This document shows positions 1 to 64,000 of a stretch of DNA of 64,000 bases, one piece after another. The DNA is from Limonium bicolor. Lineage: Eukaryota; Streptophyta; Magnoliopsida; Caryophyllales; Plumbaginaceae. Location: NCBI GenBank assembly GCA_023374045.1, contig CM041776.1:42414171-42478170 (forward strand). Direction: 5' to 3'. The notes under the pieces were generated by a model. It made no database searches and had not been told where the DNA came from. It was given only the letters and a program-made list of their open reading frames with translations. The position numbers and the translations under genes are program-made. Position 1 is the first letter of the stretch. Each line of letters starts with the position of its first letter.

Positions 1-147
1 CTCTGGGTATCCTGGCCCACTTGCTTTCAGCCTAAGTCTATTTCGATCTATCTTGTGAAGCGTCATTCTCACCTTACTATCTTTCAGCTTACTTCCTTTT
101 GTTAGCTAATAATAGACACCTTGGAAATAGGTAGACCCAAGTCCTAA

Positions 148-807
148 GTGTGGTCCAATCAACATGGAAGCCCAGCTCGCAATTTTGGAACAAAACACAT
201 GGCCACCATTGATGCCATGGAGCAAAGACATAGTGCTGCCATGGACGCAGTGGAATCCAACTACGTCGCTGTTATCGAAGAGTTGAAAGCAAAGGCTCTT
301 TCCCTTGAGTCCGAACGTCAAGCTCGGGATGAGTTAGTGGACAGGCTTCTCAACACCCTTTATGACTGCATTGACTTTGGCTCCATTAGGGTCCGAGGAT
401 CGGAGGGGAATGTCAAAGAAATTGCTATAGAACTCAGGAATGTGATCAGACAACCGGGAGCAACTTGCATCCAAAGCTGCACCCGTAAGAGAACCAGGCA
501 ACATGAGGAAGACAGTGATCGACAATCAAGAGGACCTGGTTGGAGCGTTGGGACAGTAGAACCATCCCGACGGAGTTCTCGACCGAGAGAGTTTACAGAC
601 ATCGGTCGAACACCAAGACAAGCACTTGAAGAGCGTCGGAGAAGATATCCGATGCAACCGCTCGCCCTAAGACCAGGAGCTACTCATTTGGGGAAGGATC
701 TTAATCAATTTTGTCACTTCCATCAGCTGCCCGGTCATGACACTGACCGCTGCGGGGCCCTACAACACATAATCCAGGATCTGATTGACCAAGGGCTCCA
801 ATTCTAA
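148..807 (+). pseudogene. gag C-terminal part of element E (219 codons, N-terminus missing)
   Basis: An open frame of 219 codons. Residues about 25-70 are rich in Glu, Ala, Arg and Leu and look coiled-coil forming. A basic Arg/Ser-rich linker follows, and near the C-terminus lies the knuckle CHFHQLPGHDTDRC, then a helical tail ending at the stop codon. This knuckle followed by a short helix is the usual end of gag in Tat/Ogre-like plant elements. A stop upstream at about 108 separates it from the preceding sequence, so the capsid part is either broken or outside the window. Family assignment is by motif only. I chose the first ATG after the stop; the true start probably lies further upstream. 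Confidence 0.65.
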
Positions 808-2483
808 GAACGTGGTGGAGAGTGCAGAGCACGCGTGCCGAGCATCATCAGAAATGTTGTTTTTTAGTGTTTTTCTCATTAAATGCTTTTCTTTTCTTGA
901 TTAGTCGTCTTTCAACTTTTGTAGTAGTTAGTTTTCTTGATCATTTTCGGTAGTTTTCCTGAGTTTGTAATTTCCAACATTATTTTTCGTTGAATAAAAC
1001 AAAGTTCCATAATTTTTGTACAAAGCATTATTCATTAATTCAAAAAACTTAAAAAAAAAGAGCACTCACGTCTTTCAAGGATCACGAAGTAATTATTTTC
1101 TGACTATGCAATGGAACGACTTGTCTCTTGTTTCTAAAAATTTGAACATGTCTAACCAAACACCACAACTCACCCCATAATATCCAAACAACCCACAAAG
1201 AGGTTCAAAGTCCACATCTATCGAATTGTTGTCACAAACCCCAAATCAATACTGAGGGCAATCTAAGTTTAAGTTTGTCATTTTTTATCTTTTGTTTAAA
1301 TGTGCGAACGAGTTTCGGAGTGAAAATCTCGTGCGAGTGTCTTGAGTGGAAAAACCATGAGCGAACAAGCGTGTCATTTTTACACGACTCCGGTGAGACC
1401 ATATTCAAAGGTGAGGTAAATGGCATAACTCCAACCGAAGGAGATAATTTGTAAATTTACTCTTAGACCTGCGAAAAGTAACAAGGAGTGGATATAAACT
1501 ATCAGGAATGACGAAGCACCTAGGTACAACACCACATCGCCAAAAGCTTGTGAACCCTGACATTAAACCCTAGGCACCCCCGCTGAGCCTTTCATATATT
1601 CCTTTTTGATATTATGAACTCCACAAAATAACCTAACCAATGATGAATGTCCGACCCGGTGACCAATGGAAGCAAGGAGCCCAATTCTCAGATAACATTC
1701 TCATCAGTCCAAAGAAGCAATGCCGCTATCAGCATGATGAAGCGATCCGTAAATGGTCCCAGAGTGACACAGGATCCAAAGAGCTAACATCAAAAGCAGC
1801 TCTCCATGTTCAAAACCAGGAAACATAAGAACCCCGAAGAAAAAGAGATTCAAAGAAAGGCAAACCTAAAAAGCCTCGAAGAAATCCAAAATTGGAAGAA
1901 AGGGAAAAGGTGCAAGGAACAACCCAAAAGTTCCAGGTTCCAAGCTCATAAGCAAAGTCATCATGAAGTAGCCAAACGACTTCAAGGCAAAGAAGACAAG
2001 TCCGAGAGAAGGTGCAAGTTGCAGCTTTGGTCACTCTTATAGCTCCATATACCTAAAATATCCCTTCATGGTCCCGTTGTCTTTTATCACACCCCATGGC
2101 CACGTTATAAGCTTTAAAGACTTCCAACTTGATAGTTGTGTGTCCAATCACATGAAAGTAACAGATCAAATGCGTAAATCCATCAAATGTCGAATTCAAT
2201 GGTCTAAAAGTTATGACCATGAGCGAGAAATGAGTGCAAACGCCAAACACATCGCGTGTAGGTTAGGAAGCACCATATCAAAGCATAAGCCTTAACCCTG
2301 TGAGGACGAGACTTGTTCGCACGTTTAATCAAAGAAAATACTAGGGGCAATCGATCGTTCCAATCAATTGCCATGAACTCTAGCTCAGATGGTCCTAAGG
2401 AAAAATACTGGGGGCAATTGTAGGTTGCACTAATTGCCATGACAACACCAATTGAAGCCCAAAGCTTGAGCACCACCATCCCA
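808..2483. other. non-coding internal region of element E
   Basis: AT-rich and Lys/Glu-coding-like sequence with no recognisable domain. Short open frames at 1640-2042 (+) are purine-rich and resemble no protein family I know. I see no RNA gene. It is best read as untranslated internal sequence between gag and the repeat arrays. Confidence 0.5.
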
Positions 2484-2610
2484 CCACAGGCACACATAAG
2501 CCCTTACCTCTACATCAAACGCCACAGGCACACATAAGCCCTTACCTCCACACCAAACACCTCAGGCCCACATAAGCCTTTACCTTTACCTTCACATCAT
2601 ACACCACAAG
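2484..2610. repeat. tandem repeat array 1 in element E, unit about 42-45 bp, about 3 copies
   Basis: Three successive copies share the core CAGGCACACATAAGCCC, then TTACCT and CACCA/CATCA. The third copy is diverged (CAGGCCCACATAAGCC). Direct head-to-tail organisation. It is the first of several different arrays between gag and the 3' LTR. Confidence 0.75.
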
Positions 2611-2755
2611 TCCATCAAAAGTCCTGACCAACACTCAAACACCGCACACTCCCACCAGCGGCATGTTCATCCTCTAAGAAGCAAATTGCAGATCTGAAAT
2701 TCTTAGTTAGGAAATGATTATTTCACTTTCTTTTTCAGTAGAATTTTACTCAAGC

Positions 2756-3010
2756 ATTGCCACGTTTGGCACAGTTTCTAGTAATTTTGTGCTTTGAACA
2801 ATTTTCAGTTCTCATCATTGCCATGTTTGGCACATTTTCAACCGTTCCTTGTTTTGGACAAGCTTCCTACAAACACTCTAGTTGCATTTTACATAACACC
2901 TCAACATTGCCAAGTTTGACACCTTTTCCAACAATTTCCTGTTTTGAACGAGTATCTTTCATATATTTTGATTGCATACATCTTATCATCATTGCCATGT
3001 TTGGCACTCC
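2756..3010. repeat. dispersed short repeat TTGCCAYGTTTGGCAC, 4 copies
   Basis: Copies begin near 2756, 2817, 2910 and 2992. The core is itself an inverted repeat (TGCCA-TGTT-TGGCA), so each copy could form a small hairpin. The intervening sequence also repeats loosely (TTTTGAACAA, TTTTGGACAA, TTTTGAACGA), suggesting a degenerate unit of about 60-90 bp. Confidence 0.65.
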
Positions 3011-3080
3011 AGTAATCAGTTTTCATCGTTTGCATGAGACCATTATCTTCCTAACTTATTTTTAGTTCGAGACCTAAAAT

Positions 3081-3352
3081 CAGTGTGAGCCCCTGCAGTT
3101 TCCTCATTCAGTACGAGACCTAGCATCTTCATTCAATGTGTGACCCAGAATCAGTGCGAAATCCAGCTTTTTCTTCATCCGTTTAGTACTAGACTCCAGT
3201 GCGAGACCATGCATCTTCATCAGTGCGAGACCATCATATTCGTCAGTGCGAGACCTATCACCTTCATCAGTGCGAGACCGAGCATCATCATCCAATGCGA
3301 GACCAGTACGAGACCTAGTATCATCTTCAGTGCGAGACAAGTACGAGACAGA
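3081..3352. repeat. tandem array of CAGTGCGAGACC-type units, about 10 copies
   Basis: The motif CAGTGCGAGACC or CAGTACGAGAC recurs about every 22-30 bp, separated by CATC-rich spacers. The open frames through this stretch on both strands are by-products of the repeat and not genes. Confidence 0.8.
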
Positions 3353-3365
3353 GCGTGATCTAAGT

Positions 3366-3510
3366 TGGCGGGGCAGAGGCAATAAGTCCCCATCTTTATG
3401 TCAACTTCTTGGGAGAAACAACTAGTGGGCAGTGGCAATAAGTCCCCTTGGTAATCTAGAAGTTATCCCAGCACCCCAGTTGGTGGGCAGAGGCAATACG
3501 TCCCCATAGT
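3366..3510. repeat. tandem repeat of GGGCAGAGGCAATAAGTCCC units, 3 copies
   Basis: Copies start near 3369, 3425 and 3483, with a period of about 57 bp. The shared core is GGGCAGNGGCAATANGTCCCC. It directly follows the previous array and has no sequence relation to it. Confidence 0.75.
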
Positions 3511-3539
3511 ATACCAACCAGGAGCATTAGAACGGGTTT

Positions 3540-3612
3540 CGGTCCCCAGAAGCATCCTAGCATCATCAACATCATCAGTATCGTCAGCATCATCAGCGTC
3601 ATTAGCATTTCA
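3540..3612. repeat. CATCAN microsatellite-like tract
   Basis: Degenerate trinucleotide/hexanucleotide repeat (CATCATCAACATCATCAGTA and similar). Low complexity; no further function seen. Confidence 0.6.
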
Positions 3613-3649
3613 ACATCCTTGCATTTGCATACCACTCAATTTTCACTTG

Positions 3650-3920
3650 TTAGGTTGTCAACGCCTTAGAATCGCTTGACATTATCTCAATTTCATATTT
3701 TAGGTAGTCAACGCCTTAGAATAGCTTGACATCATTTCATTCATTATAGGTAGTCAACTCCTTAGAATAGCTTGACATCATATCATCCATATAGGTAGTC
3801 GGCGCCTTAGAATAGTCTGACATTACTTCATTTTTACCTTTAGGTGGTCGACGCCTTAGAATCGCTCGACATCCTTCCACTTTACTCATAGGTAGTCAGC
3901 GCCTTAGAACAGCTCGACAA
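3650..3920. repeat. tandem array of GTAGTCAACGCCTTAGAA units, 6 copies
   Basis: Six direct copies with a period of about 45-57 bp. Each has TAGGTAGTCAACGCCTTAGA followed by ATAGCTTGACAT and an AT-rich spacer of variable length. The half-sites GTCAACG and CTTGAC are roughly inverted, so each unit could fold into a weak hairpin. It lies directly before the 3' LTR. Confidence 0.8.
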
Positions 3921-4019
3921 TTTATCGAATATCAATTGCATGTGGGTTCTTATAAGATCCAAAATTTTGGGGTATCACTCAAGCATCAACCAGCCTTTTC
4001 ATTTCCATTACAAAGTCTA

Positions 4020-4035
4020 GTTGACGGGGGCAATC
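4020..4035 (+). promoter_or_regulatory. polypurine tract of element E
   Basis: GTTGACGGGGGCAATC lies immediately upstream of an LTR start TGTTATACCC. A G-run ending a few bases before TG is the usual plus-strand primer site in Tat/Ogre-like elements. The 5' LTR is not in the window to confirm the boundary. Confidence 0.6.
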
Positions 4036-4534
4036 TGTTATACCCAAAATTTCAACCCCCCCAGAAGGGAGTCTCTACTAATAGGCTAGTTTGGTCAAGT
4101 AGCAAGGGTTCCCAGTTCGATCGGCACATCTCAGGGTACTAGGGACAGCTTAATCATCTCCAAGGGCATTTTCGTAATTTTTCAAGGATCCTAAGCCCTC
4201 TATAGGCTTTCTCTCTCCTCCAAAGAATGGTCAAATCAATTCAAAATGCTTTGAAATTTTAACCCATGATAGAGGATGACATTTTAAGCATAATGGCATT
4301 GGAAGTTTGATTTTTAGAGTTTCCTATAATTTTCTAGCAATTTCCGATTGAATCTGACGAGAAATTGAATTTAAAAATATTCCAACATTTAAAAAATTCG
4401 ATTCCACTTTAGAAAAATCACAATTGTCATCCTTGACACGTGGCTAAAATTTCACAACAAAATTCCTTTGGGAAGTCACTTAATTAAAATGCCAAAAATC
4501 TAACTTTTACTAGATTTCTTTATCTTTAAGAAAG

Positions 4535-4544
4535 TCTATATAAA
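4535..4544 (+). promoter_or_regulatory. TATA-like box in LTR of element E
   Basis: TCTATATAAA about 500 bp into the LTR. It matches the plant TATA consensus and is the likely start of element transcription. Confidence 0.55.
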
Positions 4545-4935
4545 GGGATAGATCTTTTGATAAAATCAGAATCTCATAAGCTCTTAGAACCCTAGGCAGT
4601 CAAAACTATTCTCCATAGCCAGCCTCCCACGTTTTTGCACCTTCAAGCACCGAAACAACACCGAAATCTCACCGAAATCAACACTGAAACACGCTTTCCA
4701 ATTCCCAACACATCAAAAATCATCAAACATCAACCAAACCATCTCCAAAACGTGAAGAACACCCTCAACGATTAACAACCAGAAGCTCGGGTCGAACTCA
4801 ATCCGGAACCGGCACCATCGGAGCCTCCGAAGAATCCCGACGTGAAGAAGCATCTTGAATTCGAAGGCTACACATGCATAATTTTTTAGCCGAAAACACC
4901 TTCGGGAACCACCAGAAAACCCCTGCCCGTGGGTG

Positions 4936-5182
4936 GTCCGTGACCTCGGACTTCTGGTCTGTGACCAAGGACGGGTTGTCCGTGGCCATGGACACCCACG
5001 GACGGCGGCGGGATTTTTAAATTTTCAAAATTTAGGTTTTCTTTAACAATGTCCGGGCCCATGGACATCCTGTCCGTGGCCCCGGACTTTTCAAATTTTT
5101 GTTTTCTGTTTAATTCGACTTTTATGTTCACGTAGGTTAACTAGGGTCCGTGGGTTCGGACATTAGGTCCGTAGCCACGGAC
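4936..5182. repeat. array of 16-bp GTCCG-N6-CGGAC dyads with 21-bp period
   Basis: Seven near-palindromic 16-mers of the type GTCCGTGGCCNYGGAC start at 4936, 4957, 4978, 5051, 5072, 5146 and 5167. Within each of the three groups, starts are exactly 21 bp apart (16-bp dyad plus 5-bp spacer); groups are 73-74 bp apart. The 5-bp spacers differ in sequence, so the dyads look better conserved than their surroundings. The array lies about 400-640 bp downstream of the TATA box. Function unknown. Confidence 0.8.
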
Positions 5183-5700
5183 GGAAACAAAATTTGACCA
5201 AATTCTGCCTCCGAAACCCTAGTTTAGGTTGTTTTAATTTTCACTTTAATTTTCTATCAAAACGCAAAAAATAAAAAAAATAGAAGCGCGCACTTAGGTT
5301 AAAAACGACTCTGTAGTAAGCCGTAAATAAACCAAGTAGAGGAAAAATGACCTAGGAAGGGTAATGAAAGTAACTTGAACCCTAAAAAAGTCGAATACCA
5401 AGCCCCCGAACCCAAACTCTACCTTTCCTAATTTACTCTAGGTTAAAATTAGGTGGCGAATTATAATAGGTTCCAGTGAGCTAGCTTAGGTTTTAATAAT
5501 TATTGTTATATGCCATAGTTATTAATCTTAGGTTATAAGCGGACCTAAAACCCGATTAGATCCTAATCAACGTAATCAACAAGGGTAGGGTTTAAAATCG
5601 AGGCTCACATCAGGGGAACTCTAACTCTCAGAAGGGGAAAGGGGCGGGAGCTGGCAAGGCCACCCTGAATGTGGTAGATCGGTCAGAGGGAGCTGGACCC

Positions 5701-5817
5701 TCTTCTAGACCAGGTACTACTTTAATCGTTGAGTTAACTAATTGATTGCTTACCGCATTTCATGCATGAGAGTTAATAAGTCTAAATCAATAAATACATG
5801 GACAATAAGTTGGAGTA
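5701..5817. other. junction between elements E and F
   Basis: Short sequence not assigned to either element with confidence. It ends TATGG...GAGTA immediately before the F LTR. Confidence 0.4.
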
Positions 5818-6730
5818 TGCAGACTGTATATTGTGAGTGGTTAGAACTGGTGTAATTTAAACAAATGAAAAAGAAATTAATAACTCAAATATCTGTCGAG
5901 CTGCAAATAAAACCCAGTCGTAGTATAGTAAGACAGAAGCGGTCGGGGTCAAACCGTGGGACTTATAGTGAAATAATATAGTACCTAAGCTTGTCACAAA
6001 AGGGGGAAGATAATTGACTCGTTTTTGTAATCTGATACAACAACAGATTAAATTAACTGAGTGGAAGACAAATTAAAGGGACTCCGGGTTCAGGTTTATA
6101 TAATCTGATTAATTATGCTATCTCTACCGGTTTATTATAATAGTTTGGCAAAATTCCTGTTTTTATCTTAAGGACTAAATCATAGACTCAAAAGGACTTG
6201 TTTACCAGAAAATGCTCGGTCTAATCTAGACTCGAGCAAAACACATGTAAACGGAATTAAGTGCGAGGAATTATATTTGCATCTGAAAATACTAACTTAT
6301 TAAATCATAATAAGCTTTCTCCAGATTTACGGCTTAGTTAACCTGTCTATTTATCACTGGTCTGATCAAAATAGACTTTGTAAAGCATTTTAATAAATTC
6401 ATGAAATTTATTAAAAAGGTAAGAGATAAACTTTAATCGTAACAAACTGTATTTATTTTAACCGGTAGAAATATAGATTACATAACTAAACAAACTATAA
6501 TTAAACCTTCCCCCGGAGTAAATCCTCCTTAGCCTGACATATTAACTGGTAATATGTCAGTCAGAGGTTGGACGTAATATTAATGCAATGTTGTAGAGGT
6601 GTGGATGATGAATGGAGAAATGAAGAGAACGAAGAGTGGAAAGTGTACGTAGGAATTTGTATGTGGATTGAGTGTTTTGGAGTGTTGAGTTCTGGGGATC
6701 GACGTGTGTTTTTGGTTGAAGGTGCAGTGT

Positions 6731-6741
6731 GTTTATATAGA
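6731..6741 (-). promoter_or_regulatory. TATA box of F left LTR
   Basis: On the - strand the text reads CTATATAAAC, a good plant TATA box. The same box is in the right LTR at 12525-12535. U3 then runs from 7508 down to here and holds the dyad array. Confidence 0.6.
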
Positions 6742-6940
6742 AGAAAGGAAGAGGAAGAAGACAGGTTGGAGAGGAGACAGAGCTGGAGACAGACGCGTCA
6801 GGGATTTAAGGTAGGCGCCTGATATGGTTTATGGAGTAGATGGATATGTCTGCACTGCCGCAAAGGAAGAGGCAAGTCGGCAAAGAAAACCAGTCGACAG
6901 TTTCTGGATCTGGGTTGCATTTACACGCGTCCTTGTTTGT

Positions 6941-7261
6941 GTCCGTCCATTTTTCCACGGACATATTCTTCAAATTGCTCACGTCCGCCCCTTGTCCGTC
7001 CATAATTCCACGGACGTATTCATTTCCTTATTTCTGTCCGGCCAAATAAGCACGGACGTAACACGGTTGCTATATTTGCCGCGTCCGGACCACCGTCCGG
7101 ACCTCCATGGTTCGGACGCTTGTATTTTCTGTTGCGTCCGTGTTTTTCTCTCCGTGGATGTGCCACGGACAGCTTCTTGTCCGGCCTTATTAACCCGGAC
7201 ATGCCACAGACGGGTTTTTGAATTGTCCGAACCACTTTGTCCGGACCACCTTGGTCCGGAC
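6941..7261. repeat. GTCCG-N12-CGGAC dyad array in U3 of F left LTR
   Basis: About eight inverted-repeat units start at 6941, 6994, 7036, 7083, 7136, 7179, 7225 and 7239, most of them 22 bp long with GTCCG and CGGAC arms. Arm extensions change together: GTCCGT pairs with ACGGAC in some units and GTCCGG with CCGGAC in others. Spacing is about 42-53 bp. The array sits about 200-530 bp upstream of the element's TATA box. Confidence 0.8.
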
Positions 7262-7508
7262 AACAATTGTTTTGCTCCTAAAATATTCGTTTTAGCTCCG
7301 TTTTAAGATCCGTTTGCGCCTATGCGTTCGTCTCTTCGTCTACTTTCATCCTAGCTTGGTTTTCCTAATGTTTAACCAATAAATTTGTGAGATAACTAAT
7401 AAAACATAAACTAAAGGAAAACTAAGCAAAGTGGAGAAATGAGCAAGAAAAGTGCTAATATAATAGATGAAATACACCTATAAAATATGCTCATTTGGAC
7501 ACTTATCA

Positions 7509-7521
7509 GTCCCCCACACTT
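7509..7521 (-). promoter_or_regulatory. polypurine tract of element F
   Basis: On the - strand AAGTGTGGGGGAC directly precedes the LTR start TGATAAGTG. Two further close copies lie inside the element at 8246-8260 and 8376-8389. Confidence 0.75.
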
Positions 7522-8733
7522 ATCTTTTTGCTTGTCCTCATGTAAAACCATGTACCCAAGCAAGTAGGGAATGCTCAATACTAACAAATATTATTAGGAA
7601 GGGTAGGATAAAGAGGTGAACAGTACATGATCTCAAACTTTTTGAGAAGTGTGATCTATCAACTGCTGGTGGCACAGGTGTACTCAGGGTAAAAATAAAA
7701 ATTAGGGTTTCTGGGTATGATCCGGAGTACTTCAATGCTTCTTAGTTAAGGTGACTTTGAAAACTTTTACCATGGCCAACTTCTCTCAAGAATGGGCATT
7801 GAGGAGAAAACAAAAGGAAAAATAGATTTATGCATTTGTTTCACTTTTGCATAAGAGATGAGAAGATAATATGTAGGCATCAAGCCTTTGTTTTTAAGAA
7901 CACTCAACTCTCTTTGTTGGTTACCAATGGTGTCTCACAAGTCCCTTGCTTATTTTTTTTTACAGAGAAGCACCCCTTAGCAATCCCTAAGAAAGAAGAC
8001 AGAAAGAACCCCTGAGCAATAAAAATCCAACCATTGCAGATCATTTGGTCACACCGCATAGAAAATGCTCCTCAAAATCAATCAAAAATTTTAAAATTTT
8101 TGTACCATTTATCCCACAATTCATAACAGTATTTATTCATAAAGAGAACAACCCACATCAGCAGGGTCCATAATTTAAATTTTTGGACTAACGCAAGATA
8201 AGCAGAGAGATTAAACATTTTAGCACAAAATTTCACCGAAAAGGGCTCTCCCCCACACTTAAGCTCAAGCAATGCCCTCATTGCATAGATAAAATTAAAT
8301 TAACAGGGCATAGCAAAGAGAATATGAAGTATCAGTAGGGAAAGAGTGTGCTCCCCAAAGTTCGCAGAGTGTCGCGCTCCCCCACACTTGAGTGTAGCTG
8401 TAGAATTACATGAGATATACCTGTAAAGAATATTCTACACGCTAGAAGAACTCAAGTAAAACCCGCATTTTATTATACATATAAAAGGGAAATATAGTAC
8501 AAAAGAGAAAACAAAATAAAATAAAATGAAGGCAAAGTGTAGATAGTGGGTTGCCTCCCACTAAGCTGCCCAGGTTTAACGTCTCTAGCTAGACGCATGT
8601 TCTTCATTTTCCCGGATCAAAGATGAAAGTTGAAATTGACGTTAATGGGAAAAAGCAATAGCTGACAATCAGGATTGAACCACCTGGAACAAAACAAAAT
8701 ATTACCTCAACAATTAAATTAAGAAAATAGTTT
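7522..8733. other. 3' internal untranslated region of element F
   Basis: AT-rich, without a recognisable coding region. Its first 460 bases recur at 13320-13781. It includes two additional copies of the polypurine-tract motif (CTCCCCCACACTT on +) at 8246-8260 and 8376-8389. No pol remnant is recognisable. Confidence 0.6.
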
Positions 8734-10886
8734 CTACATAAAACCTGTTTTTAGGAGATATTGTTGGTAACGGGTCTTAAACAGAAGACCAGGTGCTGAC
8801 TGTTGCTCTCCCTCAAATTGGAGGATGAAGACATCCTCCTTCTGTAGGTGAGGCTCATAGAAAGAACGCTGATCGATATCATCTTCAGAGAAAATTGATT
8901 CTTCGAAGGTGATAGTGGCGTTTTGTTTGGATGTTCTGGCGGGAGCGAGCATTTCCTCCTCTTCATTTTTGAGGATATAACTATCCTCATTTTCTAGGGT
9001 ATAGCACAGAGAAGGAGGGAAAATAACGGTAATTGACTTCAGAGGGAGGAGACTCCATGAAGTTGAGGTAGAAGCTGTCCTCTGATGGCTTGTCTTCAAG
9101 CTTAAGCAGAAGGTTTGATGTCGTTTGCTCAGGTTCGAACGAGGGTGGTGACAGAGAGTAACTCAAATCCTCAATAAAGTTGTGCACTATATGAACCATT
9201 TCACTTTCTGGTTGCTGCGATGCAAGGTTTAGTGGACCTTCCATCATTTCATTTATCTCAACTAATTTGGCATAGAGCTTCAGTTGGTTCATGTCGAGGT
9301 ATTCTTCCTCAGCCCGCTGCTCCACTTCATGGACCATTTCACTCTCTGGTTGTTGCTCCCTTTGAGCTAGTGTGATGGGCTGGTCCACTACATAAATTGT
9401 GTTTGCATACTCTTTTGGATTTGGATTGGTTTGTGAGGGGAGTTGCCCATGAGGTCTTTGTTGGATGAGAAGTTGTTGAATTTGGGACTGCAAGGCTTTT
9501 TGGTCATTACGAAGGGCTGTGACTTCATCTTGCGTGTCTCGGGTCTTACTCATCATTGCTTTAAACATCTCCTGCATTTGGGACATTCCAGAGTCAGGAT
9601 TTGAAGGTTGTTGAGTCTGTCGGCTTGAAGAAGCATCATTACCATAAGGCGGATGCTGATACTGCCTTTGTCCTCCTTGAAAATTGGGGTGCATGTTGTG
9701 CTGCCATGGTTGTTGTACCCTTGATTGTTACCAACAAAGTTTGCTTCCTTTGCTGTTTTAATTTCTGTAATTGGGCATTGTTCATAATCATGAGGCCCAC
9801 CACATTGCGTACAAGAAATCATGAGATGATCGGGATAGAGGAGCATAGCCTGGAGGGGTTGTTGATGATCGGGAAGTCATCGACTTTGCTTGTTGGGGTA
9901 GGAGTTCATGGCCATCTGCTCAACCACTTTCTGCAGAGTACTTACTTTGTCGCCTGCTGCGCATTGCTCTCCATGAGTTGCTCATGGCTTTTCATCAGCT
10001 GGTCAAATTTATTGTCACTTTCCCCGACATGGTATAAACCTGGAGTGCCGCCTCTTGATCCGCCCGTGGCCCAGTCTCTGATCTCTTCACAGAGAGACTC
10101 TATGCTATTCAGAAACTGTTCTCCTGGCTTTTTCAGAATGTCAGCCCCTAAAGAGGATAGTACTATTGTTCTGCATGGACCGATCAAGCCTTTGTAGAAC
10201 AATTGTGATACTTGCTCTTTCGTCAGACCATGGTGAGGACAAGTAAGTAATAGTCCTTTGAAACGGTCCCAAGTTTCACATATGTTTTCCGACCCTGGCT
10301 GTCTGAAATTATAGATTTCAGCAATCATTTCCAACGTTCGGCTCGGGGGCAGGAATTTGTCGTAGAACTTGGTGGCCATTTCATCCCAAGTACCAATGGT
10401 ACTTGGTGTCAGGCTGTAATACCATTTGCTCGCATTTCCCGTCAGGCTGTGAGGGAATAATGACAGTCTTGCGTACTGGAGCACTGCGTCGGTCGCAGTT
10501 AGACTGTTGGCATGTTGCAAGAATTTCGTAACATGTAACAGAGCTTCGTCTGGACTGGAGCCATCGAACATCCCTAACTCCTTTACGCATCGGATCTGAT
10601 TATATGGCTTTAGCTTTTGCCACTCATCGTATTCGGATGGGGTAAGGTGGGGAAGGATGATGGCAGGCTGTTGTCCTTGATTAGACGGCCTATTGATGTT
10701 TCGAACTGTCGCTGATGGAGATGTCATGTCAGCTTCCAGGTTGGATTCTATCACTGTGGTGGCTATGTTTTGTTGAGATCGTTTCTGCCTTAGACTGCGC
10801 AGAAAGGTTCTCTCGATCTCTGGGATGTAGTCAACCGTGTGATTATTAATATTTTCTGGGAGGTTGTGCGACCTAGTAAAAGGCAT
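8734..10886 (-). pseudogene. Athila-type gag, frameshifted
   Basis: The first 314 codons (10886-9942) are open and hold the Athila-like capsid region, with landmarks GNASKWYYSLTPSTIGTW, TKFYDKFLPP and a CPHHGL segment near residue 215. After a frame change, 9846-9553 has a zinc knuckle CTQCGGPHDYEQC (CX2CX3HX4C). A further frame (9694-8987) carries the Gln-rich stretch ending in HGQLPSQTNPNPKE, typical of the Athila gag C-terminus, and an acidic tail with a repeated QQPESEMVH. At least two frame breaks make it non-functional as read. It would package element RNA; there is no pol downstream. Confidence 0.85.
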
Positions 10887-11596
10887 TCACCACTCAAAAC
10901 AGCAAAAGAAACTCGTGATGTGTTAAAATAAATAAAAATGGAAAGAAATAGGGAGAATTAAACAGTTAAACAAAAATTATTCGAAAATTTAAGAACTTTT
11001 TTTTGGAGTAAGTTAACCGATAATAAATAAACAAAAAGAAATTAAAATAAATGTAGATTAAGTAATTAAAAACAGTAAAATAAATAAAGAACAGGACAGA
11101 ATTAAATAGCAGAAATTTAAATGACAAGGGAATTAAAATGACAGGGAAAATAAAGAACTGGAATTTAAATTACTGAATTTAAATGTTAGTTAGTTAGAGT
11201 ACTGGAATTTAAATGACAGAATTTAAATGACAGAATGTAAATGTTAGTAATTAGTTGACAGAAATTTAAATTACTGAATTTAAAATGACAGAAATTTAAA
11301 TGTTAGAAGTTAGTTTACTGAAAATAAATGTCAGAAATTAGTGTACTGAAATTTAAATGTTAGAAGTTAGATTGCTGAAATTTAAAGGACACTGGAAATT
11401 TAAATAACTGGGAATTAAATGACAGTAATTTAAATGACTGAAATATAAATAACTGTAAGTAAATAACAGAAATTAGTAGAAGTAAAATAGACAAACAACA
11501 AAATAGTATAAACAGAATATTAACAGAATAAAGAAAATAGAATATTATAATATAACAGGTGAATTATTCGGGGCTTAGGGACTAGAATAAATCAAG
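10887..11596 (-). other. 5' leader of element F with ATTTAAAT repeats
   Basis: This stretch lies between the primer site and gag. It is A-rich, and from about 11090 to 11470 it consists of loosely tandem units of about 15-30 bp containing the palindrome ATTTAAAT plus GACAGAA, ACTGAAA or GTTAG. No coding region. It may be the packaging or untranslated leader region, but that is inference. Confidence 0.6.
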
Positions 11597-11614
11597 TCCC
11601 CGGCAACGGCGCCA
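11597..11614 (-). promoter_or_regulatory. primer-binding site, tRNA-Asp type
   Basis: On the - strand TGGCGCCGTTGCCGGGGA lies 3 bp from the LTR end. This is complementary to the 3' end of plant tRNA-Asp and is the primer site used by Athila elements, which fixes both lineage and orientation. Confidence 0.9.
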
Positions 11615-11617
11615 TTT

Positions 11618-13306
11618 TGCAGACTGTATATTGTGAGTTTGGTTGGAACTGGTGTAATTAAACAAATGAAAAAGAAATTAATAACTCAAATATCCGTCGG
11701 GCTGCAAACAAAATCCCGGTCGCAGTAGTATAGTAAGACAGAAGCGGTCGGGGTCAAACCGTGGGACTTATAGTGAAATAATATAGTACCTAAGCTTGTC
11801 ACAAAGGGGGGAAGATAATTGACTCGTTTTTGTAAGTAAAACAACAGATAAAATTAACTGAGTGGAAAACAAATTAAATGGGACTCCGGTTCAGGTTTAT
11901 ATAATCTGATTAATTATGCTATCTCTACCGGTTTATTATAATAGTTTGGCAAAATTCATGTTATTATCTTAAGGACTAAATCATAGACTCAAAAGGACTC
12001 GTTTACCAGAAAATGCTCGGTCTAATCTAGACTCGAGCAAAACACATGTAAACGGAATTAAGTGCGAGGAATTATATTTGCATCTGAAAATACTAACTTA
12101 TTAAATCATAATAAGCTTTCTCCAGATTTACGGCTTAATTAACCTGTCTATTTATCACCGGTCTGATCAAAATAGACTTCGTAAAGCATTTTAATAAATT
12201 CATGAAATTTATTAAAAAGGCAAGAAATAAACTTTAATTGTAACAAACTGTATTTATTTTAACCGGTAGAAATATAGATTACATAACTAAACAAACTATA
12301 ATTAAACCTTCCCCCGGAGTAAATCCTCCTTAGCCTGACATATTAACTGGTAATATGTCAGTCAGAGGTTGGACGTAATATTAATGCGGTGTTGCAGAGG
12401 TGTGGATGATGGGAAATGAAGAGAACGAAGAGTGGAAAGTGTACGTAGGAATTTGTATGTGGAATGAGTGTTTTGGAGTGTTGAGTTCTGGGGATCGACG
12501 TGTTTTTGGTTGAAGGTGCAGTGTGTTTATATAGAAGAAGGGAAGAGGAAGAAGACAGGTTGGAGACAGAGCTGGAGACAGACGCGTGAGGGATTTAAGG
12601 TAGGCGCCTGATATGGTTTATGGAGTAGATGGATATGTCTGCAGGCAAGTCGGCGAAGAAAACCAGTCGACAGTTTCTAGATCTGGGTTGCATTTATTTC
12701 CTGTCCGTGCTTTTTTTTCACGGACTCATTTATCTCTTGTCCGTCCATTTTTCCACGGACATATTCTTCAAATTGCTCACGTCCGCCCCTTGTCCGTCCA
12801 TAATTCCACGGACGTATTCATTTCCTTACTTCTGTCCGGCCAAATAAGCACGGACGTAACACGGTTGCCATATTTGCCGCGTCCGGACCACCGTCCGGAC
12901 CTCCATGGTTCGGACGCTTGTATTTTCTGTTGCGTCCGTGTTTTTCTCCGCGGACGTGCCACGGACAGCTTCTTGTCCGGCCTTATTAACCCGGACATGC
13001 CACGGACGGGTTTTTGAATTGTCCGAACCACTTTGTCCGGACCACCTTGGTCCGGACAACAATTGTTTTGCTCCTAAAATATTCATTTTAGCTCCGTTTT
13101 AAGATCCGTTTGCGCCTATGCGTTGCGTCTCTTCGTCTACTTTCATCCTAGCTTGGTTTTCCTCATGTTTAACCAATAAATTTGTGAGATAACCAATAAA
13201 ACATAAGCTAGAGGAAAAACATACGATAAGTGAGAAATGAGCAAGAAAAGTGCTAATATAATATATGAAATACACTCATAAAACATGCTCATTTGGACAC
13301 TTATCA
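11618..13306 (-). repeat. right LTR of element F (5' LTR, 1689 bp)
   Basis: Partner of 5818-7508 with the same ends (TGCAGACTG ... ACTTATCA). It contains a TATA box at 12525-12535. Compared with the left LTR it lacks 16 bp near 12640 and has one extra GTCCG dyad near 12700. On its right it continues without a target duplication into internal sequence of the same family. Confidence 0.9.
12700..13061. repeat. GTCCG-CGGAC dyad array in U3 of F right LTR
   Basis: Same array as 6941-7261, with an additional unit (arms GTCCGTG and CACGGAC flanking a T-run) at the left edge. Open frames running through this array on both strands reflect the repeat. Confidence 0.8.
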
Positions 13307-13781
13307 CACCCCCACACTTACCTTTTGCTTGTCCTCAAGCAAAACCATGTACCCAAGTAAGTAGGGAATGCTCAATACTAACAAATATTATTATGAAGGG
13401 TAGGATAAAGAGGTGAACGGTACATGATCTTTAAACTTTTCGAGGAGTGTGATCCATCAACTACTGGTGGCATAGGTGTGCTCAGGGTAAAAATAAAATT
13501 AGAGTTTCGGGGTATGATCCGGAGTACTTCAATGCTTCTTAGTTAAGGTGACTTTGAGAACTTTTACCATGGCCAACTTCTCTCAAGAATGGGCATTGAC
13601 GAGAAAACAAAAGGAAAAATAGATTTATGCATTTGTTTCACTTTTGCATAAGAGATGAGAAGATAATATGTAGGCATCAAGCCTTTGTTTTTAAGAACAC
13701 TCAACTCTCTTTGTTGGTTTCCAATGGTGTCTCGCAAGTCCCTTGCTTATTTTTTTTTACAGAGAAGCACCCCTTAGCAAT
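13307..13781 (-). mobile_element. F': internal 3' segment of a second Athila-type copy, truncated
   Basis: It begins with the polypurine tract copy at 13307-13319 and is collinear with 7509-7984 (same AT-rich text, few substitutions) until the shared CAAT at 13778-13781. There it stops and integrase sequence of element B begins. This gives the order LTR - internal - LTR - internal, the product expected from recombination between two copies. Confidence 0.85.
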
Positions 13782-14229
13782 GGTCTTTGGCACACCGTGG
13801 TGCCGGATCACCTCCTTCTGGAACAAGTCCGCCAACTTCGGGACCTTCCAGGTATCCTTCATAGCAACAAACTTCGCCACCTTTGTAAGACGATCTACAA
13901 TGACCCAAATCGTGTTCAGTCCTCTCTTAGTCGGTGGGAGACCGACAACGAAATCCGTCGAGAAGTCCTCGAACTTCCAGCATGGACTGCACTAATCCGT
14001 CGGGTCTCTTGTGCTCAAACTTAACCTTCTGACAGGTCAAGCATCTAGTCACATAGTCGGCTACGTCCTTCTTCATCCCGCTCCACCAGAAATGGACCTT
14101 CAAGTCCTTGTACATCTTCGAAGAACCGGGGTGGACAGATAAGGACGAGCAATGAGCCTCCTCGAGTATCTTCTTCTTCAGGTCAGAAGAAGACTCTGGA
14201 ATACATAACCGGCCATTCAGTCGAATCAT
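13782..14229 (-). pseudogene. integrase fragment of element B (zinc-binding domain and part of the core)
   Basis: 14229-13927 encodes the HHCC domain: paired His in AHCSSLSVHPGSSKMYKDLK and the C-L-T-C pair in TRCLTCQKVK. After a frame change the catalytic core is recognisable to KEVIRHHGVPKT, where the sequence breaks off at 13782. The C-terminal part and the 3' LTR are missing. Inserts element cDNA into the genome when intact; here a relic. Confidence 0.8.
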
Positions 14230-14289
14230 GTCGTCGTCGCTCTGTTCGAAGTCGTACTTCTGACTCTCAAAACAACCCTCTGTTATCTT

Positions 14290-14691
14290 CTACTTGATAC
14301 TCTGCATATACTGATCATTCTCCTGTGCAACTCGTATCTCATCAACTAGACTGCTGCCTGCTAAAAGCATAAACAATGAATGTGCTCGGTGGCTCAGGGC
14401 GTCGGCTACTACATTCGCCTTGCCCTCCTTGTACCTTAGGTCTATGTCGTAGTCCTTCAAGAACTCGACCCATCTTCTCTGTCGCATGTTCACCTCCTTC
14501 TGAGTGAAGAGATGCTGTAAACTCTTGTGATCAGAGTAGATGGTGACTGTCACACCGTAAAGATAATGGCGCCAGATCTTCAAAGCGAAGACTACTGCAC
14601 CCAACTCAAGGTCGTGTGTGGGGTAGTTCACCTCGTGCTTCTTCAGCTGTCGGGATGCGTAGGCAACGACCTTCCCGTGCTGCATAAGCAC
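14290..14691 (-). pseudogene. RNase H domain of element B
   Basis: Open frame of 133 codons with hallmark segments [33 protein letters not shown] and [10 protein letters not shown], the last two holding catalytic Asp residues. It would degrade template RNA during reverse transcription. Separated from RT by a stop or frame change at about 14692. Confidence 0.85.
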
Positions 14692-14696
14692 ACAGC

Positions 14697-15704
14697 CTAG
14701 ACTACCTCGAACCCATCGGTGCCCTCAGGGATAGTAAGGACGGGTGCTGATGTCAGGAGATCCTTTAGTGTCTGAAAGGACTGCTCGCACTCGGCAGACC
14801 ATAAGAACTGGGACTCCTTCTTCATGAGATTCGTCATTGGTTTGGTCACCTTGGAGAAGTCCTTCACGAACCTTTGATAGTAACCGGCCAAACCCAGAAA
14901 GCTGCGGACGTCTGTTACCGTCTTCGGCCTCGGCCAACTCTTCACTACCTCTATCTTAGCAGGGTCTACAGATATCCCGCTAGCTGATATAATATGTCCA
15001 AGGAATGACACGCTTGTCCAACCAGAACTCACACTTCGAGAGTTTGGCATACAGCTGGTTCTCTCTCATGATACTAAAAACCTGCCTCAAGTGTAACTCA
15101 TGCTCCTCATCGGTCTTAGAATAGACCAGGATATCGTCGATGAAGACCACAACTGAACTATCAAGCTGCTCTCTGAAGAGACGGATCATCAATTCCATGA
15201 AGATAGCTGGCTCATTCGATAACCTGAATGGCATAACGGTGAACTCGAGTCCTGAAAGTTGTCTTCTCAACATCACCCTCTGCAATCCTGATCTGATGGT
15301 AGCCAGATCTGAGATCTATCTTTGGGAACACACTGGCTCCTCTCATCTGGTCAAACAAGTCGTCGATCTGTGGTAACGGGTACTTGTTCTTGACCGTGAC
15401 CGCATTAAGCTCGCGGTAGTCGATGCAGAGTCGCATACTGTCGTCCTTCTTCTTGACGAACAGGTTTGGAGCACCGCAAGGAGAAACACTAGATGGTATG
15501 AATCCCTTGTCGAGGAGGTCCTCCAGCTTGTAGCTTCAGCTCCCTCATCTTAGCTGGCGCCATACGGTAGGGCGCCTTAGCAATAGGGCCCGTACCTGGC
15601 AATAAGTCGACGGCGAACTCAACCTCGTGCATAGGCGGCATGCCAGGCAGCTCATCAAGAAACAAGTCGGGGAAGTCTACCACGACTGGAATGTCTGAGT
15701 CCAT
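14697..15704 (-). pseudogene. reverse transcriptase of element B, in several frames
   Basis: Fragments at 15704-15489 (N-terminal region, [17 protein letters not shown]), 15436-15212 ([33 protein letters not shown]), 15285-14980 (fingers/palm with catalytic [13 protein letters not shown] near 15144-15110) and 15050-14697 (thumb and connection, [17 protein letters not shown]). Usual Ty3/gypsy order, but with at least three frame breaks. Copies RNA into cDNA when intact. Confidence 0.85.
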
Positions 15705-15713
15705 CTCATCGCT

Positions 15714-16322
15714 CTATCTCGTGTCCTGAACATAACAGAGGAAGGCCTGTCGGCCATTCCTAACGTCCTTTATCAGGGATAGCGCTGACATGATCTTGAC
15801 AGTCGGCTCTCTCTTCACACTGCGGTATGACACTGTCTTGCCGCTCGGCCCCTTCAGCAGTAGTTGATGCTCTGCACAATGTAGGCGGCCCTTATGCTTC
15901 TGCAGCCATTCCTTACCCACTATAATGTCGAAGCCCAAGTTCTTAAACTCAATCAGGTCGATGGGGAAGGTCTCAGTCATAATGTTGATCTCTAGTCCCG
16001 TGTACTATCTGGTGCAACCAACTCTCTCCTTCGAAGGAAGAGTGACTGAAAAGTCAGAGAGCTGTTCGGGGGCTGCCCTCAGCTTCTTAGCGAATGCCGA
16101 GGAGATAAATGAATGCGAAGCCCCGGAGGCGAACAATATGGAAGCACTAACACCATCGACAGGAAAGGTACCTGAGATTACTTCTCGTGTTAGCATCGAG
16201 CCACAATAAATCACTTATTTATTGTCGGTTGTTAATTGTCATACCTGTGATGACATTACCGGACTCCTTGGCTTGCGCCATATCTAAGATGCATAAGGTA
16301 CCCTCCATTTCATTTTCGTGGC
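15714..16322 (-). pseudogene. aspartic protease region of element B, with predicted 73-nt intron
   Basis: 16214-16005 carries the protease motif as FASGASHSFIS. The usual catalytic motif is D-S-G, so the Asp is replaced by Ala. 15980-15714 is the protease C-terminal part (LGFDIIVGKEWLQKHKGRL). A small exon at 16245-16322 (ending SGNVITG) can be joined to GTFPVDG by removing 16172-16244, which has GTATGA and CTCAG ends; element C has no equivalent insertion. The 16323 acceptor (CTCCAG) is conserved in C. Inactive as read. Confidence 0.7.
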
Positions 16323-16443
16323 CTGGAGTTATGAATTAATGGTATTAACAAACGGAACACATATACTTGAATGTACATAAACTCTTATTTCATTTATCCA
16401 ATTGGTATTACAACAAGGTTACACACTTAGCTACTAAAATACA
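16323..16443 (-). other. predicted intronic sequence between AlkB stop codon and protease exon of element B
   Basis: 121 nt, AT-rich, ending in CATAACTCCAG on the - strand directly before the protease-leading exon. Element C has a comparable stretch ending TTTCAATAG. Because AlkB ends in its own stop, this is either the end of an intron that skips AlkB or untranslated sequence after it. Confidence 0.5.
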
Positions 16444-17182
16444 TCAGTATTGTCTGAAAGTTAAATTTAAACGGTCGGGTCGGATGTGGGTCTCATTCAC
16501 TAGAGCTGGTGGGGCGGTATTGAGCTTAATGCTCTTAATCCCATGATATACTAGCCTTGATTCTCTACCAAATACCAACACATCCCCATACTTGAGGACG
16601 ATCTTGCTTGCCAGATCCATCCTCTTCTGGTCTCCATAGATGAACTCAGCATCATCGTCAATGGAGAACGACACAACCGGTATTCCTCTGGTGATGGACT
16701 CGGTCGTCTCATCACGGTCTTGGTGCATCCCAAGCCTTCCTCCCTGCTCGTAGTAGTTGATGATGCAAACATCGGGTGTCATGTCGGGTAAAGGGTAAGT
16801 CTCACAGTCTTGAGCAATATCCATTGCTTTTCTCACCAAGGTTAGGAAACTCTCAGGTATCCAGGTATTGATACGTCATCTACCATTCTCACCTCTCGGT
16901 AAACCCTAGCATGCGGATCCCAATCCTTCCCTAAGCACATCATGTGCAGTTTCATCTTAGAACCACTACTAAATACAGGGGTATAAAATCCTTCCAAACC
17001 CTTACCCAAAGCTCTACACTCATCTACTATGGCGATTGGTTCATCTAAGGCTAGGAACTCTCTGAGAAGTATCATGCTCGGTCTGACCACATAACACAAC
17101 TCGCCAGGGTACTCCCGTCTTTCTTCCACAGGTCTAGGTGATCTCGGTCTTGTGAGTGTGGGATAGCAGATATCGAAGTCTC
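16444..17182 (-). pseudogene. AlkB-type 2-oxoglutarate/Fe(II) dioxygenase exon carried by element B (ALKBH1-like)
   Basis: About 245 codons. In order: FDICYP near the start, CYVVRPSMILLREFL, FYTPVFSSGSKMKLHMMCLG, KDWDPHARVYREVR, VCIINYYEQGGRLGMHQDRD, IPVVSFSIDDDAEFIYGD, GDVLVFG, VYHGIKSI and RLNLTFRQY then stop. The Fe ligands (H-x-D in MHQDRD, distal H in VYHGIK) and the 2OG-binding R-x-N-x-T-F-R are all present. This matches plant ALKBH1-type proteins, which demethylate nucleic acids. One 8-bp tandem duplication (ATACCTGG then ATACCTGA, near 16850) shifts the frame between the two halves; otherwise no stops. It starts after a good acceptor (TCTCTTAG) at 17183 and lies between gag and protease on the same strand. 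Element C has the same domain in the same place. Confidence 0.88.
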
Positions 17183-17279
17183 CTAAGAGATAAAAGGTTT
17201 CCTAGGTAAGTCGTTTGTCTAAAGTGGTAATTAAAACACGCATTCATGCTAAGGTAAAGCGTTTAACACTTAGTCATGC
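17183..17279 (-). other. 3' part of the intron between B's gag zinc-knuckle exon and AlkB exon
   Basis: AT-rich, ends in a pyrimidine tract and TTAG at the AlkB exon. The other part lies at 32425-32458, across element A. Together about 131 nt, similar to the 148-nt intron at the same place in element C. Confidence 0.55.
17275..17279. repeat. target-site duplication of element A, left copy (CATGC)
   Basis: CATGC directly before the LTR start TGTAACACC, matched by CATGC at 32420-32424. Five-base duplication as expected for Ty3/gypsy integration. Confidence 0.9.
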
Positions 17280-20200
17280 TGTAACACCCCTCTCCATAAA
17301 CACGTAATAATCCCTCACTTAGCAATAAATAAAACGTCTTACAGCGGATGATAAATAACAACATTAATACTCACTCGGGTGTCACCTACCATTACTCGCC
17401 CATGCAAGTAACGAAGCATAACTATATCCAACAACCAAAATAAATAAACTGCTAACCGCTGTGATAACGAGATAACTCCTATACATCATACTAAGTCCAT
17501 AAACCATAAACGTCGACAAGTGAGTGTCTACCCAATCCCAAATATACATAACCGTGCCATAATACAAACCACAGTCTAACATTGTTATACAAATAAACTC
17601 CATGTGCGGTAATTAAAATAAACTCAATCTACCCTGATCCCGCACTTCGGCTTCGGCGATAATCAACAACCTGCACAATGAGTGTAGTCTCAGCGATAAA
17701 CGCTGAGTATGCCGGGCCTGACCCTATTGGTCACTTAGTCATTTTAACCATCTTATTATTAGATTGGTTTCATGCTTTACCATTTTACAGATATAATCAA
17801 TCCTGTAATAGACATACATAAAAACATAACCATCCATCCAATCAATACAGTTATTACATATCACATACAACAGTTGTATAATCGAACATATCGAAATAAT
17901 TGCAGTATAATGTACAATGTACAATCGCTGTAGCGAACGGTTTCTATATTTAATTTACCTTGGCCTTCAAGGCCCATCCATCCAAACCATGTTTAATTAT
18001 TTATTTACCAGTTGGGCGTCAAGTTAGGACAACCCGATAACAACCTCACCATGGACAGTAGTCCTCCCGTACACACAAAGGTGCTCATTTCGCCAGAGGT
18101 CCGGAGGCCCCTGACTATTCACTTTGCCTCGTAAGGCGTCCATATAAAGGTCGTAGCCACGTGACCCACGATCCAAATAGGGCTCGTTGGGTATATACCT
18201 GGAGCGGAACCCGATCAGGAACCCCTCAGTGATCATAAATGTGCAACCAGGTAGTTCGTAAACTACACTGGATTCCTCACCTCAACTCATACCATCTCTC
18301 TCTCATAATGTTTAAGATATGCTCTTAGTCTTATGGAGAATACAATTTATTAATTAGCTGCCCAATGGGTCTCACGCATACCTAGAAGTAATCTAGGTTA
18401 TATTCATGTTCGAGATCCATGCTCTAGAGACCGACAATGTCGTGACTCGTTCCTAAGTGTTTTACTTAGGTTACCATATACTTAATATTAATACTAATGG
18501 TATTATATCAAGTAATCGTCATGTCATCACATTAAACGCATATGTATGTTTATATAAGTAGTTCTATAGTCGACGTAGTGTTAGTCCCGTAGGACGCTCG
18601 TGCATAAATAATTAATGCAGTAACACACATAATCACATACACGTATCCACACACATAACACACAAGTTATATCAACCAAATCCGAGCCCAAGGAATTCCT
18701 TAGGACAACCCGATCAAACCCCTTTACATACCGTACACCTTAGACCAAGGATGCGCAGTGTAGACCACTAGCTCGTCAAGCGCCTTCGTCTGAAGTATGA
18801 TCTAAACGGTAATAAAACTACAAGTCAGTCTCCAAGACTAACTAAATCCGGTATTTCCGAATAACAAGTAACCCCGACATTCATCCCCGGATTTCTATAG
18901 TTAATTGTTACGGGTTTCTCAAAACCAGTCGGCTTTGTTACTAAAACTCGTAGGTCGTAATGTTTCGACTGTTGAGTTTAATCCATTATATTTCTTTAAT
19001 CTTATCCATCATTGAATTTAGGTATAGAACCTATAATTGCATGTATGCATGCATTATTTATTATATTGTATTATTTTTCCACCATCCATTATAATACTTT
19101 GTATTACATAATCCATTAATCTTGTAATAATTATATTTGAATTCAAAAACTTATAACTCATTGTTTATAAACTATTTTCATATAATAACCTCCACCATTA
19201 TATTATATGGTCTCCAACCATAATATATATCCATCCTTATATACATTATTCTCGTATATATTTACCAATATAGTAAGTTTCATGAGTTGTAAAACTCTTA
19301 TATTATATGTTACATTTTATCAACTTATATTAGATGATAATTCTCATTATTTGTATTATACTATACAACTTATATTAAGATTATTATCCTAATATTATGT
19401 AACATCTTTATGTTGTATAATTACAACTTCTAAGGTTTATTCAATATATACCTTAGTTTATAAATCTTATTTATTTATAGTTTGTCACATTATTTAATGT
19501 GAATATCCTTACTTATTAATTCCATCTAAACCACCTTAATACCATATAATTGTTATAACATTTATAACATTGTAGACCATAGTCTAAAATTCATTTTCCA
19601 ACTCTTATTAATTCGGTACAACACTTTATTTTATTTTAATTTCATTTTGACCACATAGCATTATGTAATGTTATACCTTATACTAATATCATATAATATA
19701 TATTTTTTTGTTTCCTTTAACTTATAACCTATAGTTTTTATACAAAACTACATTTAATGCCACATAGGCATATACATTTAAACCTTATTCTTTTCCATAA
19801 CCCATAGTTTTGTTTATTTACAAAATCACCCCATAATTTATACCACGTTATATATACCATATAATATAACATTTTTAACTTATAAAAAAGGTATAACCTA
19901 TGGTTATTTTATAAAATAACCGAACAGATTTTTAATTTGTTTCAATTTATTTCCAGCCCCTTTAACTTTCCAAATTTATAAATTTGACCACATATATAAT
20001 GTTATGTCATATATATCATATATTATAACATTTTAAACCTTAATATTAATATAACCTATAGTTATATAATATTTAAATTGCTAACAGACCCCTTGTCTAT
20101 TCTTAATTATTTTTCAACCCACCAACTTTCTATAATCACAATGTGACCCACTTTATAACATATAGTTTTATAATATCATTAAAACTATATATTATACATA

Positions 20201-22677
20201 TATCTTAGGAAATACTCTTATATTATTCTAAAAATCACCAAATTTTACCCAAGGGTTATAATTAACATTGCTAACCCATATACTTTCGGTATTTGCTATT
20301 CCACCACTTATATTTATCCAAAGTGTCACAATGACATAATAACTATATATTATACATATATAGTTTATTTAAATTCCAAAATCAACCCAATAAATTCCTA
20401 AAAATTCCTAATAGCCCATGGGTGTTTATAATACCATTTTACACCCTTTAGTTTCGGTAATAACATATTTACCCCATATGTTATAAAAATGTTACAATTA
20501 AATACTTATCTTATTATAAAACCTTAAATATGTTATTTAACTTATCTAATTTGGTCCAAGCCTACCACATGGTCAAGGTTGACCTCCTTAATATTGCCTT
20601 GACCATTAATTTCCATATATCACGGTTTGTACCCCATATTTTTTAGAAATTACCATTTAACCCCAAAACTTTAGAAAATCTTATAATTTTTATTTTAAAT
20701 CCTTTTAACCTCAAACTTTCGGCTTTATTATTATATAGCCCCCAAATTTAATTTAATTATGGTTTATACCCCAATTCCTTGCGGTAATATATTTTTATTA
20801 CCTAAACTTAATTAAAACCTTATAAATACATAAATAAAATGGCCTAAAGTACATGGCCTTATTACAAACATTAGCTTATAAAATAAATTACACATAAATG
20901 CTCAAAAATGCTTTACACTCTCGGCCTCACCATATAGTTTTCCATATTTACCAATTTTCCACATAATGTCTTAAATTTGACAATTATGTTAATTAATTAC
21001 TTATATAAATTTACTAAACCATTCCTTAATCACCTAAGGTCAAAATAAGACCTTTTATACCTTGTTCACTCACGGCAATATTATACACATATGTATAAAC
21101 ACATATTAATATACCAAGTGAAGGTTTAAGTGATTTATACCTTATTTTTGCCAAGTTTAGGCATTGTTTGGCCACGGCTAGCTTAGGATAGTTTTTCCAC
21201 AGCTTCTTTCACATGTTTTCAAACAGCAATTAAGGCATGATTAGTCTCCAAACAATAGCTAACCATAAGAAGTGCTTAATGTATATTTTCAAGGTAAAAT
21301 TTACCTTAGAATACCAAGGCAAGCAAAGGTGGTCTTCGGCCTATTTTTACAGAAGATAAAGAGCATCAAAAGAGCTACTAAACCAAGGCTTAAAACCAGT
21401 ATAACTCAGATTAGAAGATGGCTAATTTTCACCTTGATTAAAATGCCAAAAATGGTGTTTTTGGCATGGATTTGGCTATTCCTTGAAGCTCTTGATATAC
21501 CAACTGAATAAGTATGTTAGGAAGAAGATTATAAGCCTAGGAAATCAAACTTTCCAATCGGAAATGAAAGGAATGAAGAGATAAGTGCTTAAAGCACATT
21601 TTTACCTTAAAAGATCAAGATTAGAACTTCCCTTCTTCTTCCCTTGTTACAGCCGAGAATTACCCTTCTTTTAACCTCCAAAACAAGCTAGGAACATGGA
21701 TAGAAATGGTTGATGTTTAGCTCCATGGAAAGAGGAAAGAAAAGTGAAGAGAATGAACATAAAATGGCTTAATAAGCTTACCTAGATCAATTGGTGTTCT
21801 CCTCTGAGTTTGGTGTGTTCCCACGGTAATGGAGGAGAAAAATAGAGGATGGAGGCTGAAGAAATCGGCTGGGAAGGAGGTAATGAGAGGAAAGAGAAAG
21901 AATTAAGCTTATAAGATAAAGTTTACTTACTTTAGTAAATAGTCATAGATGACTCATTGGTAGATATTTTAGGTTGCTTAATGGGTGGGTATGACAGCCT
22001 AAAGAGGTTGGCAATGGGTGGTTTGGTCAATGGATGACATTTGACCATGGTTAAAGTTAAGTAATTAAATGTTATTTTGGGTACTATTCACCCAAAATCA
22101 CCCATTTTGATTTTATTTTTAAACTTTGATTTAGACTTTATAATATAGTCTATCATGTCACATTAATGATATAAAGAATGTAATCTAGTGTTTAAAGTGA
22201 CAAAAAGTCAATATCTTAGAGCTCATACACAAAAACGTGTTTTAAGGTGTTTTAGTGCACATTTTGTGTCACAAGGTGTTTCTGAGCTTAGTTTTCTTTG
22301 AGAATGGTTTCATTGTGTTCCTTACATGATAATTGATCTTAGGAACCCAATTTATATCAAATAGAGGTCATAAGACCTTTAAGGTTTCTTAGAGCACATT
22401 TTTGCCCTACTTGACCTTTAAGCATGTTAATGCTTGTTCTTTGTGTTGGAGTGTTGTCCAACGATTGTAGTATGTTCCTCTATGTGTTAATATGCTTAGA
22501 CAAAATTTTAGGTCCTAAGAAGTTCATTTGGGTATGTATTTACCCTAAACAGTCAAAGGATGCAATATCTTGCTTTGTGTTGACCATTATTGTTCTCAAT
22601 TGACTTTTAAGGCATGTTTAGGCCTTAATTAATGTATTAAATGTTTAATCCATGTTTTATTAGTTTGGGGTATTTCA
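17280..22677 (-). repeat. left LTR of element A (3' LTR, about 5.4 kb)
   Basis: Begins TGTAACACCCC and ends GGGGTATTTCA on +. Very AT-rich through 19000-21200. By eye it differs from its partner by roughly one change per 60-100 bp with small indels (for example ATATGTATATATT added near 28990). The terminal 130 bp (GCAGCGG, TCGCCCATGC) resembles the ends of the B and C LTRs. The 79-codon antisense frame at 21272-21511 recurs only because the LTR is duplicated. No gene seen. Confidence 0.92.
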
Positions 22678-22695
22678 ATCTACCCCCTTAAAAAG
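22678..22695 (-). promoter_or_regulatory. polypurine tract of element A
   Basis: On the - strand TTTTTAAGGGGGTAGAT directly before the LTR start TGAAATACC. Followed on + by the inverted CTTCGTCCCGAAG, also typical next to this tract in Tekay elements. Confidence 0.8.
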
Positions 22696-23286
22696 ACTTC
22701 GTCCCGAAGTCGCTTAATCAAATAGGTGTTTTAATAACTACCCATATAACCATAATGTATATCTATGTGATATATCATTTACACACATCGTATTGTGCTT
22801 ATACAGCACAGCCCTCATCTGTGGCGTTAATTCAATCATATATGGATATAGGTGATCCATCAGCACCATTATTTCCTATCAATTCTACAAACCCTGACAA
22901 CCTCCCCGAGGTGTCCATAACATACCATCCTTCCACATTCCATATCTAATGATTCATTTTGTATCTAGGCGATACCATATGTAATCATTCTACAAGGTAA
23001 TATAAATATATATATCACAAGTATCATTAAAAGGTATTACACACATGGGTGTAAACACAACATCAAGCAAGTATCTCGTAGGATACATACATACAAGTGC
23101 ACATTACACACAACAAATCAACAACGTACGCCCCGCGTACCACCAATTCACTGTATGACCTGCATACGAAACAACACAAACAAACAAACCTCGTATGCCC
23201 CACATACCACAAACTACTGTATGCCCCGCATACGAAACAATAAAACTTAGTGCACACACGTGCACAGCCAAGAGGCTCTTCCCCCC
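22696..23286 (-). other. 3' untranslated internal region of element A
   Basis: Non-coding, AC-rich, between the pol-tail stop codon and the polypurine tract. It holds a four-unit hairpin array at 23126-23233 and, at 23276-23296, a second polypurine-like motif. Open frames here are short and unlike any protein I know. Confidence 0.6.
23126..23233. repeat. array of four GTAYG-hairpins in A's 3' region
   Basis: Four 15-base inverted repeats start at 23126, 23153, 23193 and 23219: GTACGCCCCGCGTAC, GTATGACCTGCATAC, GTATGCCCCACATAC and GTATGCCCCGCATAC. Stems change in a paired way (C-G to T-A at the same stem position), and units are separated by CAA-rich spacers. Confidence 0.75.
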
Positions 23287-23296
23287 TTAAAAAGGG
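23276..23296 (-). promoter_or_regulatory. second polypurine-like motif after the pol remnant stop in A
   Basis: On - it reads TTTTTAAGGGGGGAAGAG, overlapping the stop codon of the pol remnant. The same motif follows the pol stop in element C (44084-44103). It shares TTTAAGGGGG with the LTR-proximal tract. Confidence 0.55.
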
Positions 23297-23400
23297 TTAC
23301 GCCCCCGTACCCCACAAGTATACAACAGCCGCTCAACAAGGAGCGCTGGATACTTGGCTCTCATAGAGTTCTCCAACTCGTGGATTATCCTTATATCAGA
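23287..23400 (-). pseudogene. chromodomain-tail remnant of pol in element A
   Basis: HELENSMRAKYPALL then a short extension to a stop. It aligns with the end of the integrase chromodomain-type tail in element C ([15 protein letters not shown]). Nothing recognisable from pol lies upstream. It shows that A descends from a complete element by deletion or replacement of most of pol. Confidence 0.65.
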
Positions 23401-25458
23401 GAGACTGGTATGACTCTAGCCCTTCCGGGCTCCACAACACATAAAGGGTGAGGCACTAATCTGTTTATGCTCTCTCCCGAATTTGTTCTAATGGGCCCAC
23501 TCGCTCCGTATTGAGATGCAGACCCATGAACATAGGCTCAGTTTGCCTCTTTTCATTGTCGTGTATCCTCTCGTTTGGATCACTAGCATAAATGTGTGTG
23601 TCTTCTCTCACTAATATTCAGCTTGAGGTGAAATATGACATTGGCTATTGTTAGTACTTAGTGCTCTTTGCACTAGTCTTTGTAATACTGAGACGTACTA
23701 GCCTACATGTCCACGGAGATAAAGCTTGTCATCCGTGTCTCCAGGTGGTTTTGTTCCGGAGTAACACACTGTTGTAGTTCTTTGATACTCACTTCGTTTT
23801 GATATCCATTTCATCTTCCCGTATTCCCACTAGATTAATAACTGCACAAGTGCAATACCAAAACACTCAGTCCTACAGAGTGCAGAGGCGTAAACCCTCA
23901 GCAGTTAATATCTAATGAGTCAAACAGATAAGATGAACCAATTATCATGTGAGTTGTACATTTCAAGTCCGTTAGTTATCATAACGTTGTTCCTTGCTTA
24001 AGGTATCTGCTAGTATATTAGCTTTGTCTCTCATCATTGCGTAGTCACGCGTTTATGTTCACATCATCTGGTAGGTTCCTCTAGATTGCAAAAATTTGCT
24101 CGATCCTTATGAGGGTTCTACATATTATTCGTCCATAATGGGTTTTCATGTTTCTATCCTTGTCATTCACATTCTCATTGTATACTGTCTGCTACTCTGT
24201 GTTGAAGGTTCTTGATTTCTCTAGCCCGTTGGTTTAACTGCGGCTCGTCTCGTCCATCTTCGAGGTAATCTGCGTCACTGTCCTTATTACGGAGTTGACT
24301 ACTTTGTGTTCCTAACACTACTTGTCTACATACATGGGGCACCATACTGATTACTACTTACCCCTACTATAAATAAGTCTGTCAGGCCCACATGCTCCTA
24401 TCGGAGTGCGGTCCGTCCCATGCCTCGTTTAGTAAACTGGTAATGTCTGTCACACGGTTTATTGTGAAGTAGTGTCAATCTCCCTTTATGGATGCTTTTA
24501 GTTGTTTATTATTCCTGTTATTGGTTCTTGTTGTAAGTGCTATTGCCCTAGTGGCATGGTGTAAGTAAAATTCGTGCTATATTTAGCAAAATTGGTTCTC
24601 TTATCTCGATCTCATTGAGTACAACACATATTCCTTTTCTCCCTGTTCAATCATGATCACATCTCATCCATAGTTCGTATTTGTTCCCTCATCCGTTTAA
24701 CTAGATATATTGCAGATTGCATAATAGCTAGAGCAACTTGGCTCTTCACTTCCCAACCATCCTCACTGACGGTGGTGCATCTACAAAGGGTATGCTTGTC
24801 CATAAGGACTAAATATTCATCACTATTAGTGATTAGCATTAAATGCGGGTATACACTTATGGTATTTGGCTAATAAGCCATGTCTGAAAATTCTCGAACA
24901 ATCAAACTGGTGTGGTTTACAATCAGTGGCTATATAGTTTCTTCAGTTGCAGTGGTTGGACTAACGGTCTTTCCGAGGTTTCACAGATTTCTAATCTTAA
25001 GGTTTGTATGAAAAAGTATGAAAATTTTGGTATAAAATAAGAGATTAAAATTTAGTGGTAGTTGTAGTTGCAGTTGCGGCACTTGCTGTGGCAAGTGCGC
25101 GAGGCAGATGGAAATTTCAGTGGTTTGATTGTCATAGCGCTTGCAATAGCAAGTGCGCCATGCAGGTGGAAATATTAGTCCAGTAATTACCGGTCTCAGT
25201 ACTCTTCCGTCGTTGAGTATGGGCTACATGATAATGTAAGCATTAACATTCTGTTCATATATATATCTGATCCGTCAAGATTTCAAGGTTACTGGTATCG
25301 AGTCCACATAACTAGTCTCAAAAGTCATACACAAAAGGCGAGTGGTCACTAACACACCCCCACATATTTACAGCGTATATCTGCCTAATATCCAAGGCTA
25401 AGTACATAACAAGGTAAGAAAAAGTCTTCCACCAGCGGTCTCACGGAGTTCAGGGTAC
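23401..25458 (-). other. unrecognised 2-kb internal segment of element A
   Basis: Between the pol tail and gag. Moderately mixed composition, many stops in all frames; the longest - strand frame (24657-24839, 60 codons) matches nothing I know. No AlkB, protease or RT motif is visible. A 58-bp near-tandem duplication with hairpins lies at 25079-25156. Probably replacement sequence or decayed pol. Confidence 0.45.
25079..25156. repeat. two-copy repeat with GC(A/G)CTTGC-GCAAGTGC hairpins
   Basis: GCACTTGC-TGTG-GCAAGTGC at 25079-25098 and GCGCTTGC-AATA-GCAAGTGC at 25137-25156, each followed by GAGGCAGATGGAAAT or CATGCAGGTGGAAAT. The second stem keeps pairing through a G-U (or G-T) pair. Located about 300 bp downstream of gag. 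Confidence 0.65.
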
Positions 25459-26783
25459 TCATGCCCTATCGACTCCCTTGCCTCTCTGGGCTCCAGCATC
25501 AGTAGATGTCTGGCCCTCCTGACTGCCTCGCGGTACTCCAGATCCTCCAGCTGAGGTCTTCTGAGTATTCTTTGGTGGCCTGTAGTTACGGCCCTCAGGG
25601 TTCATCCAACACTCGAACTCCCGGTGGCCCTCTTTCTTACAGTACTGGCACTCTACTTTGCGGCCACTACAGTCGACCCCAGGATGATCCTTCCCAAAAC
25701 GCTTGCAATAGAAATGGCGCTGGGGCTGTCCGGTGCCTAATGGTAGCATTTAGTTTAAGTTAATAGCTATGTAGGTAACATGGCTAAGGTTACAATTTAA
25801 TTAAGAGGAAGGTGTTCTCACCCTTAGGAGGTGCATATCTCAAAGGCTGAGCATCTATAGCTGGGCCGGTCAACCGAAGGACGGGCTCTTTCCCCTTTGC
25901 TCCCTGGTGACCCTACTGCCCTTTCTTCTGGAAGAATTTATTTCCCTTCTTCTGGCTATCGCCTGAAGATGCTCCTCCACCCTCAGACTCTCCCTCTGGG
26001 TTCTTTCTCTTCTTGGTCCCGAGAGTCTCTTCCCGAGTTTGGAGCATTAGCTCCGTCCTCGAGGCAGCGTCATAACACTCCTGGAATCTCATTGATAAGT
26101 TCTCACAAAGTTAATCGGTAATGTAGTAAGTAAAGAATTTATGGCTTTCATGTTTATACCTGGATAGTAGAATAGAAGGTAGCACCCATCGCCATCTGGA
26201 TGCGAAACAACAATCCCCCCCGGAACTTCTCGACCTTCACGGTCTCTGAGTAATCAACTCCGGAATGAAGTCCAGCAGACCAATGAATCGAGCGTAGTAC
26301 TCATCCACGGTCAGACCTCCCTGGGAGAGTGTCTCGAACTCTCGGCGCTTCTTCTGCTTGAGATGTGCCGGGTAGTACATCCCCCTCAGCAACTCAACGA
26401 AGGCAGCCCACGAAAAGTCGGGCGTAGCCAGGTGATGGTCCTTGACCAACCTCCACCAAGTGCTGGCTGCATCCTTCAGGTGGAAAGCAGCAATGACGAC
26501 CTTCTTGTCGGCAGTACTTGCAAAGCTTCGTAGGCCTTCTCATGTTCTACAATGAAACGCTCTAAGGCTACGGGGTCGGCTCCCCTAAATAAGTAGGTGG
26601 TCGGGTCTCGGTAACTGACTTCAGCCAGTTCGTTTCCCTGGGTTGTGGCGGGTGGGCTGGTGTTCCACCAATTTGAGTACCAAGCTGTGCGAGAACGGCA
26701 GCAATCGTCTCTGCAACTCCTGGAATCACGGGGTCACCGCCTCTACCTCTACCGGTACCACGCCCTCTAGTTCCCCCAGACAT
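25459..26783 (-). pseudogene. gag of element A with two predicted introns, frameshifted
   Basis: Start at 26783 (MSGGTRGRGTGRGRGG, an RG-rich N-terminus). The capsid part continues to 26160 with two frame changes (landmarks PDFSWAAFVELLRGMYYP, FETLSQGGLTVDEYYARF). Predicted introns at 26081-26159 (GTATAA...CCAG) and 25737-25821 (GTGAGA...TTAG). The middle exon starts with ECYDAASRTEL and is Lys/Glu/Gly-rich. The last exon holds two zinc knuckles, one around KDHPGVDC and one CQYCKKEGHREFEC. Introns at the same places occur in B and C. Structural protein of the particle, able to bind element RNA; probably inactive here. Confidence 0.8.
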
Positions 26784-26999
26784 CTGTAGTACAGTATGTC
26801 AAATAAATACTCGGTAATTTACCGTACACAACCAGTAGATATTGAATTGCCTTTAAGGCTAATACATCACGCAATTTGCGTTACCAAACACAATAACTTT
26901 TAAGACGAGTCGTCTCGTACCTCACAAACGTTTCCCGTAATTTCCCAAGTCCTAAGCTCACTGTCTTAACCTAGTGTCTCGTCATCAGAGCGGTACTCC

Positions 27000-27011
27000 G
27001 CTCTGATACCT
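27000..27011 (-). promoter_or_regulatory. primer-binding site of element A, tRNA-iMet type, in a hairpin
   Basis: On - AGGTATCAGAGC, one mismatch from TGGTATCAGAGC, which pairs with initiator tRNA-Met. It overlaps an inverted repeat ATCAGAGCGG-AGTA-CCGCTCTGAT (26984-27007 region) that could fold the site into a 10-bp stem. Confidence 0.8.
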
Positions 27012-27015
27012 CTTT

Positions 27016-30000
27016 TGTAACACCCCTCTTCATAAACACGTAATAATCCCTCACTTAGCAATAAATAAAACGTCTTACAGCGGATGATAAATAACAACAT
27101 TAATACTCACTCGGGTGTCACCTGCCATTACTCGCCCATGCGAGTAACGAAGCATAACTATATCCAACAACCAAAATAAATAAACTGCTAACCGCTGTGA
27201 TAACGAGATAACTCCTATACATCATACTAAGTCCATAAACCATAAACGTCGACAAGTGAGTGTCTACCCAATCCCAAATATACATAACGTACCATAATAC
27301 AAACCACAGTCTAACATTGTTATACAAATAAACTCCATGTGCGGTAATTAAAATAAACTCAATCTACCCTGATCCCGCACTTCGGCTTCGGCGATAATCA
27401 ACAACCTGCACAATGAGTGTAGTCTCAGCGATAAACGCTGAGTATGCCGGGCCTGGACCCTATTGGTCACTTAGTCATTTTAACCATCTTATTATTAGAT
27501 TGGTTTCATGCTTTACCATTTTACAGATATAATCAATACTGTAATAGACATACATAAAAACATAACCATCCATCCAATCAATACAGTCATTACATATCAC
27601 ATACAACAGTTGTATAATCGAACATATCGAAATAATTGCAGTATAATGTACAATGTACAATCGCCGTAGCGAACGGTTTCTATATTTAATTTACCTTGGC
27701 CTTCAAGGCCCCATCCATCCAAACCATGTTTAATTATTTATTTACCAGTTGGGCGTCAAGTTAGGACAACCCGATAACAACCTCACCATGGACAGTAGTC
27801 CTCCCGTACACACAAAGGTGCTCATTTCGCCAGAGGTCCGGAGGCCCCTGACTATTCACTTTGCCTCGTAAGGCGTCCATATAAAGGCCATAGCCACCTG
27901 ACCCACGATCCAAATAGGGCTCGTTGGGTATATACCTGGAGCGGAAACTGATCGGGAACCCCTCAGTGATCACAAATGTGCAACCAGGTAGTTCGTAAAC
28001 TACACTGGATTCCTCACCTCAACTCATACCATCTCTCTCTCATAATGTTTAAGATATGCTCTTAGTCTTATGGAGAATACAATTTATTGATTAGCTGCCC
28101 AATGGGTCTCGCACATACCTATAAGTAATCTAGGTTATATTCATGTTCGAGATCCATGCTCTAGAGACCGACAATGTCTGACTCGTTCCTAAGTGTTTTA
28201 CTTAGGTTACCATATACTTAATATTAATACTAATGGTATTATATCAACATGTCATGTCATCATTAAACGCATATGTATGTTTATATAAGTTGATCTATAG
28301 TCGACGTAGTGTTAGTCCCGTAGGACGCTCATGCATAAATAATTAATGCAGTAACACGCATAATCACATACATGTATCCACACACAAACACACAAGTTAT
28401 ATCAACCAAATCCGAGCCAAAGGAATTCCTTAGGACAACCCGGATCAAACCCCTTTACATACCGTACACCTTAGACCAAGGATGCGCAGTGTAGACCACT
28501 AGCTCGTCAAGCGCCTTCGTCTGAAGTATTATCTAAACGGTAATAAAACTACAAGTCAGTCTCCATGACTAACTAAATCCGGTATTTCCGAATAACAAGT
28601 AACCCCGACAGTTCATCCCCGGATTTCTACAGTTAAATGTTACGGGTTTCTCTAAACCAGTCGGCTTTGTTACTAAAACTCGTAGGTCGTAATGTTTCGA
28701 CTGTTGAGTTTAATCCATTATATTTCTTTAATCTTATCCATCATTGAATTTAGGTATATAACCTATAGTTGCATGTATGCATGCATTATTTATTATATTG
28801 TATTATTTGTCCACCATCCATTATAATACTTTGTATTACATAATCCATTAATCTTGTAATAATTATATTTGAATTCAAAAACTTATAACTTATTGTTTAT
28901 AAACTATTTTCATATAATAACCTCCACCATTATATTATATGGTCTCCAACCATAATATATATCCATCCTTATATACATTATTCTCGCATATGTATATATT
29001 TACCAATATAGGTAAGTTTCATGAGTTGTAAAACTCTTATATTATATGTTACATTTTATCATCTTATATTAGATGATAATTCCCATTATTTGTAATATAC
29101 TATACAACTTATATTAAGATTATTATCCTAATATTATGTAACATCTTTATGTTGTATAATTACAACTTCTAAGGTTTATTCAATATATACCTTAGTTTAT
29201 AAATCTTATTTATTTATAGTTTGTCACATTATTTAATGTGAATATCCTTACTTATATTAATTCCATCTAAACACCTTAATACCATATAATTGTTATAACA
29301 TTTATAACATTGTAGACCATAGTCTAAAATTCATTTTCCAACTCTTATTAATTCAGTACAGCACTTTATTTTATTTTAATTTCATTTTGACCACATAACA
29401 TTATGTAATGTTATACCTTATACTAATATCTTATAATATGATATTTTTTTGTTTCCTTTAACTTATAACCTATAGTTTTTATACAAAACTACATTTAATG
29501 CCGCATAGGCATATACATTTAAACCTTATTCTTTTCCATAACCCATAGTTTTCTTTATTTACAAAATCACCCCATAATTTATACCATGTTATATATACCA
29601 TATAATATAACATTTTTAACTTATAAAAAAGGTATAACCTATGGTTATTTTATAAAATAACCGAACAGATTTTTAATCTGTTTCAATTTATTTCCAGCCC
29701 CTTTAACTTTCCAAATTTATAAATTTGACCACATATATAATGTTATGTCATATATATCATATATTATAACATTTTAAACCTTAATATTAATATAACCTAT
29801 AGTTATATAATATTTAAATTGCGAACAGACCCCTTGTCTATTCTTAATTATTTTTCAACCCACCAACCTTCTATAATCACAATGTGACCCACTTTATAAC
29901 ATATAGTTTTATAATATCATTAAAACTATATATTATACATATATCTTAGGAAATACTCTTATATTATTCTAAAAATCACCAAATTTTACCCAAGGGTTAT

Positions 30001-32419
30001 AATTAACATTACTAACCCATATACTTTCGGTATTTGCTATTCCACCACTTATATTTATCCAAAGTGTCACAATGACATAATAACTATATATTATACATAT
30101 ATAGTTTATTTAAATTCCAAAATCAACCCAATAAATTCCTAAAAATTCCTAATAGCCCATGGGTGTTTATAATACCATTTTACACCCTTTAGTTTTGGTA
30201 ATAACATATTTACCCCATATGTTATAAAAATGTTACAATTAAATACTTATCTTATTATAAAACCTTAAATAGGTTATTTAACTTATCTAATTTGGTCAAA
30301 GCCTACCACATGGTCAAGGTTGACCTCCTTAATATTGCCTTGACCATTAATTTCCATATATCACGGTTTGTACCCCATATTTTTTAGAAATTACCATTTA
30401 ACCCCAAAACTTTATAAAATCTTATAATTTTTATTTTAAATCCTTTTAACCTCAAACTTTCGGCTTTATTATTATATAGCCCCCAAATTTAATTTAATTA
30501 TGGTTTATACCCCAATTCCTTGCGGTAATATATTTTTATTACCTAAACTTAATTAAAACCTTATAAATACATAAATAAAATGGCCTAAAGCATGGCCTTA
30601 TTACAAACATTAGCTTATAAAATAAATTACACATAAATGCTCAAAAATGCTTTAAACTCTCGGCCTCACCATATAGTTTTCCATATTTACCAATTTTCCA
30701 CATAATGTCTTAAATTTGACAATTATGTTAATTAATTACTTATATAAATTTACTAAACCATTCCTTAATCACCTAAGGTCAAAATAAGACCTTTTATACC
30801 TTGTTCACTCACGGCAATATTATACACATATGTATAAACACATATTAATATACCAAGTGAAGGTTTAAGTGATTTATACCTTATTTTTGCCAAGTTTAGG
30901 CCTTGTTTGGCCACGGCTAGCTTAGGATAGTTTTTTCCACAGCTTCTTTTACATGTTTTCAAACAGCAATTAAGGCATGATTAGTCTCCAAAAAAGAGCT
31001 AACCATAAGAAGTGTTTAATGTATATTTTCAAGGTAAAATTTACCTTAGAATACCAAGGCAAGCAAAGGTGGTCTTCGGCCTATTTTTACAGAAGATAAA
31101 GAGCATCAAAAGAGCTACTAAACCAAGGCTTAAAACCAGTATAACTCAGATTAGAAGATGGCTAATTTTCACCTTGATTAAAATGCCAAAAATGGTGTTT
31201 TTGGCATGGATTTGGCTATTCCTTGAAGATCTTGATATACCAACTGAATAAGTATGTTAGGAAGAAGATTATAAGCCTAGGAAATCAAACTTTCCAATCA
31301 GAAATGAAAGGAATGAAGAGATAAGTGCTTAAAGCACATTTTTACCTTAAAAGATCAAGATTAGAACTTCCCTTATTCTTCCCTTGTTACAGCCGAGAAT
31401 TACCCTTATTTTAACCTCCGAAACAAGCTAGGAAAATGGATGGAAATGGTTGATGTTTAGCTCCATGGAAAGAGGAAAGAAAAGTGAAGAGAATGAACAT
31501 AAAATGGCTTAATAAGCTTACCTAGATCATTTGGTGTTCTCCTCTGAGTTTGGTGTGTTCCCACGGTAATGGAGGAGCAAAAGAGAGGATGGAGGCAGAA
31601 GAAATCAGCTGGGAAGGAGGTAATGAGAGGAAAGAGAAAGAATTAAGCTTATAAGATAAAGTTTACTTACTTTAATAAATAGTCATAGATGACTCATTGG
31701 TAGATATTTTAGGTTGCTTAATGGGTGGGTATGACAGCCTAAAGAGGTCGGCAATGGGTGGTTTGTTCAATGGATGACATTTGACCATGGTTAAAGTTAA
31801 GTAATTAAATGTTATTTTGGGTACTATTCACCCAAAATCACCCATTTTGATTTTATTTTTAAACTTTGATTTAGACTTTATAATATAGTCTATCATGTCA
31901 CATTAATGATATAAAGAATGTAATCTAGTCTTTAAAGTGACAAAAAGTCAATATCTTAGAGCTCATACACAAAACGTGCTTTAAGGTGTTTTAGTGCACA
32001 TTTTGTGTCACAAGGGTTTCTGAGCTTAGTTTTTTTGATGGTTTCATTGTGTTCCTTACATGATAATTGATCTTAGGAACCCAATTTTATATTAAATAGA
32101 GGTCATAAGACCTTTAAGGTTTCTTAGAGCACATTTTTGCCCTACTTGACCTTTAAGCATGTTAATGCTTGTTCTTTGTGTTTAAGTGTTTTCCAACGAT
32201 TGTAGTATGTTCCTTTATGTGTTAATATGCTAAGGACAAAATTTTAGGTCCTAAGAAGTTCATTTGGGTATGTATTTACCCTAAACAGTCAAAGGATGCA
32301 ATATCTTGCTTTGTGTTGTGTTGACCATTGTTGTTCTCAATTGACTTTTAAGGCATGTTTAGGCCTTAATTAATGTGATTAGATGTTTAATCCATGTTTT
32401 ATTAGTTTAGGGTATTTCA
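27016..32419 (-). repeat. right LTR of element A (5' LTR, about 5.4 kb)
   Basis: Direct repeat of 17280-22677 with the same ends. Contains only sequence shared with its partner; open frames inside (27118-31251) are antisense or low-complexity and recur in the left LTR. Confidence 0.92.
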
Positions 32420-32424
32420 CATGC
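32420..32424. repeat. target-site duplication of element A, right copy (CATGC)
   Basis: Exact match to 17275-17279. Confidence 0.9.
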
Positions 32425-33302
32425 TCTCATACAATGGTTTAAGGTTTTAAAGGCTAACCTTCACCACGCTGGGTACTAGTGTTCAGCGCCCGAAGCTCCC
32501 ACTGCATTCAGCGTGCGGTTGCCCGGCAGGTTCGTCTTCAGGGTCTGCTGCTGCCCCTTCTGGACTGTGGGCGTCTGCCTCTTCTTGCCACCTCGAGCTC
32601 CAGCTCCTCCAGCTGATGTCCTCTGAGTCCCCTTCGACGGGCGGTACGCTCGGCTCTCCGGATTCGCGAAGCACTCAAACGACCTATGGCCCTTCTTCCC
32701 ACAGTGGTGGCAGTCCACCGCTTGCCCAGCGCAGTCAACACCCGGGTGGTCTTTACCACAACGCTTGCAATGGAAGTGGTGCTGGGGTGCAGAACCTATT
32801 ATCACACAACACTTGGATTAGTACAAGAATGGTAATGGACAGTGTATTTCACAACTCATTCATGAGGTTAGATCACTTACCCTTGGAGGGTGTAGATCTG
32901 AGAGGCTGGACATCATAGGTAGGTCCGGTCAGCATCAGAACCTTCTCCTTGCCCTTCTGGCTAGCCTGCTCCTTCTTCTTCTCCTTCCAAGAGAACTTTT
33001 TCTTCCTATTATTTTCAAAGAGTTAGGAATTGCAGGTATAAAAGCAGGCAAGCAAGTATAGTAATTTAATAACTTAAAAGCGGTTCTTACTTCCCACCCT
33101 TGCTGCCTCCGCCTCCAGCCACAACCTCAGCCTCCTTCTCGGGGGCCTTACGCTTCTGCCCCTGGTTGTCATCCCGGCTGTTCACCAACAGCTCGGTCCG
33201 AGAAGCAGCATCATAGCACTCCTATAATGCATCAATGAGTTCCCCAAAACTTGTAAATCAAACTGAGTTACAATATATAAACTGTTAACTAATTTACCTG
33301 GG

Positions 33303-34359
33303 CGGTTCCGGTTCTGAAATCTGGATTCGCTTCGGATTCGGTCAAAAAAACCGGTTCCAGCCGGTTCCGGTTCCGATTCTGATCGGTTCCGACCGGTTCC
33401 GGAGCGGTTCCGAAAAGATTCGATCGGCTCTAGTTGCTTCGTTTTAGCTCCAATTAGAGATCCATTTGAGCGCACACGTTGCTCTTTTCATCCACTTTAC
33501 TCCTAGAGAGGTTATTCCTCACGTTTATAATCTTAAATGTGTAAGGAACAAAAAGAATTTTATTATATGATTCACTGCCTCATTAAAACCTTATTAGTTA
33601 AAAACCCATTGGGAAAACCCTAATAAGGAAAAAGAGTACAGCTACTAAGAGGTTAAATGATTTCAATTTGCAAGTCTTAAAAAAAAGGGAAAATTCACGA
33701 GATACCCCTGTTTTCGTTCGTAATTCACAATATACCCCTGTGATTTTCATAATTCAACTTTAAACATGCTTAAATGTTGTCCAAAATTGATGAAACTTTA
33801 CATGGACAATGTTAAAGTGTTATATTTTGGTCCAATATCAAATTCGAAGCTTTTTAAGCTCACATGTGACCTGTGGGACCCAAAGAATATGTGACTGCTC
33901 ATTGGGTCCCACAGGTCACATGTGAGCTTTAAAAACTTCAAATTTGATATTGGACCAAAATATAACACTTTAGCATCGTCCATGTAAAGTTTCATCAATT
34001 TTGGACAACATTTAAGCATGTTTAAAGTTAAATTACTAAAATCACAGGGGTATATTGTGAATTACGAAAGAAAATAGGGGTATCTCGTGAATTTTCCCTA
34101 AAAAAAAATATTACATGGAAAGAAAGTAATACTAAATTACTAATACATTCTAAAATATTACAAGATAGAAGTCCTAAGTCGTGTTATCCCCATTCATTTC
34201 ATCATGTTGGCCTTCATATTGCAACCGGTTCCGGGGCGGTTCTGGTTCCGGTTCCCGGTTCCGAATCCGATAACGGTTCCAGGCGGTTCCGGTTCCGGTT
34301 CCCGGCCGGTTCCGGTTCCAATCGGTTCCGGGTAGAACCAGACCCGATGGCCACCATTA
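33303..34359. mobile_element. hAT-like non-autonomous element with GGTTCCGG subterminal repeats
   Basis: About 1.05 kb inserted at the end of B's capsid exon. Both ends are packed with GGTTCCGG/CCGGTTCC motifs (33303-33420 and 34225-34335). The right end reads TAATGGTGGCCATCGGG on the - strand, like plant hAT termini. The left terminus is not resolved, and no clear 8-bp duplication is visible, so the left edge may be deleted. Contains a nested MITE. No transposase. Confidence 0.55.
33687..34098. mobile_element. foldback MITE, Mutator-like, 412 bp
   Basis: Nearly the whole element is one inverted repeat: the left arm (from GGGAAAATTCACGAGATACC) and the right arm (to GGTATCTCGTGAATTTTCCC) pair over about 195 bp around a short centre near 33890. 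It is flanked by a perfect 9-bp duplication TAAAAAAAA (33678-33686 and 34099-34107). The length of the duplication and the long terminal arms fit Mutator-type MITEs. Could give a hairpin RNA if transcribed. Confidence 0.85.
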
Positions 34360-35214
34360 AGCAGCACCCATGGCGGCCTTGATAGCATAACGCAGCCACC
34401 TATGAACTTCTCCACCTTCACGGTGTCAGAATAGACAACTCCTGGGACAATGTCCAACAGCCCGATGAACGAGGAGTAGTACTGATCCACTGTCAAACTA
34501 CCCTGCCTCAGCGCCTCGAACTCCTCCCTCTTCCTCTGCTTCAAGTGAGCAGGATAATACTTCTCCCTCAGCGACTACACGTAACCCGCCCATCTGAAAC
34601 CCTCTATAGCAGTGTAATGTGCCTTCACGGACCTCCACCAAGTACTGGTGGCGTCCCTCAGATGAAAGGCTACTATACCGACCTGGTGCTCAGCAGGCAC
34701 ATGAATGGCGTCGAAAGCCTTCTCATGCTCAATAATATACCTCTCCAGGACGGTGGGGTCAGCCACTCCGTCATAAGTCGGAACTCGCGTGTCGGAGACG
34801 CTCTTCAACCAGTTTGGCTCTCTCAGTGCAGGTGGGGGTGGGACTATAGGTGGCGCTCCAATCTGGATGCCTCCCATCTAGGCCAGCTGTGCAAAGACGG
34901 CTGCTACCGTCTCAGCAACGCCCACGGGCTGGGTCTCAGGAGGACCTCCTCCAGACCCGCCGCCTCTACCTCTGCCTCTGCCTGCCGGATGACCTCTAGT
35001 AGACATCTGAAAGATTCAAAATTAAGTCAACACTCGGTAAGAATACCGTACTTCCCTCATCCAAAGTTCACATAGCCCTAAAAGGCGTTAAACACACTTG
35101 TTCCCAACAATCTCCTAATCCTTCTCGTTTCCAACTTCCTCAATGGTACTCGTATTGAATAACCTAGGCTCACGGTACTTAAACTACTATCTCTTGTAAT
35201 CAGAGTGGTACTTC

Positions 35215-35226
35215 GCTCTGATACCA
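35215..35226 (-). promoter_or_regulatory. primer-binding site of element B, tRNA-iMet type
   Basis: TGGTATCAGAGC on -, 4 bp from the LTR end. Part of an imperfect inverted repeat ATCAGAG ... CTCTGAT, as in A and C. Confidence 0.85.
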
Positions 35227-35230
35227 CTTT

Positions 35231-38200
35231 TGTAACACCCCTACTAATTCGGCTCCTAATTGTCGTATAAACGTCGTACTTATAATTAAATCGCAGCGGT
35301 AAATAACAGACTGTCGTTCTATGGTGTCACCGTCATCGCTCGCCCATACGAGTGATAACGCGTTACATGATAATCAACATACAAAACGTATTCCCGTAGT
35401 GACCACAAGAGATAGATAGTAGTGTTTAAATAAAACTAGAATATATACAACATAAGTCTGTCTTTACATAAAACCGTACACGTGAGCGTCTAAACAAATA
35501 TACATCTCGGTTCACAAAACTCGAGTCCAAAATAACCACTGTCTCAGTCCGTACCAAGTCTAAACCAAAAGTCGCTAAAAACCATCGCTTCCCGCGTCGA
35601 CAACCAGCTAGTCTCCTGAAAATAAACATAGTTGTGGTATGGAATCAGCCCCTGCTGAGTATGTTATCACATGCCCCGTCGTGCCTCCTCAATCCCCTCA
35701 ATTAATTGGTCGAGAGCATGAGATTCGTTACATGCAATACCGTTTTAATATTTAAACTGTAAAACAATTAACAGTAACAACCATACAATAAACACAACCA
35801 TTAACACACATAATATAATCCACACAGCATAACCAATTAACAACAAGGTGAAACAACGAGAATAATAAACGAGTATTAATTCCCGTCCTTGGCATAAGAG
35901 TCCAATATTGTTCTCCAATGTACAAGCTAACAAGCTGTTATAATTGTTCAGTTATACCTAGTGACAACGTCTCGTTAAAACGACGTGTCTCTAAATTACC
36001 CATAAATTATGGCGGGTCACCCACGGCAGTAGCCACTCCAACGGTAGAGTCTTCGACCAACGACCCGTTCTAGTTCACGGGAAATTACTTGATACTTGCG
36101 GACCCGTACGCAGACATCCTAGTATCGTTTTTGTGATCACAGCGCGCACCAAGAGCCACATCCTCTTGGGTTTGTTACATCTATTCCATCGCATCGCATT
36201 ACCAATTTTTCTAACACAGCAGACTAAGGTCGTTAGTCCAATCCGGAGTATGTAAACTCGGGATCCAGTGTTAGATACGAGAGCGGCGTTAGAAAAGGCC
36301 AATGCTCCGTATTAAAGTCTCGGATAATGTATATATCTTATTATCCTAGTGCTACAACGTTTTCTGACATTCCTTATATTACATATAAGATAGCACCATA
36401 GCTAGTTTGTTTTATATATAGGTCCATATATACGAACCGATACTGTTATCGCAAAAACAATAAATAATAAGCAGCTTAAATATACAGTTCATGCATATTT
36501 ATTCACACATTCAGACAACAAATCTTATCACAGAAGTCTGAACTGAGGAAGCCCTCAGAGACAATCAGAGACACGTAACAACATACCGTTCACCCTAATT
36601 ATAAAACCGTGGAGTATGAATCAGCTAGATCTGATGCTCCTCGTGACGTCTCTAACAGTTTAATAATACATAACGCTACAGATTAGCATCCCGTATAACA
36701 ACATTACTTTACGGTACCCCGTACCGTCACTAATCCCTCCCGGTTCATTCCCCGTTATTTACTAACAACGTTTGTCGGGTTTTCGGTTTAACTCGGGATT
36801 AGGAAAAACGTTATATTACATGCGTGGTCACGTCTCGTATATTAATATACTTAATGTTTAAACTTTGGTTATCGCATGTAACTTAATATACACTTGTATA
36901 TTATATAGTTTGTTACTATATTGCATGTATAATTCTTAATCATATATTATACATCTCACCTTTGTATTTATTTTCCTAAGGTTAGTTTTTCCAAGTGTAA
37001 TGTAGTATAATTCATATTTAAAAATACTTTGAATTATATAACTCATTATTTCATGTACAACCATAACATTAGAATTTCCTTTTCTAATGTTTATAATTCT
37101 TTTCTTCTTACCTTATATCATTTGAATCCTGATATTATATGGTTATTGAACCATATTGTATCTTTCACTCCATAACATATATTTATTTATATATATGTAT
37201 TATGGGACCATTTATTATATGGTAAGTCTTTATAATATATTCATTCTCTTTTAATGAATATTTCTCACATTATAAATGTTATAACCTTTATAACATTGAA
37301 AACCATATTATAAATTTTTATTCTAAAATTCTCATTATTACCGAACAGCACTTGTGTTCCTTAATATTTACAAAATCCACCACATACTTTATATAATGTT
37401 ATATTATAGTTATATAACATATATTATGACATTTATGTCATTAAAACATTTATAACCTATAGTTATAAAATGTTACAAAATACCAAACAGACCATACTAT
37501 TGTCGGTTTTTATTTAATTTCACTATACTTCCAGAATTTACAAATCAACCCCAAATTATATTTCATTGTTACACTTATAATATATACCTTATATTATAAT
37601 CTTTAAACCTTAATATAATTATAACCATAGGTTATAATATCTTATAATTGCCGAACAGACCCTAGGGTCTTTTCCAATTTAATTCCTACCACCCAACTTT
37701 CTATATTTACCAAATCTCCCCATTTTATAACATATAGTTTCTTAATGTCATTATAACTATATATTATACATATATCTTAATTAAACCTTATATATGATTC
37801 CAAAAATTACCAAACTACCAAAAGGTTATAAACATCATTCCTAACCTTATACTTTCAGTATTTACGGTTTATACCCCATATGTTACCCATATGTAGCAAT
37901 GATATAAAATATCATATATTATACTTATATAATTCATATTAACTCCAAATTTACCAAATAAACTCCTAAAAATTCCTAATAACCCAAGGTCTGTTCTAAA
38001 CCCCATTTGGTACCCTTAAGTTTCAGAAATCACAATATCACCCCAATAATTATAAATCTTTTACAATTTAATTACTAACTTAATATAAGGTAGTATTTTA
38101 ATTCTATAAACTTTCCAAACTTGGTCAAAGTCTCCTATATAGTCAACTTTGACTTCTAAATCCCATTTGAGACCAAACTCTTGGTAATTACTACCTATAC

Positions 38201-39498
38201 CCCATACTTTCTTCTTTTTACAATTTTGACACAAAACTTTATAAAATGTTATAATTTTTATTTAAATTCATTTAAAACCCTAAATTCCTTTTATTTATGC
38301 CCACCGCTTCATATATTCCTAGTAATTACAGATTGACCCCAAATTTAATGCTATAAGCATAAATCAAATTAAATAAGCTTTTAAACTTAAATTAAAATGG
38401 CCTAATGACATGGCCTTATTACAACTTTACTTTATAACATAAAATTACACATAAATAGCTTAAAAATTACTATAAACTCTCGGCCTTACTCCAATATTAC
38501 TAATTCTTCCACATAATGTCATAATTTGACCATTATGCTAATTAAATCACCTAAATGACTAGCCTAATTTATCTAAGTCATTTCTGGTCACACTTAGGTT
38601 AAAATTAACCATTTAAATTACTCCACTCATGGCACATATATTATATGAGCTTAAAAATCATATAAACATAAGGTTAAGGTATTTATACCTTGATTTAGGT
38701 GCCTAATGTCCTAAAAACCTCACGACAGCTTGGATGAAAAATCAACCCAGCACTTTAACATGTTTAATACACCAAAACAAGATATGGTTATACTCCAAGC
38801 ATGAGCTAACCATAAGGAGCAAATTAATGTAAGATTTAAGGCAAAAATCACCTTAAAAAGGAAAGGTTGTCTCAAAGTGTTTTCGGCCTGAATACAGAAC
38901 ACCATAGGGTGTTAAAATCACAATAAAAACATGGGGAATAGCTAGACAACAGCAAGGTGCTATGGTAATAGATTTTACCTTGGCAAAATGCCTTAAAGTA
39001 TGAATTTTCTCCTTGTTTTCGGCCACTCTTGCTCCAAGGGGTTAACACACTGAACCAACATGAAAATAGGAATATTGTGAGTGTATAAACTCATAGAAAT
39101 CAAACCAAGAAAACCGGATGAAGAAAGGAATTCCTTAAGGTATGTTTTTACCTTATAATGGAAGTTTTGACCACCTTGGTCCCAAGGGTTGCTTCAGCTG
39201 AGAATAGCCTTTGATCAAGGTTTAAAATACTGAGATTGAGCCATGGAAAGTGATAGCTAGATCATTAGCTCCATGTGTAGGTAATGAAGAGATGAAGAAA
39301 AGAGCTAAAATATGCCTTAAACCATTACCTTAGGTGGGAATGAGTTAGATTTCCCTTGATTACTCAAGATCACAGCTTGAGAGGTTTAGGAACTGCTAGG
39401 TATTCGGATGGAATGGGACAAGAGGAAAAAGAAAGCAAGATTTTGTGTTTTAAGGAATGAAAAGTATAAAATGGAATAGTAAAGTGATGATTCACTAA
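35231..39498 (-). repeat. 5' LTR of element B, truncated (about 4.27 kb kept)
   Basis: Begins TGTAACACCCC on +, and has the conserved inner motifs CGCAGCGG and CTCGCCCATACG also found near the A and C LTR ends. AT-rich like the A LTR. It breaks off near 39498 in copia-like sequence, before reaching the TGAAATACC end. No gene seen; short - strand frames are not conserved. Confidence 0.75.
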
Positions 39499-39869
39499 AT
39501 TGGCTGATATTTTGGTTACTCAGGAGATAATACAGGTACAAGACACCAAGTTTTCCAAATCAAAAAAGGGGAAATTGTTAGTATATATGTTTTTTGATTT
39601 GTCATACCAAGTCTGGGTCACAGACACATACATCAGAGCATTAAGCAAAGTGAAATACGCAGTCTGCGTCACAGACACAGATGTCTGAGCGCTAAGTGAA
39701 TTGAAGGGAAAAGACCGTTGATCATGATTTTTACTAGAGTAATTAAATCAAAAGATTTTATCTTTAGGGAGAATAAATATTCTAATGTACTCGTTATTCT
39801 GTACGGTTGTTAAGATTCTATCTTAGGAAGTTTTATCTTTAATTTACAATCTAAGATATAGATTTAATT
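39499..39869 (+). mobile_element. copia-type remnant G, left part (3' internal end, polypurine tract, LTR start)
   Basis: AAAAAAGGGGAAATTG followed by TGTTAGTATATATG looks like a polypurine tract and LTR start of a Ty1/copia element in + orientation. Within the LTR a 44-bp direct repeat (GTCTGGGTCACAGACAC and GTCTGCGTCACAGACAC) lies at about 39612-39690. Interrupted by element C and resumes at 52262. Confidence 0.5.
39865..39869. repeat. target-site duplication of element C, left copy (TAATT)
   Basis: TAATT before the LTR; same five bases at 52257-52261. Confidence 0.9.
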
Positions 39870-42800
39870 TGTAACACCCCAACCGCTAATCCTATGCTTA
39901 CCGTCCAATCATCCTATAATCCAGAGTTACTCGCAGCGGAAATACTACTTACTACGGCGGGTGATACAACGCCGCTAACCGCCCATACGGCTAGCTAGGC
40001 TTACCTTACTTACAGTCACGGTCTGATGATCATAGTATACCGAGCTACTAAATTACTTACCAAAATACCACATACCGTATACTTACATCAATGGATCACC
40101 GAGTATTTAAAGTGTATACTTACATCCCTTTCCAATCTTTCCAAAAGAATGAGTACCTACCAACTACTCATCTATACCAATTAAAATCCCTTCACAGTAT
40201 CCCAAAAAGGTGTACCCCATGGTACACCGGCTAATCAAAAACTACAACCATGTACTACTCAGTACACCAATCATCATTCAATGTTTACAATCCAAAAAGA
40301 AACCAAAATAAAACTCTTCGTCCTGTTCATCCTTCTCGAGTACCTGCGTGTAGTAAAAATGGTGCCCCAAGGGGCTCAGCAAACGCTGCGTATAAACTCC
40401 GCATATACCGAGTGCTAGCTAGGGCACGCCGACTATTTGACGTCCACTAAACATGTTGTTCATTTATTTTATACATACATGCTTATCATACAACATACAT
40501 GCATTTACAATACATCATACAATTCAAGGCATCAATACAATAGTGCATACATTACTTACCTTCACATTGTTAGCCAAATTACGCATCCGGGTTAATCGGA
40601 ATGCTTTTACTCTTTTACTCGTTACTTACTCTTCTTACACTTACTTACTTTCATTTACTTTACTTACTCGTTCTTACTTACTTACTTATACTCAAGTTAA
40701 GTCGTCGGGACCTCCGGCCCTGGGGACTACTCCGTCCCACCTCCGGGATTTACTTGACTCACCAATCCGGGATGCTACCCACTTAAGGGATTTGGGCCGC
40801 GGACCAGTTTAAGAGTCAGGAATCGGATCCAACCTCTTGTGTCTCCTCATCCTCACGCGTGGCCGAAACTATATCGGACTTCTACTCATTCCAATTTAAT
40901 TTCCAATTTAAGTTAGATTGGTTAGCTTGTTAGGAATAAGTTAGAAGTCCATTCACACAAATAATCGGTCACGACGCAATACAACATACATACACACATT
41001 CATTATCATCCATACATTTCATGAATTATACAAACTGAGATTTAAAGAAAATATACCACAATATACAACACTACATATTCACAAGTAAACATGATAACTC
41101 CGATTCGTGCATTTATCTTATTTGGCGATCAATTAGCACACAACACACAAATCAGAGTAACCAAGATAGCATACGGGGCATGAGGAATTCATACCGTTCA
41201 CCGTTGTACGTGTTTCCGAACGTCCTCCGGTGTCACAAATCAAATCCTATGATATACACACAATCGAATGATTAATCTAAGTATCATTAATCCTAATTCG
41301 ATTACTCTTACGTTTCCTAACTCATACTCACTAAGCCTTTACCTCCTTTACACTTATATTTCATTTTACTTACTTTTCATTACTTATCCATGGTTTACTT
41401 ACATATATACATACATATGTATAGGTGGGTATACACATATATATATATACTAATTACAAGCATACAGTTTTTGTTTTTTTTTTTTTGTAAGTATTGGGCT
41501 GTCCGACCCAAGCCCTGGGTCGGACCATTCCAGTAGAGTTCGTCCTCTGAAATTCACCCTGTCCGACCCAGCACTATTCCGTCCGACCCATACCCTCTGG
41601 GTCGGACCGTTCCAGAAGGTTTCGGTCCCGAGTCCCTGCTCCGTCCGACCCACTGTCCGACCCAGGCTCTGGGTCGGACGAAGTCAGAAACTTCGACACT
41701 TGAAAATTTTTGCCTGTCCGACCCACGTCCGATCCACGGTCCTGGGTCGGACCCTTCCACAAGATTATTATTGTTGCTTAAGCCCCGTCCGACCCACGTC
41801 CGACTCACCGTCTGGGTCGGACGAAGTCAGAACCTTGCTACAGATTTTATTTTTCTTTCCCAATTTCACCCCTTGCTTCCCCAATCTTCCTACGTACATC
41901 CTAACATGTTTTTGTACAATTTAAACACTCTAAATCATGCTAATTCATTTCCTAACTCATTACACAATTCTATACTAACTTATACACACAATTTTCCAAG
42001 TTTTCATTCAACACTTACACAGTTTTCTCCCCTTACCATATTATGCTACAGATTTTATTCTAACTCTCCCACAATAGCTCCCTCTTCTAATGTCATTTTT
42101 AACCCCTCTAATACATTACAACTATATTAACTATCTCTCCTAATCCACCCTCTAACTATCTAAATCAAAATCTGTTACAACATGTTTTTCCACCTAGTTT
42201 TTAATTCACTAAGTGTTCTAATCCTACATAAATTTTGACATAACCTCCCCTATATTTTTACACTCTCACCACATCATTTACACTCTCATTATGATCTATA
42301 CCACCTGTTTTATACACCATATCAATATACAAACTCTCATACACAATTACCACTCTAAACAACATTAAATTCCTGCACCCAAACATCCCAATCCCAATCT
42401 GTTTTGTAACAGTTTTTACAATGTCTTTTAAGGGTTTAAAATATTTGTATCCTCTTATACACTACTCTACTACACAATACCATTTTCATCACTAAATCCA
42501 AACCTCTAAAATCTGTTACACATACATATACAAGACTACACAAGAGAATGTGATTTACCTTCTTCTCCTTCTAGTTGTTTTTCTCTTCTTGCTTCTTCCT
42601 TCTCTCTTTCCTTCCTCTTCCTCTTCCCACCGGTTTAGCAACCAAGATTCTAACACTACAGCCCACATATACATACACACTTCAATACTAAAAACTAACC
42701 CTAACCATTATTGAGTTTTAGTGTAGGTTTTAGGGTTTAGAAAATTCCTTACCTTCCAAGGGTGCAAGTGCTGTTTGGGATAGCTCAAAAACAAGACTTC

Positions 42801-43715
42801 TCACTCTCCAACAAAGGCAAAAAATCGGCTAGGATACAAAGGAGCAAGCAAGAGTTTAGCTCAAATTTCGTTTTGCTTTTAAGGCTAGAAAAAAGATGGA
42901 GTTTCAAGAAAATTTTTACCTTAAAAGAACAAGAAGAAGAATGTGGTTCTAATTGTGGTCTTGCAGCTCCAAATGCTCCATACCCATGGAGATGAAAGTT
43001 GCCCTTTTCGAATTTTGGAAGGATGGAAATGTAGCTCTTGATGAGAGGATTCCAATGGTATACTTTTTATAATTTTTGGAAGAGATTAAAGGGGGTTACA
43101 AGAGGAGAGAAGTTAGAGTTTTTGTGTGTTTGTTCTTTTATCCATTGTTGTTCGGCTGGGGAAGAAGAAGAGAATAGAGAGGAGAAAGAGGGGGAGTTCT
43201 ACGTGAGAGAGGGAGATAGAGATAGGAGAGAGAGTAAAAGTGAGGTGGGGTTTGCTTTATTATTTTTGTCTTTTGTAAATAGAGGAGAGTGTGAGGGAGT
43301 GTGAGGGGAGGGTCCAAATCGGACACACACACAGCACACACTCACTAACTTTGCTTTTTATTTTAAAAGTGGACACACAAGTTTTGGTTATTTATGTTTC
43401 TACCCCACAACTTCCCGTTTTTAACAGTTTTTACTAAACTCTCGTTTTATTGATTTTATTGATTCTAAAGCTTCACTAATATTTATTAATGATTATTTAG
43501 TTGACCAAAACTGTTACGAGTCTATTTGACCCGCTTAAAGACACGTTTTCCCGGTTACCTCGAAAAACGTGCTTTAAGGTTCGGTAATGTTTTTAAACCG
43601 TTTTAAAGATCCGTTTTCTTCGGGATTTGTTCCCTTATGATTATTTCTACTTAATTAAGCTTCTAAATCGTTCATTAGCCTAATTAATCACTATTTTTAA
43701 TTACGGGGTATTTCA
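39870..43715 (-). repeat. left LTR of element C (3' LTR, 3846 bp)
   Basis: Begins TGTAACACCCC and ends ACGGGGTATTTCA on +. Includes an ACTT-rich tract (40610-40695), a GTCCGACCCA dyad array (41501-41822), a pyrimidine tract (42555-42640) and a purine tract (43150-43240). Very similar to the right LTR, with small indels. Open frames inside recur in both LTRs and look like no protein family. Confidence 0.92.
41501..41822. repeat. GTCCGACCCA...TGGGTCGGAC hairpin array in C left LTR
   Basis: Five dyads of 25-27 bp at 41501, 41581, 41655, 41727 and 41798, about 72-80 bp apart, each with near-perfect arms; extra unpaired GTCCGACCCA half-sites precede several. Spacers also repeat (GAAGTCAGAA, TTCCAG/TTCCAC). 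On the - strand the array lies just upstream of a TATATATATATA stretch at 41437-41450, which could be the TATA region. Confidence 0.85.
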
Positions 43716-43732
43716 ATCTACCCCCCTTAAGA
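43716..43732 (-). promoter_or_regulatory. polypurine tract of element C
   Basis: On - CTTAAGGGGGGTAGAT directly before the LTR start TGAAATACC. Confidence 0.8.
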
Positions 43733-44139
43733 AACTTTGCCCTCAAAGTTGCTCAAGGTTAATAGTTTATTACAATTCTACTCATTATGCAAACCAATTG
43801 CCACAATGTGTCTTGCTACACCTATGAGGTGTTTACTTCATTCACATTGCAAGCATACACAATTCAACATCATACACAATTCACATACACAATCCAACAT
43901 TTTCAATTCATACCATTCCACAATACACCATACACCATTACAATTCACAATACACATTACACATTACACCTTACACATACATACACATACCAAATTCACT
44001 TTCACTACATGTGCCATACAAACTTATTGCAATGCCTACATACTAAGCAATGCTTACCCCGAAGCAATGCAAAAGCAAAAGGGCTCTTCCCCCCTTAAAG
44101 GGGTACGACCCGTACCCGTATTACTAAATGCTAGACTCT
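43733..44139 (-). other. 3' untranslated region of element C
   Basis: Low-complexity CATT/ACAC-rich sequence between the pol stop and polypurine tract. A second polypurine-like motif lies at 44084-44103 (TTTAAGGGGGGAAGAG on -), as in A. The + strand frames here are composition artefacts. Confidence 0.6.
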
Positions 44140-45111
44140 CTAGTCTATGAACAGCTGTGGGTACTTAGCCTTCATGGCATCTTCCAACTCCCATGTCGCT
44201 TCTTCGATATCATGGTTTGACCATAGGACCTTCACCATTCGTATAGACTTATGGAGAGTGTCTCTAGTCTTCCTATCAAGGATTCTCACTGGGGTTTCAA
44301 CGTATCGCATAGTCGGCTCGATGGATAATCTCTCGGGCTCTAAGACATGAGAAGGATCAGCAATGTACTTCTTGAGTTGTGACACATGAAATACATCATG
44401 GACACGCCCCAAGTCCTCAGGTAAAGCTAACATGTAGGCTACGGATCCAACTCTTTCGGTGATAGCATACGGCCCTACGAACTTTGGGCTTAGCTTGCCC
44501 TTCTGGCCAAATCTGAAGACACCCTTCATAGGTGAAACGCGCAGTGTCTCAAGCACTTTCCTCAAGTGAGTTTCATGTTCCTCTGCTGATTTGGAATATA
44601 CAAGTATGTCGTCGATGAAGACAACAACTGAAGTGTCCAACTGCTCACTGAATAAACGATTCATGAGGTCCATGAATTTAGCTGGTGCATTTGACAAACC
44701 GAATGGCATCACTGTGAATTCATAGTGGCCATATCTGGTACGGAATGCCGTTTTCTCAATGTCTTGCTCTTTGATTGCAATTTGATGATACCCAGAACGG
44801 AGGTCAATCTTGGAGAAGACTGATGCTCCTTTCAGCTGATCGAATAGGTCGTCGATGCGTGGTAATGGGTATTTATTTTTGACTGTGACCGCATTCAACT
44901 CGCGGTAGTCAATGCAAAGTCGGAGACTACCGTCCTTCTTCTTCACGAAGAGAACCGGTGCTCCCCAGGGTGATACGCTCGGGCGTATAAACCCTTTGTC
45001 GAGAAGGTCTCGCAATTGTTCTTTCAATTCGATCATTTCAGCAGGTGCCATGCGGTACGGTGCCCTAGCAATGGGACCGGTACCTGGCAATAGATCAATT
45101 TCAAATTCCAC
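44140..45111 (-). CDS. in-frame fusion of RT fingers/palm to integrase C-terminal tail with chromodomain-like end (element C)
   Basis: Uninterrupted 323 codons. Residues 1-192 are [60 protein letters not shown] and the catalytic [13 protein letters not shown]. Then, near 44540, RT switches in frame to [19 protein letters not shown], the integrase C-terminal module, and ends with the chromodomain-like tail [19 protein letters not shown]. The thumb, RNase H and integrase HHCC and core are missing, consistent with an internal deletion of about 2 kb. The frame continues upstream of 45111 only with breaks. It could still be translated, but cannot support transposition. Whether it is expressed is unknown. 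Confidence 0.85.
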
Positions 45112-45733
45112 TGCTCTCGTGGTGACATGTCGGGTAGCTCCTTAGGGAATACGTCGGGAAATTCGGATACAATCGGTACATCATCACTGAACTCTGGATC
45201 TCTCTCCAGGTCTTGTACATACACAGATATACTTCTTGGCCCTTTCTGAGCTCCCGGTACATAGCCATAGCAGATATGAGTGGGTCGAGGGCGCTCTCGG
45301 TCTCTGGCGGTAGGTAAGATACAGTAACCCTAGAAGGACTCTTGAGCAGCAATCGATGCTCGGCGCAGGGATTCTACCCTTGGTGCCCAACCAATTCATT
45401 CTGATGATTAAGTCGAATCCCAATCCATTGAATTCGATATAGGAAATGGAAACGATTCGCCTTTATTTGGATTGTGGCTGATTGATAATACTTGGTGCAC
45501 TTACTCACTCCTTCGATGGATAGTAACCATGAAGTTTGGTAGCTCATCCACATCTAGCTTCAACCTCTTCACAAAGGATGGTGATACGAAAGTGTGAGAG
45601 GCGCCGGAGTCGAATAATACATTGCATCAATGCATTTACTGGGAATGTCCGTTAAGATGGTGCCACTTCTGCCGGCTTGTGCTTCGGTGAGGATACTCAG
45701 AATACCTTCGGTACGAGTCCAACCTATTGAAAT
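45112..45733 (-). pseudogene. aspartic protease region of element C, frameshifted
   Basis: Predicted exon start at about 45733 after TTTCAATAG. EGILSILTEAQAGRSGTIL parallels EGTLCILDMAQAKESGNVI in B. The protease motif LFDSGASHTFVS near 45615-45580 keeps the catalytic Asp. Downstream parts (LGFDLIIRMNWLG and others at 45423-45184) are in other frames. It joins the RT frame with breaks near 45110. Confidence 0.75.
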
Positions 45734-45866
45734 TCACAATTGATAAGATGATGGTGGACACAAGTGGAATTAACTCAACACTGCTCTTATTGAAAACCAA
45801 CATCATACAGACCGTGTCTCTAATACACGTTACATAGATTACATCATACTGTGAATTTAATACTTC

Positions 45867-46581
45867 CTAAAGGTTAAGGTTCAGGCGTCCTGGGTTTCAT
45901 GTGTGTGGCATTGATTATTGAGGGTGGTGCGTATTTAGCTTGATCTTGTTGATCCCGTGATACAGCATCCTAGAGTTCCACCCATGATTAGGACATCTCC
46001 TGATCTCAATACCCGTTTCTGTGCGAGGTCCACACGCTTCTGCTCGCTATACATAAATACAGCGTCATCACCAATGGACCAAGAATACGGGCATCCTTGT
46101 TCAGAGATTTCACTGTCTGTCCTTGTCTTGGTGAACCCAGTCTCCTTCTTTCTCATAGAAGTGTGACGATACAGAGGTCCGCTTCAAGTGCGGGGAGGTT
46201 CATGTTCGCATTGTGGTGCAAGTTCTACTGCTATGTGACGAGTGTCTGAAACTCTGGTGGTATTGTCGGTGGCGTCGCTCCATCTTGTGCTCGTGTCTCC
46301 TGGTATGTCTTGGTATAAGGATTCCAGTCCTTTCCCAAGCACATCATTTTTAGCTTCATCTTCGCTCCACCGGGGAATTCGGGTGTGTAAAATCCACCTT
46401 GACCCGTTCCTAGCTCGTTGCATCGTCGATGATTGAGATTGTGCTTCGGGTGTCAGGTATCCCCTTAATAAGACATACCTGTCGGATGACCTGACACTGT
46501 TCGTTAGTGTAGTAGTGGTTGGTGATGTCGATCTCTTCTTGATTCGAGTTTACCGGTATCGGATAACAGATACTAAAGTTC
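45867..46581 (-). pseudogene. AlkB-type dioxygenase relic carried by element C
   Basis: Same position as in B: after the gag zinc-knuckle exon and an intron ending ACATAG, before the protease exon. It starts NFSICYP (B: DFDICYP). It has FYTPEFPGGAKMKLKMMCLG, KDWNPYTKTYQETR, IPPEFQTLVT, an HQDKD pair matching the H-x-D Fe ligands, GDVLIMGG, LYHGINKIKLNT and RLNLN in place of RLNLTFR. Several frameshifts and stops, and the last Arg lost, make it non-functional. Length (715 nt) is close to B's 739 nt. The two copies differ widely, so capture is old relative to both insertions. Confidence 0.85.
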
Positions 46582-46729
46582 CTATGTTATAAATTTCATC
46601 TACGGTGAGTACTAGTTTCAACTACTTCATTTCATGCTTAATAACACTTAATTATTACTCATGCATTCACTCATACAGTACTCCAATACTTAGACATGCT
46701 TCTCAAGGATTCAAGGTTAAGATAATTAC
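46582..46729 (-). other. predicted intron between gag zinc-knuckle exon and AlkB in element C
   Basis: 148 nt with CCCAG|GTAATT donor and ACATAG acceptor on -. AT-rich. Equivalent to the intron of B that element A interrupted. Confidence 0.6.
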
Positions 46730-48194
46730 CTGGGCCGGACTTAGAACCGGACCCGTCACGGTCTATGACATGAAGGACAGGCTGCCTCTGTGGTGCACCC
46801 TCTGAGGTCCCGGATCCCTGTCCCTGTGGTGCCTGCTGGGTCGGTGCATCGCGGATGCAACCTCCTTGCCTTCCCTCTGCCTGTAGCTTGGTAGTTCCCT
46901 TTTGGCTTTGCATTCTCTGGGCACTTATTGGTCGTGTGTCCTGGTTTCTGACAGTTGTAGCATTTGATTTCTCTCCCATAACAGTCTTTGCCGGGATGGT
47001 CCTGGTTGCACTTCTGCACACATAGGTGCGGCCATCTGAGAAGGTTTGGTGACACCGGAGCCAGAACCTAAGGTTTAGGGGGTTAGCACATGTGTGCATG
47101 GATATAGATAGATACTGATACGAATACGAATTAGAAATAGAAGTTTACCCTTAGGTGGGTATGATTTAGTGGCTTTGCTGCCACGGTGCAGATGAACCGA
47201 GTTGAAGAGTTCAACCGGTTTGCCCTGCTCAGCATGGGCTGCTTTCACTTGGGAATTTCTTTGGGATTGCTGAAAGAAATTTCCCTTCTTCTTTTTCCAG
47301 CTTTTACCCTGGTTCTGCTCCTCGCCATTGGTGTTCTTGTTGTTTGGCCTTGCGCTTAAGCGCGGTTCTCATCCCGTATTGGCAAGTGATTTCAACGCGA
47401 GAAGCCGCGATAACACTCCTGAAGTTCAGGTATTAGCCGGGATTCTTATTTAAGAAGGATAAGGAAAGATTCAAAGAATTCAAGGAATTTAAAGAATCGA
47501 AATGGTACTAAGGGTTAACAGATATTTACCTGAAGGGAGGTAAATCTGGTGTAGCCCATACCATACCGTAGGCGATGGCTTAGACCGCCATAGAAGCGAT
47601 CGACCAACACCTGGCCGGTGTATCCTAGATCAGAGAGAAGACGGAGAATGGAAGTGAAGGTGCGGTAGTACTCATCCACAGACATTTTGTCTGTCATCTT
47701 CAAGGCATCTAGCTCTAGCCTTTTCTTTGTCTTTACGTGCTCTGGATAGTACTTGGATCGGAGGAGAGTTGCGAAAGACTCCCAATCGAATGTGGGGTCG
47801 CTGACGTGCTCATGCTTGATTAGCTTCCACCAATCCATAGCAGCATCCTTCAGATAATAAGCAGCAACTCTGACTCGAACTCCAGCAGGAGCTTCGAGGG
47901 TTTCGAACGCCGTCTCCATCTCGGAGATGTAGGCTTCGAGCTTAGCCGGATCACTCTCGCCCCTAAAGCAAGGAGGGCGGAGTTCCGCTACAGCTTTTAC
48001 CCAGTTCGCTTCTCTGGGTGGCGGGGAGGGATTGGCCCCGCTTGAGTTTGTTGGTTTTGCTGAGTTTGTTGCATAGCTTGGATTACTTGTGGTAGCATCT
48101 GCGCTACCGTGGCGGCGACGATCTCAGCTATCGTCTGCGCGCCGGGTCCGTCATTGCCCCCTCCTCTAGGGTGACCTGGACCTCTTCCTGACAT
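46730..48194 (-). pseudogene. gag of element C with two predicted introns, frameshifted
   Basis: Starts at 48194 (MSGRGPGHPRGGGND, Gln-rich stretch near residues 35-55). Capsid 47919-47530 with AAYYLKDAAMDWWKLI, FDWESFATLLRSKYYP and SVDEYYRTFTSILRLL, after one frame change near 47995. Predicted introns 47419-47529 and 47068-47148 (GTAAAT...TTCAG, GTAAAC...TTAG). Middle exon starts ECYRGFSR and is Lys-rich. Last exon has CVQKCNQDHPGKDC and CYNCQKPGHTTNKC knuckles, then a frame change. Intron positions match A and B. Confidence 0.8.
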
Positions 48195-48404
48195 CTGAAT
48201 ATTTAACAGTTACATTAGGCTCCGCAAGATATGACTCAAAGGTCTTGGAATTTAAGCAAGGTATCGTTCCTAAGAACGTCAAGGGTATCCGTTGTTAACA
48301 ACGGTAGTTCCTAGTTAGGTTTCTAAGTATCCGTCTTAAGACGGTGGAAATCCTAACTCGGTAATCCCCTATGCTCGGTACTATGGACATCAGAGCGTAA
48401 CTAC

Positions 48405-48416
48405 GCTCTGATACCA
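48405..48416 (-). promoter_or_regulatory. primer-binding site of element C, tRNA-iMet type, in a hairpin
   Basis: TGGTATCAGAGC on -, 5 bp from the LTR. It overlaps ATCAGAGCGTA-GT-TACGCTCTGAT, an 11-bp perfect stem. The distal stem bases differ from A in a compensated way (TA/TA versus G/C). Confidence 0.85.
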
Positions 48417-48421
48417 CTTTT

Positions 48422-51400
48422 TGTAACACCCCAACCGCTAATCCTATGCTTACCGTCCAATCATCCTATAATCCAGAGTTACTCGCAGCGGAAATACTAC
48501 TTACTATGGCGGGTGATACAACGCCGCTAACCGCCCATACGGCTAGCTAGGCTTACCTTACTTACAGTCACGGTCTGATGATCATAGTATACCGAGCTAT
48601 TAAATTACTTACCAAAATACCACATACCGTATACTTACATCAATGGATCACCGAGTATTTAAAGTGTATACTTACATCCCTTTCCAATCTTTCCAAAAGA
48701 ATGAGTACCTACCAACTACTCATCTATACCAATTAAAATCCCTTCACAGTATCCCAAAAAGGTGTACCCCATGGTACACCGGCTAATCAAAAACTACAGC
48801 CATGTACTACTCAGTACACCAATCATCATTCAATGTTTACAATCCAAAAAGAAACCAAATAAAACTCTTCGTCCTGTTCATCCTTCTCGAGTACCTGCGT
48901 GTAGTAAAAATGGTGCCCCAAGGGGCTCAGCAACGCTGCGTATAAACTCCGCATATACCGAGTGCTAGCTAGGGCACGCCGACTATTTGACGTCCACTAA
49001 ACATGTTGTTCATTTATTTTATACATACATGCTTATCATGCAACACATGCATTTACAATACATCATACAATTCAAGGCATCAATACAATAGTGCATACAT
49101 TACTTACCTTCACATTGTTAGCCAAATTACGCATCCGGGTTAATCGGAATGCTTTTACTCTTTTACTCGTTACTTACTCTTCTTACACTTACTTACTTTC
49201 ATTTACTTTACTTACTCGTTCTTACTTACTTACTTATACTCAAGTTAAGTCGTCGGGACCTCCGGCCCTAGGGACTACTCCGTCCCACCTCCGGGATTTA
49301 CTTGACTCACCAATCCGGGATGCTACCCACTTAAGGGATTTGGGCCGCGGACCAGTTTAAGAGTCAGGAATCGGATCCAACCTCTTGTGTCTCCTCATCC
49401 TCACGCGTGGCCGAAACTATATCGGACTTCTACTCATTCCAATTTAATTACCAATTTAAGTTAGATTGGTTACTTGTTAGGAATAAGTTAGAAGTCCATT
49501 CACACAAATAATCGGTCACGATGCAATACAACATACATACACACATTCATTATCATCCATACATTTCATGAATTATACAAACTGAGATTTAAAGAAAATA
49601 TACCACAATATACAACACTACATATTCACAAGTAAACATGATAACTCCGATTCGTGCATTTATCTTATTTGGCGATCAATTGGCACACAACACACAAATC
49701 AGAGTAACCAAGATAGCATACGGGGCATGAGGAATTCATACCGTTCACCGTTGTACGTGTTTCCGAACGTCCTCCGGTGTCACAAATCAAATCCTATGAT
49801 ATACACACAATCGAATGATTAATCTAAGTATCATTAATCCTAATTCGATTACTCTTACGTTTCCTAACTCATACTCACTAAGCCTTTACCTCCTTTACAC
49901 TTATATTTCATTTTACTTACTTTCCATTATTTGTCCATGGTTTACTTACATATATACATACATATGTATAGGTGGGTATATATATATATATACATACTAA
50001 TTACAAGCTTACAGTTTTTTTTTTTGTAAGTATTGGGCTGTCCGACCCACCGTCCGACCCAAGCCCTGGGTCGGACCATTCCAGTAGAGTTCGTCCTCTG
50101 AAATTCACCCTGTCCGACCCAGCACTATTCCGTCCGACCCATACCCTCTGGGTCGGACCGTTCCAGAAGGTTTCGATCCCGAGTCCCTGCTCCGTCCGAC
50201 CCACTGTCCGACCCAGGCTCTGGGTCGGACGAAGTCAGAAACTTCGACACTTGAAAATTTTTGCCTGTCCGACCCACGTCCGATCCACGATCCTGGGTCG
50301 GACCCTTCCACAAAGATTATTATTGTTGCTTAAGCCCCGTCCAACCCACGTCCGACTCACCGTCTGGGTCGGACGAAGTCAGAACCTTGCTACAGATTTT
50401 ATTTTTCTTTCCTAATTTCACCCATTGCTTCCCCAATCTTCCTACGTACATCCTAACATGTTTTTGTACAATTTAAACACTCTAAATCATGCTAATTCAT
50501 TTCCTAACTCATTACACAATTCTATACTAACTTATACACACAATTTTCCAAGTTTTCATTCAACACTTACACAGTTTTCTCCCCTTACCATATTATGCTA
50601 CAGATTTTATTCTAACTCTCTCCCAACAATAGCTCCCTCTTCTAATGTCATTTTTAACCCCTCTAATACATTACAACTATATTAACTATCTCTCCTAATC
50701 CACCCTCTAACTATCTAAATCAAAATCTGTTACAACATGTTTTTCCACCTAGTTTTTAATTCACTAAGTGTTCTAATCCTACATAAATTTTGACATAACC
50801 TCCCCTATATTTTTACACTCTCACCACATCATTTACACTCTCATTATGATCTATACCACCTGTTTTATACACCATATCAATATACAAACTCTCATACACA
50901 ATTACCACTCTAAACAACATTAAATTCCTGCACCCAAACATCCCAATCCCAATCTGTTTTGTAACAGTTTTTACAATGTCTTTTAAGGGTTTAAAATATT
51001 TGTATCCTCTTATACACTACTCTACTACACAATACCATTTTCATCACTAAATCCAAACCTCTAAAATCTGTTACACATACATATACAAGACTACACAAGA
51101 GAATGTGACTTACCTTCTTCTCCTTCTAGTTGTTTTTCTCTTCTTGCTTCTTCCTTCTCTTTCCTTCCTCTTCCTCTTCCCACCGGTTTAGCAACCAAGA
51201 TTCTAACACTACAGCCCACATATACATACACACTTCAATACTAAAAACTAACCCTAACCATTATTGAGTTTTAGTGTAGGTTTTAGGGTTTAGAAAATTC
51301 CTTACCTTCCAAGGGTGCAAGTGCTGTTGGGATAGCTCAAAAACAAGACTTCTCACTCTCCAACAAAGGCAAAAAATCGGCTAGGATACAAAGGAGCAAG

Positions 51401-52256
51401 CAAGAGTTTAGCTCAAATTTCGTTTTGCTTTTAAGGCTAGAAAAAAGATGGAGTTTCAAGAAAATTTTTACCTTAAAAGAACAAGAAGAAGAATGTGGTT
51501 CTAATTGTGGTCTTGCAGCTCCAAATGCTCCATACCCATGGAGATGAAAGTTGCCCTTTTCGAATTTTGGAAGGATGGAAATGTAGCTCTTGATGAGAGG
51601 ATTCCAATGGTATACTTTTTATAATTTTTGGAAGAGATTAAAGGGGGTTACAAGAGGAGAGAAGTTAGAGTTTTTGTGTGTTTGTTCTTTTCTCCATTGT
51701 TGTTCGGCTGGGGAAGAAGAAGAGAATAGAGAGGAGAAAGAAGGGGAGTTCTACGTGAGAGAGGGAGATAGAGATAGGAGAGAGAGTAAAAGTGAGGTGG
51801 GGTTTGCTTTATTATTTTTGTCTTTTGTAAATAGAGGAGAGTGTGAGGGGAGGGTCCAAATCGGACACACACACAGCACACACTCACTAACTTTGCTTTT
51901 TATTTTAAAGTGGACACACAAGTTTTGGTTATTTATGTTTCTACCCCACAACTTCCCGTTTTTAACAGTTTTTACTAAACTCTCGTTTTATTGATTTTAT
52001 TGATTCTAAAGCTTCACTAATATTTATTAATGATTATTTAGTTGACCAAAACTGTTACGAGTCTATTTGACCCGCTTAAAGACACATTTTCCCGGTTACC
52101 TCGAAAAACGTGCTTTAAGGTTCGGTAATGTTTTTAAACCGTTTTAAAGATCCGTTTTCTTTGGGATTTGTTCCCTTATGATTATTTCTACTTAATTAAG
52201 CTTCTAAATCGTTCATTAGCCTAATTAATCACTATTTTTAATTACGGGGTATTTCA
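48422..52256 (-). repeat. right LTR of element C (5' LTR, 3835 bp)
   Basis: Partner of 39870-43715 with the same ends. Dyad array at 50039-50376, with one extra 14-bp half-unit (GTCCGACCCACCGT) compared with the left LTR. The microsatellite GTGTGAGGG is shorter here. No gene inside. Confidence 0.92.
50039..50376. repeat. GTCCGACCCA hairpin array in C right LTR
   Basis: Same array as 41501-41822 with an additional GTCCGACCCA half-site at the left edge and a GTCCAACCCA variant near 50338. Open frames on both strands (for example 50105-50415) follow the repeat. Confidence 0.85.
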
Positions 52257-52261
52257 TAATT
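52257..52261. repeat. target-site duplication of element C, right copy (TAATT)
   Basis: Exact match to 39865-39869. Confidence 0.9.
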
Positions 52262-52635
52262 AGTGTCAACTTTATATATGCTCGAGAGAAGAAGGATTGA
52301 GCTAACGCTTTTCTGAGAGAAAATTCCTTTGCGAAGAGAGTTGATTGAGAAATAGTCATAAGCTGTAATTCAACTTAGGGGTTGTGAGGCAAATCGAGTG
52401 GGTTATGTGTAAACTTTTGAGAGTCTGTTCTCATTGAGGAACCAGTAGTACTGATTCAAGTACGTGCTAATATAGAGTGACATATTCACGTGAAAGCTCT
52501 CTCAATATCTTTTAATTACTTCTATACGAGTTGAGTTCATTGTGTGCTTGTTACACAGTTCAATGTGAGTAACTACTCACTAAGAATTACGTTCTAAGAA
52601 CTTTCAGTGAATAAGGTCAAACTATATGATTAGAT
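52262..52635 (+). mobile_element. copia-type remnant G, right part of LTR
   Basis: Continues the LTR interrupted by element C: AGAGAGAAAATTCC-like and TTTCAGTGAATAAGG text resembles the ends of large copia LTRs. Right end uncertain; no primer site follows, so the remnant is probably a 3' LTR. Confidence 0.4.
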
Positions 52636-53587
52636 TTTTTTATTGGTGCTTGGCGGACAAATGGTTGTGGCATTTTGGAGTCTAGAGTGAGCAAGGGTAT
52701 GCTCATGGTTGGTATGAGGGAGGCTTTGAGGGAATCCTAGAATCGTCGTAGGGCATGATCATTTTAGCTGCTAGTTATATGAGATGGGACACTACTCATA
52801 CAACTAGTTATTTTTGGGATCTTTTGATCCACCTAATGTCCTTGTTGGCTGAACAATTAAGCTTCGTTTGTTATGCTTATCTTTTATTTTACTATTTACT
52901 TGGTATGTCAGTTAGTAATAGTACTCACTTTGTGTTTGGGAGGTTTTTGCGGGTTGGAAAGCTAATGAGGCTTAAAAAACAATCATCAGTGAGAATGATT
53001 GGGCTCTCAAACTGCTATTCATACAAATTCTTATATGGATTTGGTTGTATACAACAAATAGGTTTCTTTGGTTTTGATTTGCTAGTTATCATTCATGGGG
53101 TGGCCATCATGGCTACTTGTGTTTTTGAAATTTGTTGTAGGAAGAAGCATCCAGGGTTTCTTGGAACAATCACTGACTTTGATTGCTTCTATTCTCATCA
53201 GTCCTTGCAACCACTGTTTGGGCTTCAGTTGTGTATAGGAACGTAGGAGTCGCAGTTCTAGACCTATAAAATTTTAGAACAATACAACGAAAGACTTGTA
53301 AATTCCATCTAGGGTGCTACCGCCATAATCACTTACTAGTGATTGCTAAGGCTAAATACCAACACTAAACCATTTAAGTTAATTTATAAACTGGGATCCT
53401 CATGATGTTGTGTCTCACCTTGTGTTCTCTTGATTTTGGCTTCGGTGGTACTTACTAGTGCAAGTTGGAGTTTAATAGTCATTGAGTTTCTCATGTTGTT
53501 TTCTTTCATGTTAATATCGTAGTAAGTTGTGATCCTAGGCTTGTAATGGACTTCTCTTGTTAATATAATGTTTGATATTAAAAAAAG
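52636..53587 (+). mobile_element. decayed LINE (L1-like) 3' end
   Basis: Near the left, LADKWLWHFGV resembles the KWLWRF segment near the C-terminus of plant L1 reverse transcriptase proteins. The right end has TTGTAATGGACTTCTCTTG, then TTTGATATTAAAAAAAG, like a LINE 3' untranslated end with a short A-tail. The 163-codon frame at 52755-53246 matches nothing I recognise and is probably decayed LINE sequence. Weakly supported. Confidence 0.4.
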
Positions 53588-54073
53588 ACAAATTAAAGAA
53601 ATTAAAAGAAAGATTTGACAATTGTTTTATTCTCTATCTCAAATCTCAATGCTTGGTTGAGCGTATATATATAGATTAAGATGACACTTCTTGATAGATA
53701 TTGGTTAATCCGATCCACTTGATTTAAATAAGTGGTTGAAACCCCAATATAAAAAAATGATAAGCGGGTAATGGATAATTAGGTGATGGATCTAGCTAGT
53801 TGGATATGGGTGCTAACTTTTCATTAATCATCCAACCCATTATACATTTATTACACATATAATATTATTTTGTTTGGTTTAGTTTTTCTTCATTTTTCTT
53901 GTTTTCATACATCAACCCATTTTTTCAACTAAAATGTATCTTGTTAGGAATATGAAAGATTGTTCAAGTAATATACAAACTATAGATTAGTTGATGCATG
54001 CAAATTCTTATCCGCTTCCATCACCCACTTCATCTGTCACATGTTTGATTCTCATCTATTTGTTTCATGTCAT
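53588..54073. other. unassigned AT-rich sequence
   Basis: No gene, repeat or RNA recognised between the LINE tail and the hAT-like MITE. Confidence 0.5.
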
Positions 54074-54787
54074 CAGGGGCGAAGACAAGGGGGTGCGGGT
54101 GGGTGTGCGTCCCCCTCCAGCTCCCTCGGATACATACTTATGTTAGTTTTAGTTTTTTGTTATATAGTTTATTTATGTTAATAGATATTTGTTTGTACCC
54201 ATAACATTTTGTAAAATATCACTATGATATCACTTAATTCTATTTATTATCAATTTTATAGTTATTAATATGTATTACTTGTTTTAGAATTATATTGAAA
54301 AAAAACATTTTTAGTTTGTATTAGATAAAAAACTCTTGATATTTTTATTTTAGCAATGTAGTCAAGAGTAAAACTGGTTATTATGTCAGTCTTAGTATTC
54401 ATGTAGGTTTCTATCAATAATAAAAAAAGTTTTTAGTTTTTATATTATAGATTTCACAAATTATAATAAAATTAAAATTACTCAGAATAATGAATTTGTA
54501 GAAAAAAACTACTAGCCTAGACCTATTGGTTCTATATTATTGACATTAACATATAATTTAGTATACCAATTTTCTAAAACTTAAAATTTATTGTAAAACA
54601 AACTTCTTTAATATATATATATTCAATTTTAATTTAATTTTTGTGTTAAATTAAATATCTATAATCATTTTAAAATATAATTATGAATTTTAAATTTATA
54701 TTAATTAAAAATTAATTTTAAAATATTAATTAATATTATTAAAAAAAATTCTCGCACCCCCAGAAAAAAATTCTGACTTCGCCCCTG
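54074..54787. mobile_element. hAT-like MITE, 714 bp
   Basis: Termini CAGGGGCGAAGACA and, inverted, CAGGGGCGAAGTCA. Subterminal GTGCGTCCCCCT and CGCACCCCC are also inverted. AT-rich interior with no coding region. Flanking octamers CATGTCAT and CATGTTGT differ at two positions, compatible with an old 8-bp duplication of the hAT superfamily. Confidence 0.75.
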
Positions 54788-54896
54788 CATGTTGTTGTTG
54801 ATGAATTTCTCATTAACATCCTTAATTTTATGGATAAGAGTATATTACTTCATCCTGCGGGAGATGAATTCTATTTTTTTCTAAAAACTCAATAAT

Positions 54897-54901
54897 GTAA
54901 C
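54897..54901. repeat. target-site duplication of element D, left copy (GTAAC)
   Basis: GTAAC before the LTR, repeated at 59327-59331. Confidence 0.9.
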
Positions 54902-55161
54902 TGTTGAACAGGCACCATTAGTCTAGGAAATAGTGCATTTTTATTTCTGTAATTAATTAGGTTCTCATGTCTGTCCAGCATGTAATTAATTGCACCTGTT
55001 CAGTTATTTATGTTTCCTAGACAGACACTTCCTAAGTGTCTCTTCCCTTAGGATTTCTAGACCCTTCCGTACCTAGACCCTTCCATAGGTGCCTATAAAT
55101 ATAGGGTTGTATGTCTCATTTCAGATCATCAAATAATGAATAAAATACTCAACAAACTACA
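54902..55161 (+). repeat. 5' LTR of element D
   Basis: Begins TGTTGAACAGG and ends AACTACA. Contains CTATAAATATAGGG, a TATA-like sequence near 55092. Confidence 0.93.
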
Positions 55162-55174
55162 TGGTATCAGAGCC
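55162..55174 (+). promoter_or_regulatory. primer-binding site of element D
   Basis: TGGTATCAGAGCC directly after the LTR, complementary to initiator tRNA-Met. Confidence 0.9.
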
Positions 55175-55446
55175 TAAATCTATCTTTTCCTCTCTCTCTG
55201 GCTGCTGCCAGCTTCTTCAACCCTAACACTAAATACCATAACCACCTCTTCAATTTTTGGTTACGATTCATCAGTAAACACTTTTTTTCTGGCATCTCCG
55301 CACTATTTTGGTGTTCTTTTCTCCTGTGGTGCCTTCAAATCCCTTCTCTCCTTGGTGCATCTCCAATTCTCCTGCACAACTATATCTTCCGGGTGTCACC
55401 GCCTCTCTTTTTTTCCAGTGTAAGTCTCTCCACTAAGGATTAAATA

Positions 55447-56460
55447 ATGTCAAAGGAAGCTACTTCAAACTATGGACGTGTGAATCTTGCCTCCTCTACA
55501 TATGACAACTCTGCTACACCCTCATCATTATCTCAAGAAGAAATACAACAACTCAGAGCAATGCTGCAGTCTCATCGAAGCTCTAATGATTCTGGTCATA
55601 GCTGCCTTGCCCTGCAAGGTAAACTCTCCACAAATTTTTGTCTTAATGCTTCAGGACATTCTCCACCTTCAAATTGGATATTGGATTCAGGTGCTACCTC
55701 ACATATGACCTCTTGTTCATCTCTTATTATACACTATCATCCTTGTTCCATAAATAGCCACATCACCACTGTTGATGGCTCATCTACACATGTTTCTGGA
55801 CACGAAAATGTCATACTTTTTGACCAACTACATCCGAAAAATACCTTACATATTCCAAAACTTGCCATGAACCTTGCATCTATCCACAAACTAACCACTG
55901 ACCTTAATTGTGTTGCAATTTTCTTTCCTTCATGGTGCATCTTGTTGGATCTACACACAGGGAGGATAATTGGAACTGCTAAGCAACGGGGTGGACTGTA
56001 CTACCTTGATATACCCGATGCCTTAAATTCCTCACCCAAAGCCCTTTCTTCTACCGCTACTAATACCAATACTATATGGCTTCATCATAAGCGCTTTGGT
56101 CATCCTTCATTTCATGTGCTGAAAATCATGTTCCCACACCTCTTTAGCGGTATTGATATTTTAAATTTTCATTGTGATGTGTGTGAATTTGTTAAATACT
56201 CCCGTGTGTCTTTTCCCCAAAGTAATACCAAGAGTAGTTCTCCCTTTGATCTCATTCACAGTGATGTTTGGGGGCCTTCTCCAACCGCTAATATTTCCGG
56301 AGCTCGGTGGTTTATTATATTTATTGATGATTGTACTCGCTTTATGTGGGTTTTTCTCATGGAAAACAAAAGTGATGTGAGTTCAATTATTCCCACATTC
56401 TTCAACATGATTCAACCAAACTGTGAACTCATTCTCTCTCTCCAAAGGTATCATTCATGA
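55447..56460 (+). pseudogene. copia pol, protease and first part of integrase (element D)
   Basis: 337 codons. The gag remainder is short; the protease motif WILDSGATSHMT is near residues 77-88 with catalytic Asp intact. Integrase zinc binding is recognisable in WLHHKRFGHPSFHVL and CDVCEFVKYSRVSF, and the core starts at SPFDLIHSDVWGPSP with catalytic Asp, then IIFIDDCTRFMWVF. A stop (TGA at 56458) cuts the core. Confidence 0.88.
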
Positions 56461-57067
56461 ATCCTCCTGCCCATACACTCCATAACAAAATGGTATTGTT
56501 AAAAGAAAAAAATCGACATCTGCTTGAAATGAGTCGTGCTTTACTCTTCCAATCAAATACTCCTAAACACTATTGGGTGAAGCTACACTAACAGCATGTC
56601 ATCTTATCAACAAATTGCCCACTCGCATTCTCCAAAATAAATCCCCACTTGAGTGCCTCCGTCACTTCTTCCCTCATACCAAAATCTCTTCTGATCTTGA
56701 TCTGCGGGTGTTTGGTTATACTGTTTTTGTTCATATTCCTGCTCCTCATAGGGGGAAATTGGACCCACGATCTACTAAGTGCATCTTCTTGGGCTATTCC
56801 CCAACCCAAAAAGGGTACAAGAGCTACAATCCCACCACAAAAAGGAGCTACATAACTGCAGATGTTACCTTTCATGAAACTGACCCATTTTACCCCAACT
56901 CTACCACTTCTTTATCGTCTTCTCAGGATCCTCATATTGCTCCACCACTCCCAACCTACACCATTACATCCTCTTCCCCAAAGCTACCAACATCATTAAA
57001 TTCACAACCATCATCATCAGACTTACCACCACTCGCACTTGATTCACAACCATCTCAATCTAACTAA
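56461..57067 (+). pseudogene. copia pol, integrase C-terminal part (element D)
   Basis: After a degenerate stretch, the frame from 56573 holds LTACHLINKLPTRIL, RVFGYTVFVHIPAP and GKLDPRSTKCIFLGYSPTQK, the GKLDPR-KCIFLGY block typical of copia integrase ends, then a Ser/Pro-rich linker and stop. Confidence 0.85.
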
Positions 57068-57264
57068 CAATCATTCTCTCCTAACTTACAAACCCCAAAT
57101 TCACCACCAACTCATCCTACTCTATCTCCAATTGAATCATCCAACCATGACCTGAAACAACCATCTCAATCTGACCAACAATCATCCTCTTCTAACTTAC
57201 AAACCCCAAATTCACCACCAACTCATCATACTCTATCTTTAACGAATCATCCAACCATGACCAG
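57047..57264 (+). repeat. 110-bp tandem duplication in the copia linker
   Basis: Two direct copies (about 57047-57156 and 57157-57264) with the shared text CAACCATCTCAATCTNAC. They lie in the Ser/Pro-rich linker between integrase and RT and add a stop. Confidence 0.75.
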
Positions 57265-57319
57265 ACCCCTCCACCTCCTGTGACACGGGTGTATTCAAGA
57301 GAGCACGTCAACTCCATGG

Positions 57320-58622
57320 TTGACGCAGGACCAAGCGTCTAACCCAGGTAATGATTCTCTTCCTCAAGAGTCCTCTCCACCAATTGCCTTACGTAAAGGT
57401 GTACGTCAGTGCACCAAAGCTCCTCTTTATCCTCAAGCTAATTTTGTTGCCTTTAACAATTTTTCTCCTTCTCATGCCTTGTTTGTTCAAAGCCTTAATG
57501 AAATCCGGATACCTAATTCTGTTTCTGAAGCATTGAGCAAGAAAGAGGGGGATGCTATGCAGGAGGAAATTCGAGCTCTTGAACAGAATCATACTTGGGA
57601 TATTGTGACTAAACCTCCTGGCAAGCATGTTGTTGGTTGCAGGTGGATCTTCAATGTCAAATACAATGCTGATGGTTCACTGAGAGATACAAAGCTCACC
57701 TTGTGGCTAAAGGGTATACTAGACATACGGAATTGACTATCAGAAACCTTTGCTCCTGTTGTCAAACTAATACTATCCGCATTCTCTTATCCTTGGCATC
57801 CTACTTCGATTGGCCGCTAGCACAATTTGATGTCAAGAATGCCTTCCTCCATGGTGATCTACATGATGAGATTTACATGTGCATTCCCCTGGGCTTTAAT
57901 GACGATTCTACATCAGCATCTACCTCCTCCAAAGTATGTCGATTAAAAAAGTTTTATACGGTCTCAAGCAGTCCCCGCGAGCTTGGTTTGACCGCTTTAC
58001 CAAGGTTGTCCGCGCTGCTGGGTATAGTCAAAGTCAGGGTGATCATACTCTATTCTTCAAGCACTCTCGCCCAGGGGGAGTGACTATTCTCCTCGTATAT
58101 GTTGATGACATTATTGTTACCGGTAATGATCCAGCAGAGAAACAATTTCTAGAAAAGCAGCTCAAATCAAAATTTGAGATGAAGTCTCTTGGCTCTCTCA
58201 AATATTTCCTAGGGATTGAAGTTGCTCGCTCATCTCAAGGCGTCTTTATCAGTCAACAAAAGTATATCACAGACTTGCTAAGAGAGACAGGAACGAGTGC
58301 TTGTAGACCAGTTACTTCACCAATGGATCCCAATAAAAAACTTGACATTGCCCATGAAGAGCCCAAGGTTGACTCAGCTATGTATCAACGTCTCTATGGC
58401 AAGCTTATTTATCTCTCCCATACCAGACCTGACATTGCTTACACAGTTAGTGTCCTAAGTCAATTCATGCATGACCCAAGGAAACCATATCTACAAGCTG
58501 CCTATAGATACCTACACTACTTAAAGGGGACTCCAGGCCAAGGGATTTTGTTCAAAAAGAGGGAACAACTAACAATTCAAACATTCACTGATGCTGATTA
58601 TGGTGGCTCTCTGACTGACTGA
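57320..58622 (+). pseudogene. copia pol, reverse transcriptase (element D)
   Basis: 57320-57736 holds the RT start (AMQEEIRALEQNHTWDIV, VVGCRWIFNVKYNADGS). Frame breaks near 57715 and 57935. 57936-58622 has LYGLKQSPRAWFDRF, the catalytic YVDDIIVTGND, KYFLGIEVARSSQGVF, LSHTRPDIAYTVSVLSQFM and the start of RNase H (TDADYGG). A stop follows at about 58620, made by an ACTG repeat. Confidence 0.88.
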
Positions 58623-59065
58623 CTGACGGTCCACTACTGGGTTCTGTGTGTTCCTGGCAGGAAATAGTAACTAGAACGAGAAGCAAAAAACAAAATGTGT
58701 GTGGCGATCCTCAGCAGAATCTGAGCTGAGAGCTCTTGCAAATGGTCTATGTGAGCTCCTTTGGATCATAATTACTCTATGTGATTTACAAATCAAATGG
58801 AAAGGTCCCATGGAGTTGAGATATGACAACAAGTCTACAATCAGCATAGCCCACAATCCTGTCCAGCATGATCAAACCAAGCACATTGAGATTGACCGAC
58901 ACTTTATCAAGGAGAAGATTGAAGGGGGCCTAATTGTCTAAGCTATATCCCCTCTGAAAAGCATATTGCAGATGTGTTTACTAAACCTCTCCATAGTCCC
59001 AGATTTCATAATCTTATCTTCAAGTTGGGCATGAAAGACATTTACAAACCCAGCTTGAGGGGGAG
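58623..59065 (+). pseudogene. copia pol, RNase H end (element D)
   Basis: 58699-58941 carries SSAESELRALANGLCELLW and DNKSTISIAHNPVQHDQTKHIEIDRHFI, the RNase H core. The final segment (ADVFTKPLHSP, FKLGMKDIYKPSLRG) runs to the polypurine tract in another frame. Confidence 0.85.
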
Positions 59066-59326
59066 TGTTGAATAGGCACCATTAGTCTAGGAAATAGTGC
59101 ATTTGTTATTTCTGTAATTAATTAGGTTCTCATGTCTGTCCAGCATGTAATTAATTGCTCTTGTTCAGTTATTTATGGTTCATAGACAGACACTTCCTAA
59201 GTGTCTCTTCCCTTAGGATTTCTAGACCCTTCCGTATCTAGACCCTTCCATAGGTGCCTATAAATATAGGGTTGTATGTCTCATTTCAGATCATCAAATA
59301 ATGAATAAAATACTCAACAAACTACA
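59066..59326 (+). repeat. 3' LTR of element D
   Basis: Begins TGTTGAATAGG and ends AACTACA; a near copy of the 5' LTR. Confidence 0.93.
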
Positions 59327-59331
59327 GTAAC
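59327..59331. repeat. target-site duplication of element D, right copy (GTAAC)
   Basis: Matches 54897-54901 exactly. Confidence 0.9.
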
Positions 59332-60568
59332 TAAAAAACAGGATGTTTTCGTTTTCATTTGATTTCCTAATTCCAAAAACAAACACCCCTTAAGGCTCAA
59401 ACTTTAGTAACTTCAAATTACTTAGGGCTCTACAGCGACTAAAAAAAGATTAATTGTGACGTGGAATAGAGAGAGTAAGAAGAAGTTCCTTACTCCCTCA
59501 TATTCAAGTTATTAGTCTTATGTTCAAATTATAAGACGTTTTAGACTCTTTGTATATCTGTTTCTATTTTTTCCCTTTATAATTTTATAATTATTATTAT
59601 TATCATTACACTATATTATTTTGTCATACCAATTAAATATTGTTACTTTTTATTATTTACATACAAATGTAAGGATAAACTAGTCTTTTAATCTAAAATT
59701 ACTTATCGAGGCCGTAGTTAAGGGGGTCGCTATTCGCAGTACAAAATTACTAATCACCGTAGTACAAAAGTTTTTCAAATCATATTGACATTGTAAACAT
59801 ATAATGATGTGTCCCTGTGTTTTTTTTTCAAAAAATGATATCTGAAAGTAATTTAACCCAAGAAGTTTGTAGTTGATTAGTAGTGAATTTTGCTAGTTAC
59901 TTTTTTGTTGTAATCAATACTGGAATCTTTTTTTAAAAAAAGTATTGGATTACATTTTTATGTGTTTACACTATTAATATGATTTAAAATTAATTTGTAC
60001 TGCGAAAACAAAAACTTTACCATTCACAGTACAATTTTTTTCACCAAACTTAGTTGAATAAGTTGGAATGTTATGGGGAGACACTTTTTTTTTAAACAAA
60101 CGAAAATTGAATGACCAAAGTTCAGTCAAAATGATTAAAACAACAAAGTTACAATAACTAAGTTACAACAATTAAGTTAAAGAAAAACTAAGTTACTACA
60201 GCTAAGTTGAAGAAACATAGCAACAATGGTGTAGATGTTTGGATTATTAGATTTTTTTTTTATAATTTGGGCATATAGCCATATTATTCAAATAAGATAA
60301 TGGATGGGTTACATTCGGGCCTCATTCGGGCCATATTATTCAAATAAGATAATTTTGGCATAGTCTCCCCTGTTTTTCTTCTCTCCCCCGATTCTAAGAA
60401 CCTCCACAAAATCAACCAGAAGGTCATCAATAAGATTACCAGCAATTTCAGTAATAATTTCACCATCACCAAGTCCACTAGAAAATAACTACATCCATAC
60501 TGTATCTTAAAACAACAAAAACATAAAACCCTAAACTATGGCGCACCATACTGGTGATAGTACAAATC
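59332..60568. other. AT-rich intergenic sequence with small repeats
   Basis: No gene recognised. TTACTCCCTCATATTCAAG at 59490 resembles one end of a Stowaway-type MITE, but no partner end is visible. CGCAGTACAAA and CAGTACAA motifs near 59735 and 60028 may be ends of a decayed small transposon. At 60273-60353 a 56-bp duplication repeats CCATATTATTCAAATAAGAT. A - strand frame near 60370-60480 reads SGLGDGEIITEIAGNLIDDL and may be an exon fragment, but I cannot identify it. Confidence 0.4.
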
Positions 60569-60995
60569 CTATATAGATAAGGTATTGAAGACCTCATCTA
60601 TCCCCTGTTCAGTTTGCCTCTGTTCCTCGTCTGGCATTTCCTCACGGTAGTGACGCCAGTCCCAACTACAATTCCCAGGAAAGTAAGGCCTACCAACCTC
60701 AGTTGCCTCACTCATGAGCTGTAACATAATATTATAAAGTTAGCCTAGCATTCATAAAATGCTATAATCAACTGAAATTATACAAAGGAAGTGATCAAAT
60801 TACTAAGGCGGGATCCGGCCGATGAACGAATGTGTTTTCGTACATGTCAGGATTCATGATCTTTGGATGGGTGTGTTTGACGTACCAATCTAGATAATCT
60901 CCATCATATGCATGTAGGGCCGCCCATGTCTTAGTGAACCCCAGAGCAGGACCACACTCACGTATGGTGTCCCACACACTATACATGGGGGGGAG

Positions 60996-61905
60996 GTACA
61001 CACATCTATATGGGGTTCCCTTTCTCCCTCTTTTTTCGGATCAAATGTTCAGTCTAATAGGGGGAGGTGGGATACACTGAACGTACCCAAATTGGCGAAG
61101 ACAACGCTCCGGCATATATGGCTCATTCACGGTCATGTACTGCAAGGTACCCCTGTACCAAGAGCGACCCTTGTTCTCATTCACCTTCTCGCGACCATAG
61201 GGCAACCAATCAATCTACATTGGATCACAAGGAAACGTAAGCATCAATAATAAACAACAATGTAAATAATACAAATTGAAATTATTGTACCACTTACATT
61301 TCTTGCTGTCAGAGCATCTAGATGCTTGCGGTAGTTCTCTAGTGAATCTTTATTTTTCTGCTAGGAGGTGAACCTGACCCATCTCATAGCCCACGGTCTA
61401 TCATCCTCATCACGCCAATCAGCACTAACTGCTGGTCTAAGAGTGGGAAGGTACACACATCTATAGGGGGTTCCCTTTCTCCCTCTATTTTTGGATCTAA
61501 TGTTCGGTCTAATAGGGGGAGGTGGGATACAGTGAACGTACCCAAATTGGCGAAGACAACGCTCCGGCATATATGGCTCATTCACGGTCATGTACTGCAA
61601 GGTACCCCTGTACCAAGAGCGACCCTTGTTCTCATTCACCTTCTCACGACCATAGGGCAACCAATCAATCTACATTGGATCACAGGGAAACGTAAGCATC
61701 AATAATAAACAATAATGTAAATAATACAAATTGAAATTATTGTACCACTTACATTTCTTGTTGTCAGAGCATCTAGATGCTTGCGAGTTCTCCAGTCTTT
61801 ATTTTTCTGCTGGGAGGTGGACCTGACCCATCTCATAGCCCACGGTCTATCATCCCCATCACGCCAATCAGCACTAACTGCTGGTCTAAGAGTGGGGAAG
61901 TACAC
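60996..61905 (-). repeat. 455-bp tandem duplication of PMD exons
   Basis: Unit 60996-61451 and unit 61452-61905 are almost identical. Each spans the end of one exon (ADWRDxDDRPW), a short intron, and most of the next (REKVNENKGRSW to QFGYV...IPPPPI). The left unit has a TAG within the ADWRD exon (61363 region) and ends in RGRKGTPYRCVYLP as well. Confidence 0.85.
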
Positions 61906-63020
61906 ATATCCAGCACTACATAAATTTAAAAAATAAATTATGCCAACTATTAATGTGAATTCATGAAAATTTATTACACATTGTTGTACATTAAAACACT
62001 TACCTCGAGAAGGGTCAAAGAGCCAGCAATGCTATTACAGTCAGAACGAGAAGCTATCCCCAGCTAGCGATACAACCACGCAAGAGTACCTGCTCCCCAT
62101 GCGTACCTCTTTAGCTTTGTATGTGTACCCATGAGAGTGACTAACCAGAACGGTTGAGGACTTATGCGTGAATGCCCCTTGTTAGCAAAGATAGTAGTAG
62201 CGAGAGCATAGTAGAGCCAACCGCACGCCTGCTTCATAGATACCCTCGGGCCAGTCGAACACCACTCTATAAGTGGACATGTCTGAATAGCACCAGTATG
62301 CCACATGAATTCCGTCATCTAGTCAACGCCATCTTGAAAATCTAACAACGTAGCCATCGTCTCCTTAAGCTCATTGTTTGACGGAATTTCCACAACCGGA
62401 TGACCAACGATTGGGATCCTCAGTATCTGCCACACATCATGAAGTGTATCGTCATCTCTCCAAATGGCATGTGGAAAGAATTGGTATCTGGCTTCCACCT
62501 CTCCACAAAGGCCGAGATCAATGACATGTTGTTGAAACCCCATGTGACATCTAGCAGATGATCTAACCTGAGTACTTAATCATATTCCTTGCCCTTTTGC
62601 AAGCAACCCCGCTAAACGGCCAGTTCGTGATTATAAGGTTTCAGGGTTTAAATCCCAAAACACCCCGGTCCTGGACAATTACCACAAATTTTACACACGC
62701 ATGAAGAAATAATTAAATCTACTTGCCAAACTGAAAGATAAGATAGTACATACCTTAGTCATTGACCAAAGGTCAATGGCGACATGCCCCCTGAAGCTGG
62801 TGATGACACTAGTCAGTAGTGGAACACCAGGTACTGGCACTTCATTAAGCCTCTAGAAAGCGGGAATAACGGGCTCCATAGCGAGAGCAGCTTCCTCATC
62901 AGTCGTGCTCTCATGATCAGGGTCGTCCTCATCTAGGCCCTCATCCTCAGATGTCTCCTCAGCCTCCTCCTCATCTATGTCCATGTCAACGGTGCTGCAA
63001 CATCCGGAGGGGTCCGGGGG

Positions 63021-63120
63021 TCATGATAGCTACACCCAGCAGAAGTCTATGCCTCCGCATGCTCCACACGGTGGTCATGATAGCTACCACCAGCAGAAGT
63101 TTGTGCCTCCACATGCCCCA
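63021..63120 (-). repeat. 57-bp direct repeat in PMD N-terminal region
   Basis: TCATGATAGCTACNNCCAGC and following text occurs twice (from about 63022 and 63078), coding SAGGSYHDHRVE-like units. A TAG interrupts one copy. Confidence 0.65.
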
Positions 63121-63535
63121 CGTGGTGGCTACTCTGGCCCTCTACATTGTAACTAGAGCTACGGAGCTCGGCCAGATCAGTAGATGACCAACGACCTGTA
63201 GAGGATGAAGCTTCAGGCATCTTTCTCCTAGGTATGTGTGCGACTGGGTCAGAATTGTGGAATGATGGGTAATCGATGGGTCCATGATGGGCTGCTGTTG
63301 TGGGTGATATGATGAGTGACGAGGCGGTTCAACATGATCCTGCTATGGCTGAACTGATGAGTGTCGTGCACGCTCAACATGACCCTGATGTGGCTGGAAA
63401 GACGAGTGCCGTGGAGGATCAACTCCGGCACCGCGCTCACGACGGAACGAAGCAGTCATTGGCTGTTCCACATTTATGTCCTTCTTCTTTTTTTTTGGTG
63501 TAGACGTTCATCAGAGCATTCTTTAACTTATCCAT

Positions 63536-64000
63536 CACTGCACAAGTTGAAGCAACCCAGTTAAGATGAGCTACATAAGTAAGTAATAATAAATCAACAG
63601 AACAATCATAATCAACAAGTTAACCAACTAAGTGATGAATGGACACCCAAAAAAAAGTTAGTCTAATTATAGCCTAGTCCCCCAATTTAAATTCCTCCAT
63701 GTGTTGTGATCTTTCATCACCCAAGGTTTGCTTAATTTATCATATTAGCCTATAAGTTCTCTTAGGTAATTGTCTTACACTTAAACTTCCTAACTACTTC
63801 CAATCACTTAGATATTTTTCCTAAGTCCCCCAAGATGATTAAATTACCTAATTGATCCTAATTTTCGGCCTATTACGCTTATACCCCTAAATTTCCCCGA
63901 AATTACAGTATAGCCCCAAAACTTTCCAAACTCATCATTGTAATCCTTAACTCTTATCTAACTTAGCCAAAACTTATAATATAAGATAATCATATTTAGG
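63536..64000. other. AT-rich sequence, possibly LTR of another retrotransposon
   Basis: From about 63650 the text (TACCCCTAAATTTCCCCG, AGCCCCAAAACTTTCC) has the same style as the AT-rich LTR interiors of A and B but I could not align it to them. No gene seen; the feature would run off the window. Confidence 0.35.

Follow-up and report, generated by a model that had tools for sequence, protein, structure and literature searches.

Does the AlkB-type demethylase exon in this 64,000-nucleotide stretch of Limonium bicolor DNA (hereafter the window) belong to the Ty3/gypsy retrotransposon in which it seems to lie, and of what use could it have been to that element? An earlier note, made from the letters alone, had reported an ALKBH1-like exon with all its catalytic residues between gag and protease of a chromovirus. 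We consider it probable that a Ty3/gypsy lineage captured an ALKBH1C/D-type demethylase and retained it under selection, and that a Gag-AlkB protein acted on the nucleic acid of the element. The middle of the window is occupied by nested LTR retrotransposons; self-comparison gave the LTR pairs of elements A, C and D. The features of the nest are as follows.

5818-7984 and 11618-13781, the two LTRs of element A, 93.5% identical
13782..14289, minus strand, N-terminal part of the integrase of element B, cut off at element A (Integrase_H2C2 2e-20)
14293..15535, minus strand, reverse transcriptase (RT) and RNase H of B, decayed and in several frames (RVT_1 4.8e-09; RT_RNaseH 8.3e-27)
15717..16322, minus strand, decayed protease region of B (RVP_2 1.7e-12 and 1e-05)
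16444..17182, minus strand, AlkB exon of B (2OG-FeII_Oxy_2, ALKBH1C/D type; Pfam match, tblastn with the intact relative P0152, own stop codon)
17280..32419, minus strand, element C, with LTRs 17280-22677 and 27016-32419, 97.7% identical, and the TSD CATGC
32479..34877, minus strand, gag and zinc knuckle of B (34197-34877 and 32479-32795; Retrotrans_gag 9.3e-07; zinc-knuckle matches under the cut-off)
35215..35226, minus strand, PBS of B, TGGTATCAGAGC
35231..39867, minus strand, 5' LTR of B up to the point where D is inserted, 65% identical to the LTR of C over 36846-39330
39868..52256, minus strand, element D, with LTRs 39868-43715 and 48420-52256, 98.3% identical, the TSD TAATT and a PBS at 48416
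44143..45141, minus strand, open frame of D that runs from RT directly into the integrase C-terminus and a chromodomain-like end (RVT_1 8.5e-32; SH3_Tf2-1 4.3e-22)
45857..46581, minus strand, decayed AlkB remnant of D, flanked by gag and protease (tblastn with the B pieces), ending in TAA
46730..48209, minus strand, gag of D with zinc knuckle (Retrotrans_gag 1e-15; zf-CCHC 7.1e-05)

The CATGC duplication flanks element C, which therefore lies inside an older minus-strand element, B, between the gag of B and its AlkB exon; D is inserted in the 5' LTR of B. The protease does lie 3' of the AlkB exon on the same strand, as the earlier note had it, followed by RT, RNase H and part of the integrase, whereas directly upstream of the exon stands element C, beyond which, at 32479-35226, come the zinc knuckle, the gag and the PBS of B. 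B thus shows a PBS, gag, protease, RT, RNase H and part of an integrase, its 3' end being missing, and D shows LTRs, a TSD, a PBS, gag and an RT-integrase end. The PBS is common to B and D, and we take it to be of the initiator-Met type. Element C, with 5.4-kb LTRs and gag, and with neither pol nor AlkB, is a non-autonomous relative inserted into B. Element A (5818-13781) has gag only and cuts the integrase of B at its border at 13782; it shows no matching TSD, for which reason a clean insertion of A into B was not accepted. Outside the nest, Ty1/copia-like pol frames, named by eye, were seen at 55447-58941 on the plus strand, with a PBS-like site (55162) and a direct repeat of 260 bp (54902/59066) next to them, and 60990-61910 is a tandem duplication with a 455-bp period and 95% identity.

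Within the exon of B, positions 16444-16839 match the Pfam profile PF13532 (2OG-FeII_Oxy_2) with 107.1 bits (E 1.8e-30, cut-off 31.2), and the H-x-D motif, the distal H and the 2OG-binding R-x-N-x-T-F-R are all present, so that the domain and its residues are as the earlier note had read them. The upstream piece of 113 amino acids has by itself no Pfam match at E 1 or better; it is in register with P0152 (62% over 113 amino acids by tblastn), as is the downstream piece (75% over 138). The exon begins at 17182, directly past an acceptor-like TAG, and closes at 16444 with the final base of a TGA stop. Because the frame changes once near 16850-16863, this copy is broken.

When the AlkB and pol pieces of B were used as tblastn queries, B and D were found, each with AlkB at the same place, and no third matching locus was found within the window; A and C are without AlkB, but without pol as well. 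The AlkB of D is more scattered, the matches of P0152 and P0153 being spread over three frames and its two pieces matching PF13532 at 2.1e-04 and 6.4e-06, both under the cut-off. The order in D is gag, AlkB remnant, protease, RT joined in frame to the integrase C-terminus by an internal deletion, and the chromodomain-like end. The copies of this element in the window are dead. D has nonetheless kept LTRs that are 98.3% identical, although its pol has an internal deletion and its AlkB and protease are decayed, and may thus have been mobilised in trans.

These two loci bear directly on one alternative, namely that a host ALKBH1 exon came by chance to stand next to remnants of retrotransposons. 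In its favour, B is a broken copy within a nest, and chimeras do exist, a gene model of Cinnamomum (P0055) joining gag to a host ALKBH1; D, however, shows this order again between LTRs and a TSD of its own, and the AlkB of B groups with five database relatives and not with host genes (see below). We therefore reject a chance neighbour, which we regard as extremely improbable, and a stray host exon is excluded by the shared position in B and D. Neither of the two outcomes that the earlier note had named as adverse, the lack of an AlkB profile match and other copies without flanking gag and pol, was seen.

The name chromovirus fared less evenly. D has a chromodomain-like end, its match (19.2 bits, E 0.0011) lying under the Pfam cut-off of 25.1 bits and its PDB matches being weak too, and B is without the 3' part. 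The lineage is probably chromoviral.

The description as ALKBH1-like holds and can be made more exact. Of the solved structures, rice OsALKBH1 matches the downstream piece of B best (146 bits, E 4e-42), followed at a distance by E. coli AlkB (74 bits) and animal ALKBH1 (35 bits). The NCBI rows nearest to this piece are plant proteins, several of them annotated as ALKBH1C-like or ALKBH1D-like DNA N(6)-methyladenine demethylases. ALKBH5 is absent among the 21 PDB sequence matches of P0152 and reaches only 15-17% identity by fold, while plant ALKBH1C/D (OsALKBH1) proteins are the best matches both by sequence and by fold. On these comparisons the element AlkB is of the plant ALKBH1C/D or OsALKBH1 type. 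According to the accessible part of one report, rice ALKBH1 demethylates 6mA in single-stranded DNA and R-loops (PMC10469495).

The database relatives were collected by three protein searches, in which 45/48, 106/170 and 1033/1812 candidates passed, the best 120 of the 1033 being listed from the third. Among the matches listed, P0152, P0153, P0154, P0157 and P0001 stand apart, with 61-78% identity to each other and only 61-67% between subfamilies; land-plant host rows are about 46-60% identical to the core of B. P0152 matches PF13532 with 153.9 bits, all five relatives have HxD and the distal H, and three have the full R motif, the other two being cut short. Four of the five were found on ENA contigs 10-27 kb long and the fifth on a Logan contig of 1.2 kb, and we infer that they, too, sit inside an element. 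No element relatives were found in scans of public viral contigs and genome contigs.

Trees were built from 46 and from 42 of 253 proteins, plus the core of B, and hold ALKBH1-type and bacterial rows only; D is in neither. The AlkB of B and the five relatives form one branch in both (99/95 with 46 proteins, 100/99 with 42), which in the 42-protein tree falls among green-plant ALKBH1 proteins. The 46-protein tree places this clade outside the land-plant host genes with 96/87, a placement that drops to 88/42 when more non-seed plants are added in the 42-protein tree, and a grouping of the clade with angiosperm genes is not rejected (p-AU 0.417). The kinship of D to the clade rests on position and on tblastn scores, and less on sequence: the summed scores on D are 197 for P0157, 191 for P0153, 175 for the host row P0160 and 155 for P0152, so that a host protein comes close behind two of the relatives and ahead of a third, which counts against the explanation that we favour. 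The high-scoring P0155 and P0156 contain internal domain repeats and were left out of the trees. P0055 (Cinnamomum micranthum) was likewise not accepted as a member, since its AlkB part goes with that of P0051, a host paralogue; this gene model is a host ALKBH1 paralogue whose N-terminal part contains a retrotransposon gag block, the reverse of the case in B and D. Besides AlkB, PF23134 and PF06221 occur in P0105, P0116, P0123, P0134, P0135, P0139 and P0143, whose sources include liverwort, fern and yew, and are absent from the angiosperm ALKBH1 rows seen.

How the gene was acquired is hinted at by its continuity. The ORFs of the relatives are uninterrupted over the catalytic core, on contigs of 10-27 kb, which suggests that they are intronless copies, whereas host ALKBH1C/D genes seem broken at GLH/QDRDE, and three host-like ORFs (P0022, P0023 and P0032) open only shortly upstream of QDR, as would be expected after the end of an intron. 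This difference points to capture from a spliced mRNA. OsALKBH1 (PDB 5xeg, 5xoi) and the plant ALKBH1C/D proteins are host proteins; the present AlkB is borne by an element. The loop before the iron motif is shorter in the element proteins than in land-plant host rows; its reading as a derived deletion was dropped, the bacterial rows being shorter still.

A captured gene might also be a mere passenger, a transduced host gene spread by hitch-hiking and of no use to the element. The AlkB is broken in both window copies, which also counts against capture followed by selected retention, and between B and D its codons comprise 49 identical, 55 with synonymous and 133 with non-synonymous differences, and one stop in D. 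On the other hand, a codon-position test between B and D gave differences at positions 1/2/3 of 51/135, 36/134 and 84/134 in the AlkB core (p 9e-9) and of 45/109, 43/110 and 61/108 in the upstream part (p 0.02). The 64 compared columns before the exon gave 7/21, 8/21 and 11/22 (p 0.52), and the sequence after the AlkB stop gave another pattern (27/38, 24/37 and 17/38, p 0.05). The third-position excess in the core therefore indicates protein-level constraint on AlkB during the divergence of B and D, though a weaker one than on RT, in which the bias is stronger (24, 16 and 61 of 106 each). This weaker constraint counts against the favoured explanation; the later decay of both copies widens the difference. 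Together with the uninterrupted ORFs and cofactor residues of relatives so distant from one another, the core excess makes a passenger improbable in our judgement.

As to expression, the AlkB frame of B and of D closes with a stop codon ahead of the protease, at the position where P0152, P0153 and P0154 likewise terminate; translation of AlkB thus does not continue into pol. Both the AlkB exon and the protease exon have an AG site in front of them, in B at 17183/17182 (AlkB) and 16323/16322 (protease) and in D at 46582/46581 (AlkB) and 45724/45723 (protease). The AlkB exon of B and the protease exons of B and D are in phase 1, needing one base from upstream, and the donor-like site at the end of the gag of D (46730/46729) leaves one base. 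The AlkB exon of D is out of step with this donor phase, which counts against the favoured explanation, as does the finding of a gag-to-AlkB donor only in D, none in an open frame having been found in B. At one site in gag, all three copies examined (B, C and D) have an interrupting segment of 81-85 nt that is bounded by GT and AG and contains stops in every frame:

32880-32796, minus strand, 85-nt putative intron in the gag of B
25821-25737, minus strand, putative intron in the gag of C
47148-47068, minus strand, putative intron in the gag of D

Phase-1 open frames lie on both sides of it in B and C; the downstream zinc-knuckle frame of D differs. It is likely an intron within a plant Ty3/gypsy gag, and by its recurrence the lineage seems to splice. 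In one paper, as far as its text was accessible, introns in plant LTR elements are called exceptions, Ogre and EVADE being named (PMC12786077).

The course of events that we propose would be as follows. An ALKBH1C/D-type (OsALKBH1-type) gene with its own stop codon would have been captured between gag and pol, probably through a spliced mRNA, and kept under selection. Splicing to the AlkB exon would yield a Gag-AlkB protein, and skipping of that exon, with splicing to the protease, would yield Gag-Pol. Gag-AlkB would enter the virus-like particle, where AlkB could oxidatively strip methyl groups from element RNA, the RNA:DNA hybrid or single-stranded cDNA and thereby clear obstacles to reverse transcription, be they marks written by the host or lesions. 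In its most specific form, which we offer only tentatively, an old intron-bearing chromovirus lineage would use alternatively spliced Gag-AlkB to put a 6mA/m1A-type eraser into the particle and so change how its RNA or nascent cDNA is methylated. The benefit could also be repair instead of evasion, with AlkB clearing m1A/m3C-type lesions from genomic RNA or cDNA and unblocking reverse transcription. Plant RNA viruses have AlkB domains for which such a role has been proposed; against it stands that rice ALKBH1, the nearest relative, is described as a 6mA demethylase, and we hold repair to be possible but somewhat unlikely. Whether methylation or alkylation of its nucleic acid limits such an element is directly testable, since databases contain intact proteins whose substrate is open to assay, and from the splicing model particular RNA junctions are to be expected.

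Among the systems known, Tekay/Del and other plant chromoviruses, in the accessible parts of their descriptions (PMC6317226, PMC3605345), have in common with B and D an iMet-type PBS, long LTRs, a 5-bp TSD and the order gag-PR-RT-RH-INT, the chromodomain-like end being a likeness of D only. One of the two papers (PMC6317226) reports a chromodomain for 94% of chromoviruses and for none of the other groups, and mentions AlkB nowhere in its main text as available, while B and D carry it. In plant RNA viruses (Alpha-, Betaflexiviridae and Closteroviridae; PMC9289625) AlkB also occurs in a replicating element, a likeness by description alone, the carriers there being RNA viruses and here LTR retrotransposons. 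The earlier note had stated that plant LTR retrotransposons normally carry no AlkB, which overlooks the elements published from Phalaenopsis. Among the literature matches listed, outside which most subscription papers lay, that paper is the only report of AlkB in LTR elements (PMC9289625; taken up in PMC12786077). In its accessible text, an ALKBH5-like domain is described in Tat/Ogre-lineage elements of two Phalaenopsis species, with m6A RNA demethylated in vitro, and AlkB is absent from the consensuses of the other genomes among 121. Gypsy_Pa_2799 (Alvarado-Marchena et al. 2022, PMC9289625) is likewise a plant Ty3/gypsy element with a plant-like AlkB and all cofactor residues, described there as a 25-kb Tat/Ogre element with a tRNA-Arg PBS and its ALKBH5-like domain in a separate ORF2. 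The ALKBH5 type, the tRNA-Arg PBS and the separate ORF2 are not found in B and D, which have a PBS presumed to be of the iMet type, a chromodomain-like end (in D) and an ALKBH1C/D-like AlkB between gag and protease. As PBS, AlkB subfamily and position differ, and probably the lineage too, the present case looks like a separate capture. With a known fold, an unusual place and a published precedent of another make, AlkB is a real component of a retrotransposon lineage. An RNA demethylase in just one lineage of orchid elements might be put down to chance. Its repetition, by another kind of Ty3/gypsy element and with another AlkB subfamily, would point to methylation or alkylation of element nucleic acid as a constraint on plant retrotransposons and, if the proposed action holds, would make these elements and those of the orchids a case of convergent evolution of element-encoded erasers.
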